From Planktotalea frisia (GTDB lineage Bacteria; Pseudomonadota; Alphaproteobacteria; Rhodobacterales; Rhodobacteraceae), in assembly GCF_001890925.1 (NCBI RefSeq), contig NZ_MLCB01000091.1, forward strand, positions 62,001-126,000: a stretch of 64,000 bases of DNA, written 5' to 3'. The notes beneath the pieces are model-generated. The model saw nothing but the letters and a program-made list of their open reading frames with translations, was not told the DNA's origin and ran no database searches. Below are positions 1 to 64,000 of this stretch, piece after piece (within the stretch, counting starts at the first letter, position 1; the number at the start of each line of letters is the position of its first letter). A program made the position numbers and the translations under genes.

Positions 1-716
1 GTACGGGCCATCTGTGCAACCGATGCGATCGCGTCCGGCACCTCGCTGCGCCGATCCCAGACGTGGCCCAGGAGCGCGATATAGTCTTCCTCGCTCAGCC
101 CAGCACGATGGGCTTTGGAAGCGGCGCGCTTTTTCATGCGCGCGTCGTCTAGCGACGCGATTGAAAAATCCGGGGACAGCTCAAAAGCGCGGTCCTGGAT
201 TGGCACGTCATAGGCCCGCATGGTCATAGACGTGTGGTCATTGAATGCCACGGAAGGTAATAGTGGCCCCGCAAGCGCCCATTCGATCACGTCCAAAGCC
301 TCGAACGCGAAGGTTTCCCACCGAAGCTGCACGCGGTTTTCCACGGTCAGCCGTGCGGCCAGATCGCGCATGGCTTGCATGAGTTCGCGGCCGCGTGCCA
401 CATCGCGCAGCCCCGGCTCCCATCCCAGCGTGATGGCGTGATAAGCGGTGGCTATCCCGTTGGTTGCAAGTTGGCGGTCAGTGTCGATGAGCGCTGTTTC
501 GGTTGGGAAGAAAACCCCTGGACGGGGCATCAGCTGGCGTTCGAACGCATCGCCATGTACGTCGATCAGGGCAGGGGCCAATATCAATCCACGTGCGTCG
601 ATCACCTCGCCTTGCGTGGGGCCACCTAATTCGACGATCTTGCCATTGCTGATGGCAACAGTCGTCTCAGTGATCTCGCCAGGCAGGTAGACCTGTGCGC
701 CTTCAAAGGTAATCAT
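1..716 (-). CDS. PhnM-like amidohydrolase (second copy, partial)
   Basis: This gene runs off the left edge, and about 238 N-terminal residues are visible from an ATG at 716. It starts MITFEGAQVYLPGE and has the amidohydrolase metal-site motif (LIDVHGD, near residue 48) followed by FERQLMPRPG. That order matches the LHTDNVERHIEPRP stretch of the classical PhnM at 3972-5114, so the two are paralogues, although this copy is quite divergent. PhnM hydrolyses ribose 1-phosphonate 5-triphosphate in the C-P lyase pathway; whether this copy does the same is unknown. It is the last visible gene of the transporter-methyltransferase operon, and its ATG directly follows the stop of the methyltransferase gene. 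The C-terminal half cannot be judged. Confidence 0.75.
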   Translation of the reverse strand, partial: MITFEGAQVYLPGEITETTVAISNGKIVELGGPTQGEVIDARGLILAPALIDVHGDAFERQLMPRPGVFFPTETALIDTDRQLATNGIATAYHAITLGWEPGLRDVARGRELMQAMRDLAARLTVENRVQLRWETFAFEALDVIEWALAGPLLPSVAFNDHTSMTMRAYDVPIQDRAFELSPDFSIASLDDARMKKRAASKAHRAGLSEEDYIALLGHVWDRRSEVPDAIASVAQMAR

Positions 717-1361
717 TCAAAGTCGCTCCATTGTCAGATGCCAGTGAAAAGTCCCCGGCTTTTCGTGTTCACGGTCCTCAAGCCTCAGGCATTCAAAGCC
801 CGAAAACAGGGCCAACAGATCGGCCGCCGCGCAATAGTAGTGCGGATGCATTTTGTCCGTACCGGGTGCATCAAAAACCCATGCGTTGCGGCTGATTTCA
901 CGACCTGTGTATTTCGCCTGCTCATGCGGCAGGCGGCGTTTGGACAGCATGGTGCCTATATAACTGCCGCCGGGCTTCAGTACGCGACGAATTTCGGCAA
1001 TGGTGCGCAGCAGGATGTCTTCATCGCCATGGTAGATCACGTTCCAGCTGAGCACGTGATCAAAGGCGTGATCCTTGAACGGCAGCGTATCCATGCGGGC
1101 CAGAATTGTTTCTACGCCACCGGCCCTTTCAATCTCTGCCAACCCGCCGGGCGCGGCATCCAAAGCGATCACGTCAAAGCCCTGGGCTGTCAGCCAAAGC
1201 GCGTGACGCCCCACGCCCGCCCCCAGATCAAGAATGCGTGCACTTTGTGCCAGACCAGCCGCCCATTCTTGCACGTCCTTCTCGGGCGTCAGCCACTTGC
1301 TATCTTTTTCGATGGATTTCCATTGGTCATTCCAATGCTGGTCTGCTGTATCCGATTTCAC
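717..1361 (-). CDS. Class I SAM-dependent methyltransferase
   Basis: A 214-residue protein with a Rossmann-type SAM fold. Motif I is ILDLGAGVGRHALWL near residue 43, the acidic ribose-binding residue follows in VIALDAA, and a Methyltransf_11-like FDHVLSWNVIYHG stretch comes after. It overlaps the upstream permease gene by 4 nt (ATGA) and abuts the PhnM-like gene downstream, so it is translated as part of this operon. The substrate is unknown. From context, a phosphonate-derived compound or an intermediate of its breakdown is possible, but the sequence does not show this. The family also includes many unrelated small-molecule methyltransferases. Confidence 0.8.
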   Translation of the reverse strand: MKSDTADQHWNDQWKSIEKDSKWLTPEKDVQEWAAGLAQSARILDLGAGVGRHALWLTAQGFDVIALDAAPGGLAEIERAGGVETILARMDTLPFKDHAFDHVLSWNVIYHGDEDILLRTIAEIRRVLKPGGSYIGTMLSKRRLPHEQAKYTGREISRNAWVFDAPGTDKMHPHYYCAAADLLALFSGFECLRLEDREHEKPGTFHWHLTMERL

Positions 1362-2191
1362 CGTTGTTCTCCGATAATTTTGGTGCGGGCCCAGCCGCTG
1401 ACGAGCTCGATCCCGATCACAACAACTGCGATCATCAAGATCACGGTCATCGCTGTGGGGTAGTCGAAAAGGTCAAAGCCAACTTTAAGCTCGATCCCGA
1501 TACCACCCGCACCGACAAGGCCAAGGATAGTCGACGACCGGACGGCTTTCTCCAAGGCAAAGAGAGAGGTGGAAATGAAAGCAGGCAGGCTGCCGGGGAT
1601 CGTGGCACAGGCCACAACATCGAGTTTCCGCGCACCAGTGGCTGTTAGGCTCTCGGCGGGGCCTTTGTCGGTTGCTTCCATGTCGTCGGCGAAAAAGCGT
1701 CCGCAAAAGCCGATTGTGTCGATCACGATTGCCAGCATGCCAGCAAAGGGACCAAGGCCCACGGCAACGACAAACACCAAAGCCCAGGCGATATCGGGGA
1801 CAGCACGGATGAAACTCAGCCCGGTGCGCATAATTTGGTTCACCCATGGGCCGGCAATCAGCCCCTTTGCCGCCAAGAGGGCGACAGGAACAGATATGAT
1901 TACCCCGATCACGGCACCGGCAACAGCGATTTGCAGTGTCTCGACCATTTTCCAGCCCAGCCGTGTGAGCACTTGTGGGTCAAGGTTCGGCGGGAAGGCC
2001 CGCGCGGCAAAATCGGCAAAGCGGGGTGGGGAGCTGGCTACTTTTTCAAGCGAGAAGCCGGCACCGGCGAGGCACCAGAAGATGATGACAAGTCCAAGCG
2101 CATAGCCCAAAAAACTGATGGCCGAGGGCCGCTCAAACCGCGCCAGTTCAAATCGGGCCCGTTCATTCCGGGGAGGCGCGGTATCAGTCAT
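1358..2191 (-). CDS. phnE: Phosphonate-type ABC transporter permease (PhnE family)
   Basis: A 277-residue inner-membrane permease of the PhnE/BPD_transp_1 type. Several hydrophobic segments are visible (residues ~28-50, ~90-115, ~135-160, ~215-270), and the coupling-helix region reads TATGARKLDVV, close to the STGA motif usual in PhnE. The C terminus ends in the helix GIELVSGWARTKIIG. It overlaps the ATPase gene upstream and the methyltransferase gene downstream, forming one operon with the binding protein. It should form the channel for a phosphonate, phosphite or related oxyanion. The exact substrate cannot be read from sequence. Confidence 0.88.
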   Translation of the reverse strand: MTDTAPPRNERARFELARFERPSAISFLGYALGLVIIFWCLAGAGFSLEKVASSPPRFADFAARAFPPNLDPQVLTRLGWKMVETLQIAVAGAVIGVIISVPVALLAAKGLIAGPWVNQIMRTGLSFIRAVPDIAWALVFVVAVGLGPFAGMLAIVIDTIGFCGRFFADDMEATDKGPAESLTATGARKLDVVACATIPGSLPAFISTSLFALEKAVRSSTILGLVGAGGIGIELKVGFDLFDYPTAMTVILMIAVVVIGIELVSGWARTKIIGEQR

Positions 2192-3002
2192 AAAGGCCTC
2201 TCAGATCGGCGGAACTCAGCGAGGCTGCTGTCGCATCAAGCTGAATGCGCCCCTGCGCAAGGCCAAGCACGCGGTCGCCGTATTTCAATGCATGTTCAAT
2301 GTTGTGCGACGTAAAGACGACTGTCACGTTTTCGTCGCGGACAAGCCGGAAGAACAGCTCCATCACGTCTTCGCCTGCACTTGGATCAAGTGACGCGCAA
2401 GGCTCATCCGCAAAGAGAACCTTGGGCGCGCTGACGATGGCGCGGGCAATGGCCACGCGTTGCGACTGCCCGCCCGACAGCCGATCCGCGCGCCGGTGCG
2501 CGAAATCAGCGAGGCCCACACGTTCCAACGCCTGCATGGCAGTTTCCCGAGAGGACTGGGGGGCGAGCGAATGGCTCCAATGACGTATGCCGGGATGCTT
2601 GCCTAGAAGACCGTGTAAGACATTCGAAAGCACAGACAGTCTGGGCACCAGATTGTGCTTCTGAGAGACCAGCCCGATCTGCGCGCGAATGTTGCGCATC
2701 TGGCGCCCGGTCGTTTCATCTGTCTGCTGTCCCAGCAAATGCACACTGCCACCTGAGGTTGGGATCAACCCCATCAGGCAGCGCAGCAGGGTCGATTTCC
2801 CCGTGCCGTTGGCACCAACAAGTGCTGTTGCCTCTCCGCGGGCGAGGCGGAAACTCACGTCGGAAAAGATGGGCGTTGTTCCAAAGGATTTGGAAACGGC
2901 GCGAGCCTCTATATCGACATGCGAAACCGGGGCGAAGGCCGCCCCGGTTTGTTCAGTCAGCACATCCGGTGCCGCCGGACGTCTCAGCAAAAGATCAGTC
3001 AC
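2184..3002 (-). CDS. phnC: Phosphonate-type ABC transporter ATP-binding protein
   Basis: ATPase of the transporter, about 272 residues when started at the GTG at 3002, which overlaps the end of the binding-protein gene (GTGACTGA). A longer open frame to 3200 exists, but it would lie inside the coding region of that gene. Motifs: Walker A GANGTGKST (glycine-asparagine instead of the usual GSSGSGKS), signature [15 protein letters not shown], Walker B VLFADEPCASLD, and the switch His in FTSHNIEHA. It energises uptake with the permease at 1358-2191 and the binding protein at 2995-3864. The first ~35 residues before the ABC domain are poorly conserved in character, so the start is the least certain part. 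Confidence 0.88.
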   Translation of the reverse strand: MTDLLLRRPAAPDVLTEQTGAAFAPVSHVDIEARAVSKSFGTTPIFSDVSFRLARGEATALVGANGTGKSTLLRCLMGLIPTSGGSVHLLGQQTDETTGRQMRNIRAQIGLVSQKHNLVPRLSVLSNVLHGLLGKHPGIRHWSHSLAPQSSRETAMQALERVGLADFAHRRADRLSGGQSQRVAIARAIVSAPKVLFADEPCASLDPSAGEDVMELFFRLVRDENVTVVFTSHNIEHALKYGDRVLGLAQGRIQLDATAASLSSADLRGLYD

Positions 3003-3864
3003 CGATGAAATTGTCGAACTGAGGGTATCCCGCATTCGAGTACATCGAACGGACGTAGTCATATGCGCTGTCTTCAATCGCAACGAGGTCCATGCCGACA
3101 TATTTGTCGTTTTCTTCGTGAGCTGTGATGCCCGCGATGATCTGGGTCTTGTTCTCGAGAATGGCATCACGCACGGCTGTCGCAGCTTCGGTTGGTACAT
3201 GCGTACCTACCATGATCATGTCGTTGGGCAGGTCGCCCGAGCGCGCGATCATCTTGAAGAAGCCGTAGGGCAATTCTGTTTCCTTGGCGCGGACATTCAG
3301 CCAGCTGCCGGCGTTGGAGCCGATGGCATCCACATCGCCGTTCTTCAGCGCCTCATGGGCGATGTTGCGCGAGGTGTGTGTTTTCTTGATGTCGTTGACT
3401 GGATCAACGCCGTGATCAGCGAGTACCTGCATGGGGCAAAGCATGTTCGAGGTCGAACCGATATCCCCAAAGGCGACCGACTTGCCGACCAGATCAGCAG
3501 GCACGTTGATGCCGCTGTCAGCGCGCACGATAATGGCACAGTGATAATCAGGGCGACCGAGGCCGATCAGCGGCGTGGCATTGGTCAGCTTGTTGATAAC
3601 CACATATTCTGCAGGTCCAGAGACTACAAAATCCACGGTCTCACCGCGCAGCGCCTCGGCTGCAGCCGTGCGCGAGTTTACTGCATAGAATTCGAATGTG
3701 TCGCCGGTGGCCACTTCAAGCGCCTCCTTAAACGGGCCCCATTCCAGTTGCAGGCGTTCCATGCCTTCAACATCTGTGACGGCAAGTTTCCAGGTTTCTG
3801 CTGTCGCTGCAAAGGCAGACACAGCGGCAAGGCTTACACCCAGCAAAAGAGATTTCAGTTTCAT
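2995..3864 (-). CDS. phnD: Phosphonate-type substrate-binding protein
   Basis: A 289-residue periplasmic binding protein. The N-terminal signal peptide MKLKSLLLGVSLAAVSAFA is followed by cleavage near AETWKLAV. The PhnD-family pattern is visible: an early VTDVEGMERL strand, then VDFVVSGPAEYVV, a GDIGSTSNMLCP loop (the usual place of the oxyanion-binding Ser/Thr helix), and DVDAIGSNAGSW. Its SD (GGAGG) is 5 nt before the ATG. A palindrome and a Pho-box-like triple repeat lie in the 107-bp leader. It is first in a transporter-methyltransferase-PhnM-like operon. It is clearly different from the PhnD at 22971-23882, so the two transporters probably favour different ligands. Confidence 0.87.
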   Translation of the reverse strand: MKLKSLLLGVSLAAVSAFAATAETWKLAVTDVEGMERLQLEWGPFKEALEVATGDTFEFYAVNSRTAAAEALRGETVDFVVSGPAEYVVINKLTNATPLIGLGRPDYHCAIIVRADSGINVPADLVGKSVAFGDIGSTSNMLCPMQVLADHGVDPVNDIKKTHTSRNIAHEALKNGDVDAIGSNAGSWLNVRAKETELPYGFFKMIARSGDLPNDMIMVGTHVPTEAATAVRDAILENKTQIIAGITAHEENDKYVGMDLVAIEDSAYDYVRSMYSNAGYPQFDNFIGD

Positions 3865-3880
3865 AGCACCCTCCAGGTTT

Positions 3881-3896
3881 ATTCATTCGGATGAAT
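3881..3896. promoter_or_regulatory. 16-bp palindrome in the phnD leader
   Basis: ATTCAT and ATGAAT form a perfect 6-bp inverted repeat around a 4-bp centre (tcgg), 17 bp upstream of the phnD start and just before its ribosome-binding site. It could be an operator for a repressor or a weak leader hairpin. No matching regulator is identified. Confidence 0.35.
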
Positions 3897-3918
3897 AGTG
3901 GGGCTGCGTATCAATGGC

Positions 3919-3947
3919 GCTACAGTTTCATGAAACCTTTGTGACGT
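3919..3947 (-). promoter_or_regulatory. Pho box (triple repeat) before phnD
   Basis: On the minus strand three 7-mers stand at exact 11-bp spacing: ACGTCAC, GTTTCAT and CTGTAGC, separated by 4-bp A/G-rich spacers. This fits the PhoB-binding pattern of CTGTCAT-like half-sites with 4-bp spacers. It ends 54 bp upstream of the phnD start. The individual half-sites are degenerate. Confidence 0.55.
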
Positions 3948-3971
3948 ATGCTGTCGCACCTCCAAAAAACC

Positions 3972-5114
3972 TCAACCAACTTTGTTGCCTTGGCTCCAAA
4001 CGCCGCGGAGCAGAGGCGTTTCGCCGATTTTGCGCACGCGCAGAACGTCACCGCGCAAACCTGTTTTCAAAGCACCACGGTCACGCAACCGCACGGCACT
4101 CGCGGGGTTGCTGGTCACTGTAGCAATGGCGCGGGGAAGGTCATTCCAAATATCTGCAAGGCGGAAGGCCGACAAAAGCAGTGCCGAGGGCACGTAGTCT
4201 GATGAGACAATGTCGAGAAGATCGGCCTTTGCAAGTTCCTCCGCTGCAACATTGCCAGAGTGGGATCCGCCGCGGATCAGGTTGGGTGCACCCATCATCA
4301 CGGCAATGCCGTGGATGCGACAGGTGGCTGCGGCTTCAACCGTTGTGGGAAACTCGGCAAAACCCACGCCGTTCACCGCAGAGGTTCCGACATGATCGGC
4401 CGTGGTATCATCATGGCTGGCCAGAACTGCACCCAGGCGGCGGGCCTCTTTCACTGCACCTGCCTCGTGTTTTGCCCCGAAGCGTTTTTGCAGACCCAAC
4501 AGGGTCTCAACATGTTCGGTAAACTCCGCGTCGTTCATCCCGCGTTTTTTAGCAACATAGGTTTTAAGCGCGGTCAGGTCACGGAACTGGCGCTGGCCCG
4601 GGGTGTGATCCATAAGGCTGACGATGCCGACCCGGTCTGACGAGCCGAACGCCGCCAATTCCTCAAGCAGCGTCTCTGAACAGATTTCGGCCCGCAGATG
4701 GAGGAAATGACTAATCTTGAAATACCCTTGTGCACGCGCTGCCAAGAGTTCATCCGCCAGCTTTCGGGCGTAGTCGATGTAGCGTCCCTTGCCGCTGTGG
4801 ATGGACCCCACCCGCATGGCGTCAAACACCGTCGTGATGCCTGTGGAGGCCAGTTCTGCATCGTGTGCGATCAGGGCGGGCAAATGTGGCCAGTCCACCT
4901 CCGGACGCGGTTCGATATGGCGTTCGACATTATCTGTATGCAGTTCGACAAGACCGGGAATAACGAGGTCACCGGCACAATCCACGGCACCGGTCGGGAC
5001 ATGATCCCCTTCAGTAATGTCACAAATAACGCCTTGTTCGATGGTCACCGCACCAGTGAGCACCTGATCTTCCAACACAAGCTGTGCATTGGCGAGACAT
5101 AGGTCGCTTGACAC
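3972..5114 (-). CDS. phnM: PhnM, ribose 1-methylphosphonate 5-triphosphate diphosphatase
   Basis: A metal-dependent amidohydrolase of the C-P lyase pathway. It removes pyrophosphate from 5-triphosphoribosyl 1-phosphonates to give the PhnJ substrate. About 380 residues with the GTG at 5114, which is the family length. Motifs: VIPGLVELHTDNVERHIEPRP (metal-binding H-x-D), STGITTVFDAM, LMDHTPGQRQFRD, ASHDDTTADHV and SSDYVPSALL. An in-frame ATG at 5165 would overlap the start of the divergent DUF1045 gene by 2 nt and add 17 residues of no obvious character, so the GTG is preferred. No strong SD is visible. phnM is separated from phnG-N by the convergently placed DUF1045 gene. Confidence 0.9.
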   Translation of the reverse strand: MSSDLCLANAQLVLEDQVLTGAVTIEQGVICDITEGDHVPTGAVDCAGDLVIPGLVELHTDNVERHIEPRPEVDWPHLPALIAHDAELASTGITTVFDAMRVGSIHSGKGRYIDYARKLADELLAARAQGYFKISHFLHLRAEICSETLLEELAAFGSSDRVGIVSLMDHTPGQRQFRDLTALKTYVAKKRGMNDAEFTEHVETLLGLQKRFGAKHEAGAVKEARRLGAVLASHDDTTADHVGTSAVNGVGFAEFPTTVEAAATCRIHGIAVMMGAPNLIRGGSHSGNVAAEELAKADLLDIVSSDYVPSALLLSAFRLADIWNDLPRAIATVTSNPASAVRLRDRGALKTGLRGDVLRVRKIGETPLLRGVWSQGNKVG

Positions 5115-5163
5115 ATGGTTGTCACAAGCCGTCGTTAACGAGGTCGTGGAAAAAGGGGAATTC

Positions 5164-5835
5164 ATGTCATACTCTCGATTTGCAATTTATTATGTGCCGT
5201 CAAAAGGGCCCTTGGCCGATTTTGGTGCGTCCTGGCTTGGTTGGGATGTTTTGCATGGCCGTGAGGCACCCCAGCCTAGTATGCCGGGTTTGGATGACAT
5301 CACGATGACACCGCGCAAATACGGGTTTCATGCGACATTGAAGCCGCCCTTTCGTCTGGCTGAAGGGCAAGACGTGAAAGCTTTGGAAGCCGCTGCATCT
5401 GACCTTGCTGCAGGCCTCGCGCCAGCCATATGCAACGAATTGGAATTGACGACTTTGGGCGGTTTTCTGGCGCTGACTCCGCAAGACGATATGCAAGCTG
5501 TGCGCCGGGTTGCTGGAGCCTGTGTGCGCGAGCTTGATCGATTTCGCGCCCCGGCTTCCGAGGCAGAACTCGCGCGTCGCCGCAAAGTTGGTCTGAGCCC
5601 ACCGCAAGAGGCGCTGCTCGCGCAATGGGGCTATCCTTACGTGATGGAGGAGTTTCGGTTCCACATGACACTGACGGCGCGGCTGCCGCAGGCTGACATC
5701 GCCGTATGGTCGGCCGCTGTGCGGCGTTATTTGCCGGACCTGTCTGGCCTTTTTGTCCTTGACCAGATCGCTTTGTGCGGTGAGCGGGAAGATGGCCGGT
5801 TCGAAGTAATCCATCGCTACAAACTCACCGGCTGA
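5164..5835 (+). CDS. DUF1045 phosphonate-operon protein (2H phosphoesterase-like)
   Basis: A 223-residue protein of the DUF1045 family, known from C-P lyase gene clusters. The start at 5164 follows an AAGGGG ribosome-binding site. Two histidine motifs are visible, YGFHATLKPPF (near residue 47) and FRFHMTLTARL (near residue 167). They have the spacing and form (HxTL twice) of the 2H phosphoesterase superfamily, in which the two His residues open 2',3'- or 1,2-cyclic phosphates. No phnP (cyclic ribose phosphodiesterase) is present in the window, so a PhnP-like step is a reasonable inference. The gene is divergent from phnM and its end overlaps the end of phnN by 19 nt on the other strand. Confidence 0.85.
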   Translation: MSYSRFAIYYVPSKGPLADFGASWLGWDVLHGREAPQPSMPGLDDITMTPRKYGFHATLKPPFRLAEGQDVKALEAAASDLAAGLAPAICNELELTTLGGFLALTPQDDMQAVRRVAGACVRELDRFRAPASEAELARRRKVGLSPPQEALLAQWGYPYVMEEFRFHMTLTARLPQADIAVWSAAVRRYLPDLSGLFVLDQIALCGEREDGRFEVIHRYKLTG

Positions 5836-6377
5836 AGCAGTGCCGCGCCCCGGGCGATGGTCTGGTACAGCGGACCATCATTGGCGAGGTTGATTACCTT
5901 GAGCCCAACCGGCAAGGGCTTGTCAGCCTGCGCAAGGCGTTTGCTGATCTCTTCTTCCGTCTCACGGGCCCGCGCGGCCAAACGGTGCGCAAGTGTTTCC
6001 GGTTTCGCGGTGATGTTGAGAACTATGAAGCGTGGAAAAATCTCGGCCGCTTGGGCCAGAGCCTTGCGAGAGAAATTGACAAGGCAATCGGTCCCCTTGC
6101 CAAGTTGGTATTTGACGTTAATCGGAATGCCGTAATACAGCCCGTGCGCGCGCCAATGTACTGCAAAAGCCCCATCTTCCACCATGGCTTCAAATTGTGC
6201 CACTGACACAGCATCGTAATTCTCTCCGCCCAAGTCAGGCGCTCGTGTGATGACGCGGCGCACCATATGCAAATCGGGTATTGCGTCGTGTAGGCCCGCC
6301 ATCACGCTGTCCTTGCCAACACCCGATGGGCCGACAACCGCGATGAGGCGTCCCCCAGACTTTGAGGCAAGCGTCAT
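5817..6377 (-). CDS. phnN: PhnN, ribose 1,5-bisphosphate phosphokinase
   Basis: A 186-residue kinase that phosphorylates ribose 1,5-bisphosphate to PRPP, the last step of phosphonate breakdown. The fold is guanylate-kinase-like: P-loop GPSGVGKDSV near residue 17, the RRVITRAPDLGGENYDAVS substrate region, and a lid ITAKPETLAHRLAARARET. It overlaps phnL by 4 nt (ATGA), which places it last in phnGHIJKLN. PhnN normally ends near this length, so the gene is complete even though its tail overlaps the convergent DUF1045 gene. Confidence 0.92.
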   Translation of the reverse strand: MTLASKSGGRLIAVVGPSGVGKDSVMAGLHDAIPDLHMVRRVITRAPDLGGENYDAVSVAQFEAMVEDGAFAVHWRAHGLYYGIPINVKYQLGKGTDCLVNFSRKALAQAAEIFPRFIVLNITAKPETLAHRLAARARETEEEISKRLAQADKPLPVGLKVINLANDGPLYQTIARGAALLQPVSL

Positions 6378-7057
6378 GCGGCCATTCCGGGCGTAAATCG
6401 ACCGACATCAATTTCGCGATCACAGACACGGGTACGGGCCGCCTCATCATGAAAAATGCCAATGATGGCCGCGCCGCGCGCTTTGGCGTCCTCGATCAAG
6501 GAGAGCACCACCTCGCGGTTCGCAGCGTCGAGGCTCGCGGTAGGTTCATCAAGTAACATTGCAGGGTAGGTATGGGCAAAGCCACGGGCAATGTTCACGC
6601 GCTGTTGCTCTCCGCCGGAGAAGGTAGTGGGGGACAAAGACCACAGTCGTTCTGGGATGTTTAGTTGGGTCAGAAGCGCCGATGCGCGGTCCTGCGCTTC
6701 GTCTGCCGGTACGCCCAAAGCGCGCAGAGGCTCTGCAACCACATCGAGCGTTGGGACTCGCGGCACCACACGCAGGAACTGGCTAACATAGCCCAGCACA
6801 TCACGGCGCAATTTTATGATGTCGCGCGGCTCAGACCGCACGATGTCCAAACCGCCAATGCGAATTTCACCTGCCTGCGTCAGGTAATTGCCGTAGATCA
6901 TCCGCATTAGCGTGGATTTACCAGCACCAGAGGCCCCAGTGAGCGCCACGCATTCGCCAGGGGCAACCGCGAAGGACACATCGCTGATCACCTCGATCAC
7001 GGCACTTCCCTGATTGTGCAGGGTAAAGGTTTTGGAGACGTCTTTGAGTTCAATCAT
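6374..7057 (-). CDS. phnL: PhnL, C-P lyase ABC-type subunit
   Basis: A 227-residue ABC-family ATPase belonging to the C-P lyase machinery, not to a transporter. Walker A is [12 protein letters not shown] near residue 40, the signature is FSGGEQQRVNIARGF and Walker B is AMLLDEPTASLD. E. coli PhnL is of the same length. In the pathway PhnL acts with PhnG, H and I in forming the ribosyl phosphonate and binds to the PhnK-bearing core complex. It starts 3 nt after the phnK stop. Confidence 0.92.
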   Translation of the reverse strand: MIELKDVSKTFTLHNQGSAVIEVISDVSFAVAPGECVALTGASGAGKSTLMRMIYGNYLTQAGEIRIGGLDIVRSEPRDIIKLRRDVLGYVSQFLRVVPRVPTLDVVAEPLRALGVPADEAQDRASALLTQLNIPERLWSLSPTTFSGGEQQRVNIARGFAHTYPAMLLDEPTASLDAANREVVLSLIEDAKARGAAIIGIFHDEAARTRVCDREIDVGRFTPGMAA

Positions 7058-7060
7058 GGC

Positions 7061-7831
7061 TCATACCTGTAAAACAGAACTGACAAGAAGCTGGCTATAG
7101 GCATGCTGCGGATCGTCCAGCACCTGATCTGTCAGGCCCGCCTCGACCACGCGGCCTGATTTCATGACCATCAGGCGGTCCGCCAGCAGGCGAACAACAG
7201 CCAGGTCATGGGTTACAATGATCGCCGATAGACCCATGTCACGCACCAGACCGCGCAGCAGATCCAGCAGTCGCGCCTGAACCGACACATCTAGACCGCC
7301 GGTGGGTTCATCCATGAACACAAGACGTGGGCCCGTGACAAGGTTGCGTGCTATTTGCAAGCGTTGCTGCATCCCACCAGAGAATGTTGTAGGGCGATCA
7401 TCCACACGTGACGCATCGATCTCGACCCGCCCCAGCCAGTCCGTGGCCTTTTCGCGGATATCGCCGTAGTGACGATCTCCCACAGCCATCAACCGCTCGC
7501 CTACATTGCCACCGGCGCTGACGCCCATGCGTAGCCCGTCGCGGGCGTGTTGGTGTACAAAAGCCCAATCGGTGCGACCGAGCATCCTGCGTTCGGGTTC
7601 GGACATCGTAATTGTATCGCGTGGACCGTCGGTACGGGTGTCGAACACAACCTGTCCCGCATCGGGGGTCAGATGCCCTGCCATGCAATTGAGCAAGGTG
7701 GATTTGCCTGATCCGCTTTCGCCAACGATCCCCACAACCTCACCGGGATACAGGTCGAAAGACACATCGGCGCAACCGATATGCGCACCATATCGCTTGG
7801 TGATGCCCTGAACAGAAAGCAAAGGTGTCAT
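7061..7831 (-). CDS. phnK: PhnK, C-P lyase ABC-type subunit
   Basis: About 256 residues from the ATG at 7831, which overlaps the phnJ stop by 4 nt; a longer frame to 7876 would run into phnJ. Walker A is GESGSGKSTLLN, the signature is FSGGMQQRLQIARNL and Walker B is LVFMDEPTGGLD. It resembles the peptide-transporter (DppF/OppF) type of ATPase, as PhnK does. PhnK docks on PhnJ of the core complex, and ATP hydrolysis is required for phosphonate breakdown in vivo. The order J-K-L-N is the common one. Confidence 0.92.
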   Translation of the reverse strand: MTPLLSVQGITKRYGAHIGCADVSFDLYPGEVVGIVGESGSGKSTLLNCMAGHLTPDAGQVVFDTRTDGPRDTITMSEPERRMLGRTDWAFVHQHARDGLRMGVSAGGNVGERLMAVGDRHYGDIREKATDWLGRVEIDASRVDDRPTTFSGGMQQRLQIARNLVTGPRLVFMDEPTGGLDVSVQARLLDLLRGLVRDMGLSAIIVTHDLAVVRLLADRLMVMKSGRVVEAGLTDQVLDDPQHAYSQLLVSSVLQV

Positions 7832-8679
7832 GCTGCGTCCTTTCCTTTGTGGCCCGTTGCCTGGCGCGCTTCGCAATAATCGGTGTCAGAGCAGACAAAC
7901 ATCCGCCCACCGGCGTCATCGATGATCAACTCATCCAGATAGCTGTCTGTCGCACCGCACATCCCGCAGGGGTGATCAGCCTTGGACGCCTCAAACGGAT
8001 GATCCTCAAAGTCGAGGCTGACCACTTGGGTATATGGGGGCAGCGCATAAATACGTTGCTCGCGGCCTGCGCCAAAAAGCTGGATTGCGGCCATATCACC
8101 CAGCTTGGGATTATCGAATTTGGGGATCGGCGAGGGATCCATCACATAGCGCCCCTCGACCTTGACCGGATAGGCGTAAGAGGTGGCGATATGACCGTGG
8201 CGGCTGATATCTTCATAAAGTTTCACATGCATCAGTCCATATTCTTCAAGGCTGTGCATCTTACGTGTCTCGCTTTCACGGGGTTCAAGAAAACGCAGCG
8301 GTTCGGGGATCGGCACCTGATAGACAAGGATCTGACCCTCGTGCAGCGGCTCTTCGGGGATGCGGTGCCGGGTCTGGATCACAGTGGCATCACTTGTCGC
8401 AGTGGTCGTCGCAACTCCAGCAGTGCGTTGAAAGAAAGTCCGTATTGAAACTGCGTTTGTGGTGTCATCGGCCCCTTGGTCGATCACCTTGAACGTGTCC
8501 TTGGGCGTCAGCACCGCAGCTGACACCTGCACGCCGCCTGTTCCCCAGCCATAGGGCATCGGCATCTCGCGAGAGGCGAAAGGGACCTGATAGCCGGGAA
8601 TGGCAAGCCCCTTAAGGATTGCACGGCGGATCATCCGTTTTGTTTGCTCGTCCAAATAGGCGAAGTTATACTCGGTCAT
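7828..8679 (-). CDS. phnJ: PhnJ, carbon-phosphorus lyase (radical SAM)
   Basis: A 283-residue catalytic subunit that cleaves the C-P bond of ribosyl 1-phosphonate 5-phosphate to an alkane and cyclic ribose phosphate. The diagnostic cysteine cluster is visible near residue 243: CGMC, then about 21 residues later FVCSDTDYC. These four Cys bind the 4Fe-4S cluster and supply the thiyl radical in PhnJ. The N terminus (YNFAYLDEQTKRMIRRAILK) and PMPYGWGTGGVQ also match the family. It overlaps phnI and phnK by 4 nt each. All key residues are present, so the enzyme should be active. Confidence 0.95.
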   Translation of the reverse strand: MTEYNFAYLDEQTKRMIRRAILKGLAIPGYQVPFASREMPMPYGWGTGGVQVSAAVLTPKDTFKVIDQGADDTTNAVSIRTFFQRTAGVATTTATSDATVIQTRHRIPEEPLHEGQILVYQVPIPEPLRFLEPRESETRKMHSLEEYGLMHVKLYEDISRHGHIATSYAYPVKVEGRYVMDPSPIPKFDNPKLGDMAAIQLFGAGREQRIYALPPYTQVVSLDFEDHPFEASKADHPCGMCGATDSYLDELIIDDAGGRMFVCSDTDYCEARQATGHKGKDAA

Positions 8680-9764
8680 TCCGCTGCCTCCTGCACCTGT
8701 AGCGCACCCGCTTCGCGACGGAGCTTGCGCACCAGTTCCAATTCAGACTGAAAATCGACGTAATGGGGCAGTTTGATATGTTCTAGGAACCCCGTCGCCT
8801 GAATGTTGTCGGCGTGATACAAAACGAATTCTGCGTCCTGGGCGGGTGCACCAACGTTATCCTCGCCCAATTCTTCCCAGCGTAGCGCGCGATCGACCAA
8901 GGCCATAGAGATCGCCTTGCGCTCGGTCTGGCCAAAGACCAGCCCGTACCCGCGGGTAAACTGTGGCGGCTTGGTTTTCGAGCCGGTGAATTGGTTGACG
9001 GTTTCGCATTCGGTCAAGATCACTTCTCCGATCTCGACGGCAAATCCCAGTTCGGGGATGTCCATCTCAACCGGAACTGACCCGATCCGCAGCTCGCCCA
9101 CAAAGGCATGGTTGCGCCCGTAGCCGCGCTGCGTGGAGTAGGCGAGGCCAAGGGTAAAACCTTCGTCCGCGCGGGTCAGCGCTTGCAGGCGCAGGGCGCG
9201 GTCGGCGGGCATTTCCAGTGGTTCGCGGGTCAGGTCGGGGGGCGGCGTATCGTCATGGGGGGCCTCTTCGATCAGCCCTTCGCGGTTCAGGAATTCGGTG
9301 ACATGCGGGACAGTGCCCGTCTCGGCGTCACGTGATGGAGCCTTGGGCACCTCGCCATCAGCGGCCAGTTTGAAATCAAGCAAACGGTGCGTGTAGTCAA
9401 ATGTTGGGCCCAGGACCTGCCCGCCGGGCAAGTCCTTGAACGTGGCCGAGATGCGTCGATCGCAGGCCATAATGCCGGTATCGACAGGCTCGGACGCACC
9501 AAAGCGCGGCAGAGTGGTGCGATAGGCGCGAATGAGGAAGATCGCTTCGATCAGATCGCCACGCGCCTGCTTGATTGCAAGTGCCGCAAGGTCCGGATCA
9601 TAAAGCGACCCTTCGGCCATGACGCGATTGACGGCAAGACTTAGTTGCTCGCGGATTTGCGCAATGCTGAGCTCCGCGATATCCGTGTTACCGCGGCGTT
9701 CTTCGGCGAGCCAGGCATGGGCATTCTCGATTGCCCGCTCTCCGCCTTTGACTGCTACATACAT
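8676..9764 (-). CDS. phnI: PhnI, nucleosidase subunit of the C-P lyase core
   Basis: A 362-residue protein of usual PhnI length. With PhnG, H and L it displaces adenine from ATP with a phosphonate. The N terminus MYVAVKGGERAIENAHAW is characteristic, as are LAYSTQRGYGRNHAFVGELR and HADNIQATGFLEHIKLPHY. It starts 1 nt after the phnH stop and overlaps phnJ by 4 nt, in keeping with the stoichiometric (PhnGHIJ)2 core complex. Confidence 0.93.
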   Translation of the reverse strand: MYVAVKGGERAIENAHAWLAEERRGNTDIAELSIAQIREQLSLAVNRVMAEGSLYDPDLAALAIKQARGDLIEAIFLIRAYRTTLPRFGASEPVDTGIMACDRRISATFKDLPGGQVLGPTFDYTHRLLDFKLAADGEVPKAPSRDAETGTVPHVTEFLNREGLIEEAPHDDTPPPDLTREPLEMPADRALRLQALTRADEGFTLGLAYSTQRGYGRNHAFVGELRIGSVPVEMDIPELGFAVEIGEVILTECETVNQFTGSKTKPPQFTRGYGLVFGQTERKAISMALVDRALRWEELGEDNVGAPAQDAEFVLYHADNIQATGFLEHIKLPHYVDFQSELELVRKLRREAGALQVQEAAE

Positions 9765-9765
9765 G

Positions 9766-10365
9766 TCAGGATGCTCCTACTTGCGCTATCGCTTCGCTAC
9801 TTGAGCGCGAGACTTCGGTTGACCGGGGCAAAGCCGCGAGGCGTTCGCCACAAGTGAAAATGAAATCCAGCCCCAGCGGGAACTGGGTTCGGTTGGCCTG
9901 AAACGCTTCCACTTCTGGCAAGGAAAGCGTTGCCTGATCCTTGATGCCGGGACCCGTCAAAGTTGCGCCTGCCGCAAGTTCGGAACATTCAACTATGAGC
10001 GTGGCCGAGCGGTCAGGGTACTCGGACGTGCCGATCGGGTAGACCGCGAGCGGCGCGAGCGCGTCCCACTTGCCAACCGCAAACATACACTGCGCGGGGC
10101 CAACAAAAGGGGCACCAGTGTGAAAGGCCAGCCACGCCCGCGCCGCTTCGCAATCCATATCGCCAGCCAGATAAATCGGTGTTTCCGTATCGCAGAGCGT
10201 CAGCAGAACGGCGCCCATCGCGGGCGACAGCGGGGCAGGGGGTGCTGCCCCTTCGATATCCTGAATGGTGCCCGGACGCGCCATGGCCTCCATCACACTG
10301 CGAAAGGCGTGGGCTGACTGGGTGGCTGGATCGGCAAAGCCGCCGGACAGGGTGTTTGCCTGCAT
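9766..10365 (-). CDS. phnH: PhnH, C-P lyase core subunit
   Basis: A 199-residue subunit of the PhnGHIJ complex, with no enzymatic activity of its own known. The family N terminus is recognisable (GGFADPATQSAHAFRSVMEAMARPG), as are CDTETPIYL and PIGTSEYPDRSATLIVECS. It shares one base with the phnG stop (TGATG) and is followed 1 nt later by phnI. The length and region order are normal for PhnH. Confidence 0.92.
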   Translation of the reverse strand: MQANTLSGGFADPATQSAHAFRSVMEAMARPGTIQDIEGAAPPAPLSPAMGAVLLTLCDTETPIYLAGDMDCEAARAWLAFHTGAPFVGPAQCMFAVGKWDALAPLAVYPIGTSEYPDRSATLIVECSELAAGATLTGPGIKDQATLSLPEVEAFQANRTQFPLGLDFIFTCGERLAALPRSTEVSRSSSEAIAQVGAS

Positions 10366-10820
10366 CAGTCTTCTCCTCGGGTCATGGTAAAGAAATCAAC
10401 CTTTGTCGCGGCTGCCTTGGCCGCGCGGGCGGCTTTCATGGTGGCCATCCCTGCTTCCAGAGGCTCAAGGACCGTCTCGCGCAGCCTACTTGCCATTGCG
10501 GTCTGCATAAGCGCATCGACTAGAGCGGCGACCTCGGCATCTGCTTTGCTACGCCCTTGAATATAGCTGTGCCCGACTTCGCCGGTTTCCAACGTCAAAG
10601 CGCAGCGGGTTATCGTCATCTCGCCCAGATTGAAGGGTGCGCCGGTGGCACCAGCACGTGCGCGGACCATCGTGCTGCCAATCTCTGGTGCACGCAGCCA
10701 CGTAAAAGCAGGGCGCGATATTTCAGCATCCAACAGTGCGGCCACACGGCCTTCGGGCGCTTTAGCCAGCAGACCCATCCACGCCTTGCGGGGATTATTT
10801 TCGCTCACAGTGTCTTTCAT
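10365..10820 (-). CDS. phnG: PhnG, C-P lyase core subunit
   Basis: A 151-residue protein from the ATG at 10820; 12 more codons upstream are open but fall in the promoter. The family pattern is seen in RKAWMGLLAKA, FTWLRAPEIGSTMVRARAGATGAPFNLGEM and GHSYIQGRSKADAEVAALVDAL. It is the first gene of phnGHIJKLN. Upstream are a tandem CTATACA repeat and a possible Pho box, suggesting dual control by PhnF and PhoB. Confidence 0.92.
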   Translation of the reverse strand: MKDTVSENNPRKAWMGLLAKAPEGRVAALLDAEISRPAFTWLRAPEIGSTMVRARAGATGAPFNLGEMTITRCALTLETGEVGHSYIQGRSKADAEVAALVDALMQTAMASRLRETVLEPLEAGMATMKAARAAKAAATKVDFFTMTRGED

Positions 10821-10840
10821 CTCGACAACTTGTCTCTTTC

Positions 10841-10856
10841 CTATACAACTATACAT
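10841..10856 (-). promoter_or_regulatory. Tandem TGTATAG-type repeat, candidate PhnF operator
   Basis: The plus strand carries ctatacaa directly followed by ctatacat (minus strand ATGTATAGTTGTATAG), 21 bp upstream of phnG. The GTATAG core resembles the HutC-subfamily PhnF operator reported in mycobacteria (as I recall, TGGTATAGACCA). The location between phnG and phnF fits PhnF control, but it is a direct repeat rather than a clean palindrome. Confidence 0.35.
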
Positions 10857-10894
10857 ATCTTATCATATCGATGTCCTCATGACAGAAGAGTTTT

Positions 10895-10912
10895 GTGAAG
10901 TTTGCGTGACAG
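10895..10912 (-). promoter_or_regulatory. Candidate Pho box before phnG
   Basis: The minus strand reads CTGTCAC, a 4-bp spacer GCAA, then ACTTCAC at 11-bp spacing. The first half-site is near perfect and the second matches only at its 3' half. It lies about 75 bp upstream of phnG and overlaps the start of the divergent phnF. Confidence 0.4.
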
Positions 10913-11615
10913 TTCTGACAAAACCCCGATCTGGAAAGCCATCGCCAATGCAGTGCGCGGCGACTTGGCCGAAGGACGTTATGCGGTGGGGGACAAGCTG
11001 CCGACCGAGGCTGCGCTGGCGGACCGCTTTGGCGTGAACCGCCACACGGTGCGCCACGGGATTTCGGTATTGGTTGAAGAAGGGTTGGTACGCACCCGAC
11101 GCGGTGCAGGGGTTTTTGTCGCGGCCACGCCGACCGACTATCCGATCGGCAATCGGGTGCGTTTCCACGAAAACCTGATCGCCGCAGGCCGCAGACCCGA
11201 AAAGCGCATGTTGGCATTGGATGAGCGCGCTGCGACGATTGGCGAGGCTCAGGCGTTGCAGATCGAAGCGGGCGATCCGGTCTGTGCCTATCACGGGCTT
11301 TCACTGGCTGATGGTCAGCCGATTGCCGTATTTGAAAGCCTGTTCCCGCTCCTGAGGCTCCCGCGCATCACCTCAGCCTTGTCCGAGACAAGCAGCGTCA
11401 CCCAAGCGCTGGGTATTGCCGGCATCGATGACTATACGCGGGCCTCAACCCGCCTGACGGCTGTCCGCGCAACGGCCACACAGGCGCTGCTTTTGCAAGT
11501 TAGCGAAGGTGATCCACTCCTGAGGTCCTCCAGTATGAACCAATGCGCGGCAGGCGCGCCGGTAGAATACGGGCGTACTTGGTTTGCCGGAGACCGGATT
11601 ACGCTTACGCTTTGA
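10902..11615 (+). CDS. phnF: PhnF, GntR/HutC-family regulator of phosphonate genes
   Basis: A 237-residue repressor-type protein. The N-terminal winged helix (IWKAIANAVRGDLAEGRYAVGDKLPTE, then FGVNRHTVRHGISVLVEEGLVRTRRGAGVFVA) is followed by a UTRA ligand-binding domain from about residue 85 (FHENLIAAGRRPEKRMLAL onward). The frame begins at a TTG at 10902 with only a weak SD; no in-frame ATG exists upstream before a stop, so the TTG is accepted with some doubt. It is divergent from phnGHIJKLN, the usual position of PhnF. Confidence 0.88.
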   Translation: MRDSSDKTPIWKAIANAVRGDLAEGRYAVGDKLPTEAALADRFGVNRHTVRHGISVLVEEGLVRTRRGAGVFVAATPTDYPIGNRVRFHENLIAAGRRPEKRMLALDERAATIGEAQALQIEAGDPVCAYHGLSLADGQPIAVFESLFPLLRLPRITSALSETSSVTQALGIAGIDDYTRASTRLTAVRATATQALLLQVSEGDPLLRSSSMNQCAAGAPVEYGRTWFAGDRITLTL

Positions 11616-11679
11616 AGCCCTTGCGGGTGTTTATGCTCTTGCGGGTATTGCGCACCATTTTGGCAAAAGAGACACATCC

Positions 11680-12150
11680 CTACAGGTAGATACGGAACCT
11701 CGGGGTCAAACTATGCCTTTGTTCAAAGCCGCAGGCCAAGTATACGGCTTGGGCGTTTGCGTTGTCGGGATGTGTTCCGACCGTCATAGATGCGCAATAG
11801 AGCTCGCGTGCTTTGGCTATCGATGCATTGATCAACCGCCTTCCAATGCCTGATCCTCGAAACTCGGCTTCAACAAACAAGTGGTGCATATCAATGCCAC
11901 GCTCACCCACCTCCAATTTTATCATTGGGCAGAGAGCAGCATAGCCTACAGCTATTCCATCAACTTCGGCAACCAGCGCATAAATCCAAGGAGTTTCTCC
12001 AAAGATATCACGCTCCAGGGACTTTGTGCTAACGTTTGGAATATCCCCGTGATGATGGGCCAGTGCCTGCACCATAGATAAAATTTGTTCCACATCGGAT
12101 CGGGCAGCGCTTCGCGTGACAATAGCATTGGGATCAACTGAGTTCTTCAT
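11680..12150 (-). CDS. GNAT-family N-acetyltransferase
   Basis: A 156-residue acetyltransferase from the ATG at 12150. The acetyl-CoA loop is visible as VEAEFRGSGIGRRLI near residue 95, followed by the ASMTVGTHPDNANAQAVYLACGFEQ C-terminal segment typical of the fold. It lies convergent to phnF. The phosphonate setting suggests comparison with PhnO (aminoalkylphosphonate acetyltransferase), but GNAT substrates cannot be read from such motifs and it is not in the phn operon. Substrate unknown. Confidence 0.75.
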   Translation of the reverse strand: MKNSVDPNAIVTRSAARSDVEQILSMVQALAHHHGDIPNVSTKSLERDIFGETPWIYALVAEVDGIAVGYAALCPMIKLEVGERGIDMHHLFVEAEFRGSGIGRRLINASIAKARELYCASMTVGTHPDNANAQAVYLACGFEQRHSLTPRFRIYL

Positions 12151-12216
12151 TTCACGTTCCGGATCGGTTTGCAGGGGAAGGCGCATGACGCTGACTATGG
12201 AAGTCGAATGAAATGC

Positions 12217-12249
12217 AAAAAGTACCCCCACCCAACAGGACGGGGGCAC
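12217..12249 (-). terminator. Rho-independent terminator of the glycerophosphodiesterase gene
   Basis: On the minus strand GTGCCCCC pairs with GGGGGTAC (8 bp with one G-T wobble) around a 12-nt loop, followed at once by five T residues. It lies about 40 nt after the stop of the gene at 12288-13505. Confidence 0.7.
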
Positions 12250-12287
12250 CAGCGCTGTGTTATACAACTAGCGAACGGGCAATCAGC

Positions 12288-13505
12288 CTATTCAAGCCCC
12301 ATGCAGTTTGCGTAGTAGGTTACCGTTGCAGGCCAATCGGAGAATATACCGACAACGCCCACATCCTGCGCCAAGGCGTCGATGTATTCGTACATGACAC
12401 CATCGTTGGTGGTCAGATCCGAGATCGACTGGTAGTACCATCCGCCACCGTCTTTGAGCGGGCCAGACCGCTCGATCGTCCATGTGATGATCTCAAGCCC
12501 TGCTGCTTTGGCTTGAACAGCCAGCTCGGACGGGATGATTTCGCCGTCCGCAGATGTGGCCACCAACATCCATGTTGGAGGTGCGATATAGTTTACACCC
12601 ATCGATTTCAGCTCTTCCATCGTGTTCGGCCATGTGGCCGCATCCATCGGGGAATAGCCTTCGATGTTGTATTCATCCATCAGATAAACCGCTTGCGCGC
12701 CAAACTCCGGCTCTGCTTCGATCCAGTAGAGCACGTCTTCGAGGTTGAAGGACTGAAGCCAGACATCAGAGGCTGGAATATCGGCTGCCTTGTATTCATC
12801 CACCAGTTTTTGCGCATAGTCGGCTTGGGTAAATCCGTTGAACGGCATTTCGACCGAAGGTGATTTAAGCTCTGGCGTGAACTTTGCGCCCAGAGATTTG
12901 AACAACGCGATGGACTCGGCATGGGTCATCAGCGTTGCGGGCTCGGCCGAATAGAGATCCGTGCGCCAACCTGCTGTGCCGTCCAAATAAGCTTCAGCGG
13001 TGGTCGCAGTCGCATCAGCCGCATCCATTTTCGGGGTGAGTGTCCGGTACTCTGCCAGTGTAATTTCGGACGTGCGGCATTCGGCAGCGGCAGGCGTTTC
13101 CCTATTCGCAGGCGTGAAGGGCTGTGCGCAAGTGCTCGCCAGAGGGCTGGTTACAATGTTTGTGGTGGTGTGCAGATCATTTTGTGCATGACGGCAGACC
13201 AGCTCAAGGTCTTTCGTAAAGGTGACATCGCATTCGAGTATGCCCGCACCCATCCGCGCCGCGGCCACATTGGATTCGACAGTATGCTCGGGGAACTGCA
13301 TGGGTGCGCCCCGATGCCCGATCGAGAACAGCGATGTTTTTCCTTCCTGACCCATGCACTGGGTGAGCTTGTCTTTGAGCGGACCCGCTTCCATCTGATC
13401 GATAAGGTAGTAAGGGCGCGGACCATATTCCACGTTTTCGACAGTTTGCGCCCAAGCTGGCAGAGCAGTAAAAAAAGTAGAAACGATAGCAGCGGTAACT
13501 CGCAT
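12288..13505 (-). CDS. Periplasmic glycerophosphodiester phosphodiesterase
   Basis: A 405-residue GDPD-family enzyme that should release glycerol 3-phosphate from glycerophosphodiesters outside the cytoplasm. The start at 13505 is chosen because GGAGAAG lies just before it. Signal peptide [19 protein letters not shown]. The catalytic barrel begins near residue 60 with [17 protein letters not shown] (HRG and Glu), then [18 protein letters not shown]. Later motifs are [13 protein letters not shown] (the E-x-K strand) and [12 protein letters not shown]. It has a long insertion between the first His-bearing strand and the Glu-Lys strand. A 29-bp Pho-type repeat lies upstream and a terminator downstream, so it is a single Pho-regulated gene. 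Confidence 0.88.
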
Positions 13506-13551
13506 TTTCTTCTCCATCATAATGTAATTGCTTGCTTATGCGGGGCCAATC

Positions 13552-13580
13552 ATGACAGCGGCGTCACACTTCTATGAAAG
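13552..13580 (-). promoter_or_regulatory. Pho box (triple repeat) before the glycerophosphodiesterase gene
   Basis: The minus strand has CTTTCAT, GTGTGAC and CTGTCAT at exact 11-bp spacing, with 4-bp spacers agaa and gccg. The promoter-proximal copy is a perfect consensus half-site. It lies 46 bp upstream of the chosen start. Confidence 0.65.
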
Positions 13581-13722
13581 ATTTATTATTTTCCTTCGGC
13601 GTTAAAATTTACGTTTGATATGTTCCGCAGGTCTATTGCCATTCAGGCTTGGAACTGGATGGGTGTGCGCAGAAGCTTTTCCCTGGATGGGCAAGATACC
13701 TAAAACTTCAGAGCGATCCCAA

Positions 13723-14379
13723 ATGGACAGATTTGATCTTGTGATATTTGACTGTGATGGTGTGCTGCTCGATAGTGAGATCATTGCGTGCCAAGCTGAT
13801 GCCGAAGCCTACACAGCCTTGGGATATCCAATCACGACACAAGAGATATCGAGGCGCTTTGCAGGCATGCCTGACGAAGCTCTAGATGCCGCTTTGGTCA
13901 AAGAGATTGGAAAGCCTCTGCCAGCCAACTTCAGGCGGACGATAAAAAGGGCAGTCATCGGAAAATACCGGACCGAGCTACGCGCCATTGATGGTGCGCC
14001 CGCTTTGCTTTCATCACTCCGCACCGCCAAATGTATCGCGTCGTCCGCCGCCCCTGCAAAACTGGCGCTGGGGTTGATTGAGACCGAGTTGTTTGAACTG
14101 GTCTATCCTCACATCTTCTCGACGCGTTTGGTGGAAAAGGGGAAACCCCATCCGGATATCTTTTTGTACGCTGCGTTGAAAATGGGGACGGCACCCGAAC
14201 GATGTATTGTTGTTGAGGACAGTGTTGCGGGCGTTACAGCAGCCATATCCGCTGGAATGACATGCATCGGATTCACGGGTGGCTCTCATTGCGCCGATGA
14301 TCATGCGGAGCGTCTGTATGATGCTGGAGCAAGCTCAGTTGTTGATCGGCTTGATGCGGTGGCAGAGCTTATTGAATAG
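13723..14379 (+). CDS. HAD-superfamily phosphatase (subfamily IA)
   Basis: A 218-residue hydrolase with the nucleophile motif VIFDCDGVLLDSE at residue 7, a helical cap, motif II near SSAAPAKLA, the Lys in VEKGKPHPDIF and the acidic pair in CIVVEDSVAGVTAA. This layout matches the beta-phosphoglucomutase/phosphoglycolate phosphatase group (as in YieH). Substrate unknown; a sugar or glycerol phosphate is likely. It is divergent from the glycerophosphodiesterase gene and ends about 40 bp before the ars promoter. The start follows GAGCG at 13711. Confidence 0.8.
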   Translation: MDRFDLVIFDCDGVLLDSEIIACQADAEAYTALGYPITTQEISRRFAGMPDEALDAALVKEIGKPLPANFRRTIKRAVIGKYRTELRAIDGAPALLSSLRTAKCIASSAAPAKLALGLIETELFELVYPHIFSTRLVEKGKPHPDIFLYAALKMGTAPERCIVVEDSVAGVTAAISAGMTCIGFTGGSHCADDHAERLYDAGASSVVDRLDAVAELIE

Positions 14380-14417
14380 GAGGTATACTGGATGCGATGG
14401 TTCGGCATCTGGCTTGA

Positions 14418-14435
14418 GCGTCACAAAAACTTCAC
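14418..14435 (+). promoter_or_regulatory. Candidate Pho box before the ars operon
   Basis: GCGTCAC, spacer AAAA, then ACTTCAC at 11-bp spacing, about 36 bp upstream of the ArsR-ArsC start. It matches roughly 11 of 18 consensus positions, which is weaker than the other boxes in this window. Confidence 0.3.
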
Positions 14436-14447
14436 TTTTCATGATGC

Positions 14448-14473
14448 CATAATTCACATATTCATGAATTATG
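14448..14473 (+). promoter_or_regulatory. ArsR-type operator overlapping the arsR start
   Basis: A perfect 8-bp inverted repeat, CATAATTC and GAATTATG, around a 10-bp centre. The right arm contains the ATG at 14471. The dyad size and position fit autoregulation by the ArsR domain encoded directly downstream. Confidence 0.6.
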
Positions 14474-15319
14474 GAAAAATTGATTCCCGATCGCCTTTCG
14501 ACCCTCGGTCATCCGCAACGGCTGGCGCTGTTTCGGCTGCTGATGCGACGCTACCCCGACCGTGTGCCAGCGACGGAACTGGCGCAGGCACTGGGGTTAA
14601 AGCCCAATACATTGTCCACCTATGTCAATGCATTGATGCAGGCAGGGTTGATCAGTCAAGAGCGGGTTGGCACATCCCTGCGCTATGCCATCGACATGGA
14701 CGCCGCGCGCGAGACTGTTGACTACCTCCTCCACGACTGTTGTCGGGGAAGGCCCGAAATTTGCATTCCATCTGTCAATTCTGATGCACCAGGAGACTTT
14801 CGCATGACTGACAAAAAATATAATATCCTCTTCATCTGCACCGGCAATTCTGCCCGTTCCATATTCGCGGAATCCATATTGCGCGATATTGCCGGTGACC
14901 GCTTCGTTGCATATTCAGCGGGGACCAAACCGCGCTCGGAATTAAATCCCTTTGCTTTGGAGGTGCTGGAGCAAAAGGGGCACGACATCTCTGTCCTCCG
15001 GTCCAAGAATATATCCGAATTCACAGAAGCAGACGCGCCAGCCCTCGATTTTGTCTTTACGGTCTGCAATCAGGCCGCGAACGAAGAATGCCCCGCGTGG
15101 TCAGGGCAGTCTATCAGCGCCCATTGGGGGATGCCTGATCCCGTCAGCGTTGTTGGGTCGGATGCTGAAAAAAGCCTTGCCTTTCATCAGACCTATGGCG
15201 CGCTGCGCAACCGGCTGATCGCATTTACTTCCCTGCCGCTCGCGTCCTTGGATCGCATGTCCTTGCAAAAGGCCGTCGACGAGATCGGCCAAACATACGA
15301 AGAAAGAATACTCAAATGA
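14471..15319 (+). CDS. ArsR repressor fused to ArsC arsenate reductase
   Basis: A 282-residue two-domain protein. Residues 1-90 form an ArsR/SmtB winged helix ([53 protein letters not shown]). From about residue 115 it is a low-molecular-weight phosphatase-type arsenate reductase with the P-loop [13 protein letters not shown] (C-x5-R) and later DPVSVVG carrying the acid Asp. It would sense arsenite and also reduce arsenate. Candidate arsenite-binding thiols are the [10 protein letters not shown] cysteines at the linker. No SD precedes the ATG, which sits inside the operator. It overlaps the GAPDH gene by 4 nt. Confidence 0.88.
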
Positions 15320-16314
15320 CTGTTTACGCACTCAACGGCCTTGGTCGCATTGGCAAGCTTGCCCTTAGACCCCTACTAGAGCGCGGTGCCCAGATCGCAT
15401 GGATCAACGACGGGGTGGGTGACCCTGAAATGCACGCCCACTTGTTTGAGTTCGATACGGTTCATGGCCGTTGGCAGGCAGATTTTTCCCATGATTCAGA
15501 CAGTGTGACAATTGACGGGGCGAAGATACCCTTCATCGGGACCCGCAACATTGCCGATCTACCGTTGGAAGGCGTCGATGTGGTAATCGACTGCACTGGC
15601 GCGTTCAAAACAGAGGCCAAACTCGCCCCCTATTTTGAAGCAGGCGTGAAGAAAGTGGTTGTGTCGGCACCTGTCAAAGACGGAGATGCGGCCAATATTG
15701 TGATCGGCGTCAATGATCACATCTACGCGCCAGACCGCCACCGCATTGTGACCGCCGCTAGCTGCACCACCAATTGTCTGGCCCCTGTGGTCAAGGTCAT
15801 CCACGAAAATCTGGGCATTAAACATGGCTCCATCACAACTATCCATGACGTGACCAATACACAAACCATTGTGGACCGTCCTGCCAAAGACCTGCGCCGC
15901 GCGCGCTCGGCGCTGAATTCGCTTATCCCTACAACCACGGGCAGTGCCACGGCAATCACGCTCATCTACCCGGAGCTTAAGGGCCGTTTGAACGGCCATG
16001 CTGTGCGCGTGCCGCTGCTGAACGCCTCCCTGACGGATTGTGTTTTTGAGGTGGAGCAGGAGACGACGGCGGAAGAGGTGAATGCGCTGTTCAAAGCTGC
16101 CGCCGCGGGACCTCTTGAAGGGATTTTGGGCTTCGAGACCCGTCCGCTTGTCTCAACCGATTATACCAATGACGAACGCTCCAGCATCATAGATGCGCCT
16201 TCCACGATGGTGATCAATGGCACGCAGGTGAAGGTCTATGCGTGGTATGACAACGAGATGGGCTATGCACACCGATTGGTCGATGTCGCCTTCATGGTTG
16301 GTGAAAGCTTGTGA
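15316..16314 (+). CDS. ArsJ-associated glyceraldehyde-3-phosphate dehydrogenase
   Basis: A 332-residue GAPDH with NAD-binding start [18 protein letters not shown], active-site [11 protein letters not shown] (Cys-Thr-Thr-Asn-Cys) near residue 150, and [13 protein letters not shown] at the end. In ars operons this enzyme uses arsenate in place of phosphate to make 1-arseno-3-phosphoglycerate, which ArsJ exports; that is established for the GAPDH-ArsJ pair. The ATGA overlaps on both sides show tight coupling with the ArsR-ArsC gene and arsJ. It is very unlikely to be the only glycolytic GAPDH of the cell. Confidence 0.9.
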
Positions 16315-17573
16315 CACAAACGGCTGCGCGTCCCGAGGGCCTGTCTGCATATATCGCGGTGACTGCGGCCTATTGGGCCTTTATGCTGACCGATGGTGCG
16401 TTGCGGATGCTGGTTTTGCTGCACTTTCACACGCTGGGTTTTTCACCGGTGCAATTGGCCTATCTGTTCGTGCTGTATGAAATCGCGGGCGTTGTGACGA
16501 ACCTCTGCGCGGGTTGGATCGCCGCCCGGTTCGGTCTGACCTCGACGCTTTATGCGGGGTTGGGCCTGCAAGTGCTGGCCCTGCTGGTGCTGTCGCAGCT
16601 TGACCCAAGCTGGGCGGTCGGGGCGTCTGTGGTCTTTGTCATGCTGGTGCAAGGGGCGAGTGGCGTCGCCAAAGACCTTGCCAAGATGTCGTCGAAATCG
16701 GCGGCCAAACTGCTTGCCCCGACCGAGGGTGGGGGCCTGTTTCGATGGGTTGCCCTGTTGACCGGATCCAAGAATATGGTGAAGGGCGCGGGCTTTTTGC
16801 TCGGCGCGGTGCTGCTTGCGACGGCGGGGTTTGTCTGGGCCGTGCTCGGGATGGCTGCGATCCTTGCTGTGATCCTGTTGGCCATTTTGGTGGCCATGCC
16901 TGCGGGACTGCCAAAAGGGCGCAAAGGGGCGAAATTCGCGGAAGTATTCTCAAAATCGGCAAATGTGAACTGGCTGAGTGCCGCGCGGGTGTTTCTGTTT
17001 GGTGCGCGGGACGTTTGGTTTGTGGTCGGCATCCCTATCTACTTCTACGCAGTGCTGTCGGATGGCACGACGACAGGCAACCGTACTGCGTTTTTCATGA
17101 TCGGTACATTCATGGCGGGGTGGGTCATCCTCTATGGCCTCGTTCAGGCCAATGCACCGCGCATACTGCGTGCAAAGGACCGCCCTGCCGCAGATTTGAT
17201 CGCTGCGGCCCGCAACTGGGGTTGGGGGCTTGTGGCGGTACCGATGGGTCTTACCCTTGCGGCCTTCGTTGCAGGGGAACCACAGACATGGCTGACCGTT
17301 ACCCTCGTGGCAGGATTGTTGGCCTTTGGCGCAGTTTTTGCGGTGAACTCATCGCTGCATTCCTATCTGATCCTGTCCTTTACCAAGGCCGAGCGCGTGA
17401 CGATGGATGTCGGTTTTTACTACATGGCCAATGCCGCCGGACGGTTGGCGGGTACGCTGTTGTCAGGGCTGACCTATCAGGCGGGCGGCTTGCCCATCAT
17501 GCTTGGGACGGCGACAGTCATGGTTGCGACCTCTGCCATTGCCGTGGGTTTTCTGAAGCCGGCGATTAAATAA
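16311..17573 (+). CDS. arsJ: ArsJ, organoarsenical efflux MFS permease
   Basis: A 420-residue major facilitator protein with about 12 hydrophobic segments. The start (GTG at 16311) overlaps the GAPDH stop. The N-terminal helix reads [32 protein letters not shown], and the segment [23 protein letters not shown] is typical of ArsJ. It exports 1-arseno-3-phosphoglycerate, which breaks down to arsenate outside. Together with the two upstream genes it forms a complete arsenate-resistance unit that needs no arsenite pump. Confidence 0.9.
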
Positions 17574-17638
17574 GAAATCGAGAAACCAGTTCCATGGCTT
17601 ATGAAAATTCCCTGTCCGAGGTTTTTTGGATCACGCCC

Positions 17639-18088
17639 CTAAAATTGCAGGGTAATACGCTCTTCGGTCCGGTCGACGACTGACATGCCTTCACGCTCAT
17701 AGAAACGCCGCGCATCGTTATTGGTACTCAAGACCGTGAGCCTTAAAGTGAGGCCACGACACTCGGCTTGCCGAAGCTTTATTACCAAAACGCAAGCTCC
17801 GATTCCGCGTCTGCGATACTGCGGTGACACATAAAGTTTCTTGATACGCAGATGATCGGCTTGCCATTCGCAGGCAACGCAGCCCACGAGTTCTCCGCCC
17901 CACTCGATCATCTCATGACCCTCAAGTAGCAGCGATTCTGGGTTAAAAGAAGGCACCCATTTGCCCCAAAGAGCTTCGGCATAGCTGCGCATTCCATCTT
18001 CTTCCAAAAGCAGGATAAATGGCGCATCCTTGCGCGTTGCCAAGCGTAGCCGAGTCTGATCGCCTATGCCCGATAATCGCTGGGGCAC
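17639..18088 (-). CDS. GNAT-family N-acetyltransferase
   Basis: About 149 residues from a GTG at 18088, which lies just after the acyltransferase stop and 7 nt behind AAGG; an ATG at 18139 would overlap the upstream gene by 50 nt. The core motif is IKKLYVSPQYRRRGIGACVLVIKLRQAE near residue 80, followed by LTVLSTNNDARRFYEREGM. It is probably cotranscribed with the acyltransferase from a Pho-type promoter. Substrate unknown. It is too short to be OlsB, so the ornithine-lipid link is only indirect. Confidence 0.72.
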   Translation of the reverse strand: MPQRLSGIGDQTRLRLATRKDAPFILLLEEDGMRSYAEALWGKWVPSFNPESLLLEGHEMIEWGGELVGCVACEWQADHLRIKKLYVSPQYRRRGIGACVLVIKLRQAECRGLTLRLTVLSTNNDARRFYEREGMSVVDRTEERITLQF

Positions 18089-18089
18089 G

Positions 18090-18968
18090 TCAGACCTTGT
18101 ATCTTTCTTCAAACTCAAAACCGTAACCTGCATTGGCAACGCCCTGAGGGGAGAGCGCGTATGTCTGGTCTCGAAGAGAATCCATCATCGCCTGTGTATC
18201 ATGCGAACAGGCTGCAATTGTTTCAGGCGATATTGGTTTGCCAATTGCGATCTTAACGGGCTTATCAGCACGCCTGCGAAACTCATTGAGCAAGAGCGCA
18301 ACCCGCAAGTTGTAATGGATATGGCTTGCCAGCTGAAACAGGCGTGAATTCTGTCCATCAAAGAAAACGGGCACCACTGTCGCATTGGATTTGGTGATCA
18401 TGCGGGCAGTGAAACGCCGCCAGCCCGGATCAAGGGGCCGCTGAAAAGGATGAGCCGCGGTCGAAACCGTTCCGCCAGGAAAGACACCGATTGCACCGCC
18501 TGCCTTGAGAGCCGTCAACGCCTTTGCGCGCGTCTCGAGGTTGAGCTTCACTGCATCCTTGGTCTCGTCAAAGTTGATGGGTAAAACAGTCCCTGCAAGT
18601 TCTGGCGCATCCTGAAAGACACTATTTGCCAGTATGTGAAACGCGCCGCGCCGCTTGGACAGGATATGCCCCATAACAAGGCCATCAAGGATGCCAAAAG
18701 GATGGTTTGCGACAATCACCAAGGGGCCTTGCGCCGGAATATCCGCCAAAGATCCCGACATCACATCAAGGCTTACGCCGTATCGGCCGAGCATGACGTC
18801 CCAAAAGCTCCGACCCTGCGCAATTTCGATATCATAGTCTTGCGCGCGCCTGATTAGATCAAGCCGCCCAGTGGCGTTCTCGATAAGCTTGATGACGGTT
18901 CGCCCAGAACGTGTCTGTGCCGCTTTGGCATAAGAAACCTGAGAAGGGGCGTGTTTATCCATCCGCAT
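18090..18968 (-). CDS. PlsC-like lysophospholipid acyltransferase
   Basis: A 292-residue acyltransferase that should transfer an acyl chain to a lysolipid at the inner membrane. Block I is VANHPFGILDG (a variant of NHx4D), block III is IGVFPGGTVSTA in place of the usual EGTRS, and block IV is ATVVPVFFDGQNSRLF. This variant occurs in PlsC relatives often annotated as hemolysin-like or OlsA-like. A Pho box (19009-19026) almost identical to that of pstS stands 41 bp upstream. A role in replacing phospholipids during phosphate starvation is therefore inferred. The exact acceptor is not known. Confidence 0.8.
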   Translation of the reverse strand: MRMDKHAPSQVSYAKAAQTRSGRTVIKLIENATGRLDLIRRAQDYDIEIAQGRSFWDVMLGRYGVSLDVMSGSLADIPAQGPLVIVANHPFGILDGLVMGHILSKRRGAFHILANSVFQDAPELAGTVLPINFDETKDAVKLNLETRAKALTALKAGGAIGVFPGGTVSTAAHPFQRPLDPGWRRFTARMITKSNATVVPVFFDGQNSRLFQLASHIHYNLRVALLLNEFRRRADKPVKIAIGKPISPETIAACSHDTQAMMDSLRDQTYALSPQGVANAGYGFEFEERYKV

Positions 18969-19008
18969 TGATCCTTGTGATACGTTTGCGGCAATCTAGC
19001 CAAGTTTC

Positions 19009-19026
19009 GCTACAGCTTTGTGACAT
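19009..19026 (-). promoter_or_regulatory. Pho box before the acyltransferase gene
   Basis: The minus strand reads ATGTCACAAAGCTGTAGC, differing at two positions from the second pstS box ATGTCACAAAGCTGTTAC. Another partial repeat (CTTGGCT) follows at the next 11-bp step. It lies 41 bp upstream of the ATG at 18968. Confidence 0.65.
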
Positions 19027-19121
19027 TGCTTGTCAGATTTGATTTGAAGTGCGTTCTTCAAAGTCCTTTGACCCGATTGTTTCAGACAAGCGCGCAAGGC
19101 ATTTGAAACCAAGGGGCGGGC

Positions 19122-19433
19122 TTAGCCAATCTCCTGCGGGTCGAAGCGCCATTTCCGAAGGATTGCATCGGGTAGATCAAGATCATGCTGGTGTGCAAAT
19201 ACGAAAAGCATGCCAAGCGCATCGGCGACTTCTGACGCCAGTGCCAGTTTTAGATCGGCATCGGATAGCCCTTTATCACGGCCGCGGCCTGTCATGGTAT
19301 TCCAGACCTGTGTCAGCTCGCCCACTTCTTCGAGAAGTTTCAACATGACCCAATCCCGGTCCCGCTCCAAACCGTGAAGGTCGCAATAGCTTAGCGACGC
19401 CTTGTCAAAGCGTTTTTGCAGTTCTGTCAGCAC
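19122..19433 (-). CDS. MazG-like nucleotide pyrophosphohydrolase
   Basis: A 103-residue all-alpha NTP pyrophosphatase-like protein. The metal-binding pattern is visible: LLEEVGELTQ near residue 31, then LASEVADALG near residue 65 (EEx2E and ExxD). The GTG start at 19433 is supported by a GGAGG ribosome-binding site 9 nt upstream. It ends the phnCDEE-SDR-hexapeptide operon. It may remove a nucleotide or a triphosphate side product, but the substrate is not known. Confidence 0.8.
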   Translation of the reverse strand: MLTELQKRFDKASLSYCDLHGLERDRDWVMLKLLEEVGELTQVWNTMTGRGRDKGLSDADLKLALASEVADALGMLFVFAHQHDLDLPDAILRKWRFDPQEIG

Positions 19434-19436
19434 CGG

Positions 19437-20060
19437 TTAGCCTCCATAGCGCTCAAGAAAGGCTTCGGCACCAAGGGTACGGAAATCATCAAGGGCGGCA
19501 TGCAGACGGTCGTGGCGCCAATCCCACCACGCCAGCGCCATCAGCCTGTCACCAACGCGGGGCGTAAAACGCGGACGCATCGGAACAGCGGGGATGCCCG
19601 CGACGATCATGTAGGGAGGCACATCCTTGGTCACGATTGCACCGCCTGCGATGACGGCCCCGTGGCCGATGCTCACGTCGGGCCGGACCTGTGCGCCATG
19701 CCCAATCCATGTATCATGGCCAATTACCGTGCGGCGGCTGCGCCTCAGGGCGAACCAAGCGTCATCATGAGCTGCATCTTCGAAATAATCGGCCGAGCGA
19801 TAGTGAAAGTGATGCAGACTGGCTTTTTCCATCGGGTGGTCGGTAGCCCCGATCCGCACGAAGGCCGCGATGTTCGAGAATTTGCCCACGGTGGCATTGG
19901 CAATGTCGGCAAACCGGTCGCAATAGGAATAGTCGTCCATATAGGAATGTGCCAATCGGCTGCCCCGTCCGACTTCCACGTATCTTCCGAATGTCGCATC
20001 TGTTATCTCGCACTCTGGATGAACAAAGGGGGCATGGCTTTGCAATCTGGTCTTACTCAA
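19437..20060 (-). CDS. Phosphonate-associated hexapeptide-repeat transferase
   Basis: About 207 residues from a TTG at 20060 that overlaps the SDR stop (TTGA); the open frame further upstream reads into the SDR gene. Left-handed beta-helix repeats are seen in PECEITDATFGRYVEVG and ANATVGKFSNIAAFVRIG. The catalytic-type His lies in VIGHDTWIGHGAQVRPDVSIGHGAVIAGGAIVTKDV. This matches the hexapeptide acetyltransferase family found in phosphonate operons. It may acetylate an aminophosphonate or an intermediate; this is inference from family and context. Confidence 0.85.
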   Translation of the reverse strand: MSKTRLQSHAPFVHPECEITDATFGRYVEVGRGSRLAHSYMDDYSYCDRFADIANATVGKFSNIAAFVRIGATDHPMEKASLHHFHYRSADYFEDAAHDDAWFALRRSRRTVIGHDTWIGHGAQVRPDVSIGHGAVIAGGAIVTKDVPPYMIVAGIPAVPMRPRFTPRVGDRLMALAWWDWRHDRLHAALDDFRTLGAEAFLERYGG

Positions 20061-20698
20061 AATGCGCGCTCCTCGCCGGTCCAGCGAAAAAACTTGCCGG
20101 TTTGCTCGAGGGTGACGCGTTCTGCCAGATCGATAATTCCTGTTGCAACCTCTTCCGGGGTGAGCTCGGCCTTCGCTCCGCCCATGTCCGTCTGTACCCA
20201 ACCAGGATCGACAACCACGACTGCGATACCATCGGGGTAGAGATCTGTAGCCAACCCCTGCATAACCTTATTCACTGCGGCCTTCGATGCACGGTACGAA
20301 ATCCGATCTGATTTGGCATAGCCCATATAGGACATCTGACTTGAGATCGTCAGGATGCGAGGGCTGCCGCTGCGGCGCAAATGATCGAGGCAAGCCGTGC
20401 TCACCGCGAGCGCACCTGCGACATTAACGGCAAAGGTATGGGCCATCGCGGTCCAGTCCATATCGGTTGTCGGGCTGTCCGGGCCAATGATACCTGCATT
20501 GTTGATGACAATATCAATGGGCTGGTTGATTGCTGACATTGCTTGCTTAACCTGCATGGGATTGCTGATATCAAAGATGACGTCGCCTCCCTGACCCACA
20601 CGCGTTGCGCGCAAAATGCTGTGTCCGCGGCCTTTGGCCTCTGCGGCAAGTGCAGCACCAATCCCGCGATTGCTGCCTGTAATCAGGATGCGTGCCAT
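20057..20698 (-). CDS. Short-chain dehydrogenase/reductase
   Basis: A 213-residue SDR. The cofactor site is ILITGSNRGIGAALAAEA, followed by VINNAGIIGP, the catalytic Ser in LTISSQMSYMG and the Tyr-Lys pair in ISYRASKAAVNK. All catalytic residues are present. The ATG at 20698 overlaps the phnE stop (ATGA), and the stop overlaps the hexapeptide gene. Membership in a phosphonate uptake operon suggests an alcohol or aldehyde step on a phosphonate or its product. The substrate is unknown. Confidence 0.85.
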   Translation of the reverse strand: MARILITGSNRGIGAALAAEAKGRGHSILRATRVGQGGDVIFDISNPMQVKQAMSAINQPIDIVINNAGIIGPDSPTTDMDWTAMAHTFAVNVAGALAVSTACLDHLRRSGSPRILTISSQMSYMGYAKSDRISYRASKAAVNKVMQGLATDLYPDGIAVVVVDPGWVQTDMGGAKAELTPEEVATGIIDLAERVTLEQTGKFFRWTGEERAF

Positions 20699-22011
20699 CA
20701 GTCTTTTCGACCGATCAGTTTGCCGCGCAACCATCCTGAGAGCCAATCCATGAACATCACCATGGCGATGATCAAAACGATATAGTAGGCAACTTCTTCC
20801 CAGTCTTTTTGGGTCTGGATGGCTTGGGTCAGCATCAGCCCGATGCCACCGCCGGTGATGGCTCCGATGATGGTGGCAGAGCGCGTATTGGATTCCAGAA
20901 AGTACAGGATTTGCGCCAGCAGCACCGGCACCAACTGGGGGATCACGCCAAAGCGGTATCGTTGCAGCGGTTTGGCCCCCGTGGAGGAAACCCCTTCGAT
21001 CTGTTTCTGGTCCACATTCTCCAGCGCCTCGGAAAAGATTTTACCGAAGGTGCCAGTATCGGTAATCAGGATCGCCAGCGCGCCTGTCAACGGACCGGGG
21101 CCAAAAGCGCGGGCGAGGACAACCGTCCAGATCAGCGCATCTACGCCCCGAACAAAATCGAAAAGGCGGCGCGTGGCGGCGCGCAGTAGCATGATGGGTG
21201 AGAAACGCTTTGCTGCCAGAAAGCCAAGGGGCAAGGCGATGATCGCAGCCCCCATGGTCCCAAGAAACGCCATTAGGATCGTCTCGCCAATGGCCCAAGC
21301 CACGTCCTTGTGGCGCCACATGGCGTTGTTCCACCAATCAGACATGGCCCCTGAGATATTCGGTCGGGCAGGATCCACGCGCTCGCCGAACAGGATCTTT
21401 GAAAGGCTTTGGCCGTGGTAAGGGCTGTCGAGAGTAAACCAGAACAGCTCCCAACCGGGGAAGTAGTTGAAAACCTCGGTGCGGGCACCCGTCAGGGTGA
21501 TGCGTCCTTCGGGCGTTGTGATACCGATGCGGCGATTTGAGGCTGAAATCCAGCCCGGCAGATCATCTGGCAGGTTGGTCACGAGGCTGCGGCCTTCGGC
21601 GCGTACTTCGATCAGCGGAAAGTTTGGGATTTCAATCTCGGTCCGGTTTTCCGGCAGGTAACGGACAATATGATCGCCGCCTAGGTCAATTGTGATGACC
21701 TCGTCACCTGTGACCCAAGCAGGCCGCGCACCTTCAGGGTAGCGGCCTTTGCGTTCCCCTTCAACGGCATAGCTGATCTCGCCCGAGCGGTTGTCACGGG
21801 TGACATGCACTTTGTGCGACCAACTGTCCGAAACCAACGTCACTGCGTTGTCCATGTTGGCACGCCCTGCAAGGCCGGGCAGATCAAAGGCAAAGAAAAT
21901 ATACGTCAGGTAGGCGAGGATAACTGCGGGAATGGCAAAACCAACGAGCCGTTTGCGCTGAAAAAGCCTGTCAGCCCGAAGCTTGGTCGTGTCCAGTTCA
22001 ATAGTTGTCAT
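20698..22011 (-). CDS. phnE: Phosphonate ABC permease PhnE (long form)
   Basis: A 437-residue permease. After a membrane segment at residues ~24-46 comes a periplasmic insert of roughly 170 residues (DNAVTLVSDSWSHKV to LFWFTLDSPYHGQSL). The usual PhnE transmembrane core follows from about residue 235, with STGAKPLQRYRFGVIPQLVP near residue 345 and IGAITGGGIGL near residue 390. PhnE proteins are normally 260-300 residues, so this is an extended form. It should pair with the shorter PhnE encoded just upstream at 22031-22906. Confidence 0.88.
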   Translation of the reverse strand: MTTIELDTTKLRADRLFQRKRLVGFAIPAVILAYLTYIFFAFDLPGLAGRANMDNAVTLVSDSWSHKVHVTRDNRSGEISYAVEGERKGRYPEGARPAWVTGDEVITIDLGGDHIVRYLPENRTEIEIPNFPLIEVRAEGRSLVTNLPDDLPGWISASNRRIGITTPEGRITLTGARTEVFNYFPGWELFWFTLDSPYHGQSLSKILFGERVDPARPNISGAMSDWWNNAMWRHKDVAWAIGETILMAFLGTMGAAIIALPLGFLAAKRFSPIMLLRAATRRLFDFVRGVDALIWTVVLARAFGPGPLTGALAILITDTGTFGKIFSEALENVDQKQIEGVSSTGAKPLQRYRFGVIPQLVPVLLAQILYFLESNTRSATIIGAITGGGIGLMLTQAIQTQKDWEEVAYYIVLIIAMVMFMDWLSGWLRGKLIGRKD

Positions 22012-22030
22012 TGGCTTTGCCCTTCAAAGC

Positions 22031-22906
22031 TTAGTGTGTCTGACCATCGGTCAGCCGGTTGCGGTAGCGGCTTGAAACCTGATCAAAGAAAACGATTGTG
22101 CCGAACAGCAGGATGAAGATGGCCGCAGCTTCATCAAAGCGACCAGGCCCCCATGCCATGGCATTGCGTAGTTCATATCCTAGACCACCAGCACCTACGA
22201 ACCCGAGAATGGCAGATGCACGGATGTTGATTTCAAAGCGCAAAAGCGTGTAGCTCACATAGTTTGGCGCAACTTGAGGCAGCACACCCAATAGCATCCG
22301 TTGCAGCCATGTGGCACCTGTGGAAGATAAGCCTTCGACCGCCTTAAGATCGGTATTTTCAGAGACTTCGGAAAACATCTTCGCCAGCGCACCGGCGGTG
22401 TGGATCGCGATGGCGATCATTGCAGGAACGGGGCCACCGCCGAGCACAAAGATAAGGACAAGCGCAATCACGATTTCGGGCACCGCGCGCATGATGTCAG
22501 AGATACGGCGAAACAGGGGGATCAAACGGGGCCATTTGGCCAGACCCCTTGTGCCAAGCAGGGACAGAAACAAGCCACCAATCGCGCCAATCAGTGTGGA
22601 AACGGCAGCGATGTTGACAGTCTCGATCAGGGCAGGAAAATATCTGGCCATGAGAGCAGGGAGATCGGCGCGTTTTTCCCACGCTTCGGACAGAACATCT
22701 GCGGGGTAGTCTCCCACTTGATGCAGCCCGTTCCAAAAGCCACCGGCATTGCGGTCGTCGGCGATGTTGAACCCCGAAACCATCAGGATCACAAATATCA
22801 AAAGTGTGAGACCGCTATAGAGCCTGCGCCGTTGCACCTGCGCCATGTAGCTGGACTGTATGGTTTGCACCGACTGTGGTGCGCCGCTGAGTGAAATATC
22901 TGCCAT
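22031..22906 (-). CDS. phnE: Phosphonate ABC permease PhnE (short form)
   Basis: About 291 residues from the ATG at 22906, which has CGGGGT before it. The permease core includes ADLPALMARYFPALIET, SSTGATWLQRMLLGVLPQVAP (the PhnE coupling motif) and ILGFVGAGGLGYEL. Two permease genes in tandem after phnCD are common and suggest a heterodimer. A strong hairpin separates it from phnD. Confidence 0.88.
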   Translation of the reverse strand: MADISLSGAPQSVQTIQSSYMAQVQRRRLYSGLTLLIFVILMVSGFNIADDRNAGGFWNGLHQVGDYPADVLSEAWEKRADLPALMARYFPALIETVNIAAVSTLIGAIGGLFLSLLGTRGLAKWPRLIPLFRRISDIMRAVPEIVIALVLIFVLGGGPVPAMIAIAIHTAGALAKMFSEVSENTDLKAVEGLSSTGATWLQRMLLGVLPQVAPNYVSYTLLRFEINIRASAILGFVGAGGLGYELRNAMAWGPGRFDEAAAIFILLFGTIVFFDQVSSRYRNRLTDGQTH

Positions 22907-22928
22907 GTTGACCCCGCACAAAGAAATA

Positions 22929-22952
22929 CCGGCAGCCCCGAGGGGCTACCGG
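22929..22952 (-). terminator. Intercistronic hairpin between phnD and phnE
   Basis: On the minus strand CCGGTAGCCCC pairs with GGGGCTGCCGG (11 bp with one wobble) around a 2-nt centre, followed by TATTTCTTT. It probably reduces read-through or protects the 3' end of the phnD message, so that more binding protein than permease is made. Confidence 0.6.
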
Positions 22953-22970
22953 ATGCGTCATAAAAATTAC

Positions 22971-23882
22971 TTAGCCGCCGATTTTCGCTTTGCGGGCCTC
23001 GACGATTGAAATGTAGGTGTCGTGTGTTACGGGTTGGAACCCGCGGGTGTCACCGGACGCTACACCGTAGGCGCAATCCGGGTCTGCTTCGTAAAGGCCG
23101 TCCACCAGTGCAGTCATCTTTTCGCGCACGTCTGCTGGCAGCGCCTTGCGCAGAACGATGGGGCCTTCGGGAATGACTTTGGATTTCCAGATTTGAACCA
23201 TCTCGTTCATGTCGACCAGACCAGCGTCAACAGCCTTGCGTAGCGCGCCAGAGTTGTAGCCGTCTTCCCAGTTGCCCTGAGCGTCAGCCCATGTCACGCC
23301 GCCGTCAATGTCACCGTTGTTCACCGCAACGATGGTTTGCTCATGACCGCCAGTGAATTTGACTTCGCCAAAGTACTCGCCGCTCTCCATGGTTACGCCG
23401 TCTTTGTACTGCGGGATCTCGATGGAGGGGATCAGGTAGCCGGAGGTGGAGTTTGGATCACCAAAGCCGAATACTTTGCCTTCCATGTCATCCAAAGATG
23501 TCACGCCGCTGTCTTTGCGGGCAAAACCGATGGAGTGGTAACCGACGGAACCGTCTACGTTCACTTTGATCAGCACAGGCTCAACGGCTTCGGGGTCTTG
23601 CAGGAATGTGGCGGCATAGGCGGAGGCACCGAGCCATGCCATGTCGATGTTACCGCCCAGCAGACCCTGGATCACACCGTTATAGTCGGCAGGCGCAAAC
23701 AGCTTTGTCTCAACGCCGAGCGCCTCTGTCGTGTAATCAGCAAGGCACTGATAGCTATTCATGCGGTCTTGGGCGTTTTCGCCGCCAAGAATGCCGATGC
23801 GGAATTCGGTGATTTCTTGTGCGAAAGCGCCGGTGCTCAGGGCAGTGGTGGCGGCAAGTGCCAGTGCAAGTGTCTTTTTCAT
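22971..23882 (-). CDS. phnD: Phosphonate ABC transporter substrate-binding protein PhnD
   Basis: A 303-residue periplasmic protein with a signal peptide ending ALSTGAFAQ. Family motifs include FRIGILGGENAQDRMNSYQCL near residue 26, DMAWLGASAYAA, FGFGDPNSTSGYLIPSIEI near residue 135 (Ser/Thr oxyanion loop) and DGGVTWADAQGNWEDG. It is the canonical PhnD type and is much closer to E. coli-like PhnD than the protein at 2995-3864. The SD GGAG lies before the ATG. Confidence 0.92.
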   Translation of the reverse strand: MKKTLALALAATTALSTGAFAQEITEFRIGILGGENAQDRMNSYQCLADYTTEALGVETKLFAPADYNGVIQGLLGGNIDMAWLGASAYAATFLQDPEAVEPVLIKVNVDGSVGYHSIGFARKDSGVTSLDDMEGKVFGFGDPNSTSGYLIPSIEIPQYKDGVTMESGEYFGEVKFTGGHEQTIVAVNNGDIDGGVTWADAQGNWEDGYNSGALRKAVDAGLVDMNEMVQIWKSKVIPEGPIVLRKALPADVREKMTALVDGLYEADPDCAYGVASGDTRGFQPVTHDTYISIVEARKAKIGG

Positions 23883-23955
23883 GGTCTTCTCCGTGGTTGA
23901 TTGCCCGCTGCCTTTCGGCTGTTTGAGGGCAGTTTAGGTGAGGGTGGAAACTGGC

Positions 23956-24771
23956 TCAGACATAGGCTTCCGCTTCGCGGACCTCTGGTCTGTCCAGTGT
24001 TTCGATTTCGGTAGAGGTGGCAGCTTCAGAAAAGTCCGCGCCTGCGCCATAGATGTCGCGGGCAACGCCAGTGGTGAGTTGTTCGGGCGTGCCATCAAAT
24101 ACGATCCTGCCATCGCGCATCCCGATCACGCGATCGCAATAGCGGCGCGCCGTATCCAGGGTGTGCAAATTAGCGATCACCATGCGCCCGTCTTCTTCGT
24201 GAATGGTGCGCAGGGATTGCATCACCACTTGCGCATTCATCGGATCGAGAGAGGCGATAGGCTCATCCGCCAGAATGATCTGGGGGTCTTGCATCAGGGC
24301 ACGCGCAATCGCTACGCGCTGTTGCTGGCCGCCTGACAAGGCTTCGGCGCGTTTGGGTGCCTGTTCGGCAATACCAAGGCGATCAAGGATTTCGATTGCC
24401 TTATGGATATCAGCCTGTGGATAAAGATTGAACAGCGTCGCGACAGTCGAGCGCTTGTTCAGCGTTCCATGGAGCACGTTCGATACCACGTCCATGCGTG
24501 GCACAAGGTTGAACTGCTGAAAGATCATTGCACAGCGCGATTGCCAGTTTCGCCTCGCGGCACCCCGCAACGCGGTGATGTCCTCGCCTTGATACGTAAT
24601 CGTACCGGACGTCGCATCACTCAGGCGATTGACCATCCGCAACAGCGTGGATTTTCCTGCGCCAGATCGCCCGATAATTCCGATCATGGATGGTTCGTTT
24701 ACAGAGATATTAGCCGCATCCACGGCTGTTTTATCTCCAAAGCGTTTCGTCAATGTGTCGATTCTTAGCAT
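23956..24771 (-). CDS. phnC: Phosphonate ABC transporter ATP-binding protein PhnC
   Basis: A 271-residue ATPase from the ATG at 24771, which has GGGGGC just upstream; an ATG at 24813 is possible. Walker A is [14 protein letters not shown] near residue 35, the signature is [15 protein letters not shown] and Walker B is [12 protein letters not shown]. First gene of the phnCDEE-SDR-hexapeptide-MazG operon. A 29-bp Pho repeat lies 48 bp upstream. Divergent from phoR. Confidence 0.92.
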
Positions 24772-24819
24772 ATCGCCCCCAAGTTTGGGCGATGGATACG
24801 CGGTGAACATCACAGACTT

Positions 24820-24848
24820 GCGACACTTACGTCTCAGTTACATGACAA
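24820..24848 (-). promoter_or_regulatory. Pho box (triple repeat) before phnC
   Basis: The minus strand has TTGTCAT, CTGAGAC and GTGTCGC at exact 11-bp spacing with GTAA spacers. The distal copy is near consensus. It sits in the phnC/phoR divergent region. Confidence 0.55.
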
Positions 24849-25112
24849 TTGCGCAAAAGGACTAAAACGCTGCGAGACGGAATTTGCATCGTCAATGATG
24901 CGTGCTCAAGATCAGGCATCAGACTTCAAATTCATGACTTGCTCAGCGCGTTTGTACAATTTGAGGTAAGGTCAATCTTCATCCGAAGATGGGTGGAAAG
25001 CCCTCTTTTTAGACAGCTTGTCCATGTCTTGGTTGGACTGGGAGGCAGCCATGCCATAAGGGATGTGTGCGCAAGCGCCATTCAGGTAGCTGCCGCATTG
25101 ATGAGGTTCGAG

Positions 25113-26171
25113 ATGAATGATGAGATCCTTGATGCTCTTCTGGCTGGGTTTCCTCTACCCAGCCTTGCGATTGATCGCACGGAAAGAATTATCGCTGCCA
25201 ATACTGAGGCGCTCACACTGATCAACCAACAGGCTAGGGGGCAGAACTATGTTACTATGCTGCGTCAGCCTGCGTTGCTTGACGCAATCGAGACGACACT
25301 GACAGACGGCATGGCGCGTTCAACACAGTACCTGAGCAATGATGGCGCGCAGGACACCGCGTTTCGGGTGAGCTGCCGCGCGGTGCAAGGTTTGGGCCGA
25401 GACATGGCAGGCGTCGTGCTCGTATCCTTTGAAGATATTACCGACAAAGAGCAAGCCGGCCAGATGCGCCGCGATTTCGTCGCAAATGTCAGCCATGAAT
25501 TGCGCACCCCGTTGACGGCACTTATGGGGTTTATCGAAACCCTGCGCGGTCCCGCGCGCAATGATCCAGAGGCGGGAGCACGGTTCCTTGATATCATGCA
25601 AAACGAGGCGGAGCGGATGAACCGTCTTGTTGGCGATCTGATGTCGCTCAACAGGGTTGAGGGAGACGAGCGGGTACGGCCCACGCAAAGCGTCGTGTTG
25701 AATGACATTCTGAATTCGACTCTCCACACCTTGCAGCATCTGGCGCGCGAGGCGGATGTGACTTTTGAAACCGAATTCCCCGAGCGGCCCGTCGCGATGA
25801 TTGCAGATGGGGATCAGCTTAAACAGGTTTTCACCAATATAATCATGAATGCGATTAAATATGGTGGGTCAGGTGGGCGGGTGACGGTGCGTATGGCTGA
25901 GAGCGCGCGCGAACCGGTTCTACGTGCGCCGGGCGTGCGTGTTCAGATCATCGATTATGGTGCTGGCATTGACCCTATCCACTTGCCACGCCTGACCGAG
26001 CGTTTCTACCGCGCCGATGACCACCGCAGCCGCGCACTTGGCGGCACCGGTCTTGGGCTTGCGATCGTCAAGCACATCATCAACCGTCACCGCGGCCGTC
26101 TGCGCGTTGAAAGTGAACTTGGCACAGGCACCACCTTTACGGTTATTCTACCTATCCACGATGGCCTCTGA
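25113..26171 (+). CDS. phoR: PhoR, phosphate-regulon sensor histidine kinase
   Basis: About 352 residues from the ATG at 25113, preceded by GAGG; the same frame stays open back to 24849, but that part has no protein-like character. A PAS-like domain spans residues ~8-115 with no transmembrane segment, which differs from E. coli PhoR (two membrane helices). Kinase motifs: H-box FVANVSHELRTPLTALMGFIE, N-box IIMNAIKYGGSGG, G boxes IIDYGAGIDP and GGTGLGLAIVKHIINRH. It phosphorylates PhoB under phosphate limitation, with PhoU and Pst giving the signal. The lack of membrane helices suggests it is soluble or held at Pst through PhoU. Confidence 0.9.
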   Translation: MNDEILDALLAGFPLPSLAIDRTERIIAANTEALTLINQQARGQNYVTMLRQPALLDAIETTLTDGMARSTQYLSNDGAQDTAFRVSCRAVQGLGRDMAGVVLVSFEDITDKEQAGQMRRDFVANVSHELRTPLTALMGFIETLRGPARNDPEAGARFLDIMQNEAERMNRLVGDLMSLNRVEGDERVRPTQSVVLNDILNSTLHTLQHLAREADVTFETEFPERPVAMIADGDQLKQVFTNIIMNAIKYGGSGGRVTVRMAESAREPVLRAPGVRVQIIDYGAGIDPIHLPRLTERFYRADDHRSRALGGTGLGLAIVKHIINRHRGRLRVESELGTGTTFTVILPIHDGL

Positions 26172-26194
26172 ACCACAAAAGAGTATTTCGGCGG

Positions 26195-26234
26195 TTGTCA
26201 TAAACATGTAATGCGAATGTCACAAAGCTGTTAC
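26195..26234 (+). promoter_or_regulatory. Two in-phase Pho boxes before pstS
   Basis: TTGTCATAAACATGTAAT at 26195-26212 and ATGTCACAAAGCTGTTAC at 26217-26234 start exactly 22 bp apart, two steps of the 11-bp PhoB repeat. They lie 72-111 bp upstream of the pstS start and are the clearest Pho site in the window. Confidence 0.8.
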
Positions 26235-26305
26235 GTAGCCCGCGTAGAAGGAGCGGGAGATTCCCGTGGGGGGATCGCTTTTAAATGTACAAACGGGAGA
26301 CACCC

Positions 26306-27346
26306 ATGTCTTTGATGAAACTCGCAACATCCGCACTCGCACTTTCCGCAATGGCAGCAACAACTGCTGCTGCACGGGATCAGGTGCAGATCGCTGGATC
26401 TTCAACCGTTCTGCCTTACGCTTCAATTGTTGCCGAAGCCTTTGGTGAGAACTTCGATTTCCCGACACCTGTTGTCGAATCTGGCGGCTCAAGCTCGGGC
26501 CTCAAGCGGTTCTGCGAAGGTGTTGGTGAAAACACCATCGATATTGCGAACGCATCACGCGCCATCCGCGAAAAAGAGATCAAGGCCTGTGCCGAAGCAG
26601 GTGTGACAGACATCATCGAAGTACGCATCGGCTATGATGGTATTGTCTTCGCCAGCCAGATCGACGGTCCTGCCTATACCGCGTTCCAGCCTGCTGATAT
26701 CTTTAACGCTCTGGGCTCCAAAGTTCTTGTGGACGGCGCGATTGTTGACAACCCGCACAGCCAGTGGGCCGACTTTAACACCGACCTCCCAGCGTCTGAC
26801 ATCGTTGCCTTCATTCCCGGCACCAAGCACGGCACACGTGAAGTTTTCGAGGACAAAGTTCTGTTGCAGGGCTGTGAAGACACCGGCGCCATGGAAGCGA
26901 TGATGGCCTCTGGCATGTCTGAGGATGACGCGGAAGATGCTTGCATCGACGTGCGTCAGGACGGCGCGTCCGTGGACATCGACGGCGACTACACAGAAAC
27001 ACTGGCCCGCATTGACGCCAACCCGAACGGCATCGGTATCTTTGGTCTGGCGTTCTACGAGAACAACCAAGACAAGCTGAAAGTGGCGACAATGGGCGGT
27101 GTAGCACCCTCCACTGAGACCATCTCCACTGGTGAGTACCCTGTATCGCGTCCGCTCTTCTTTTACGTGAAAAAAGCGCATATCGGCGTGATCCCGGGCC
27201 TCAAAGAGTTCGCATCCTTCTTCGTAGCTGACGAGATTGCAGGACCTGACGGCCCACTGTCCGCATATGGTCTGGTTGCAGACCCTGAGCTGGCTGCGAC
27301 GCAGACTGCTATTGAAGCAGAAACAACAATGGGCGGCGGTAACTAA
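26306..27346 (+). CDS. pstS: PstS, phosphate-binding protein
   Basis: A 346-residue periplasmic phosphate-binding protein. The start at 26306 follows GGGAGA at 6 nt; an upstream ATG at 26285 lacks an SD. The signal peptide ends near AATTAAA. Binding motifs are IAGSSTVLPYASIVAE near residue 28, SGGSSSGLKRFCEG near residue 65 and ANASRAIREKEI. It is the first gene of pstSCAB-phoU-phoB and is followed by a strong hairpin, fitting high expression. It belongs to the longer alphaproteobacterial PstS type. Confidence 0.93.
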   Translation: MSLMKLATSALALSAMAATTAAARDQVQIAGSSTVLPYASIVAEAFGENFDFPTPVVESGGSSSGLKRFCEGVGENTIDIANASRAIREKEIKACAEAGVTDIIEVRIGYDGIVFASQIDGPAYTAFQPADIFNALGSKVLVDGAIVDNPHSQWADFNTDLPASDIVAFIPGTKHGTREVFEDKVLLQGCEDTGAMEAMMASGMSEDDAEDACIDVRQDGASVDIDGDYTETLARIDANPNGIGIFGLAFYENNQDKLKVATMGGVAPSTETISTGEYPVSRPLFFYVKKAHIGVIPGLKEFASFFVADEIAGPDGPLSAYGLVADPELAATQTAIEAETTMGGGN

Positions 27347-27359
27347 GCCTGATAAGACT

Positions 27360-27384
27360 GGAGGTGGCGTAACACGCCATCTCC
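27360..27384 (+). terminator. Hairpin between pstS and pstC
   Basis: GGAGGTGGCGT and ACGCCATCTCC form an 11-bp stem (one G-T wobble) with a 3-nt loop. No T-run follows, so it more likely stabilises the pstS message or attenuates transcription than ends it fully. Confidence 0.6.
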
Positions 27385-27453
27385 ACCTCACAAATCTGAC
27401 CTCCCTTTATTGGGGTATTTAACACTTTGACTATCACGACGATTGGAGCCGAC

Positions 27454-28926
27454 ATGCCGTTTACCTGGCTCGTATTGATCCTTCTTGCCATTGCCACGAT
27501 CGGATTTATTCTGGGGCGCCGCCGCGCATTGAACAGCGCAGGTGGTGACCGTCGTGAACTCCATTCCCTACCTGTATACTACGGCGCAAACGTGGCCATG
27601 TGGGCCATCGTGCCCGCTGCGACAGTGCTCATCATCTGGATGTTGGCGCAGCCGTTTTTCGTGAACTCCCGCGTACTCGCGACGCTGCCTGACGCGATGG
27701 TGTCGGAAGGAAGCTCCATCGGCCTCGTGATGAGTGACGTGCGCCGCGTGGCAGATGGCCTTGATGTGGCGGTGCAGCTAGGTGCGATGAGCCGCGCTGA
27801 AGCGGCATCCATCAGCACGGAAACCTCTGATGTACGAGAGCGCTTGGGAGAGGTTGGCGTCGCTCTTGGATCTGCAGTTAGTCCTGAAGTATTGTCAGGT
27901 GCGCAACGCTACCGGACGCTCAATGCAGCCGGCTCGTTGCTAATGACGGTGCTTGTCTTGCTCATCGCGCTGGGTGGTGCCGCCTATGCCTACTCGAAAT
28001 CAACGGCAAATTTCCGCGCCCGCAACAACGTTGAGCGAGGCATCTTGGCCCTGCTAATCGCCGCCGCCTCCGTTGCAATCCTGACCACCATCGGCATTTT
28101 GTTTGCTCTGCTCTTCAACACCATCGAGTTTTTCAAACTCTACCCCGCGGCTGATTTCTTTTTCGGAACCAATTGGGCGCCCAGCTTTTCGGGGCGCGGT
28201 GGTTCCTCTGACCTCGGCGTGCTGCCGCTGCTTTGGGGCACCTTTTATATCTCATTCATCGCACTTCTGGTCGCTGTGCCCATCGGTCTCTTTTCCGCGA
28301 TTTACCTGTCGGAATATGCAGGGCCGAAAGTGCGCAGTGTCGCCAAGCCGTTGATCGAAATTCTCGCTGGGATTCCGACCATTGTCTACGGGCTGTTTGC
28401 GCTGCTAACTGTTGGCCCGCTGCTGGTGAGTATGTTCGGCAAAGATACCTTAGGCTGGATGCAGGGCGGCACTGCCGTGATGACGGCTGGCCTCGTGATG
28501 GGCATCATGCTGATCCCTTTTGTCTCATCGCTGTCAGACGACATCATCAATGCCGTCCCGCAAGCGATGCGGGACGGGTCTTACGGGCTTGGGGCCACGA
28601 AATCCGAAACCATCCGTCAGGTGATTATCCCCGCCGCTCTGCCGGGCATCGTTGGTGCGATCCTGCTGGCCGCCTCGCGGGCCATCGGCGAGACCATGAT
28701 CGTGGTGCTGGGGGCAGGGGCCGCAGCCCGCCTGTCGCTCAACCCGTTTGATGCGATGACCACCATCACCGCCAAGATCGTGAGCCAGCTCACTGGAGAC
28801 GCTGACTTTGCTTCACCCGAGGCGCTTGTGGCATTTGCCCTCGGCATGACCCTCTTTGTTCTAACGCTCGGGCTAAACGTTTTTGCCCTCTACATCGTGC
28901 GCAAATATCGGGAGCAGTATGACTAA
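27454..28926 (+). CDS. pstC: PstC, phosphate ABC permease
   Basis: About 490 residues from the ATG at 27454 (GGAG upstream). It is longer than E. coli PstC (about 319) because of an N-terminal extension: a membrane helix, a periplasmic stretch with SSIGLVMSDVRRVADGL to YRTLNAAG, and a second helix. This is the usual alphaproteobacterial form. Core motifs are FYISFIALLVAVPIGLFSAIYLSEYA and ATKSETIRQVIIPAALPGIVGAILL. It shares one base with pstA (TAATG). Confidence 0.92.
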   Translation: MPFTWLVLILLAIATIGFILGRRRALNSAGGDRRELHSLPVYYGANVAMWAIVPAATVLIIWMLAQPFFVNSRVLATLPDAMVSEGSSIGLVMSDVRRVADGLDVAVQLGAMSRAEAASISTETSDVRERLGEVGVALGSAVSPEVLSGAQRYRTLNAAGSLLMTVLVLLIALGGAAYAYSKSTANFRARNNVERGILALLIAAASVAILTTIGILFALLFNTIEFFKLYPAADFFFGTNWAPSFSGRGGSSDLGVLPLLWGTFYISFIALLVAVPIGLFSAIYLSEYAGPKVRSVAKPLIEILAGIPTIVYGLFALLTVGPLLVSMFGKDTLGWMQGGTAVMTAGLVMGIMLIPFVSSLSDDIINAVPQAMRDGSYGLGATKSETIRQVIIPAALPGIVGAILLAASRAIGETMIVVLGAGAAARLSLNPFDAMTTITAKIVSQLTGDADFASPEALVAFALGMTLFVLTLGLNVFALYIVRKYREQYD

Positions 28927-30257
28927 TGACTGACACAATCATGATCCCGGCCGCAGACGGCCCCAAAAAATCCAGCCTTTTGGTGCAGGACGCGCGTACA
29001 CGCAAGCGCAACGCCGCCGAAACCCGTTTTCGCATCTATGGTATGGCCGCTATAGGTGTCGGTCTGCTGTTTCTCGTGTTCCTTTTCACGTCTATCCTGC
29101 GGTCGGGGCTTCCCGCCTTTACCCAGACTGTTGTGGAAATCGAATTTACCCTAACACAGGAACAATTCGACACCGCAGAAACAAAGATGCTCAAGACCGG
29201 CGAATATCAGAATATTTTCGTAAGCGCGTTAACAGAGCAGCTTGACGCCAGCGGGTTGAAAGTTGACTTTGACAATAAAGCGATTGAGCGAATTGTCGGT
29301 AAGCCAGGTGGCACAATCCGAAGTTTTTTCCTCGAAAACCCTGATCGCATCGGCACACCAGCGTCCTTCGAGCTTGCCGCGTCTTCCCGCGTTGACGGGT
29401 ATCTCAATGGCCGTGTGACACGCGATACGCTTGTGGACAGCCGGTTCTTGATGGCAACTGACCTTGATCTGGTGGATGCCTTGGAAGACGCGGGCATTAT
29501 CAAAGGCGCGTTCAACTGGAACTTCGTTACGGGCAAAGATTCTGGCGTGGACAACCCCGGTGGTGCGGGCTTGGGCGCATCAGTAATCGGCTCATTTTTT
29601 ATGATGCTTGTTGTGCTATTTCTGTCCCTGCCCATTGGGGTGGCCGCGTCCATTTACCTTGAAGAATTTGCGCCCAAGAACCGCTGGACGGATCTGATTG
29701 AGGTGAACATTTCGAACCTTGCGGCCGTCCCCTCGATTGTGTTTGGTATCCTTGGCTTGGCTGTCTTCATTCAGTTTGCAGGCTTTCCACAGTCAGCGCC
29801 GCTGGTTGGGGGTCTTGTCCTGACGCTGATGACGCTGCCCACTATCATCATCTCGACACGCGCTTCACTGGCCGCTGTGCCGCCGTCGATCCGTGATGCG
29901 GCTCTGGGGGTAGGGGCCTCGAAAATGCAGTCGGTGTTTCACCATGTGCTACCGCTTGCGATGCCGGGCATCCTGACCGGTACGATCATCGGATTGGCGC
30001 AAGCCTTGGGCGAAACTGCACCCTTGCTGCTGATCGGCATGGTTGGTTTTGTCGCGCGCGAATATCCGGAGACCTTCGTCGGAGGCTTTACCGACGCCAA
30101 CTCGGCCATGCCTGCGCAGATCTATACGTGGGCCAGCCGCGCGGACCCGGGGTTTTACGAAAAAGCATGGGGCGGCATTATCATTCTGCTGCTGTTCCTG
30201 ATCACAATGAACGCCATTGCCGTGTTGTTGCGGCGCCGTTTTGAACGTCGGTGGTAG
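28926..30257 (+). CDS. pstA: PstA, phosphate ABC permease (DUF3333 type)
   Basis: A 443-residue permease. An N-terminal region of about 200 residues (cytoplasmic tail, one helix, then periplasmic [18 protein letters not shown] to [13 protein letters not shown]) corresponds to the DUF3333 extension known in alphaproteobacterial PstA. The core has [20 protein letters not shown] and [24 protein letters not shown]. It pairs with PstC to form the phosphate channel. Confidence 0.92.
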
Positions 30258-30268
30258 GGAGCAGTACA

Positions 30269-31066
30269 ATGAATGATATGAGAATTGTGGAGAGAAAAGT
30301 GGACACCAACGAGGTCAAGATCGCAGCCAAAGACGTGCAGGTCTATTATGGCGACAACCATGCCATCAAGGACGTGAGCGTCGAAATCGAAGACAAGACT
30401 GTGACAGCTTTCATCGGCCCGTCGGGGTGCGGCAAGTCGACTTTTTTACGCTGTATCAACCGGATGAACGACACGATCGATGTCTGCCGTGTGGTAGGTG
30501 ACATCATGATCGATGGCGAAGATATCTATGACCCGAAAGTCGATCCTGTGCAGCTGCGCGCAAAGGTCGGGATGGTGTTCCAAAAGCCAAATCCGTTTCC
30601 GAAATCGATCTATGACAACGTAGCGTATGGGCCCAAAATCCACGGTCTGGCCAAGAACAAGGCAGATCTGGATAACATTGTCGAAAACGCCCTGCGCCGC
30701 GGTGCGATCTGGGATGAAGTAAAAGACCGCCTGCACGCACCAGGCACGGGCCTTTCTGGTGGCCAGCAACAGCGTCTTTGCATTGCGCGTGCTATCGCAA
30801 CAGAACCCGAAGTGCTTTTGATGGATGAGCCATGTTCGGCCCTTGACCCTATCGCCACGGCCCAAGTCGAGGAGCTTATTGACGACCTGCGCAAGAGTTA
30901 CTCGGTCGTGATCGTCACCCACTCAATGCAACAAGCAGCAAGGGTAAGTCAGAAAACGGCCTTTTTCCACCTCGGCCACCTTGTTGAGTATGGCGAGACG
31001 ACCACCATCTTTACCAATCCAGTAGACCCACGCACCGAAAGCTACATCACTGGCCGGATAGGCTGA
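30269..31066 (+). CDS. pstB: PstB, phosphate ABC ATPase
   Basis: A 265-residue ATPase. The start at 30269 follows GGGAG. Motifs: Walker [20 protein letters not shown], the family stretch [23 protein letters not shown], signature [15 protein letters not shown], Walker [14 protein letters not shown] and [12 protein letters not shown]. All are standard for PstB. The 3' end of pstA is 12 nt upstream. Confidence 0.95.
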
Positions 31067-31076
31067 GGAGTTAAAA

Positions 31077-31778
31077 ATGCACGATAAACATATCGCATCA
31101 GCCTTCGACCGTGATCTTGAAGCGATCCAGGCACAGATTATGAAAATGGGCGGGCTGGTTGAAAATGCCATCCTCGAGGCCGCGATCAGCCTTGAGACCC
31201 GCGACGAAGAGCGCGCGGAAGCGGTGCGCGTCGCGGACAAAGCAATTGACGCCCTTGAAGAAACTATCAACGAAGAGGCCGCGCGTGTGATCGCCTTGCG
31301 TGCGCCTGCGGCCATTGACCTGCGAGTCGTGCTCTCTGTCATCAAAGTGAGTGCCAACTTAGAGCGCATTGGGGATTACGCCAAAAACCTCGCCAAACGC
31401 ACGGGCGTCCTGTCCCAAATGGAGCCTGTGAATGGCAGTGCGGGTGCCTTGCGCCGTATGGCCAAAGAGGTCGAAGGGATGCTGAAAGACGCCTTGGATG
31501 CCTATGTCGCTCGGGATGCCGAACTGGCTCAGGATGTGATCGACCGCGATATCCAAGTCGATCAAATGTATAATGCCCTGTTCCGGGAATTCCTGACCTT
31601 TATGATGGAAGATCCCAGCAATATCACCGCCTGTATGCACCTGCATTTCATCGCCAAAAATATTGAACGGATGGGTGACCACGTGACCTCGATCGCCGAA
31701 CAGGTTGTCTACCTTGTTACCGGCGCGATCCCAGACGAGGCGCGCGCCAAAGGCGACAAAACATCATTGCCAAGCTAA
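31077..31778 (+). CDS. phoU: PhoU, phosphate-signalling regulator
   Basis: A 233-residue helical protein with two PhoU repeats: residues ~14-110 with EAAISLETRDEERAEAVRVADKAID, and ~120-215 with ALDAYVARDAELAQDVIDRDIQVD followed by HLHFIAKNIERMGDHVTSIAEQ. The second repeat bears the conserved metal-binding pattern. It links Pst transport to PhoR and keeps PhoB silent when phosphate is plentiful. A good SD (AGGAG) precedes the ATG. Confidence 0.93.
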   Translation: MHDKHIASAFDRDLEAIQAQIMKMGGLVENAILEAAISLETRDEERAEAVRVADKAIDALEETINEEAARVIALRAPAAIDLRVVLSVIKVSANLERIGDYAKNLAKRTGVLSQMEPVNGSAGALRRMAKEVEGMLKDALDAYVARDAELAQDVIDRDIQVDQMYNALFREFLTFMMEDPSNITACMHLHFIAKNIERMGDHVTSIAEQVVYLVTGAIPDEARAKGDKTSLPS

Positions 31779-31791
31779 GGAGACCTGCCAG

Positions 31792-32481
31792 ATGTCCACT
31801 GATCAGCCCCGTGTTTTGGTCGTAGAGGATGAGCCGGCCCAGTTGGAAGTTCTGGCCTATAATCTGGAAGCCGAAGGGTTTGCGGTAAGCCGTGCGAGAG
31901 ACGGGGAAGAAGCTCTTTTGATCATCGCCGAGGATGCGCCAGACATCATTGTGCTGGACTGGATGATGCCCAACATGTCCGGCATCGAAGTCTGCCGACG
32001 CATCAAGAGCAAGCCAGAGACACGCTCTACTCCGGTGATCATGCTTTCGGCGCGCTCTGAAGAAGTGGACAAAGTGCGCGGGCTGGAAACCGGCGCGGAC
32101 GACTATGTCGTCAAACCCTATTCGGTAATCGAGTTGATGGCGCGGGTGCGTACCCAGCTGCGCCGCGTGCGGCCCTCTTCGCTTGGCCAACAACTTGCAT
32201 TTGACGATATTATTCTGGACGGTGAGACGCACAAAGTCACACGCGGCAAAGACGAGCTCAAGCTGGGGCCGACGGAATTCCGGCTGCTCACCACGTTCAT
32301 GGAAAAACCCGGCCGCGTCTGGAGCCGTGAGCAGTTGCTCGACCGTGTATGGGGGCGGGATCTATACGTCGATACCCGCACGGTAGATGTCCACATTGGA
32401 CGTCTGAGAAAAGCACTATTACAGTATGGCGGTGCCGATCCGCTTCGGACAGTGCGTGGCGTAGGATATGCGCTTGGCTAG
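31792..32481 (+). CDS. phoB: PhoB, phosphate-regulon response regulator
   Basis: A 229-residue OmpR-family regulator starting at 31792 behind AAGGAGA. The receiver domain has VLVVEDEPAQLE, the phospho-acceptor Asp in IIVLDWMMPNMSG, and the Lys in DDYVVKPYS. The C-terminal winged helix spans residues ~130-228 with LGPTEFRLLTTFMEKPGRVWSREQLLDRVWG and VDVHIGRLRKAL. It should bind the Pho boxes listed in this annotation. It is last in the pst operon, whereas phoR lies before pstS. Confidence 0.94.
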   Translation: MSTDQPRVLVVEDEPAQLEVLAYNLEAEGFAVSRARDGEEALLIIAEDAPDIIVLDWMMPNMSGIEVCRRIKSKPETRSTPVIMLSARSEEVDKVRGLETGADDYVVKPYSVIELMARVRTQLRRVRPSSLGQQLAFDDIILDGETHKVTRGKDELKLGPTEFRLLTTFMEKPGRVWSREQLLDRVWGRDLYVDTRTVDVHIGRLRKALLQYGGADPLRTVRGVGYALG

Positions 32482-32530
32482 CCCAAGCAGACAGGCGATT
32501 TCGACCAGTTCAGGAAATTTTATCCACAGC

Positions 32531-32548
32531 GTGTCATAAAACTGTTAC
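32531..32548 (+). promoter_or_regulatory. Pho box before the small secreted protein gene
   Basis: GTGTCATAAAACTGTTAC matches the 18-bp PhoB consensus at about 15 positions. It starts 50 bp after the phoB stop and ends 30 bp before the ATG at 32579. Confidence 0.65.
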
Positions 32549-32578
32549 TCTCTAGATTCAGAGCAGTGAGGTTTTACA

Positions 32579-32872
32579 ATGATCAGCCGGTGTGCGATTT
32601 TTCTTTGTATCAGTTTGGCCATCCCGACGCATACACAGGCGCGGATGTCTGATGTAATCTGTGATGACAGCACCCGAATGATCAAGACATTGAAGGAAAC
32701 CCGAGGGGCCAAGCGCCAGGGGATGGGCTTGCGCGACCCGGAGACAATGCTTGAGGTGTGGGTCACTGTGCGCAATGGCGATTGGGTGATTGTTCAGAAC
32801 TATGCAAACGGCACATCCTGTATTGTCGCGATGGGGGAACATTGGGAAGGTTCTTTGACGAATCCCGCTTAA
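32579..32872 (+). CDS. Small secreted protein, probable Pho-regulon member
   Basis: A 97-residue protein of unknown function. A signal peptide (MISRCAIFLCISLAIPTHTQA) leads to a mature form of about 75 residues with two Cys, one near VICDDST and one near GTSCIVAMGEHWEG, which could form a disulfide. An SD (GAGG) precedes the start. Small exported proteins with a similar C-terminal SCxVAxGExW stretch occur in Rhodobacterales as hypotheticals. The Pho box immediately upstream suggests expression under phosphate limitation independent of the pst operon promoter. Its end overlaps the end of the convergent aldo/keto reductase gene by 4 nt. Confidence 0.75.
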   Translation: MISRCAIFLCISLAIPTHTQARMSDVICDDSTRMIKTLKETRGAKRQGMGLRDPETMLEVWVTVRNGDWVIVQNYANGTSCIVAMGEHWEGSLTNPA

Positions 32873-33816
32873 AACACCGCTTCTTCCAATCGATCCGTCG
32901 CAGGTGCGGGCCGCACAGACAGAGCTTCGATGCGGTCATATTCCTCATCAGTCAATGTCAGGTTCCCAGCTTCCAGTGAGGGCTGCAATTGCGCGACACT
33001 GCGCGCGCTGATGATGGGTGCCGTCACCGCAGTGTGTTGCGCCGCCCACGCCACAGCAAGCGTCGCCGCGTCAATGCCCATTTCAATCGCGATCCCTGAC
33101 AAACGTTGCGCGGTGTCAACCATCCAATCCTGTCCATACCGGGCAGCGTAGCGTTTATCCGTAGAAAGCCGCCCTGTTCCGCCAGACAGATATTTGCCCG
33201 TCAGCAGGCCGCTTCCAAGAGGAGAATAGGGTGCAACTGCAATCTCCTCACCAAGCGCCATCGGGAATATCTCTACCTCGGCCTGACGTTTGATCAGTGA
33301 ATACATAGGCTGGATAATATCAATCCGCGTGCCGACCAAATTTGCAACCCCTTGCGCCTTCATCACCTGCCATGCTGCAAAATTGGACACGCCAATATAA
33401 CGAACTTTGCCCGTTTCCTTAAGGCGAGACAAAGTCTCGAAAGTTTCAAGTAGAGGTGTCTCTGCATCCCACCGATGCAAATAGAGAATGTCGATCGTAT
33501 CCAGATCCAGCCGTAACCGGCTTTCATCAAACTGTTTCAAGATGTTGTCGCCGCCGCTACCGCCTGTATAGCCTGCCTTCGTTGCTATGATCAGGTTTTC
33601 ACGATCTTGCTTTATAAATTTCCCTAAAAATCGCTCCGAAAGTCCACCATTGTAAGTGTGTGCTGTGTCAAAGAAATTTATGTCGTTACCAAGGCATGCC
33701 TCAAACATAGCCTGGCTCGCGACTGCATCAGACGTGCCGCCGAATTGCATACACCCAAAGCAAAGCGGCGAAAGGTTTGAGCCCGCTATCGCGTGCAAAT
33801 CTGTCAACTGAAACAC
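32869..33816 (-). CDS. Aldo/keto reductase
   Basis: A 315-residue NADPH-dependent oxidoreductase. Motifs: FFDTAHTYNGGLSERFLGKFI (catalytic Asp and Tyr), LIIATKAGY (catalytic Lys), IDILYLHRWD (catalytic His) and the C-terminal cofactor stretch APIISARSVAQLQPSLEA. It belongs to the Tas/YajO-like group. The substrate cannot be predicted. No link with phosphate genes is seen except position. Confidence 0.88.
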   Translation of the reverse strand: MFQLTDLHAIAGSNLSPLCFGCMQFGGTSDAVASQAMFEACLGNDINFFDTAHTYNGGLSERFLGKFIKQDRENLIIATKAGYTGGSGGDNILKQFDESRLRLDLDTIDILYLHRWDAETPLLETFETLSRLKETGKVRYIGVSNFAAWQVMKAQGVANLVGTRIDIIQPMYSLIKRQAEVEIFPMALGEEIAVAPYSPLGSGLLTGKYLSGGTGRLSTDKRYAARYGQDWMVDTAQRLSGIAIEMGIDAATLAVAWAAQHTAVTAPIISARSVAQLQPSLEAGNLTLTDEEYDRIEALSVRPAPATDRLEEAVF

Positions 33817-34207
33817 TCCGACGAAGGTGATACCGTAGTGACTTATAGGCCCATTGCATGACGGTTCTATGACGTCGTTGAGAGAAGTCGGTCAAATCCC
33901 ACATTAGTAGGCCTCTGCGTAGTTTGCGCGTCGAATGGCGGATCATCAAATGAGCTCGGCGCCAGCATTGTTCGCAGTTATACTTTCGAATTATTTATCC
34001 GCGTCCTCACCAATGGAGGAGTGGACCGATTATCCCGATACGCCGGGGCCTTAAACGATGGGAGTGTGCTACTTGTGTGTAGTCCATAGTGTAGATCCAC
34101 TAAGCGCACCAATTAAGCTACCCGCGCAACCGCAGCGAAATGTCACTTGGTCCCGCATTCTGTAAATTGATACAGTGAATGGCCGCAATCGTCGCGCATT
34201 ATTGAGT
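33817..34207. other. Intergenic region at the left border of the T4SS block
   Basis: About 390 bp between the aldo/keto reductase start and the virB11 stop. I see no tRNA, no convincing ORF, and no direct repeat that also occurs at the other border. A short GC-rich patch near 34030-34100 contains stops in all frames. It is a plausible junction of the accessory block, but nothing here proves it. Confidence 0.5.
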
Positions 34208-35188
34208 CTAGTTGGGCAAATAAAACTCAGCGATTCCGCGTCTGCCATCTACCCGCACCAATTGGACGATGACATCGATCGACTTCTGAATGTACTGCCG
34301 CACCTCAGCGAAGTTCAACGGCGTGCCCGCTTGCAAGACCATTATTGCTAAACGATCTATTGCGAGCTCAGCTGTTTCCGCATGGATGGTTGAGACTGAC
34401 CCGCCGTGTCCGGTGTTGATCGCTTCAAGATAGGTCAAGGCTTCGTCCCCGCGCAGTTCCCCAACGATAATTCGGTCAGGGCGCATCCGCAAAGAAGCTT
34501 GCAAAAGCGCGTTCGAACTTCTCTGTGTGCCAGTGCCGCGACTTGCCAGCAGGGCTACGGTGTTGGGTTGGCTAGGGAACAGTTCAAACGCATCTTCAAT
34601 CGTGATTAGCCGTTCGCCATCATCGACATGAGTAAGGAGATGTCGGGCAAAGGTGGTCTTGCCTGTCGACGTGCCACCACTGATCAAGACATTGAGCCTT
34701 TGATGTACTAGGGCCTCCAACGCTGCTTCAAGGTTCTCTTCAGCTTGGTTGGCAATGCCCTTCATCTTTTCAGCTCTCAACTGGTCGAGCGAAACAGCTT
34801 TGCCAAAAAGATAGGATGGTGTGTACCCCGTGACGCCCGCAGTTGCGAACAAACGGATTGTGATCGAAGCGCCCTGTTCAATGGCAGGTGGAACCGCGAC
34901 CTGAACGCGCAGCGGGCGGCCTCCGTATTCAACTTTTCCGGATACCAGTGGGTTTTTCTCTGACACGCGGGCATTGGCATCACCGACGATTGTCTGTGCC
35001 AAATTGAATGCCGTGGCGCGGTCTACGATTTGACCTTCATGACGCATTGCCGCGTCACCTGCGGCTTCGATCCAGACTTTGCCATCAGGATTGATTGCAA
35101 TCTCGACGATGTCGTCGCGCAGTAGCAGCTCCCGAAACGGTTCAAGATATCGCTCCAAGTATGACGCAGGCAGGGGCGATTGGCTCAA
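34208..35188 (-). CDS. virB11: VirB11-type traffic ATPase
   Basis: A 326-residue secretion ATPase. The N-terminal domain (residues 1-140) is followed by Walker A ISGGTSTGKTTFARH near residue 168, the Asp box LITIEDAFEL, Walker B RPDRIIVGELRGDEAL and the His box NTGHGGSVSTIHAE. All nucleotide-site elements are intact. It powers pilus assembly and substrate transfer at the cytoplasmic base. Last gene of the vir operon; its ATG overlaps the virB10 stop. Confidence 0.93.
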   Translation of the reverse strand: MSQSPLPASYLERYLEPFRELLLRDDIVEIAINPDGKVWIEAAGDAAMRHEGQIVDRATAFNLAQTIVGDANARVSEKNPLVSGKVEYGGRPLRVQVAVPPAIEQGASITIRLFATAGVTGYTPSYLFGKAVSLDQLRAEKMKGIANQAEENLEAALEALVHQRLNVLISGGTSTGKTTFARHLLTHVDDGERLITIEDAFELFPSQPNTVALLASRGTGTQRSSNALLQASLRMRPDRIIVGELRGDEALTYLEAINTGHGGSVSTIHAETAELAIDRLAIMVLQAGTPLNFAEVRQYIQKSIDVIVQLVRVDGRRGIAEFYLPN

Positions 35189-36615
35189 TAGATCACCACA
35201 TCGCGGTCGACGAGGACGGTCACGGATGCACCTTGATCAATATAGATAGTGGGTGAGATCGAGACTTGCTCAGCGATCACAGATCCCACGGCATCTTCGA
35301 GGTCACCAGAAACCCCCTCAAGTACTTCGCTGGCTATTTCATTGTCGGTACTGTTTGCGGCGACAGCAGGTGCTGCGCCAATGAGCGAGATCAGAGCCGC
35401 GCCACCAAAGCGTTCAGCGAACTTTGTGTCGACGATCCCAGTTAACCCAGAGCGTCCAAGCTGGTCGCCTCCAACGGAGGCGATTTCTATCGACGTCCCA
35501 TCGGGGGTCAGAACGCGTGTCCAAAGGATCAGGATGCGTTTTTGGTTCAACTCAATTCCGGAACGGTATTGGCCAAAAAGGCGGGAGCCGCGCGGGATCA
35601 GGATCTGATCGCCAGAAAACGCAGGCACCGGTTCAGACACAACCGCCACAACAGAGCCGGGCAGGTCGCTGTTGATTGCTGTTTGCAAGGCAGCTTGAAT
35701 GACAGAGCCTTGTGAAAGCGTTCGCTCTGGGAAGGCCATTTGGGACGCTTCTTGCACGTCCAACGGCCGTGCGCCTTGTCGCAAGTACTGCTCGTTTTCA
35801 GACAGGGTTGGTCCATCCGCTCCTGCCAATGCAGCAGTGGGATTTGTTCCGCCAGCGGATGTGGACCGCGGGCCATCCGCATAAACGACCGAGGGAGAGA
35901 CGATCTGCGCGTTTAGCAGTTCTTGGGCGGCCTGCTCCACTTCGCGCTGACGCTGCTCTTCTTCCTGGCGTTGGCGTTCTTCGAGCAACCGCTGATCTGC
36001 AATCAATCCATCGCGTGCCATCTCTGCCTCGAGCCCTTCGCGCTGCGCACGTTCTGCATCCAACATCGCTTGTAGTCCTGCCAAACGTGCTTCGCTCTGC
36101 CGCTGCGCGTTTTCTATCTCGGTATCTTTGGCAGCAATGGAGGCTTCAAGCGCGTCTGTCTGGACTTGGAATGCTTCTCGCAGATCTGAGACAGCTTCTT
36201 GGATTTCGGCGTTGCGGGCCGATTGGCTGGCGGCAAGAGCTTCCCTTAGTTTTGCGATTTCTTCGAGCACTGCGGCACTGGGTTCTGCAGCTGGGACAGG
36301 GGACGGAACATCGAGTGCCTCTTCAACCGCGATCAGTGCATCATTAACCTGCTGTTCCGCTTCATCCGGTGGGAATTCTAATCTGCCACCATTTCCGGTG
36401 CGTTGGTCTTGGAACGTCTCGACGTCGGATGTTTCTAAGCCTGTTGTTCCTTCCTGCAGATTGGTCGCCAGCAAATAGGCAGCACCACCTCCGCCAAGCG
36501 CAAGGGCGATCGCCAATGCCCCGACCCCAATGTTGCCACCACGGCGTTTGGTCTTGGTCTTCTGGCTAAACGTGCTGAGGCGATCCTGCAGGTCGGGTGT
36601 GTTCTCGTCTGCCAT
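35185..36615 (-). CDS. virB10: VirB10-type channel protein
   Basis: A 476-residue protein that spans from inner to outer membrane in the T4SS. It has a short cytoplasmic tail, a membrane helix at residues ~30-50, a long acidic and Gln/Glu-rich coiled coil (residues ~110-235, with EERQRQEEEQRQREVEQ), then the C-terminal beta-barrel domain. The barrel carries FPERTLSQGSVIQAALQTAINSDLPG, IPRGSRLFGQYRSG, VDTKFAERFGGAAL and the final DQGASVTVLVDRDVVIY. The coiled coil is longer than in A. tumefaciens VirB10 (377 residues). Confidence 0.93.
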   Translation of the reverse strand: MADENTPDLQDRLSTFSQKTKTKRRGGNIGVGALAIALALGGGGAAYLLATNLQEGTTGLETSDVETFQDQRTGNGGRLEFPPDEAEQQVNDALIAVEEALDVPSPVPAAEPSAAVLEEIAKLREALAASQSARNAEIQEAVSDLREAFQVQTDALEASIAAKDTEIENAQRQSEARLAGLQAMLDAERAQREGLEAEMARDGLIADQRLLEERQRQEEEQRQREVEQAAQELLNAQIVSPSVVYADGPRSTSAGGTNPTAALAGADGPTLSENEQYLRQGARPLDVQEASQMAFPERTLSQGSVIQAALQTAINSDLPGSVVAVVSEPVPAFSGDQILIPRGSRLFGQYRSGIELNQKRILILWTRVLTPDGTSIEIASVGGDQLGRSGLTGIVDTKFAERFGGAALISLIGAAPAVAANSTDNEIASEVLEGVSGDLEDAVGSVIAEQVSISPTIYIDQGASVTVLVDRDVVIY

Positions 36616-36617
36616 GT

Positions 36618-37349
36618 TCAGTTGCTCACATAAATTGCGCTGTCATCGCGCAAGGCGCAGATGGCCTCATCGCCAATGCGAAGAGTCCAGAATTCGTTCA
36701 CACCAAGCACCCGCACCGTGTTGCCTTGCTGGGTCCAGTTTACTGTGCGCTCCCGGCCTTGCTCGTCTGCTTTGAAGACGGCGGGTTGGCGTCCGTTTTC
36801 GGGGAATGAGAAATATGTGTACCGCCCGTCGTCGTAAATATGGGTTGGACGGAAATCCCCTTCGCCAGCGACGCGGTAGCTATAGTTGCGCGGGGCCTCA
36901 AATCCTTTGGGTTGGGTATTGGCCGCTGCCGCGCGACGCTCATCTTCTGGATAGCGAAACCGCACCTCGAAAAACATGCCTGAGCGACCCGGAATGGCCC
37001 CTTCGCGGAGATGGAAGGAATAGGTCCTGCGGTTGGTGATCACTGTCATGTTGGTTGAGGCACCTTGCACATGCGGCTTGATGGTCAGGACATTGCCAAG
37101 CTCGGGGATTGGATCGACTTGGAAACTCTCGGTGTCGCCAACAATGACGGCGTCAAACCGTTCGCCCTGCCCAAAGTGGATGGTCGTTGAATGCCGAAGG
37201 TCAGTTTCAATCACAAAGACTTGGTTTTCAACGTAAGTGGCGGTGCGCACGCGGTTGTCGAGTGACCCACTGCGTGGCACGGCTTCGGACAAGGCAGGGG
37301 TGGCCGACAGCAATGCGGCAGCACAAATCAAACGGGCAGCGATATTCAA
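36618..37349 (-). CDS. virB9: VirB9-type outer-membrane complex protein
   Basis: About 243 residues from a TTG at 37349 (GGAG upstream, 4 nt after the virB8 stop); the open frame further upstream lies inside virB8. Signal peptide (M)NIAARLICAAALLSATPALS. Family motifs: YVENQVFVIETDLRHSTTIHFGQGE near residue 37, NVLTIKPHVQGASTNMTVITNRRTYSF near residue 87, and in the C-terminal domain RPTHIYDDGRYTYFSFPENG. It forms the outer-membrane core ring with VirB7 and VirB10. Confidence 0.92.
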   Translation of the reverse strand: MNIAARLICAAALLSATPALSEAVPRSGSLDNRVRTATYVENQVFVIETDLRHSTTIHFGQGERFDAVIVGDTESFQVDPIPELGNVLTIKPHVQGASTNMTVITNRRTYSFHLREGAIPGRSGMFFEVRFRYPEDERRAAAANTQPKGFEAPRNYSYRVAGEGDFRPTHIYDDGRYTYFSFPENGRQPAVFKADEQGRERTVNWTQQGNTVRVLGVNEFWTLRIGDEAICALRDDSAIYVSN

Positions 37350-37353
37350 GGGA

Positions 37354-38025
37354 TCAGTTCTCCAAAGTCTCGGCGTCGACGCGGTATGAGGTGACCACGA
37401 AGCCCATGGGGTTGGCCCAGACGTCTTGCAGGCGTTGGCGGGTTTCGGGTTCAAAGGCGTAGCCAACAGTGGCCACGTAGCTGCGGGTCACTGAGCGGGT
37501 GTCACGCGCGCGGCGCAGGGTGCGGGTAAAGCGCACTTGCGCCACCCCAGATTCGATTTGGTTCACAGATTTGATCACCACTTCTATGACGGCATCTCGG
37601 CCATAAACAGCAATCGGGTAGTCTTCGTTGGACGAGGTCCAAAGGTCGCGCAGGGTGCGTGCGGCATCGCCGTCCGAGCGCTCGAGGACGGAGTTGATCC
37701 GCTGCTCGCCGTCGGTCAGATCGTAGGTTTCTCGATCATCCACATAGGCCACAAGGTTGGCTTGTATAATGGCGTCACTCTCCGACAAGGAGAGGGCTTG
37801 GACTGCGGCGACGCGGTCCATCTGTCCGGTTTCTTTGTCCACGACAACAACGAAAGTCTCAATCGATTTTAGGGGAAACAAGCTTGCTCCAGCAACCATG
37901 CCTGCCAGCCCGACCAGAACGCCAGCTGCCGCCACAAAATAGGCAAATCGTTCGCGCCTGCGTGGGCCGTAGATAAAATCCACCGCAAAGGCGTCGCTTT
38001 GGTCTTGGCTAGTTTGACTCTTCAT
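37354..38025 (-). CDS. virB8: VirB8-type assembly protein
   Basis: A 223-residue bitopic inner-membrane protein from the ATG at 38025. One helix spans residues ~27-48 (FAYFVAAAGVLVGLAGMV); the periplasmic domain follows with FVVVVDKETGQMDRVAAVQ, LVAYVDDRETYD and YVATVGYAFEPETRQRLQDVWANPMGF. This last NPxGF motif is diagnostic for VirB8. It is 19 nt after the virB6 stop. Confidence 0.92.
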   Translation of the reverse strand: MKSQTSQDQSDAFAVDFIYGPRRRERFAYFVAAAGVLVGLAGMVAGASLFPLKSIETFVVVVDKETGQMDRVAAVQALSLSESDAIIQANLVAYVDDRETYDLTDGEQRINSVLERSDGDAARTLRDLWTSSNEDYPIAVYGRDAVIEVVIKSVNQIESGVAQVRFTRTLRRARDTRSVTRSYVATVGYAFEPETRQRLQDVWANPMGFVVTSYRVDAETLEN

Positions 38026-38044
38026 TTTTGGTGTTGGTCTTTCG

Positions 38045-39058
38045 TTATGGGGCGCGGAAAGATTTGACGGTGTTGAGCGCTGTTGCCGGTGTTCGACGGA
38101 TCGCTTCGCCCGTTTTGACAACGCCGCTGTTCACCGCTTGCTGGAGTTCTTGTGGTGATTTGCCCGTTGCGAAGCGCGTGGCACTGCCTGTGCCATAGTC
38201 GCTTGTGTTGACGATACCACGGCGCGCCAGACCGGTCAGGCCGACAGCGTTGGACGCAATACCCATCACGCCGGTTAGGTTGGAAGCAATGTAAGGGACG
38301 GATGCCATAATTCCGGCGCTGAGCAGTAGAATGACCAAGAATGGCAAGATGAGGCTCACCGTTTCGACATCGACTGGATCGGCGGACGCATCGCCGATGG
38401 CTTCTGCGATCGCAACGATGATGCCAGCAGCACCCGCAGCGGCGACGGGCATCAAGGCGTAGCCGATGGTCGCACGGCTCCAGGCCTCAAAAAGGGATTG
38501 GGTTGGCTTGAACAGCGATGTGATGATCATGAAAGGGGCAATTACGATCATCAGCGCAAAGACGATTTTGGCGAAGGCGATGATCCCAGCGGTAACGGCT
38601 GCGAAGAGTGCGGAGAGCACAAAGAAGATCGCGCCAAGCACGGCTCCAAAGACCCAGCCTGCTTGATCACCGATGGTGTCGCCGTAGGCTGTGATGCGAG
38701 CCACCATGTTGTCGAGGCTCTCATAGACGCCAGCCTCGTCGCCAGATCCCGTGAGGGCGAGAATGGATGCGCCGACGGAGTCCGGCACTTGTGTCGCAAT
38801 GCCGTAGATGACGCTGAAATTATCCCAACTCTGCGCAAAGATAGCGACCAGCGAAATCTTGATCCCAAACGCAAACGCGCTGCCAAAGGTCATGGGTCTG
38901 AGCTGCATCACGACATTGATGCCGAGCAAGATAAGGAGCAGGATGGCACCTGCAGTGATGACATCGCCAACGGCGGCTGCAGATGAGATGAACCCGTCTT
39001 GCGCGACGCTGTCGACAGCTGCATCGACCTGGTCGAGGATATCGCGAATAATGCCCAT
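38045..39058 (-). CDS. virB6: VirB6-type polytopic membrane protein
   Basis: A 337-residue inner-membrane protein with hydrophobic segments at residues ~28-52, ~60-85, ~140-170, ~172-200, ~205-235 and ~245-270. The central stretch with the conserved Trp in FEAWSRATIGYALMPV matches VirB6/TrbL. The polar tail (SDYGTGSATRFATGKSPQELQQ) is cytoplasmic or periplasmic. It forms part of the inner-membrane channel. Confidence 0.88.
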   Translation of the reverse strand: MGIIRDILDQVDAAVDSVAQDGFISSAAAVGDVITAGAILLLILLGINVVMQLRPMTFGSAFAFGIKISLVAIFAQSWDNFSVIYGIATQVPDSVGASILALTGSGDEAGVYESLDNMVARITAYGDTIGDQAGWVFGAVLGAIFFVLSALFAAVTAGIIAFAKIVFALMIVIAPFMIITSLFKPTQSLFEAWSRATIGYALMPVAAAGAAGIIVAIAEAIGDASADPVDVETVSLILPFLVILLLSAGIMASVPYIASNLTGVMGIASNAVGLTGLARRGIVNTSDYGTGSATRFATGKSPQELQQAVNSGVVKTGEAIRRTPATALNTVKSFRAP

Positions 39059-39061
39059 CTA

Positions 39062-39481
39062 TTATGAACAACCCTCTGCGTGCTCGGCCTCGAGCGCATC
39101 GGCCATGGCATAGAGGTCGAGGACCTTGAACGGCAGGCGCGGGTTGTCAGTCGTCTGAAAGCGCGGCAGTTCTGCGAGAGCCATGTCCCATGTGAAATCG
39201 CTCAAGGGACAATCACAGGTCTCAGTTTCCAACTGCCGTTCGGCAACGAGAATACGCAATATCGCACGATAGCCGTTACGCAGATAAGCGGTCTCCGCGA
39301 GACCAGCAGGAGGGCGTGGAACGCGGCAGAATTCCTCGGCATCTGGTGCGACGGCCATTGAATTGAAAGGCTTAGGCCCGCCTGATGTTGTGCCCGGTGT
39401 TTCTGCAAAGGCGGGTATAGGCTGCGTGAGAAGCAGAGCTGTTATGATCAATCTGAACGCAGGTGAGACGCGCATCATCAT
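39062..39481 (-). CDS. T4SS-operon secreted protein of unknown function
   Basis: A 139-residue protein with a signal peptide (residues 1-26, ending PIPAFA). The mature form has four Cys (EFCRVP, ETCDCPL and the last residues GCS), suggesting disulfides in the periplasm. The ATG overlaps the virB5 stop by 4 nt, and the stop is 3 nt before virB6. This position is where other systems encode a VirB7- or entry-exclusion-like lipoprotein, but no lipobox is present here. I do not recognise the family. Confidence 0.7.
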   Translation of the reverse strand: MMMRVSPAFRLIITALLLTQPIPAFAETPGTTSGGPKPFNSMAVAPDAEEFCRVPRPPAGLAETAYLRNGYRAILRILVAERQLETETCDCPLSDFTWDMALAELPRFQTTDNPRLPFKVLDLYAMADALEAEHAEGCS

Positions 39482-40245
39482 GGATCCACCGCCATTGATC
39501 TGAACCGGCGCTCGTCAGCCAGTGTAGCCGCATCAACGACGCCAAGCTGTCCAGCGCTGACACCTTGCGCCGCTTCCAAACGCCAGATTTGTGTGAGGAT
39601 GATCCCGAGTTCCGCCGTGACCCGTGTGTTAAGATCAACAGCCGCTTTCAAGCCGTCCTGATCGTCGATCAAGCCAACCATTGTTTCAAGCCGCTCCAGA
39701 CTTTGCCCAGCTTCTGCATGGCTTTCTTGAGCCGCGACTGACAACATCGCGCTAGCGCCTGCTGAGGTCGCGATGCGATTGTCGGCGGGTTCCGGCGAGG
39801 AAGAAAGGGTGCTCAATGTCTCTGATGTGAACCCGCTGCCGGATAGAACCCGTTCGACCGAGGCTTCCAGTTCAGCGCCGGGATTGAAGCCGCTCAGGAA
39901 ATCGCCGTCCGCCAAAGCCCGTGCCGTGTTTAAAGGTGCGACGAGCTTACCCCGCAAGGCCCGGAATTCTTCGATCGATGCGAAGAGGCCGCTCAATCCG
40001 CTGCCTTCGATCAGAGATGTGAGTTGGGCTTCCAAGTTCAGCAGTTGAGACAGCTGCGTCTCCAGCTCTAACCGCATCGTCGCCAACTGTTGCAGCTGCA
40101 CGTTGAGATCTTCAGCCATGTGTTCAAGTTGGGCAACCAGCTGACCAAGTTGCGATCCATCGAAGGTTGGAACACCTTGTGCCTTTGCGGGTGACGATAC
40201 ACCGAGGGTGGTTATCACCGCGACGGAAAGAAGAAGTTGTTTCAA
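39478..40245 (-). CDS. virB5: VirB5-type minor pilus protein
   Basis: A 255-residue secreted protein with a signal peptide ending SSPAKA. The mature N terminus is QGVPTFDGSQLGQLVAQLEHM, followed by heptad-rich helices (LQQLATMRLELETQLSQLLNLEAQL), a central region, and a C-terminal helix AAVDLNTRVTAELGIILTQIWRLEAAQG. The mostly helical layout fits VirB5/TrbJ. Both ends are clearly related to the ends of the next protein upstream (40242-41354). It overlaps that gene and the next by 4 nt. Confidence 0.82.
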   Translation of the reverse strand: MKQLLLSVAVITTLGVSSPAKAQGVPTFDGSQLGQLVAQLEHMAEDLNVQLQQLATMRLELETQLSQLLNLEAQLTSLIEGSGLSGLFASIEEFRALRGKLVAPLNTARALADGDFLSGFNPGAELEASVERVLSGSGFTSETLSTLSSSPEPADNRIATSAGASAMLSVAAQESHAEAGQSLERLETMVGLIDDQDGLKAAVDLNTRVTAELGIILTQIWRLEAAQGVSAGQLGVVDAATLADERRFRSMAVDP

Positions 40246-41354
40246 TTTGGCACTCCCATTTGCATGAATTCACGCTCGGATAGGCGGTCCGCGACCAGAT
40301 GTTGGGCATGGGTCGCTTCGCGTTGTTGATTGGCTGCCATCAGCCTGACGCGCAGATTTAGGATGCGGGCGATTTCAGCTTTGGCGTAGGTGTTGAGTTC
40401 CCACGCGGCTTTCGCATTTGGTTGGGCGTCGATTTGCAGAATGATCGCGCGCAGGCGGTTGATGACCTGCATCGTCGTGGCGTGGCTGCTTGCCGCATAA
40501 TAGACGCCTGCATCCGAGATGTTGGCGTATTCAGCGAGGGCGAAATCTGAGGATGACAATGTGCCAAGCGCCTCCGCACCACCGACAACGGCAAGGTATT
40601 CGTTGTAGAATTTGGAGATATTGCGCACATAGCCTTGGGTCTCGGTAAAAGGCGGCACGCCGCCATACTCGATCACGCGTCCGGGGCCTGCGTTATAGGC
40701 TGCGAGCGCATGGGGGATGTTGCCAAAGCGGTTCAGCTGGGTCGTGATGTAGCGCGCGCCACCACGCAGGTTGTCCATAGGATCGTAGCGATTGACGCCC
40801 ATGTCCGATGCGGTGCCGGGCATGAGCTGTGTCAGTCCGTAAGCGCCAACATGGCTTTCGGCGGTGATATTGAAGCGGCTTTCCTGTTTGATCAGTGCCT
40901 GAAACAAGCAGCGCCATTGCGTGGCGGAAAGACCAGCCCGTGCGACGCCTGGTGCGCCAGCATATTCGCCTGCAACGCGCACAATCATCATTTCGACGGT
41001 TTCGCGGCCCTCGCCAAAGAGGCGGCTGTTCATCGGACTTGTATCGGTGTTGGGATAGACGGAAGCGACCCCAAAATCAGCGTTGCCTTCAAGGGCGCTG
41101 ATATCAAAGCCCGGACCCGTCATAGCGGCAGAAATTGCCTCGAGCGTGCGCAGCTGATCTGCCTGCACCTCGGCGATGGAAGAACGCTCGGCTTCTTTGT
41201 CACCTTGGGTTCCCAAATCCTGAACCAATGCGGTCACACGCGCAATGGTTTGCCCGATTGCGGCGTTGTCTTGCGTTGGTACACCTTGGGCGAAGCCCGA
41301 GGTTGCATGCAGGCAAAGCCAAAGCCCAGCAGATATGATGACGGGGCGGATCAT
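40242..41354 (-). CDS. Lytic transglycosylase domain set inside a VirB5-like protein
   Basis: A 370-residue secreted chimera from the ATG at 41354, with a signal peptide ending SGFA. Residues ~23-75 start QGVPTQDNAAIGQTIARV, like mature VirB5. Residues ~140-260 are an SLT lytic transglycosylase: FQALIKQESRFN (catalytic Glu), GAYGLTQLMPGTA, ALAAYNAGPGRV and FTETQGYVRNI. Residues ~285-350 return to VirB5-like sequence, with KAAWELNTYAKAEIARILNLRVRLMAAN aligning to the VirB5 C-terminal helix. So an SLT domain sits inside a VirB5 scaffold. A separate VirB1-type transglycosylase is also encoded at 44509-45216. It overlaps its neighbours by 4 nt on both sides. Confidence 0.85.
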   Translation of the reverse strand: MIRPVIISAGLWLCLHATSGFAQGVPTQDNAAIGQTIARVTALVQDLGTQGDKEAERSSIAEVQADQLRTLEAISAAMTGPGFDISALEGNADFGVASVYPNTDTSPMNSRLFGEGRETVEMMIVRVAGEYAGAPGVARAGLSATQWRCLFQALIKQESRFNITAESHVGAYGLTQLMPGTASDMGVNRYDPMDNLRGGARYITTQLNRFGNIPHALAAYNAGPGRVIEYGGVPPFTETQGYVRNISKFYNEYLAVVGGAEALGTLSSSDFALAEYANISDAGVYYAASSHATTMQVINRLRAIILQIDAQPNAKAAWELNTYAKAEIARILNLRVRLMAANQQREATHAQHLVADRLSEREFMQMGVPN

Positions 41355-41557
41355 TCTGGGCGCGGCAGGGCTTCGAAAGTACAATCTTTGCCGCTCGCAG
41401 CTGAAACTGGTGCCGTGGCCGCGAAGGATAGCGTTGCGCGTGTCACCACCGGGTCACCGCTTCGGTTAAAGCATGGGGACGTTTTCTCGGTGTATTGCGC
41501 GCAGGCCGATAGCAACAGCGCAGCCGAAAGCACAAGAATGGTTTGGGAATATCTCAT
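41351..41557 (-). CDS. virB7: VirB7-like lipoprotein
   Basis: A 68-residue lipoprotein from the ATG at 41557. The signal peptide has the lipobox LLLSAC (residues 13-18), and the mature part begins CAQYTEKTSPCFN, with two further Cys. Size, position next to virB4 and lipobox match VirB7, which anchors VirB9 in the outer membrane. ATGA overlaps join it to virB4 and to the chimera gene. Confidence 0.8.
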   Translation of the reverse strand: MRYSQTILVLSAALLLSACAQYTEKTSPCFNRSGDPVVTRATLSFAATAPVSAASGKDCTFEALPRPE

Positions 41558-43944
41558 TGTGGTCTCCAAAAATCTGGGTTTGAACGCCAGTCGGCTGGCA
41601 CGCGGGCCTCACCTGTGGCACCGCCGCCCAAGATTGGCAGCAAGTCGCCAAGGGCAGAGAGGTCAGCATCGACAAAGACGCTGTCTCCCGCGGAGCGCAC
41701 CAGCGCGATGCGTTGGCCAATGGTGGGTTGGACGAGCAAAGCAGCTTCCTTGGAGTTCACGCGCAGAAAATCGTAATCGGCCACCGTGGCGCGGTCGTTG
41801 GGAAACAGGATCTGCGTCGGGACGGTTTCAACAATGGTTTTGCCAACGCGGCTGTCGCGCAACTGGCTGGGGTACTGCGTCATCATGATCACGACGCAGT
41901 TCATCTTGCGCAGGGTCACGAGCCAGTTTTCCAACCGTGCGCCGAAATAAGGATCATCCAGTAGTTTCCACGCCTCGTCCAAGACGATGATGGTGGGTCG
42001 ACGGTCTTCAACTACGCGTTCAATCTGGCGGAAAATGTATGAAAGCACAGCCATGCGCTCCGTTGTCATGTCGAGGATCTCAGTCATATCAAACCCGACG
42101 ATGTCGCCAGTGAGATCGAGGCGCTGCCCACGGTCGGGTTCATCAAATACCCAGCCAAACCGACCGCCGGGGGCCCATTCTGCGACGCGGGACTGCAGCT
42201 CGCCATCATCATCCAAGGACTGGAACAAGGTTTCAAAGCTGGCAAAGCGCTGTAAGGCTGCGCCAGCATCTGCATTCTGTGTTACCGCACCCTGGATGTG
42301 GCGCGATTGTTCTCCGGATAAGGCACCGCTGCGCGTCAGCAAGGTGGCCAACCAATCGGATAACCAAGCGCGTCCGCGTTCATCGATTTCAGAGGCGAGC
42401 GGGTTGAGGCCTGTGGGCACGCCTGCGCGGATTTCATTGTAACGGCCACCCAAAGCTCGGACTGCCATTTCCAAGCCGCGATCTTTGTCAAAGAAGAACA
42501 GGCGTGCGCCGATCCGTTGCGCTTGCGCGGTGAGGAAGGCAGTCGTCAATGTTTTGCCAGTTCCCGTGCGCCCTAAAACCAGTGTGTGGCCCACAGTAGG
42601 TTCTTTGCTTGCAGAACCCGCTTCGTGGAAGTTGAAACGGTAGCCTGATGTACCCACTGTTGGCAGAACCGCAATGCTCTGACCCCACGGGCTCTCGTCA
42701 TTGCTACGCCCTTCAACACTGCCGTGAAGGGCTGCAAAATCAGAAAAATTGGTCGATGAGATTGGTGTCTTTCGGGCGCGATAGCCAAAGTTGCCCGGGC
42801 TCTGTGCAAAATAGGTGGCTTTCAGCGCCATGTTTTCGCGCACGATCACAGCCATGATTTCTTGGCCGACCCGTTTGATCTGTGCGGCGGCGCGTTCAAG
42901 TGTGTCGCGGTCAGGCGCATAGACGGCGATGGAAAGGTGATGGTCGCCAAAGGCGATGCGTCCCGCCTCTTGATCGTCTGCAGCCAAGGCCAATTGGTCG
43001 CGCAATGACACGGCGGCATCATCTGACGCATGCATCTGTCTGATGATGCGCTGGATGCGCTCGGCCATGATGTTGTTCGGGATTGGACTGAATGAATTGG
43101 TCAGTACGATATCGAGAGGCAGATCTAACGCATCGAGAAGCGTCACGTCTGTCAGTGCGGGATAGGATTTGATGCTAAAGAGCGCGCCATATTTGACGGC
43201 ACCTGTTGTGGCACATGTAATCGTCGCCACATCTCCATCGAACGTCGCGCGGCAATCACTGATGGTATGAGACAGGGGCAGGGGGCTTTGACCAAATGCG
43301 ATGGGTGAAAAGCTGCCTGCGTTGAGCGTGTTCAGATACCCGAGCCATTCACCGCCCGTCTTTGTTAAGCGAACAGGGTTTGCCGAAGAGAGGGCCACCG
43401 CAAAGAAGCCCATAACCTCGTTGAGCTCTTGAACACGCGCTGCGCGGTCTTTGACCCAAGCTTTGCGGGCGAGTGCGCGCAAAAATGGGATGCGGGCTGC
43501 GAGATTGGGGCGGCGAATGACGCTGAGATACATCTGCCGCTTGGAAGGTCGCAGGCCTTTGATGTGAGCTGCCCAACGGGCATCGACTTGGGACGCGAAG
43601 GTATCACCCTCGACGGGCTTAAGGTCTAAGTTTTGTGGAACAGAGACGCGGTGGATGTAAAAACCGAACGTATTCCCGGTTTGGGCCACGATTGCGGCAA
43701 CCGCGCGCTTGAGCGCATCAAGGCGATCGTCCTCGGTAGTCATCGGGTTCAGACCATCAAGGCGTAGGGTTGCCAGAAGATCGCCTTCGCGCAGCACCAT
43801 CACATCGTCCGTTGCCAAAGCAAAATAGGGCAGGTGCTCCGCAAGGTAGCTTTCACGGGCAAATCCTGTTCCCCCAGCTTCACGCACCGCAGGGCCGATG
43901 CCGCTCAAAGTTCCACCATCAAGCGCCAAAGCTGTCACCCCCAT
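41554..43944 (-). CDS. virB4: VirB4-type ATPase
   Basis: About 796 residues from the ATG at 43944, which overlaps virB3 by 26 nt. The N-terminal CagE/TrbE/VirB part includes FGFYIHRVSVPQNLDLKPVEGDTFA. The ATPase part has Walker A LVLGRTGTGKTLTTAF near residue 435, FDKDRGLEMAVRALGGRY, Walker B IIVLDEAWKLLDDP, and MMTQYPSQLRDS. It is the largest and most conserved T4SS component. No separate VirD4 is found, so the coupling function must be supplied elsewhere or be absent. Confidence 0.94.
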   Translation of the reverse strand: MGVTALALDGGTLSGIGPAVREAGGTGFARESYLAEHLPYFALATDDVMVLREGDLLATLRLDGLNPMTTEDDRLDALKRAVAAIVAQTGNTFGFYIHRVSVPQNLDLKPVEGDTFASQVDARWAAHIKGLRPSKRQMYLSVIRRPNLAARIPFLRALARKAWVKDRAARVQELNEVMGFFAVALSSANPVRLTKTGGEWLGYLNTLNAGSFSPIAFGQSPLPLSHTISDCRATFDGDVATITCATTGAVKYGALFSIKSYPALTDVTLLDALDLPLDIVLTNSFSPIPNNIMAERIQRIIRQMHASDDAAVSLRDQLALAADDQEAGRIAFGDHHLSIAVYAPDRDTLERAAAQIKRVGQEIMAVIVRENMALKATYFAQSPGNFGYRARKTPISSTNFSDFAALHGSVEGRSNDESPWGQSIAVLPTVGTSGYRFNFHEAGSASKEPTVGHTLVLGRTGTGKTLTTAFLTAQAQRIGARLFFFDKDRGLEMAVRALGGRYNEIRAGVPTGLNPLASEIDERGRAWLSDWLATLLTRSGALSGEQSRHIQGAVTQNADAGAALQRFASFETLFQSLDDDGELQSRVAEWAPGGRFGWVFDEPDRGQRLDLTGDIVGFDMTEILDMTTERMAVLSYIFRQIERVVEDRRPTIIVLDEAWKLLDDPYFGARLENWLVTLRKMNCVVIMMTQYPSQLRDSRVGKTIVETVPTQILFPNDRATVADYDFLRVNSKEAALLVQPTIGQRIALVRSAGDSVFVDADLSALGDLLPILGGGATGEARVPADWRSNPDFWRPQ

Positions 43945-44197
43945 GATGTGCGCGGTTTTTGGTCGGGCGCACGGTGCCAAAGGAGATGCGCAGCACTTCA
44001 AAGAAATGAGGCTCTTTGTCCGCAACGAACCAAAGGACTGGATAGGCAATGATCCCGATCAGGAAAAAGATCAGAGATTTCGTCCAGATAAATGGCAGAA
44101 CGACCCCCATGGCCAAGACCACCAGATATCCGACAGGGAGACCCAGATACTTGGGTGGGCGTGCGAGGCCGAGGAAAAGTGGGGAACGTTCTGCCAT
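43919..44197 (-). CDS. virB3: VirB3-type membrane protein
   Basis: A 92-residue protein with MAERSPLFLGLARPPKYLGLP at the N terminus, the typical VirB3 opening, two membrane segments (residues ~19-35 and ~39-58) and FEVLRISFGTV at the end. It works with VirB4 in pilus assembly. The end overlaps virB4. Confidence 0.9.
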   Translation of the reverse strand: MAERSPLFLGLARPPKYLGLPVGYLVVLAMGVVLPFIWTKSLIFFLIGIIAYPVLWFVADKEPHFFEVLRISFGTVRPTKNRAHHGGDSFGA

Positions 44198-44212
44198 CTG
44201 CTCTGCCTGCTC

Positions 44213-44494
44213 TTAGGTGAAGCCGTCGACGATGGTGCCCGCCGAGAAAATCAACACGATCCCGATGATCACGGAGGCGAACCATCCCCAGTTCAGCCGC
44301 CCCATCATGCACATGAAGCCTGTGCCAATGACCGCTAGAGTAGCCACGGCAATGCCAATTGGTCCTGTGAGTGCGGCTTCGACCGTCTCCAACATTGTTT
44401 GAATGGGCGACAAGTCTTGCGCGAAGGCAGGGGAGGCAAGGAGCGCTAAGGTTGCGACCATGAGTGGCAAGTATCGTGAGTGGTGTCTTGGCAT
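44213..44494 (-). CDS. virB2: VirB2-type major pilin
   Basis: A 93-residue prepilin with a signal peptide ending ASPAFA|QDL and two hydrophobic helices (residues ~43-62 and ~70-90) joined by the short loop MMGRLNWGW. This is the normal VirB2 layout. It ends 15 nt before virB3. Confidence 0.9.
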   Translation of the reverse strand: MPRHHSRYLPLMVATLALLASPAFAQDLSPIQTMLETVEAALTGPIGIAVATLAVIGTGFMCMMGRLNWGWFASVIIGIVLIFSAGTIVDGFT

Positions 44495-44508
44495 GAAAAT
44501 GTCCTTGA

Positions 44509-45216
44509 TCAGTTCAGTTCAATAATGACGGGAGCGCGTGTGGGTGCTGTATTGGCGACGCGGATTGGTGCTGGCTGCGACGTTCCACCGGACAGCCGTT
44601 CACGAATGTCGTGGATGCGTGCAATGTAGGCGCGTGTTTCAGAAAACGGTGGGACACCCGAGTACTGCTCAACACGATGCGGGCCTGCGTTGTAGGCAGC
44701 CAGGGCCAGACCAACGCTGCGAAATTCTGCCAATTGTGCGAGCAGATAGCGTGCTGCGCCGTCGAGATTTTGGGAGACATCGCGGGGATCCACTCCAAGC
44801 TCGCGTGCCGTGGCGGGCATCAATTGCCCCAAACCATAGGCGCCCTTTGGGCTGACGGCGGTTGGATTGTAGCTGCTCTCCGCTTCAATCATCGCCTGAA
44901 ACAGAACGTGCCAGTCTCGTGTCGAAAGGCCTGCTTGCGCGATGGCCCTGTTGTTTTGGTGGCGAGTTGCTGTTTGCCGTATGAGGGCAAGAACTTGGTC
45001 TGTGGCTCCTGCCGCAGGCGCAATTGGTGCAACGGCAACAGGTTGCGCTTCTAAAGTATCTTCGGAGGTGGCCCAGCTCGGACGTGCTCCGTGAAACGTC
45101 CACCCAGATGCCGTAGCCGAACCATCGGCGCGAAATGCTAGGACGTCAGCCGTTACTTTCGAGGGTAATGCTGTAATCAGCACCAAAGCGCAGATCGCGC
45201 CCGTCGCCAAACTCAA
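44509..45216 (-). CDS. virB1: VirB1-type lytic transglycosylase
   Basis: About 235 residues if started at the TTG at 45216; the start is uncertain because the first part overlaps the upstream ORF and no clear SD is visible. The signal peptide (SLATGAICALVLITALPSKVTA) supports this region. The SLT domain has FQAMIEAESSYNP (catalytic Glu), GAYGLGQLMPATA, ALAAYNAGPHRV and FSETRAYIARI. It opens peptidoglycan for the apparatus. It lies 14 nt before virB2. Confidence 0.85.
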   Translation of the reverse strand: MSLATGAICALVLITALPSKVTADVLAFRADGSATASGWTFHGARPSWATSEDTLEAQPVAVAPIAPAAGATDQVLALIRQTATRHQNNRAIAQAGLSTRDWHVLFQAMIEAESSYNPTAVSPKGAYGLGQLMPATARELGVDPRDVSQNLDGAARYLLAQLAEFRSVGLALAAYNAGPHRVEQYSGVPPFSETRAYIARIHDIRERLSGGTSQPAPIRVANTAPTRAPVIIELN

Positions 45217-45460
45217 GATGGTGTTTGAAGAGCCCCGGCCAGATGTTGAAGTAGCGCGCTTCTGGGCCGAGAGGCGTGATCCGTGTGGACACAAGAATGG
45301 CTTCTGGCTCACCGTCGCGCAGGTAGATGCACTGGTAGCGCGGCTTGCCATCGTCCGTGAACCCCACGAGCTCATACCGGCAGCGGAACGCAACTTCCCT
45401 CTTTTGAAGGTCTTTGACCCCATCGAGTGTGATCAAGATTTGATTGCGCGCTATCGGCAT
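45146..45460 (-). CDS. Hypothetical first gene of the vir operon
   Basis: A 104-residue soluble protein from the ATG at 45460, with no signal peptide or membrane helix. It has a beta-rich look (RNQILITLDGVKDLQKREVAF, RYQCIYLRDGEPEAILVSTRITP, ARYFNIWPGLFKHHLEFGDG). Family not recognised. Its 3' end overlaps the start region of the virB1-type gene, so the two are coupled. It is first downstream of the palindrome at 45524-45538. Confidence 0.65.
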   Translation of the reverse strand: MPIARNQILITLDGVKDLQKREVAFRCRYELVGFTDDGKPRYQCIYLRDGEPEAILVSTRITPLGPEARYFNIWPGLFKHHLEFGDGRDLRFGADYSITLESNG

Positions 45461-45523
45461 TTGGACTCTCCCCCTGAGAGCCCTTCTAGTCCGACCTAGT
45501 ACAAGCGGAAAGACACATTGAGT

Positions 45524-45538
45524 CAATATGATATATTG
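45524..45538. promoter_or_regulatory. 15-bp palindrome in the vir divergent promoter
   Basis: CAATAT and ATATTG flank a 3-bp centre (gat) in the 132-bp space between the vir operon and the divergent gene at 45593. Its right arm continues into atatattgca, whose complement TGCAATATAT also occurs in the hicAB operator. Candidate operator for the XRE protein at 46189 or for HicB. Confidence 0.45.
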
Positions 45539-45592
45539 CAGAATTTAACAAAATGCTAAACCATAGGACGAAACCAAACAAAGGAGTCTCCG

Positions 45593-46171
45593 ATGAAACG
45601 GCTTATTTTGTCAGCAATCTTTGGTGTTTTAATGACATTTGGCGCACCTAAAAAGGCGCAGGCCTACGATATAGATTGCGCGATTATGCTCTGTATGGCG
45701 GGTGGATTTCCTCCGAGCGCGGTCTGCGCGCGGGCCTATCGCACAATGATCCGCCGCATCACGCCGTGGCCGAGTAGGCCTCCGTTCGGGATTTGCACCT
45801 TCGCCGCAGTACCGATTGAATTGGGTGGCCCCGGCGGTGAGGGCGAGGTTGATACGGACCTTCCAGAATACGAATGGCTCAACCGCACACATGTGATCTG
45901 GTTCACAGGCCGCTCTTACACGCCGCGTGACGATCCAAGGCAGTGGGACTGGAGTATTCGGTCTTGTGACCGTGAAAACCGAACCTGCCGATATATCGCA
46001 CGTGTCTACGGCTCGCACACGCGTTGGCCGAGCTCATTTGTCTCCGAAAGCGGGCAAACTATTTTGTTGCCCGTTGGGCGTGGTTTTGGAAACTTCTACT
46101 CGCGCGATATCATGGTCGAATATGGCGACTACGGAGGCAATATGGGTCATTCAGACTGGTTTTCCTACTGA
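45593..46171 (+). CDS. Secreted cysteine-rich protein beside the T4SS
   Basis: A 192-residue protein with a signal peptide ending KKAQA. The mature N-terminal part is Cys-rich (DIDCAIMLCMAGGFPPSAVCARAY, then PPFGICTF), with a proline-rich PWPSRPPFG. Two more Cys lie in RSCDRENRTCRY. The C terminus is Gly/Tyr-rich (MVEYGDYGGNMGHSDWFSY). A good SD (AAAGGAG) precedes the ATG. It is transcribed away from the vir operon across a shared promoter region. I do not recognise a named family; a pilus-associated, surface or substrate protein is possible. Confidence 0.7.
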   Translation: MKRLILSAIFGVLMTFGAPKKAQAYDIDCAIMLCMAGGFPPSAVCARAYRTMIRRITPWPSRPPFGICTFAAVPIELGGPGGEGEVDTDLPEYEWLNRTHVIWFTGRSYTPRDDPRQWDWSIRSCDRENRTCRYIARVYGSHTRWPSSFVSESGQTILLPVGRGFGNFYSRDIMVEYGDYGGNMGHSDWFSY

Positions 46172-46188
46172 GCAGGTATCTGCCTTTG

Positions 46189-46641
46189 TCAAAGCAGTAT
46201 GCAAGGTTTCACGACAATGGCCGATTGTTTGACCTTCTTCGGATCGACAAGCCAGCGGCGAACAGTTGACCCGTCGTTCCATCTATAGTCGATCAATACG
46301 AGGGTAAGATCGCCTTGCCGCTTCTCAAATCCCTCTTGAAACGGCACAGCAAGCAGCTGTGAGCCTCCAGACACCTTTTGATCGCCTGAGGTTTCATGAT
46401 CGGCGGTTCCTGACGTTTTACCGCGGGTTATCAGAACTGGCTCGATTAACTCGATGGGGTCTACTTCGAGCGCCAAAGCAAGCTTTTGCACGGTCGCCAT
46501 TGAGGTATAGTATTGTGAACGTTCCAGTCGGCCAACATAGCCTCGTTCAAGTCCTGCCTTAAGTGACAGGGCTTCTTGGCTAAGGGATTGAAGCCGCCTT
46601 AGTTTTCTTAAATTTGTACCAACGCGATCTCGTAAATCCAT
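46189..46641 (-). CDS. XRE-family transcriptional regulator
   Basis: A 150-residue protein. The helix-turn-helix occupies residues ~8-62 (VGTNLRKLRRLQSLSQEALSLKAGLERGYVGRLERSQ, then TVQKLALALEVDPIELIEPV). The C-terminal 85 residues are not recognisable. It is encoded next to the vir and hicAB units and could control either. It ends 17 nt after the convergent gene at 45593-46171. Confidence 0.82.
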   Translation of the reverse strand: MDLRDRVGTNLRKLRRLQSLSQEALSLKAGLERGYVGRLERSQYYTSMATVQKLALALEVDPIELIEPVLITRGKTSGTADHETSGDQKVSGGSQLLAVPFQEGFEKRQGDLTLVLIDYRWNDGSTVRRWLVDPKKVKQSAIVVKPCILL

Positions 46642-46759
46642 GAGAGATCAATGGCTTGATTTTCGCTGATAGTGCGACGGAGTATACTACAGATTCTGTT
46701 GTTTCGATGTTTCGTGGGGCGCGTCATTAGAAACCCACTCAAACTCAAGGAGGTATTTT

Positions 46760-46778
46760 GCTTGCAATATATGCAAGC
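46760..46778 (+). promoter_or_regulatory. hicAB operator palindrome
   Basis: GCTTGCA and TGCAAGC form a perfect 7-bp inverted repeat around ATATA, 17 bp upstream of hicA. The position is right for autorepression by HicB, which is known for this family. Confidence 0.6.
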
Positions 46779-46795
46779 ATGATCTATGTAACCTG

Positions 46796-47050
46796 ATGAA
46801 TAGTAAACACCGCAAGGTTCTGGCCGTTGTCTTTACCGATCCAGTGTCGGGAACAGTAGAATGGGCAGCTGTTGAGCGATTGCTTGTCGCGGCGGGCGCA
46901 CAGGTGATCGAAGGACGCGGCTCAAGAGTGCGGTTCGAAAAGGATGGCGAGGTTGAGACGTTTCACCGCCCACACCCCGCCAAGGAAGCCAAACGCTATC
47001 AGGTGCGCGCCGCCCGCGCATTCTTGGAGCGGATCGGAGTAACGCCATGA
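46796..47050 (+). CDS. hicA: HicA-family toxin (mRNA interferase)
   Basis: An 84-residue protein with the HicA dsRNA-binding-like fold: VEWAAVERLLVAAGAQVIEGRGSRVRFEKDG, then the catalytic-type His in ETFHRPHPAKEAKRYQVRAARAFLERIG. It overlaps hicB by 4 nt with the toxin gene first, which is usual for hicAB. It is expected to cleave mRNA when HicB is lost. Confidence 0.9.
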   Translation: MNSKHRKVLAVVFTDPVSGTVEWAAVERLLVAAGAQVIEGRGSRVRFEKDGEVETFHRPHPAKEAKRYQVRAARAFLERIGVTP

Positions 47051-47379
47051 CCAATACCATGACCTACAAAGGCTACTCAGCCCGCATCGAGTATGACGAT
47101 GAAGACGGCATTTTCACAGGTCGCCTCGCCGGTATCAGTGATGGTATCGGTTTTCATGCTGACACGGTTGAGGCGTTGCGGGAAGCCTTTCATGAGGCGG
47201 TTGAAGACTACGTTGAGACTTGCGCAAAGGTCGGCAAGGAGCCGCAAAAAGCATTCTCGGGTCAAGTCATGTTTCGCGTCGATCCCGAGGTGCACCGCAA
47301 GGCGGCACTCGCGGCCGAGCTGTCTGGCAAAAGCCTGAACCAATGGGCCGAAGAAGTTCTTGGTCGCGCGGCGGAGTAA
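47047..47379 (+). CDS. hicB: HicB-family antitoxin
   Basis: A 110-residue antitoxin. The N-terminal partial RNase H-like domain (YKGYSARIEYDDEDGIFTGRLAGISDGIGFHADTVEALREAFHEAVEDY) is followed by a ribbon-helix-helix/Arc-like region (FRVDPEVHRKAALAAELSGKSLNQWAEEVL). It neutralises HicA and should bind the operator at 46760-46778. Confidence 0.9.
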   Translation: MTNTMTYKGYSARIEYDDEDGIFTGRLAGISDGIGFHADTVEALREAFHEAVEDYVETCAKVGKEPQKAFSGQVMFRVDPEVHRKAALAAELSGKSLNQWAEEVLGRAAE

Positions 47380-47482
47380 ACGAAGACACTGAACATCGAA
47401 GCGTCGGGATTGTGGGTAACGCGCTGCCCGCCCAACAGGGCGGGGCATTGGCCACCAAACTTACTGCTGGGCATGCTTAGAT

Positions 47483-47815
47483 TTAAGTATCCAGCGGTAG
47501 TCTCACGGTGTCGCCCTCAATCACGGGGAAGGAAATTTTGGTGAAACCGCAGTCGGTCAGAAAAGACACGATTCCCGTCACGGTTTTGAACTCACGAATG
47601 GAAATTTCACCTGCCATCCTGGAGCGCGCCGTGACCAACATTTGCGTAGTCCCATCGGAATGTTCTGCGTGCATCGTCCAAACTCCAAACCATGATGATG
47701 CTTTGCGCGTTGGCGATACGTTGCATGTAATGATGAGTTTCGAACCCGTCTCAAGGCGCTGTTTCAATGCGACCTCAGTTAAGACATTGGGTGTCGCTGT
47801 TTGGCTTAACGGCAA
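47483..47815 (-). CDS. Hypothetical protein
   Basis: A 110-residue soluble protein (MPLSQTATPNVLTEVALKQRL at the N terminus; SWFGVWTMHAEHSDGTTQMLVTARSR and REFKTVTGIVSFLTDCGFTKISFPVIEGDTVRLPL further on). Family not recognised. Similar small genes occur in Rhodobacterales accessory DNA. It is convergent with hicAB. The frame looks real because of its regular alternation of strands and its length, but this is not proof. Confidence 0.5.
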   Translation of the reverse strand: MPLSQTATPNVLTEVALKQRLETGSKLIITCNVSPTRKASSWFGVWTMHAEHSDGTTQMLVTARSRMAGEISIREFKTVTGIVSFLTDCGFTKISFPVIEGDTVRLPLDT

Positions 47816-48675
47816 GATTTAATCCACTCCCATTCGGTCAATAATGCTTTATTGTACCGCTGCCGATCCCTAAGACAAGCTGCAAAGGAGGCTGTCTGCC
47901 CCCGCACGAGTGGCGCTCCCCCGAGGATTATTTCGAGGAAAATAAGTGTAGGTCAATCAGGCTGGTCTAGTCTGGCGCCGTAGTCGGCAAGGGCGTTATC
48001 TACTCACCCAAAACTGAAAACCGTACCTCCGCTCACAATGCAGCGAAACAGGAAAATGAGCCCAAAGTGTGAATTCGTTTTTCGTGCTGCGCGTGCAGGC
48101 AGCGTGGATTATGCTGTAACTGCTACATTCCGTTGTCCAACGCATCACTACAATCAGCCATTCCGACAATTTTCAGCGAAGGAACGAGGGCCAACGATCA
48201 AGTTGCAACAAAGTCGCGATGAAGAGTCTCTGCAGAATGACCGCTTTCGACTACAAATTGCTAACGTCCAAGTCCCCGAATAGTTGCGTGAAGGTATCGG
48301 CGACATGCCAAGCCCAACATCTTTTGCCGGCGATACAAGTGTCACGTTACCGCAAGCCAAATTTGGCTAGCAGATTGGTTGAGCCGGTTTTGGCAACAGT
48401 GGCTGGTAATTTAGAACGGTGATTTTGATCTGTCCGACGATACCATCGCTACTGTTTTTTGCTTGTACGCCACACTGCTAGATAGTGGTCCACGCTCGTT
48501 CATCAACACACCAGCCGCATTTGTTGAATGGGCAAGGCAGTTGCGCGGACCATTTCCTGATGCCTCTTTCGAAACGACAATCGGTCCGATCGTGCAAGAA
48601 TTAAGGCAGGGGCATTTTGAAGTGGTTGGGTATTGGTGCCCAACGGCGCCGAATCTCCCTTGGGGAACCACTTGA
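47816..48675. other. Gene-poor stretch between hicAB block and cyd operon
   Basis: About 860 bp with no intact gene. Short protein-like fragments are broken by stops. At 47890-47960 one frame reads PPHEWRSPEDYFEENK. At 48421-48675 a frame without a start codon reads DFDLSDDTIATVFCLYATLL and continues to PTAPNLPWGTT; an in-frame TAG at 48412 cuts it off upstream. A frame change near 48420 would join it to a preceding LATVAGNLER stretch. This looks like decayed coding DNA at the right border of the accessory block. Confidence 0.4.
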
Positions 48676-48789
48676 TCAAGTTGGCACCAGAAAAAATCGG
48701 ATCACTGTACTAATTGCCGTCACCGTCAGAACACCAGCCCACCAATAACTGACAAACCAGAATAGACGACCGACGCGTTCTGATCTCAT
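48676..48789 (-). CDS. DUF2474 small subunit of cytochrome bd oxidase (CydX-like)
   Basis: A 37-residue single-helix membrane protein: MRSERVGRLFWFVSYWWAGV, then LTVTAISTVIRFFLVPT. The pattern RLxWFVxxWxAGV with a terminal IRxxL matches DUF2474 proteins that follow cydAB of the CIO type. Its ATG shares one base with the cydB stop (TGATG), so translation is coupled. By analogy with CydX it should stabilise the oxidase. It is easily missed because of its size. Confidence 0.8.
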   Translation of the reverse strand: MRSERVGRLFWFVSYWWAGVLTVTAISTVIRFFLVPT

Positions 48790-49793
48790 CAGTGATATCC
48801 TTCTTCGGGATCAACTTTGCCTCGGAAAACCCAATAGGCGTATCCAGTGTAAGCAAGAATCATCGGCATACAAACGCCAGCGCCCCAAAGCAGGAACTTT
48901 AGCGAACTTTCAGGCGCTGCCGCTTCATGGATAGACAAAGCACCTGGTACGATGTCTGGATAAAAGCTGAGGCCCAAACCAACGAATGTAAGCACAAACA
49001 TCCCTAACGTCGCAAAGAACGGAATTACGTCGTTGCTTTGTTTCAGCGCCGACCAAAACAGGTAGGTGCATGAGGCCAATAGCAGTGGCACCAAGGCAGA
49101 GAAAAACGCAGTCGGCCATCTGAACCAGCGATCAAAGTATTGATCATCAATAAACGGCGTCCAAAGCGACACCAGAGCGATCGAAAACAGAAGTGAAAAG
49201 ACAAGAGGTTTCGCGAGACCGCGCGCTTTTTCACGTAATTTTCCTGTGGTTTTCATATTAAGCCAGGTAGCCCCAAGCGCTGCGTAACCGATCACAACCG
49301 CAAGGCCGGTAATCATCGTAAAAGGCGTCAGCCAGTCCCACCAGCCGCCAGCGTAACTGCGGTTCTCTATCTCAATACCTTGCACCAATGCGCCCAGAGT
49401 GATGCCCTGCATAAAGGCGGCAAGGGTTGATCCGATCCAGAAGGCATTATCCCAGAATTTCGACCCTGGCAATGTTCGCCAGCGGAACTCAAATGCGACA
49501 CCACGAAAGACCAATCCAATCAGCATCAAGATGATCGGAAGGTAGAGAGCCGGTAGCACTGTCGCATAGGCCACAGGAAAGACAGCCATCAATCCGCCAC
49601 CGCCAAGAACCAGCCACGTTTCGTTTCCGTCCCAGACCGGGGCAATAGAGTTTGTCATGATATCGCGGTCTGCCCGCTCGCGGAAGGCGGGAAACAATAT
49701 GCCAACGCCAAGATCAAAACCGTCCAAAACAACATAGGACAAGACAGAGAATGCAATAATTGCAGCCCACAGAGAGGGTAGATCAAATGTCAT
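48789..49793 (-). CDS. cydB: Cytochrome bd-type ubiquinol oxidase subunit II
   Basis: A 334-residue membrane protein with about eight or nine helices. Motifs: AFSVLSYVVLDGFDLGVGILFP near the start, WDGNETWLVLGGGGLMAVFP near residue 54 and FRGVAFEFRWR. These are standard for CydB/CioB. It is 2 nt downstream of cydA. Confidence 0.94.
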   Translation of the reverse strand: MTFDLPSLWAAIIAFSVLSYVVLDGFDLGVGILFPAFRERADRDIMTNSIAPVWDGNETWLVLGGGGLMAVFPVAYATVLPALYLPIILMLIGLVFRGVAFEFRWRTLPGSKFWDNAFWIGSTLAAFMQGITLGALVQGIEIENRSYAGGWWDWLTPFTMITGLAVVIGYAALGATWLNMKTTGKLREKARGLAKPLVFSLLFSIALVSLWTPFIDDQYFDRWFRWPTAFFSALVPLLLASCTYLFWSALKQSNDVIPFFATLGMFVLTFVGLGLSFYPDIVPGALSIHEAAAPESSLKFLLWGAGVCMPMILAYTGYAYWVFRGKVDPEEGYH

Positions 49794-49795
49794 GA

Positions 49796-51196
49796 TTATG
49801 TCTCCGACGATGTAGAGGTTGGACGCTGATGCCTAAGGTTGGTTTGGATCGGCGCAACGAAGGACAAAGCCTGAATGTTAATCGAAGGTGTTCGACCCAT
49901 AAGTCTCACGAGATACACGGCGCCCGAACCGAACACGAAGAAATACACAACGATGAATACGACCAAGGACGTTGCAACCGCAGGAGCATCGACCGGTGAC
50001 AAGCTATCGGACGTTCTAAGGACGCCATAAACAGTCCAGGGCTGACGACCGACCTCGGTTGTGAACCAACCTGCGAGCACAGCGACATACCCCGATGGTC
50101 CCATAAGGATCGCTGCGCGGAGCAGCCAAATGCTCTCAAACAATTTGCCGCGAAGTCGGGCGATACCGGACCAAAGGCCAACGACCAGCATCGCCATGCC
50201 GATGGCAATCATAATCCGGAAGGCAAAAAACGGGATCACGGCGGGTGGCCGTTCGTCTTTGGGCCATTCTTTGAGACCAAGGACTTCACCGTCCGCATGG
50301 TGTGTCAGGATGAGCGACCCGAGCTTTGGAATCTGGATTGCATATTTTGTGCGCTCCTCCTCTTCATAGGGAATACCAAATAGGATTAAGGGCGCGCCTT
50401 GGTGGGTCTCAAAATGGCCTTCCATTGCGGCAATCTTCGCAGGCTGATGTTCAAGAGTGTTCAAGCCATGAAGATCACCAACGAATATCTGGATTGGCGT
50501 CACAATGAACGCCATCCACATCGCCATCGAAAACATGATCCGGGCCATCCGGTTTTTGCGGTCGCGCAGAAGATGCCACGCCCCGACTGCCCCAACGGTG
50601 AATGCGGTAGTCAGAAATGCGGCCAGCACGACGTGGGTCAACCGGTAGGGAAACGACGGGTTAAAGACAATCTGCCACCAATCCTCCGGTACGAAATTGC
50701 CATTAACATCAATACTGTAGCCTGCAGGTGTGTGCATCCAACTGTTGGCAGAGGTAATCCAGGTCGCCGAAATCAGCGTCCCGATGGCGACCATGGCCAC
50801 CGCAAACATATGGAGTTTGTCGCCGACACGCTTACGCCCAAACAATGCGATACCGAGAAAGCCCGCCTCTAAGAAGAAAGCCGTCAGGACTTCATACCCC
50901 ATCAAAGGACCGACTATGGCGCCTGCCTTATCCGAGAACTGAGCCCAGTTCGTTCCAAACTGGTAGCTCATAACAATGCCCGACACGACGCCCATGCCGA
51001 AGGTCACAGCGAAAATTGTTTTCCAATATTCAAAGAGCCGAAGATAAGCTTCGTCGCGCGTACGAAGCCAAAGACCATTCAATACAGCGAGGTAGCTCGC
51101 AGTTCCAATAGAGAATGCGGGAAAAATAAAGTGAAAAGACACTGTAAACGCAAACTGAATGCGTGCCAACATCTCGGCCGAGAGATCAAAATTCAT
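49796..51196 (-). CDS. cydA: Cytochrome bd-type ubiquinol oxidase subunit I (CIO type)
   Basis: About 466 residues from the ATG at 51196. It carries the heme b595 ligand region ARIQFAFTVSFHFIFPAFSIG, the b558/quinol region and the family motif GRQPWTVYGVLRT near residue 390. The short Q-loop and total length point to the cyanide-insensitive (CIO) subgroup, not E. coli CydA (522 residues). Such oxidases support respiration under low oxygen, cyanide, sulfide or NO. It starts 23 nt after hemA. Confidence 0.93.
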   Translation of the reverse strand: MNFDLSAEMLARIQFAFTVSFHFIFPAFSIGTASYLAVLNGLWLRTRDEAYLRLFEYWKTIFAVTFGMGVVSGIVMSYQFGTNWAQFSDKAGAIVGPLMGYEVLTAFFLEAGFLGIALFGRKRVGDKLHMFAVAMVAIGTLISATWITSANSWMHTPAGYSIDVNGNFVPEDWWQIVFNPSFPYRLTHVVLAAFLTTAFTVGAVGAWHLLRDRKNRMARIMFSMAMWMAFIVTPIQIFVGDLHGLNTLEHQPAKIAAMEGHFETHQGAPLILFGIPYEEEERTKYAIQIPKLGSLILTHHADGEVLGLKEWPKDERPPAVIPFFAFRIMIAIGMAMLVVGLWSGIARLRGKLFESIWLLRAAILMGPSGYVAVLAGWFTTEVGRQPWTVYGVLRTSDSLSPVDAPAVATSLVVFIVVYFFVFGSGAVYLVRLMGRTPSINIQALSFVAPIQTNLRHQRPTSTSSET

Positions 51197-51219
51197 TATT
51201 TTAGCTTTCGTGCAGCGCT

Positions 51220-52443
51220 CTAGGCCGCCAAGTGGACATAGGACCAACCAAGCTTTGAGCGGACATCTTTGAGCGCATTGACCAATTTAGTCATATCTTC
51301 TGCGCTGTGATCCGGAGTCGGTGTGATCCGCAGCCTCTCTGTCCCACGCGGTACGGTGGGATAGTTGATTGGCTGCACATAAATCTGATGATCGAGAAGC
51401 AGTATCTCGCTCGCTTGGCGGCAAAGATGTGCGTCCCCGATCATCAACGGAATAATGTGGCTAGGCGCGTCAATAAATTGCAGGTCGGCCTCACTCAGAA
51501 GCTGCTTGAGCATCTTAACATTAGCCTGCTGTTTGAGACGCCGATCTGGATTGCTCTTGAGATGCTTTACCGCCGCAAGCGCACCCGCCGCTAGGTGCGG
51601 GCACACCGAGGTGCTAAAAATGAAGCTGGCTGAATAACTCCGAACCACGTCGATCAAGAGCTCTGGCCCAGTGACATAGCCCCCCATAACACCAAATGCT
51701 TTCGCCAGAGTGCCCTCAATGACGGTGACACGCTCCGCTAACCCTTGTTGCTCAGAGACGCCCCCGCCGTTCGGGCCGTACATACCGACTGCGTGGACTT
51801 CGTCCAAGTAAGTCATGGCACCAAATTCATCGGCAAGATCGCAGATCACCTTGATAGGTGCGACATCGCCATCCATGCTATAAACGCTCTCGAAAGCAAT
51901 GATTTTCGGACGAGCAGGATCGATGCTTTTCAAAAGCTCCCGAAGATGTGCTGTGTCGTTGTGGCGGAAAATAAACCGCTCCGCGCCGGAGCGAATGATA
52001 CCTTCAATCATCGAATTATGGTTCATTGCGTCCGAAAAAATTGCGCAATCTGGCAGCACCTTGCCAAGCGTTCCTAATGCGGCAAGATTTGAAACCCAGC
52101 CAGAAGTAAAAACAAGCGCCTTTTCTTTGCCGTGCAGGTTCGCAAGTTCTGCCTCGAGGGCGACATGGTGATGGTTGGTTCCCGAAATATTTCGTGTTCC
52201 ACCCGTGCCAGCACCTTCCCGGGCGATTGCATCATGCATGGCTGCCAAAACATCTTCATGATGCCCCATACCGAGATAATCATTGCTGCACCAAACTGTC
52301 ACATCTTGCTTTCCGCCGCCGGGCTTGTGCCAAATTGCTTTCGGGAATTCCCCGACAACCCGCTCCAGTTCAACAAATGTACGGTAGCGTCCCTCCAGTT
52401 TTAGATCGTGGAGAAGAGAAACAAATTTATTGCTGTAGTCCAT
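51220..52443 (-). CDS. hemA: 5-aminolevulinate synthase
   Basis: A 407-residue PLP enzyme making 5-aminolevulinate from glycine and succinyl-CoA, the first step of heme synthesis in alphaproteobacteria. Motifs: [39 protein letters not shown] (PLP Asp and His) and [14 protein letters not shown] (Schiff-base Lys). The start at 52443 is the usual ALAS N terminus; the longer frame to 52620 crosses the divergent promoter. It leads the hemA-cydA-cydB-DUF2474 operon, so heme precursor supply is tied to a heme-rich oxidase. Most Rhodobacterales have another hemA copy, so this may be a dedicated paralogue. Confidence 0.93.
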
Positions 52444-52487
52444 TGAGGTACACCTTTTTTGACGCAACACTGAGCCGACTAAATAGC

Positions 52488-52527
52488 GATTGCTTTTGCA
52501 ATCATTATACATACAAGATAGATACAA
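52488..52527. promoter_or_regulatory. hemA/MocR divergent control region
   Basis: Two elements stand in the 103-bp gap. One is a perfect inverted repeat GATTGC-tttt-GCAATC at 52488-52503. The other is the direct repeat ATACAA at 52511-52516 and 52522-52527, one helical turn (11 bp) apart. Direct repeats are typical binding sites of MocR/GabR-type regulators, so the MocR gene product probably acts here. Confidence 0.5.
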
Positions 52528-52546
52528 TGTGTGAGGATTAAAAACA

Positions 52547-53947
52547 ATGCCCAACGATGCGCAAAATGTCACATGGGTTCCGACTGTAAAAAAGACGGAC
52601 GGACCAATGTATCTATCCATCGCAGACGCGATTGAAGGTGATATTCAGGCCGGCGTCCTCAAGCCCGGACAACGATTGCCGCCACAAAGGGCATTGGCGA
52701 CCGCGCTGAATATTGACTTTACAACGGTCAGTCGGGCCTACGCCGCGGCTGGGAAAAAAGGCCTCGTAGAGGGGCGTGTTGGGCAGGGCACTTACGTAAA
52801 GGACCTGCAACAGGAACGCGTCGCCCAGACGACGGCTAAAAAAGATCAACCCGTTGACATGAGTATGAACATGCCACCGCGCTTTGAAAACGAGGTCTTG
52901 TTCCGAAAAATGTGGGATGGGTTTCAAGATCTTGGTGCCGATCAAGGCGAAAACTTTTTGATGCGGTATCAAAGACCTGGTGGCAGCGCTGCAGATTGCG
53001 ACGCCGGACAAAGATGGCTCCATGACAGCTTTGGCCTTTCCCAGGCCGGCGAAGTTGTTCTGTGCAATGGCGTCCAAGGTGCTGTGTTGTCGATCGCATC
53101 TTTGATTTTAAAACCGGGCGATACCGTGTGTTGTGAAGAATTGACCTATCCAGGCTTTCTGGCAGTCGCAAAGTATCTCGATCTGAAAGTGGTATCGATC
53201 GCCATGGACGATGGAGGTCTCGACCCAGACGCCCTTGCTAAAGTTTGCAAGGAACATCAACCCGTTGCACTTTACACGACCCCGACGCTGCACAATCCGA
53301 CAGCAACAACACTGTCATCGGATAGGCGAAGCAACATTTCTGAGATTGCTCGAATATACAATCTGACCATTATTGAAGATAATGCTTATGGTGCCCTTGC
53401 AACCGATGCCCCTCCTCCTCTCGCCCACTTCGCGCCTGAGCTGACATGGCACGTCGCATCGACGTCCAAATGTCTCGCGCCCTCACTGAGAGTTTGCTTT
53501 GTTTTACCTCCAGAAGGTGTCGGAACCGAAGGGATCAGGCGGGCAATCAGCGCGAATGGCGGCATCGTCTCGCCAATTTCCGCCGGACTTGCGACAACTT
53601 GGATCAATTCAGGACTTGCACCAAAAATTACCTCAGCAATCCGCACCGAGACACAAAGAAGGCAAGAAACTTTCCGCGATGTTTTACCCAGCGCTACGGT
53701 CCAGAAAGATGCCTTTCACATATGGCTACCTATCCCCAAAGAACAATCGGCAACTGAGCTCCTCTTGGGCCTCCGAGGCATCGGGATCGGGTTGGTGCCC
53801 GGGCGCGCCTTTGCAGTCGGCAACCCACCAAACGCAATACGCGTTGCCTTAGGATCAGCCGATAACCTGAAAGAACTACGTGCCGATTTGCGCAGTTTGG
53901 CCGACGCCCTCGACAACCCCCAAGAGAGTTCTTGGATGGTCGTGTGA
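52547..53947 (+). CDS. MocR-type PLP-dependent transcriptional regulator
   Basis: A 466-residue protein. Residues ~15-85 are a GntR winged helix ([48 protein letters not shown]). Residues ~110-460 are a fold-type I aminotransferase domain with [23 protein letters not shown] and the PLP Lys in [18 protein letters not shown]. It is divergent from hemA and overlaps the MetF-like gene by 4 nt. The effector is probably PLP plus an amino compound, and glycine or aminolevulinate is attractive given hemA. Unlike PdxR or TauR, no PLP-synthesis or taurine genes are adjacent. Confidence 0.88.
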
Positions 53948-54837
53948 CGCAGAAAGAAGAAACGGTAGGGACGCGAAGACGCGGAACACCAGTTGGCTGT
54001 TTTTCAAGTCTACGATACCTGTCCTTAGAAGCTACCCCAAAGACTGTTTGCGGTATCGTTGGGGTCGCGCCCAGACTTCCCGCTGGAACGCCCGTAAACA
54101 TTGCATGGCTTGATGGAAGCACTTCCGACGATCGCCTCACCGTTGCGCACCAGTTGAGAAACAGCGGCCTCTCTCCTGTTCCTATCATCTCAGCGCGCAG
54201 GGTTACCTCAAAGGCAGATCTGTTTGCGATCACTGAACACTTGGTTAGCGAGGTCGCGCCAACGCAGTATATGGTTGTCGGAGGAGATCCTCGGGATTCC
54301 GCTGGCCCCTTCGATACGGCTGCAGATCTCTTTTCGTCGGATTGGCTCGATGTCTTTGGGATCGATCACGTTGTTTTACCCGGCTTCCCTGAGGGCAATC
54401 GTGCCGCCCCGAAAGTGGACAGCGCAGCCGCCTTGTTCGACAAGTTATCGGTGTTGAAGCGTCGTGGATGCAACGTCGAAATTACCACGCAACTGGCCAT
54501 GGATTCTGACAAGATTCTCGGATGGATCAAACGACTCCGAGACCACGGGTTTTCTGATCTGGTCCGGATAGGTCTTGTTGGGCCGGCACCTCTTGTGACA
54601 GTCAAACGATACTTGAATCTATTCGATCTTGATGCTGCGCGCCTTGAAGAGGCCTCTGAAGATGGCGCAGGAACCGTTCAGTTTTCGCCCCTCTTTAAGG
54701 CATTGGAAGATGGCTTTGCTGCGGCTGGAGCTGGAAAAGTGGGCGTACACCTTTATCCATTTGGAGGTGCTAATTCCGCATTGGATTGGTTTTCTGCGGT
54801 CACCGAACGCGGAGACGGAAATCAAGAGGTTCGCTGA
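53944..54837 (+). CDS. Methylenetetrahydrofolate reductase-like protein
   Basis: About 297 residues from the GTG at 53944, overlapping the MocR stop (GTGA). MetF-like barrel motifs: LSLEATPKTV (usual FE-xPK region), GTPVNIAWLDG, YMVVGGDPRDSAGPFDTAADLF, CNVEITTQLAMDSDKILGWIKRL and SDLVRIGLVGPAPLVTVKRYL. It is more divergent than housekeeping MetF, so either a paralogue or a related one-carbon flavoprotein is possible. Its coupling to a MocR regulator beside hemA (a glycine consumer) hints at a glycine/one-carbon link. Confidence 0.75.
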   Translation: MTQKEETVGTRRRGTPVGCFSSLRYLSLEATPKTVCGIVGVAPRLPAGTPVNIAWLDGSTSDDRLTVAHQLRNSGLSPVPIISARRVTSKADLFAITEHLVSEVAPTQYMVVGGDPRDSAGPFDTAADLFSSDWLDVFGIDHVVLPGFPEGNRAAPKVDSAAALFDKLSVLKRRGCNVEITTQLAMDSDKILGWIKRLRDHGFSDLVRIGLVGPAPLVTVKRYLNLFDLDAARLEEASEDGAGTVQFSPLFKALEDGFAAAGAGKVGVHLYPFGGANSALDWFSAVTERGDGNQEVR

Positions 54838-54842
54838 AAGAC

Positions 54843-55748
54843 CTATAAGGTTTCTGGCGTTATGCGCTTTGCCAAAGGGTTCCCAAGCAACAACAATCCC
54901 GACATCGCGATGAGAGCAGCGCCAAGCAACGTCTGGAAACCTATTTGTTCGCCAAAGACAGTGACGCCGAGCAGTATGCCAAAAACCAGCCGGAAGTAGC
55001 GAAATGGAGCAACCGCAGAGACGTCTCCGGTGCGCATCGCTTTCATTAGACCCGCATATGCCACAGCGCCAAAACAGATTGCGGCACACAAATAGAGCGC
55101 GTCATCCGGGCCCATTGATTGGAAACTGCGACCTTCCCAGAGGGCAAAAGCCAACCCGACGACTGCCACTGTCAGAAAGCCCAAAAACCCTAGGTGCGCG
55201 ATGGAAAGTGATTTCGGCGCAACGCGACTGGTCAAATCCCTGCCAGCAAATCCTAACATTCCGAAAAACGCCAAAAGAGAGGTCCAAGAAATACCGTCAA
55301 TTGTAGGTCCCAAAACCACGACAACACCAACCGCACCTACAAAAAGAGCGACACAATTTTTAACGGACGGTCGCTCGCCCAGCACGAGCCACGCAGACCC
55401 GACGACAACCACCGGTGTTGCCTGCAAGATAATAGTAGCTGTAGACAAAGCGCCAAGCGCAACTGCCAAAACAAAGAACAGCCGCCCGCAGGCTTCAAAA
55501 GCGGCACGTAGCACCATAATGCGTGTCAGCATATCCGCGCAGAGGATCGTCTTGCCTTGAGATTTCAACACCAACGCAAACATGAGTGCGCCACCACTAC
55601 CAAAGATCATCATGATCTGACCGATCGGCAGCGACGCAGCGCTTGCCTTGACCAAGGCGTCTTCGACAGCAAAGGCCGCCATAGCCAAGACCATCCAGAA
55701 ACTGCCAACGTAGTTAGGAGGCCATGATGAAGGCTTTAACAATATCAT
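54843..55748 (-). CDS. EamA/DMT-family transporter
   Basis: A 301-residue membrane protein with ten predicted helices in two EamA repeats (residues ~15-145 and ~155-290). Signature parts are FWMVLAMAAFAVEDALVKASAASLPIGQIMM, ATPVVVVGSAWLVLGERPSVKN and FGEQIGFQTLLGAALIAMSGLLLL. It probably exports a metabolite or amino acid; the substrate is unknown. It follows the DUF983 gene by 31 nt on the same strand. Confidence 0.88.
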   Translation of the reverse strand: MILLKPSSWPPNYVGSFWMVLAMAAFAVEDALVKASAASLPIGQIMMIFGSGGALMFALVLKSQGKTILCADMLTRIMVLRAAFEACGRLFFVLAVALGALSTATIILQATPVVVVGSAWLVLGERPSVKNCVALFVGAVGVVVVLGPTIDGISWTSLLAFFGMLGFAGRDLTSRVAPKSLSIAHLGFLGFLTVAVVGLAFALWEGRSFQSMGPDDALYLCAAICFGAVAYAGLMKAMRTGDVSAVAPFRYFRLVFGILLGVTVFGEQIGFQTLLGAALIAMSGLLLLGNPLAKRITPETL

Positions 55749-55779
55749 TACTTTTCCCAGAAACAGCTTCTAAGTGGCG

Positions 55780-56157
55780 TCAAAACCCATGGAGCCCCTT
55801 GGCCCACTGGAAACCGATCATAGCGCCTTTGATTCGCGGCAATAACAAAAGGGACAGAGCAATGGCGCCTGCGGACACAGTCGAGGCCATAACGAGTGGG
55901 GAAGGCTCCCAAGTCGACCATATGAAATGCATTGCAAAGCCAACAAGATGGCAGACAATGAGAATTGTAAAATATGCTGGACCATCGTCTGCGCGGGCAT
56001 GTGTCAAATCGAGATAACAAGCCTCACAGCATTTATTGACCTTGAGGTATCGATGCAGAACGCGCCCCTTGCCACATCTGGGGCACTTTAAACCAGCCCC
56101 CCGCCGCACGGCTAAACGGAGATCACGCTCCCCGGCATTTTCCACAACAGTGCTCAC
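55780..56157 (-). CDS. DUF983 family membrane protein
   Basis: A 125-residue protein with an N-terminal zinc-ribbon-like segment (LKCPRCGKGRVLHRYLKVNKCCEACYLDL, two CxxC pairs) and two membrane helices (residues ~61-82 and ~88-108). This matches DUF983 proteins of alphaproteobacteria, often near terminal oxidase or division genes. Function unknown. Confidence 0.85.
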   Translation of the reverse strand: MSTVVENAGERDLRLAVRRGAGLKCPRCGKGRVLHRYLKVNKCCEACYLDLTHARADDGPAYFTILIVCHLVGFAMHFIWSTWEPSPLVMASTVSAGAIALSLLLLPRIKGAMIGFQWAKGLHGF

Positions 56158-56558
56158 CGCTTATCTCCCAGTATGGTTTAGGTGTATTCAATATGCATAC
56201 ATATTTTAAATGTGATACGCAACAATTAGAATAACATGTATATAATTGCATAACAGAGGCGGCCCATCTTGAAGAATGTACTTGATATTGGCAGCGATAC
56301 GCATTGCTTGATTTGCACAAGCCATCATGATCTCGATTCGACAATATCGCGTGATTCTTATGGTCTAAAATTCACATAAGTGTAGCAACGTTGGCAATGA
56401 TTCAGTCCTTCGTCACTTAGAGTTCAAACATTTAGTCTACTAGATACGCTTACTTGAGCAGGTTGCATGTTGACATTTCTCAGGCATTTTTTGTATGCAT
56501 GAATTGATTGCAGATTGTTTAAATTTGATTGAAAGTTTCAACCGTAAAGGCAACCGAC
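56158..56558. other. AT-rich intergenic region between DUF983 and aldolase genes
   Basis: A 400-bp region that drives both flanking genes. It has several AT-rich stretches and an imperfect inverted repeat GCTTG-atttgca-CAAGC near 56306. I see no gene, and no site strong enough to name. Confidence 0.4.
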
Positions 56559-57218
56559 ATGGCAACGACTTCCGAAACGACAGAGATCCATGCAGCCAAA
56601 ATGACCGCTTTCTTGGCACACCCACTCATCGCTATATTGAGGAAACTTGATTTCGACGACGCGGTGCCAACAGCCGATATCCTATTCGAATCCGGTTTTA
56701 GCGCCCTTGAAATTCCGCTTACCTCGGACCGGGCGCTCGAAAGTATCGAAAACGTGGCCAAACGCTTCGGCGAACGGGGTTTGGTCGGCGGCGGTACAGT
56801 GTTGACCGTTCAGGACGTTATTGATGTCTCTAATGCCGGAGGAGACCTCATCGTTTCTCCGAACGTAAATAAAGATGTCATAGAAGCTGCCCGCGCCCGG
56901 GACATGATTTGCTTTCCCGGCGTGAGCACACCTAGCGAAGGGTTTGCAGCCCTATCACATGGAGCAAGCGGTTTGAAGATATTTCCTGCGGAAGCCATTT
57001 CTCCGAACGTGATAAGGGCTTGGCGCGCCGTATTCAGTGACGATATAGCTCTTCTTCCGACGGGCGGCATTACGCCCGAGAGCATGAGCGAATGGGTAGA
57101 TGCCGGCGCAACTGGTTTTGGTATTGGCGGGGCGTTGTTCAAGCCAAACAAATCAATGCAAGAGATTGGTCATTCTGCACTCGAATTTGTGAAGGAATGG
57201 ACAGTGATCTCTGACTAG
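56559..57218 (+). CDS. KDPG/KDPGal-type aldolase
   Basis: A 219-residue class I aldolase of the Eda/DgoA family. HPLIAILRKLDFDDAVPTADILFESGFSALEIPLTS carries the catalytic Glu, VGGGTVLTVQDV follows, and the Schiff-base Lys lies in GASGLKIFPAEAISP. The sequence is closer to 2-dehydro-3-deoxy-6-phosphogalactonate aldolase (DgoA) than to Eda. The start at 56559 has AAAGG upstream; the more usual start at MTAFLAHPL (56601) is also possible. No other sugar-acid genes are nearby, so it is isolated. Confidence 0.85.
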   Translation: MATTSETTEIHAAKMTAFLAHPLIAILRKLDFDDAVPTADILFESGFSALEIPLTSDRALESIENVAKRFGERGLVGGGTVLTVQDVIDVSNAGGDLIVSPNVNKDVIEAARARDMICFPGVSTPSEGFAALSHGASGLKIFPAEAISPNVIRAWRAVFSDDIALLPTGGITPESMSEWVDAGATGFGIGGALFKPNKSMQEIGHSALEFVKEWTVISD

Positions 57219-57533
57219 GTCTGTTGCAGGCCACTGGCCCTACAAGTGGTCCTCATGGCCCAGCTGGAAAAGTCGAATACACACTCATCGCTGGCTTTGG
57301 TCGCCCAGAGTTAATGTAAAGTGCCCAACGACTGTGAAAAGCCTGATCGTCATCAAGTATTCACATCATGCCCCATGGGTGCTGACGTCAAGCATGGGTC
57401 CTGCCACGTTTTAGTTCCGGTCACTTTCGAGCAACGTTTGCTATGAAGGAGGTATGGAGTGGCAAAGAGATAGCCATAAATAAGCAATGGGAACCTCCCA
57501 CCCAACAAAACAATCACCCTAAAGGAAAATGAA
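57219..57533. other. Intergenic region before the peroxiredoxin gene
   Basis: About 315 bp with no convincing ORF. Just before the peroxiredoxin start is CTAAAGGAAAATGAA, a good ribosome-binding site. An AAGGAGGT at 57445-57455 is followed by no real gene. No clear promoter motif is identified. Confidence 0.4.
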
Positions 57534-58082
57534 ATGAAAATTGGCACGCCAATTCCAAACGTAATTTTTAAAACCCGCCTGCGCGACGAAGCCATCGGCG
57601 GCGAAAACCCCTATCGCTGGTGCGATCAAACCTCCAAGGACGTTTTCGCGGGCAAACGTGCGTTGGTTATCGGCTTGCCGGGCGCTTTTACGCCAACATG
57701 TTCTAACCGCCAGTTGCCCGCTTTTGATGAGATGGCGGATGTCTTCAAGGATCAGGGAATCGGCACAATTTATTGCGTATCCGTCAACGATGCTTTCGTG
57801 ATGAAGCAGTGGGCGGATCATTTGGGCCTGGCGAACATCAAGATGATACCGGACGGTTCCGGCGACTTTACCCGCCGCCTCGGCATGTTGGTTCGTAAAG
57901 ACAATCTGGGATTTGGCCTGCGCTCGTGGCGCTATGCAGCGGTTGTTCAAGACGGCATCATCGAAGGCTGGTTTGAAGAAGACGGTATTTGTGACAACGC
58001 GCCCGGCGACCCCTATGAAGCTTCCACACCAGATGCGGTCTTGCAATGGTTGCGCGAAGGCAGTGCTGAAATAGCAGCCTGA
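57534..58082 (+). CDS. Peroxiredoxin (Prx5 type)
   Basis: A 182-residue thiol peroxidase. The peroxidatic Cys lies in VIGLPGAFTPTCSNRQLPAF near residue 55, followed by IYCVSVNDAFVMKQWADHLG and FGLRSWRYAAVVQDGIIEGWFEE. This is the AhpC/TSA subfamily PRX5-like form found in bacteria. It detoxifies hydrogen peroxide and alkyl peroxides. It is 2 nt upstream of the Irr-like gene, so it is likely in one transcript with it. Confidence 0.92.
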   Translation: MKIGTPIPNVIFKTRLRDEAIGGENPYRWCDQTSKDVFAGKRALVIGLPGAFTPTCSNRQLPAFDEMADVFKDQGIGTIYCVSVNDAFVMKQWADHLGLANIKMIPDGSGDFTRRLGMLVRKDNLGFGLRSWRYAAVVQDGIIEGWFEEDGICDNAPGDPYEASTPDAVLQWLREGSAEIAA

Positions 58083-58084
58083 TA

Positions 58085-58489
58085 ATGCCAATTGTCAGGA
58101 ACATTCTGACACAAGCCGGGTTCCGACCGACATGACAGCGCACCGCCATCGGCGAAGTCTTGTGGTCTGGCCCTGGTTCGCGTCATATTGAGGCGGCAGC
58201 ACTACACGCCAGCTTGACAAACGAAGCCGTGAACATTTCGCTGGCGACAGTCTATAATACCCTGCGTGACTTTGAGCGTGCAGGATCGATCCGTAGAACA
58301 GCGGTTGCGTCCGAACGCGTTTGGTTTGACACAGACACGGGTGATCACCAACATTTCTACATTGAGGCCGAAAGCCGCCTGATTGACTTACCAAGTGGCT
58401 GGCAGCCGCACTACCCAATGCCATCACCGCCAGACGGCTATCGTATTACCCGAATTGATACAGTTGTCCACTGGGAGCCATTATTCTGA
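58085..58489 (+). pseudogene. Irr-like Fur-family regulator with an in-frame TGA
   Basis: A 134-codon frame resembling Irr, the heme- and iron-responsive regulator of alphaproteobacteria. From ATG 58085 it reads MPIVRNILTQAGFRPT, then TGA at 58133-58135, then QRTAIGEVLWSGPGSRHIEA in the same frame. Family members have RPTRQRxAxG here, so a CGA (Arg) to TGA change explains the stop. The rest is intact: ISLATVYNTLRDFERAGSIRR (recognition helix) and DTGDHQHFYIEAESRLIDLP (metal or heme site). Only a shortened protein from a TTG at 58160 or GTG nearby could be made, missing the first helix. Probably a recent pseudogene. Confidence 0.8.
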
Positions 58490-58496
58490 GGTACCC

Positions 58497-58790
58497 CTAG
58501 CCCTCCACCACATCGAGGTTAATTGCGGCAGGTGTGAATGCAAAATTCGGCGTCAGGATTTGCACGTTGTAGCCATCCATCGCATCTGGGTACGCGAGGT
58601 GCGTCACACTTGGGATTGGGTCTACTGGCCGTACGGGATGGTCATGCTCTGCACCTTCACTAGCCATTGCGGACACATCATGATCCAGGTCAGATATGTC
58701 CATTTGCGCATGCTTCGAATACATCGGCACAGCAATCGCGAGCACGACTGCCATGCCAAGGCTTACGATTTCCAAAACCAGTTTGTTCAT
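58497..58790 (-). CDS. Small membrane-anchored protein, C-terminally truncated
   Basis: A 97-residue protein with one N-terminal membrane helix (KLVLEIVSLGMAVVLAIAVPMY), an acidic His-rich linker (AEHDHPVRP) and a domain ending GYNVQILTPNFAFTPAAINLDVVEG, followed at once by the stop. As I recall it, related proteins continue with a His-rich segment of the type GHAHLYVNG, thought to bind metal. That end is missing here, so the gene appears cut short. It is convergent with the broken Irr-like gene, only 7 bp away. Confidence 0.55.
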   Translation of the reverse strand: MNKLVLEIVSLGMAVVLAIAVPMYSKHAQMDISDLDHDVSAMASEGAEHDHPVRPVDPIPSVTHLAYPDAMDGYNVQILTPNFAFTPAAINLDVVEG

Positions 58791-59196
58791 AGTGGTCCTA
58801 ATTGGGGTGGCTCTGATATGATGGTCATAAGCGCATCCCTCTTGGGCCAATTGAAGAGGTTGTTGCTGCGCCTTGGCAGATTGGTGCCAAACGGAAACGC
58901 ATCTCGTGAAAGCGGCCTTTGGGACAACCGTAGCGAAAGAGCGGTTTGAATTAGGCACCCAAAACAGGTACGCAATGACCGCTTCTGCGACATCGGCCAC
59001 GACGCAGCAACAACTGTGCTGCACCTGCGAGCGAATGCTGCGCCCGCCATAGCTGCGTGAGCAAAAGGCCGCTTCGTCCCGCACTGTGTCAGTTCATGCA
59101 CTATGCAGCGAAGGGCAGGTCTTCCCAAATCTGCGGTGGTGATAAACTTGGGGAGAGGGCTGGCATTCGAGTTGCTTGTTGACCTAAATTTCCTGC
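58791..59196. other. Intergenic region, possibly repeat-derived
   Basis: About 400 bp with several reading frames open by chance but no recognisable protein. It contains GCAGCGAA- and AGCGGCC-type stretches (for example near 58911 and 59100) that resemble short dispersed intergenic sequences of roseobacters. I could not match it to a defined repeat family. Confidence 0.3.
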
Positions 59197-60549
59197 ATGG
59201 CTTCGAAGACTACATTGAATACAAAGAACCTTGCGGCGCTCGGCGCTGAGCGGTTGGCCGACCTTCTTCTTGATATCACCAAAGGTAATGCTGACGCAAA
59301 GCGGCAGCTGAGGCTGGAGCTGGCAAGCGAAGCCGGTTCCGGAGATGTCGCTCGGGAGATCCGCAAGCGGCTCAGTAGCATTGCAAGATCACGATCGTTT
59401 ATTGACTGGCAGGGCCGCAATGCTTTCGCGGCTGACTTAGACATGCAGAGACGCGCCATCGTTTCTCAAGTTGGGCCGGTCGATCCAGCAGGGGCGTTTG
59501 ATCTGATCTGGCGGTTCGTGGCTCTTGCGAATGGGGTCTATGAACGTTGCGATGACAGTACGGGCAAGGTGCAGTCAGTTTTTCACGAAGCCTGTGAAGA
59601 CCTGATCGATCTGGCCGAGGTTGCCGCGCCGGACCCGCTTGTCCTGGCAGACCAGTTGCTGGAGGCCTTGGCCGATGATGATTATGGGCATTATCCAACT
59701 TTGATATCAGGTCTTGCTTCAGTCTTGGGTTCAGAAGGATTGCAGCACCTTAAAGCTGGGATCACCACTTCGGGAATTGATCTGTCGAACAACTACGCGC
59801 TGCGCATGGCGCTCGAGCAGATTGCGGATGTCGAAGGTGATGTAGACGCCTACATTGACCAACAAAGTGATCTGACACGAAAGGCACCACAGGTTGCTGC
59901 TGAAATCGCGCGTCGTCTTCTTGAAGCGGGGCGGGTTGAGGAAGCATGGGAGGCCATCAATGCGCCCGATGAGAAAGATCGCGGATGGATTCCCTATGAC
60001 TGGGAAGTGACCCGGATCAGCGTGATGCACGCGATGGGGCAAACCGAAGCAGCGCGTGACTTTATGTGGACGTGTTTTGCACGCAGCCTAAATGCAGACC
60101 ATCTACGCGCATGGCTCAGCGGACTACCTGATTTTGAAGACGTCGAAGCAGAGAGCCGAGCCCTTGAACACGCGCTTGGGTTTGAGAGTTTCACGACAGC
60201 TCTCCATTTTCTGATGACTTGGCCCGCGATTGAGCAGGCTGCAGTTCTTATCACAAACCGTGCCGCAGAGATTGATGGAAATCACTATGAGCTTTTGGGA
60301 CCGGTGTCCGACGCCCTTGAGGATCGCCATCCACTGGCCGCCACACTTTTGAAACGCGGCTTGATCGATTTTGCGTTGCAAAATTCACGGGTCAAACGGT
60401 ATCGCCATGCTGCGCGTCACTTGCGTGAGTGCAAGAACCTAGCCGCGAGAGTTGACGACTTCGCACAATTTGATACGCATGAGGCTTATCTTGATGGCTT
60501 GAAACAGTCTCATGGAAAGAAGACCTCATTTTGGGGGGCGGTTGCTTAG
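59197..60549 (+). CDS. DUF6880 family protein
   Basis: A 450-residue soluble, almost entirely helical protein. The opening (LNTKNLAALGAERLADLLLDITKGNADAKRQLRLELA) and the repeat-like middle (AAEIARRLLEAGRVEEAWEAINAPDEKDRGWIPYDWEVTRISVMHAMGQTEAARDFMWTCF) match the DUF6880 family of proteobacteria, which looks TPR-like. Function unknown. It stands alone between intergenic regions and is followed by a likely terminator. Confidence 0.75.
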   Translation: MASKTTLNTKNLAALGAERLADLLLDITKGNADAKRQLRLELASEAGSGDVAREIRKRLSSIARSRSFIDWQGRNAFAADLDMQRRAIVSQVGPVDPAGAFDLIWRFVALANGVYERCDDSTGKVQSVFHEACEDLIDLAEVAAPDPLVLADQLLEALADDDYGHYPTLISGLASVLGSEGLQHLKAGITTSGIDLSNNYALRMALEQIADVEGDVDAYIDQQSDLTRKAPQVAAEIARRLLEAGRVEEAWEAINAPDEKDRGWIPYDWEVTRISVMHAMGQTEAARDFMWTCFARSLNADHLRAWLSGLPDFEDVEAESRALEHALGFESFTTALHFLMTWPAIEQAAVLITNRAAEIDGNHYELLGPVSDALEDRHPLAATLLKRGLIDFALQNSRVKRYRHAARHLRECKNLAARVDDFAQFDTHEAYLDGLKQSHGKKTSFWGAVA

Positions 60550-60558
60550 TGTTCAGCT

Positions 60559-60606
60559 CACGGTGAGGGTAAGAGGACCCGTGTTCGTTTTTTGTTCTTT
60601 TTCGCA
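60559..60606 (+). terminator. Probable terminator after the DUF6880 gene
   Basis: CAC-ggtga-GGGT-aagagg-ACCC-GTG forms a bulged hairpin at 60559-60583, followed by a T-rich tail (cgttttttgttcttttt). Confidence 0.45.
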
Positions 60607-60705
60607 TAATGAAGTTTATGTTAATAATTGAACAAACGGCGCAGAGGGTTTATTATGTAAAATTGGGATACTTGAATGGTGTTTTTGGCGACTGAGCCTC
60701 AGGGG

Positions 60706-61212
60706 TCATGGTGAAGTGAGACTTGGCCCGGCGCTGTTACTTTGACGCATCGCGAATGCGAACACCCATAGCCCCGCAAGCACCAGACTTAACAATGCGT
60801 TCCAACTGGCCATCGACAAAGTTAGAAATTCCCATGCCACCTGATCGCACATGACTAAGTTAGATGCCCCATCGGTAGACAAAAGGTCCTCGGCCGACAT
60901 TGAGCTCATGTCGAGCCCGGATCCCGTACAGGACGTAGGCCCTTCCCACCAATCCCGTTCGACACCCGTGTGGAAGACGCCGAGTGCCGCAGTCGTTGCC
61001 GCAGAAGCTGCGCCGATGAGCAAGAGTGGAATTATCGGTAGCCCCATCGTCAAAAGCAGACCCATGCCGATTGCAACTACATGCGGATACCGCTGCCAAA
61101 TGCACATCGCGCAGGGTGCATAGCCCAAAGCCTGAAACACGAAAGCTGCAAAGAGCAAAGCCGCCGACCCAGCAGCCGCGAGAAGACCAATTTGTTTTCC
61201 CGAATAGCTCAA
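60706..61212 (-). CDS. dsbB: DsbB-like disulfide bond formation protein
   Basis: A 168-residue membrane protein with four helices, starting at a TTG at 61212. The first redox pair is in YAPCAMCIWQRYPH (CxxC near residue 33). The second pair is formed by TSCTGSG near residue 95 and NLVMCDQVAW near residue 120. This matches DsbB, which re-oxidises DsbA using quinones. It is divergent from the DsbA-like gene at 61402, its natural partner. Confidence 0.88.
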   Translation of the reverse strand: MSYSGKQIGLLAAAGSAALLFAAFVFQALGYAPCAMCIWQRYPHVVAIGMGLLLTMGLPIIPLLLIGAASAATTAALGVFHTGVERDWWEGPTSCTGSGLDMSSMSAEDLLSTDGASNLVMCDQVAWEFLTLSMASWNALLSLVLAGLWVFAFAMRQSNSAGPSLTSP

Positions 61213-61401
61213 GCTTTAATCCGTTCATGACAGCAATATCGCCAGAGGCTGAAGATGCATTTGCACTCAACCTCCGATCGCTTGACTATCTCCGCAATGC
61301 TATGTTTTCACGAATAATATTGTATCGGTTTGTAAAGTTGACGCGTCGCAAGTTGAGACGGTATGATTGACCGCCAATGCGACCCCAATTTACGGCTGAG
61401 G

Positions 61402-62184
61402 ATGGACACCAAGAAGCGATCAACGCTATTGACGATCGGTGCGATCTTAGCGGGTTACACTGCCCTCCGTACGGTGCCCTCTTTGCTGCCCGAAAGGCTC
61501 GAACTCGTTCCGCTCGACACTCCGATTGGTTTTCGAAAATATGTGGCGGGAGAGACTTCAGGCGGATTTGACCCATTCGTAGGTTTGGGCAACGTTGACA
61601 GTGCTGAGGCGACAGCACGGAAAGCCGCGGCCCTGAAGAGGGTTTCCGAAGATATTTGTGGTGCGCTCTATGGGGGTCTTGAAACGACTGCATCGAAGAT
61701 TCCGATGGCCTCGTTCTCAGATTATTACTGTCCTTTCTGCCGAGTGCAAACCAAACGTCTGGCGGATATGTCACAAGAGATGGATGACGAGGTTGTGGTC
61801 GCATGGCATGAGCTTCCGTTGCTCGGAGATAGCTCGAACCTGGCCGCCAAAGCCGCGTTAGCGGCAAAACGACAAGGGGCCTACGTCGCGTTCCATGAGA
61901 GGTTGATGAAGAGCCCATTTCAAGCAACGCCCGAGTATCTCCGTCGACTTTCGGATGATCTTGGTGTTGATGGCACCCAATTGGTTGCCGACATGGAAAG
62001 CGCCGAGATTGCCCAAGAACTGGAAAATAGTGCGGCTCTTGCCCGGGTCTTTGCCTTTGTAGGCACACCTGCGCTTGTGATTGGTCGTACCGTCGTTCAA
62101 GGCCAGATCAGCGACAAAATGATCGGACAGATCGTCGAACTGGAACGCGAAGAAGGTTGGGGCGTGGTATGTGTTTCAGTGTAG
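61402..62184 (+). CDS. DsbA-family thiol-disulfide oxidoreductase
   Basis: About 260 residues from the ATG at 61402; the frame is open to an ATG at 61363. An N-terminal helix (TLLTIGAILAGYTALRTVPSLL) anchors or exports the protein. The thioredoxin-like domain has the active site SDYYCPFCRVQTKRL near residue 111, the helical insertion with FHERLMKSPFQATPEYLRRL, and cis-Pro TPALVIGRTVVQG. It is probably a periplasmic DsbA-like oxidase or the partner of ScsB-type reductases. It is followed by the scsB-like gene. Confidence 0.87.
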   Translation: MDTKKRSTLLTIGAILAGYTALRTVPSLLPERLELVPLDTPIGFRKYVAGETSGGFDPFVGLGNVDSAEATARKAAALKRVSEDICGALYGGLETTASKIPMASFSDYYCPFCRVQTKRLADMSQEMDDEVVVAWHELPLLGDSSNLAAKAALAAKRQGAYVAFHERLMKSPFQATPEYLRRLSDDLGVDGTQLVADMESAEIAQELENSAALARVFAFVGTPALVIGRTVVQGQISDKMIGQIVELEREEGWGVVCVSV

Positions 62185-62311
62185 AGCCTAATTGGATTTG
62201 CCATGCCCGTCTCCTTCGGGGCCTTAGGAACTGTCGCAAAAATTCCGCCGCCAATAGGTTGGCCCAGGGATCTGCGCCTGCTTTTGAGCAACAACGACGA
62301 AAGCGCCCCAA

Positions 62312-64000
62312 ATGATGTTGCGAGCCCCGTGGTGTCTTGTTTTGGCGTTGATGGCGTGTCTCTGGGCATCCATGAGCGTCGCAGCGTCAACTGATACTTA
62401 CGAGAACACGGCGATTTCAGCGCGGCTTATCTCTGTCGAAAATGGCGTTGCGACGAATTCCGGAACTTTGTCACTCGGCCTCGACATCAAGCTGGCCGAG
62501 GGCTGGAAAGCCTATTGGCGCTCACCCGGCGAGGTCGGTCTGCCGCCTGAAATCTCGTGGGATGGATCGACAAACCTGGCGACGGCACAGATACTCTGGC
62601 CTGCGCCTGAGCGTTTCACAGCATTCGGGATCGAGAATTTCGGGTACAACAAACGTGTTGTCCTTCCCATCCAGGCGGTTCTTGAAACAGCCGGACAGGC
62701 GGTCGAGCTTCAGGCGGGAGTCACGCTGTTAACCTGCTCGACCGTGTGCGTGCCCCATGATTTCAACCTCGCTCTGACGATCCCGGCTGGCGCTGGAATT
62801 GATGCGGCCTCCGCTGCGCTTATCTCCGAGTTTGCCGAACGGGTGCCGCTTGGTCCCGATGCGGCTGACATCGAGGTCGAGACGGCTGTAATCGCCGATG
62901 GCGCGCTCTACGTCACAGCGCGCAGTGCAAACGCCTTTGTGAACCCGGACGTATTCCCGGAAATGGGACCGACATTTACCTTCGGAAAGCCGGACATCCG
63001 AACGAATAGCGCGGGAACGGAACTTTGGGCGAAATTGCCCCTCTTGGCCAGTGAAGAACAATTGCCACTGTTGCAAGTTACGGTGACAGACGGGTCACGC
63101 GCCGTGACGGCCATGCCTGAGTGGTCAAATACCGTCCCGGATGCGCCTTTCGAGCTTGTGGCGAACCTGCCTGATCTGGCGCAGATACTGGCGATCGCCG
63201 CCTTTGCTTTCCTCGGTGGTTTGATCCTGAATGTCATGCCCTGCGTTCTGCCCGTCCTGTCCATCAAACTGACATCGGTTCTCAATCATGGAGACAAACC
63301 ATCACACGAGGTTCGGAACGGATTCCTGATGTCGGCGCTTGGCGTGCTGGTGTTCATGTGGGTGCTGTCCGCTGGAATTTTGGTCTTGCAGTCCGTCGGG
63401 ATCACGGTGGGATGGGGTCTGCAATTCCAAAACCCTGTTTTCCTGACAATCATGTTTCTGGTCCTGACTGTCTTTGCCGCCAATCTGTTCGGGATATTCG
63501 AGATTTCGCTGCCTTCCGGGTTACAGTCGCGGCTGGCCAGATCAAGCGTTCGGGACGGTTACATCGGGGATTTCGCGACGGGTGCCTTTGCTGCGGTACT
63601 GGCAACGCCCTGTTCAGCCCCCTTCCTTGGGACGGCGGTGGCCTTTGCCCTGTCCGGTCGCCCAATTGATGTCATCATCGTGTTCACGGCTTTGGGCCTT
63701 GGGCTGTCCCTGCCCTATCTGCTGTTTGCCTGGAAGCCCGGCATGGTCCGACTGTTGCCCAAGCCCGGCCGATGGATGCTTGTCGTTAAGTGGGTGCTTG
63801 CCGGTCTTTTGGCTGGCACCGCGATCTGGCTGCTCTGGGTCCTGATGGGCGTGTCGGGTGTCCGGGTTGCCGTCTCGGTTCTGGTACTTGCAGTGCTCTT
63901 CGTTCTCTTTGCCACTATCCGGCTGCCGGGGAGATATACGCGAACTGCCGCGCTGGCTGCCGTTGCCGTCCTCAGCCTTGCACTTCCGGGTACCTTGACC
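62312..64000 (+). CDS. ScsB/DsbD-like protein-disulfide reductase (partial)
   Basis: The gene runs off the right edge; 563 residues are visible. From ATG 62312 there is a signal peptide ending MSVAA, then a periplasmic DsbD-alpha-like domain of about 270 residues with LTCSTVCVPHDFNLAL carrying the CxxxC pair. From about residue 287 the membrane domain has FLGGLILNVMPCVLPVLSIKLTSV and later ATPCSAPFLGTAVAFALSG, the two intramembrane Cys of DsbD. This order is typical of ScsB, which carries electrons from thioredoxin to periplasmic partners and is linked with copper tolerance. The C-terminal thioredoxin domain is not visible. Confidence 0.88.
   Translation, partial: MMLRAPWCLVLALMACLWASMSVAASTDTYENTAISARLISVENGVATNSGTLSLGLDIKLAEGWKAYWRSPGEVGLPPEISWDGSTNLATAQILWPAPERFTAFGIENFGYNKRVVLPIQAVLETAGQAVELQAGVTLLTCSTVCVPHDFNLALTIPAGAGIDAASAALISEFAERVPLGPDAADIEVETAVIADGALYVTARSANAFVNPDVFPEMGPTFTFGKPDIRTNSAGTELWAKLPLLASEEQLPLLQVTVTDGSRAVTAMPEWSNTVPDAPFELVANLPDLAQILAIAAFAFLGGLILNVMPCVLPVLSIKLTSVLNHGDKPSHEVRNGFLMSALGVLVFMWVLSAGILVLQSVGITVGWGLQFQNPVFLTIMFLVLTVFAANLFGIFEISLPSGLQSRLARSSVRDGYIGDFATGAFAAVLATPCSAPFLGTAVAFALSGRPIDVIIVFTALGLGLSLPYLLFAWKPGMVRLLPKPGRWMLVVKWVLAGLLAGTAIWLLWVLMGVSGVRVAVSVLVLAVLFVLFATIRLPGRYTRTAALAAVAVLSLALPGTLT

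Follow-up and report, generated by a model that had tools for sequence, protein, structure and literature searches.

In many marine bacteria, C-P lyase determines how phosphorus is drawn from phosphonates and methane is set free, and the steps of its pathway, carried out by PhnI together with PhnG, PhnH and PhnL, then by PhnM, and then by PhnJ, have been described (PMC9947105, PMC10574752). Precedent for modification of phosphonates is provided by PhnO, which N-acetylates aminoalkylphosphonates (PMC10574752). A literature search for the cassette examined here returned nothing beyond the HIMB59 genomic island fGIphn-A, in which phnDCE, a methyltransferase gene, and C-P lyase genes occur together; there, phnDCE was discussed as a phosphite importer and the methyltransferase was listed with no role given (PMC10734472). 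We found the same layout at a locus (L099) in a 1.4 Mb genome from outside the Rhodobacteraceae (G589), where PhnD2-C2-E2-methyltransferase genes precede phnG-H-I-J-K-L-M, and which, unlike the cassette, has no PhnM2, MFS, or TIM-barrel gene.

The cassette is a variant of known phosphonate-utilisation machinery. Its PhnD2-C2-E2 importer has the binding protein, ATPase, and permease types of PhnCDE and PtxABC/HtxBCDE together with their Ser-Thr-Ser/Tyr anchor, but differs in having a single PhnE, no capping Tyr, Asn in place of the STS-H His, and an invariant Glu86. PhnM2 belongs to the family of PhnM (alpha-D-ribose 1-methylphosphonate 5-triphosphate diphosphatase) and shares its association with C-P lyase (34/35 genera), yet carries HGDAFERQ for HTDN.E.H, scores below the TIGR02318 cut-off, and is usually found beside classical PhnM rather than replacing it. 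PhnO is an analog only, as an optional enzyme whose modification of a phosphonate opens it to C-P lyase; it is an acetyltransferase, whereas the cassette enzyme is a methyltransferase, and the two are not homologous.

Layout and distribution of the cassette

The window (the whole stretch of 64,000 nucleotides that was analysed, G000:C91:62001-126000), in which open reading frames were read with Pfam and NCBIfam profiles, carries the set PhnD2-PhnC2-PhnE2-methyltransferase-PhnM2 on the minus strand of positions 1-3864 (Table 1). The earlier note had described an atypical PhnD-C-E set joined by overlaps to methyltransferase and PhnM-like genes, and all five were recovered at this place, with junctions that are GTGA/ATGA-type overlaps or direct abutments (TGA then ATG). 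The GTG start of PhnC2 probably lies at about 3002, the longest open reading frame beginning at 3200. This gene order is far beyond chance and recurs in about 40 other records.

Table 1. Features of the cassette and its immediate surroundings (window coordinates)
Feature	Position	Strand	Basis
PhnM2, N-terminal part (238 of 401 residues), HGDAFERQ-type PhnM paralogue	1..716	-	NF011987, TIGR02318, tree, motif
Class I SAM-dependent methyltransferase, GTG start	717..1361	-	PF13649 and PF08241, motifs, AlphaFold model
PhnE2, permease	1358..2191	-	TIGR01097, 263 bits, over cut-off
PhnC2, ATP-binding protein	2184..3002	-	TIGR02315, 241 bits; junction sequence
PhnD2, periplasmic binding protein	2995..3864	-	PF12974; nearest solved relative PtxB; pocket residues
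Pho-box-like site ACGTCACAAAGGTTTCAT, 65 bp before PhnD2	3930..3947	-	14.9 bits, matrix from phnG upstream sites
Classical phnM, directly upstream of cassette	3972..5165	-	TIGR02318, 430 bits, over cut-off
C-P lyase genes phnN-L-K-J-I-H-G (context)	5817..10856	-	PhnN by profile; PhnJ by genome scan and its cysteines; others by similarity among loci and reading

The classical phnM and the canonical phnCDEE reported elsewhere in the window were likewise confirmed, the latter as phnC-D-E-E at about 20701-24771. However, the cassette is not a second, free-standing locus: it starts 107 bp past the end of classical phnM, on the strand shared by phnG-H-I-J-K-L-N, and is thus an extension of the C-P lyase operon. 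Sequence past the left edge of the window, which cuts the PhnM2 gene, completed that gene (G000:C91:61511-62716, 401 aa) and showed that it is not the last of the cassette: an ArsK-like MFS gene and then a xylose-isomerase-like TIM-barrel gene continue the overlapping series, with 41 bp between these two. Further left are genes that, named by eye, resemble those of a relaxase and a VirD4 coupling protein.

With respect to regulation, a Pho-box matrix built from five phnG upstream sites, which performed better than a simple CTGTCAT scan (weak), detected sites in 21 of 42 orthologous PhnD2 upstream regions at p<=0.01 versus shuffles; only 14% of the PhnD2 upstream sites scored above the 99th percentile set by other gene starts. 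The cassette is probably induced by phosphate starvation.

A scan using one genome per species returned 80 PhnM2 relatives, the majority from Rhodobacterales, and their neighborhoods were reconstructed using tblastn of 23 neighborhood proteins and a codon-score gene caller. This neighborhood analysis of the PhnM-like family revealed that importer, methyltransferase, and PhnM2 travel together between genomes, with PhnD2-PhnC2-PhnE2-methyltransferase-PhnM2, with or without the MFS and TIM-barrel genes, present in about 40 of the 80. The methyltransferase was absent from some cassettes (L025, L027, L030, L043, L053, and L061) and is therefore not required in every host. The MFS gene was absent from many cassettes, PhnM2 occurred solo or with the TIM barrel alone in some genomes, and many genomes had PhnM2 without the importer.

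Plasmid pSMR1-5 of Pseudosulfitobacter pseudonitzschiae carries a copy of the cassette (PhnM2 98% identical) between IS5-family genes, indicating that the cassette is mobile. This copy adjoins phnC-D-E genes accompanied by a LysR gene and one for an NAD(P)-dependent oxidoreductase, an operon that in our reading resembles ptxABCDE in make-up, and whose binding protein carries a Tyr in the capping position. In two members of a second alphaproteobacterial family (G513 and G721), PhnM2, then PhnD2-C2-E2-methyltransferase, phnF, and phnG-H-I-J-K-L lie side by side. Haematobacter plasmid pOT1-5 has a PhnD2-C2-E2 set at 42-47% identity, divergently oriented from a PhnM2 relative (43%, HGDGFERQ), and these genes adjoin a C-P lyase-type cluster.

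Association with C-P lyase was examined in 299 Rhodobacteraceae genomes, one per genus, among which PhnJ was found in 153, the methyltransferase in 23, and PhnM2 in 35. PhnJ was present in 22 of the 23 methyltransferase genomes (Fisher p 2e-6) and in 34 of the 35 PhnM2 genomes (Fisher p 3e-10), p values that serve as a guide only because the genomes are related. In the lone exception (G163), phnK, phnL, phnN, and phnM are on a short contig that ends at the expected position of phnJ, such that its absence is attributable to an assembly gap, with the phn operon broken at the contig end. Among the fetched loci, PhnJ was present in 43 of 47 genomes with the cassette or part of it and in 30 of the 31 remaining PhnM2 genomes, the five genomes without it being metagenome-assembled or single-cell genomes. 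C-P lyase genes were located within 10 kb in 20 of 32 loci with full flanks; the other copies had none within that distance.

Proteins of the cassette

The importer proteins scored variably against models of their canonical counterparts. PhnE2 was over the TIGR01097 cut-off (216.7 bits), whereas PhnC2 was under that of TIGR02315 (266) and PhnD2, which matched the Phosphonate-bd domain PF12974 at 135.7 bits, reached just 85 bits against the PhnD equivalog TIGR03431 (cut-off 261). The nearest solved relative of PhnD2 was PtxB (E 1.5e-14). We compared its pocket with those of Escherichia coli PhnD, of the canonical PhnD encoded in a divergent C-P lyase cluster (see below), and of the PtxB-like protein of pSMR1-5. 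The oxyanion-holding Ser-Thr-Ser and Tyr are retained, while the first Tyr is replaced by Arg or Gln, Glu86 is invariant, position 106 is Asp or Glu, Asn167 (once Ser among relatives) replaces the STS-H His, and the position that the capping Tyr occupies in phosphite binders is taken by an invariant Asp215. Since the capping Tyr is needed for phosphite binding, as established together with the roles of the pocket residues and the STS-H motif (PMC5700983), PhnD2, without this Tyr and without the STS-H His, does not by that criterion bind phosphite specifically. Its additional acidic residues suggest that the ligand carries a cationic or polar group. Additionally, Cys109 and Cys143 are kept in most relatives and lost in distant members; AioX-like arsenite binding, an idea that arose from Cys109, was dropped given that distant relatives do not have the cysteine.

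PhnM2 was over the cut-off of NF011987 (361 versus 253 bits) but under the curated cut-off of the PhnM equivalog TIGR02318 (287.6 versus 390.55 bits), and a PDB sequence search with it returned no match. Maximum-likelihood reconstruction with 44 proteins resolved four groups, namely classical PhnM, divergent-cluster PhnM, PhnM2, and PhnM3, with support of 95/68 for the PhnM2 group and 100/99 for each of the other three, and the motifs HTDN.E.H, HGDMIE.E, HGDAFERQ, and HGD(A/G)FERH tracked these groups with few variants. By sequence, PhnM2 is thus a separate clade within the PhnM family. Classical PhnM, scoring over the TIGR02318 cut-off, was also present in 46 of the 47 PhnM2 genomes tested. 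Two complete genomes (G513 and G660) yielded no PhnM-family match other than the HGDAFERQ protein, and both had a high-scoring PhnJ match of the four-cysteine family; PhnM's own reaction is therefore probably within the reach of PhnM2, which would make it a PhnM isoform rather than an enzyme of different chemistry.

The methyltransferase matched PF13649 and PF08241 and has invariant DTA, NV.YH, and HPH motifs and an invariant Cys177. It was under the cut-offs of the TehB (48 versus 218 bits) and ArsM-type (26 versus 240 bits) models, and Foldseek searches with its AlphaFold model (pLDDT 92.5) retrieved general SAM methyltransferases only. Across distant families it remains with PhnE2. The MFS protein was nearest to ArsK (~35% identity to annotated ArsK), scoring 288 bits against NF033733, under the cut-off of 400. 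The TIM-barrel protein has nine invariant residues (H65, H106, E152, D179, H182, H210, D219, H221, and E250) that run in the H-H-E-D-H-H-D-H-E order of the nine zinc ligands of endonuclease IV, which would suit a metallophosphoesterase of that kind, but its closest folds are epimerase-like.

Proposed role and alternatives

The cassette seems best read, with reasonable though incomplete confidence, as a horizontally mobile accessory module for phosphonate uptake and processing that feeds C-P lyase, and it would probably widen the range of carbon-phosphorus compounds usable by the cell. PhnD2-C2-E2 would import a phosphonate or close organophosphorus analogue not taken by PtxABC or canonical PhnCDE. 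The imported compound would be ribosylated by the C-P lyase proteins PhnI, G, H, and L, after which PhnM2 would remove pyrophosphate from the ribosyl-phosphonate triphosphate and PhnJ would cleave the C-P bond. By analogy to PhnO, the methyltransferase would most likely modify the imported compound, making it fit for processing or rendering its processing harmless. In cassettes that have them, the MFS protein could export a product that the cell does not use and the TIM-barrel protein, a putative metal enzyme, could process a product. More tentatively, methylation might be an activating or detoxifying step, whereby an imported phosphonate (or P(III) oxyanion) is capped using SAM and then cleaved via C-P lyase and PhnM2. 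If the module does function as proposed, substrate range would be set by exchangeable accessory parts, here an importer, a methyltransferase, and a PhnM isoform, and the cassette bears on why many genomes hold two kinds of PhnM as well as on the role of methyltransferases in phosphonate breakdown.

The cassette might also be a redundant duplicate, in which PhnD2-C2-E2 and PhnM2 would serve the simple phosphonates already handled by the classical genes, with the methyltransferase as an unrelated passenger. The tie of PhnM2 to C-P lyase would fit this reading, and so would the cassettes without methyltransferase and the two genomes in which PhnM2 is the sole PhnM detected. We consider it unlikely, because the PhnD2 pocket differs at conserved positions, the methyltransferase and PhnE2 stay paired, and classical PhnM is nearly always retained alongside PhnM2. 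The earlier note had instead envisaged a distinct substrate route, in which C-P lyase would play no part and the methyltransferase and PhnM2 would act on the organophosphorus compound that is imported. Our analyses did bring out a dedicated importer, whose pocket is of its own kind, and co-travelling enzymes, and the distinctness of the PhnM2 clade, with its altered residues around the metal-site motif, the movement of the cassette as a unit, and the copies far from C-P lyase genes are in keeping with independence; however, the near-exclusive co-occurrence with phnJ speaks against a route apart from C-P lyase, which we regard as quite doubtful. PhnM2, as the sole PhnM detected in two complete C-P lyase genomes, may even be an ordinary PhnM that acts on the usual substrate.

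Phosphite import, followed by synthesis of methylphosphonate by the methyltransferase and cleavage of this product by C-P lyase, would accord with PtxB being the nearest solved relative of PhnD2 and with the placement of the methyltransferase between importer and C-P lyase genes. It appears very improbable in view of the invariant Asp and the Asn that replace the capping Tyr and STS-H His, the separate ptx-like operon adjoining the pSMR1-5 copy, and the cost of spending SAM on phosphite. We likewise give little credence to a module that imports, methylates, and exports an arsenic compound, although the MFS protein is nearest to ArsK, AioX and ArrX are within the PhnD2 superfamily, two PhnD2 cysteines are kept in most relatives, and one ars cluster sits in the window at a distance of ~10 kb and another beside a further PhnM2 locus (L052). 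The MFS protein is under the ArsK cut-off and missing in many cassettes, the cysteines are absent in distant members, the methyltransferase scores poorly against ArsM, and the C-P lyase linkage would be left unexplained.

PhnJ in adjoining C-P lyase clusters

Many cassettes adjoin a divergent phnF-G-H-I-J-K-L-M-C-D-E-E cluster, in which PhnJ is 46-49% identical to that of the window. The putative Fe-S site of E. coli PhnJ comprises cysteines 241, 244, 266, and 272 (PMC9947105), three of which were missing in 17/17 divergent-cluster PhnJ versus 0/12 classical sequences. We found no description of cysteine-poor PhnJ in the open-access literature, a weak negative given that most subscription papers were outside this scope. 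The same cysteine loss was seen in the PhnJ proteins encoded by Thermus thermophilus plasmid pVV8 and by Haematobacter pOT1-5; their annotation is that of ordinary C-P lyase. In the 299-genome sample, two PhnJ matches were present in 12 of the 23 methyltransferase genomes versus 6 of the 276 others. The window's PhnJ has all four cysteines, and its genome encodes the four-cysteine PhnJ only.

Divergent C-P lyase clusters with a cysteine-poor PhnJ

In all 17 PhnJ proteins examined from the divergent C-P lyase clusters, the putative Fe-S site had lost three of its four cysteines; the remainder of the sequence was retained, and the clusters were complete in all other respects. The clusters occurred in Rhodobacterales, on Thermus plasmids and, by similarity only, on rhizobial plasmids. 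Judged from sequence, clusters with such a PhnJ cannot operate by the known radical C-P lyase mechanism, and they may merit separate investigation.

Mobility of the PhnD2-PhnC2-PhnE2-methyltransferase-PhnM2 cassette

To the left of the window, the far end of the cassette is adjoined by relaxase-like and VirD4-type coupling protein-like genes, in line with a putative mobile element. The near-identical copy on a mobilizable plasmid of Pseudosulfitobacter pseudonitzschiae was flanked by IS5-family genes and adjoined by an operon that looks like ptxABCDE (phosphite use).

Neighboring genes and a third PhnM-family protein

The phnG end of the window's C-P lyase operon is adjoined by genes for a glycerophosphodiester phosphodiesterase-family protein and a GNAT acetyltransferase, the latter gene a possible phnO analogue. 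Additionally, a Pho-box-like site (17 bits) at window position 14418 precedes genes for an ArsR-ArsC fusion, a GAPDH-like protein and an ArsJ-like MFS protein; this predicted site would link arsenate handling with phosphate starvation. The window's genome also encodes a third PhnM-family protein (motif HGDGFERH; 37% identity to PhnM2), around which phosphonate genes were absent at its locus, and relatives of which lie near phnF in other genomes.

Features in the window and in fetched loci (L-numbers)
Feature	Location	Strand
Glycerophosphodiester phosphodiesterase-family	window 12288-13520	-
GNAT acetyltransferase	window 11680-12267	-
ArsR-ArsC fusion, GAPDH-like, MFS (ArsJ-like)	window 14418-17573	+
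Relaxase-like, VirD4-type coupling protein-like (named by reading)	L001 6854-10711, left of window	
Near-identical cassette, mobilizable plasmid	L088 15868-27941 (NZ_CP022420.1)	
Third PhnM-family protein (HGDGFERH)	L083 8920-10149 (G000:C143)	
Cysteine-poor PhnJ	L111 8974-9855 (Thermus pVV8)	
Cysteine-poor PhnJ	L112 14001-14915	
Divergent C-P lyase clusters, cysteine-poor PhnJ	L012, L031, L037 and others
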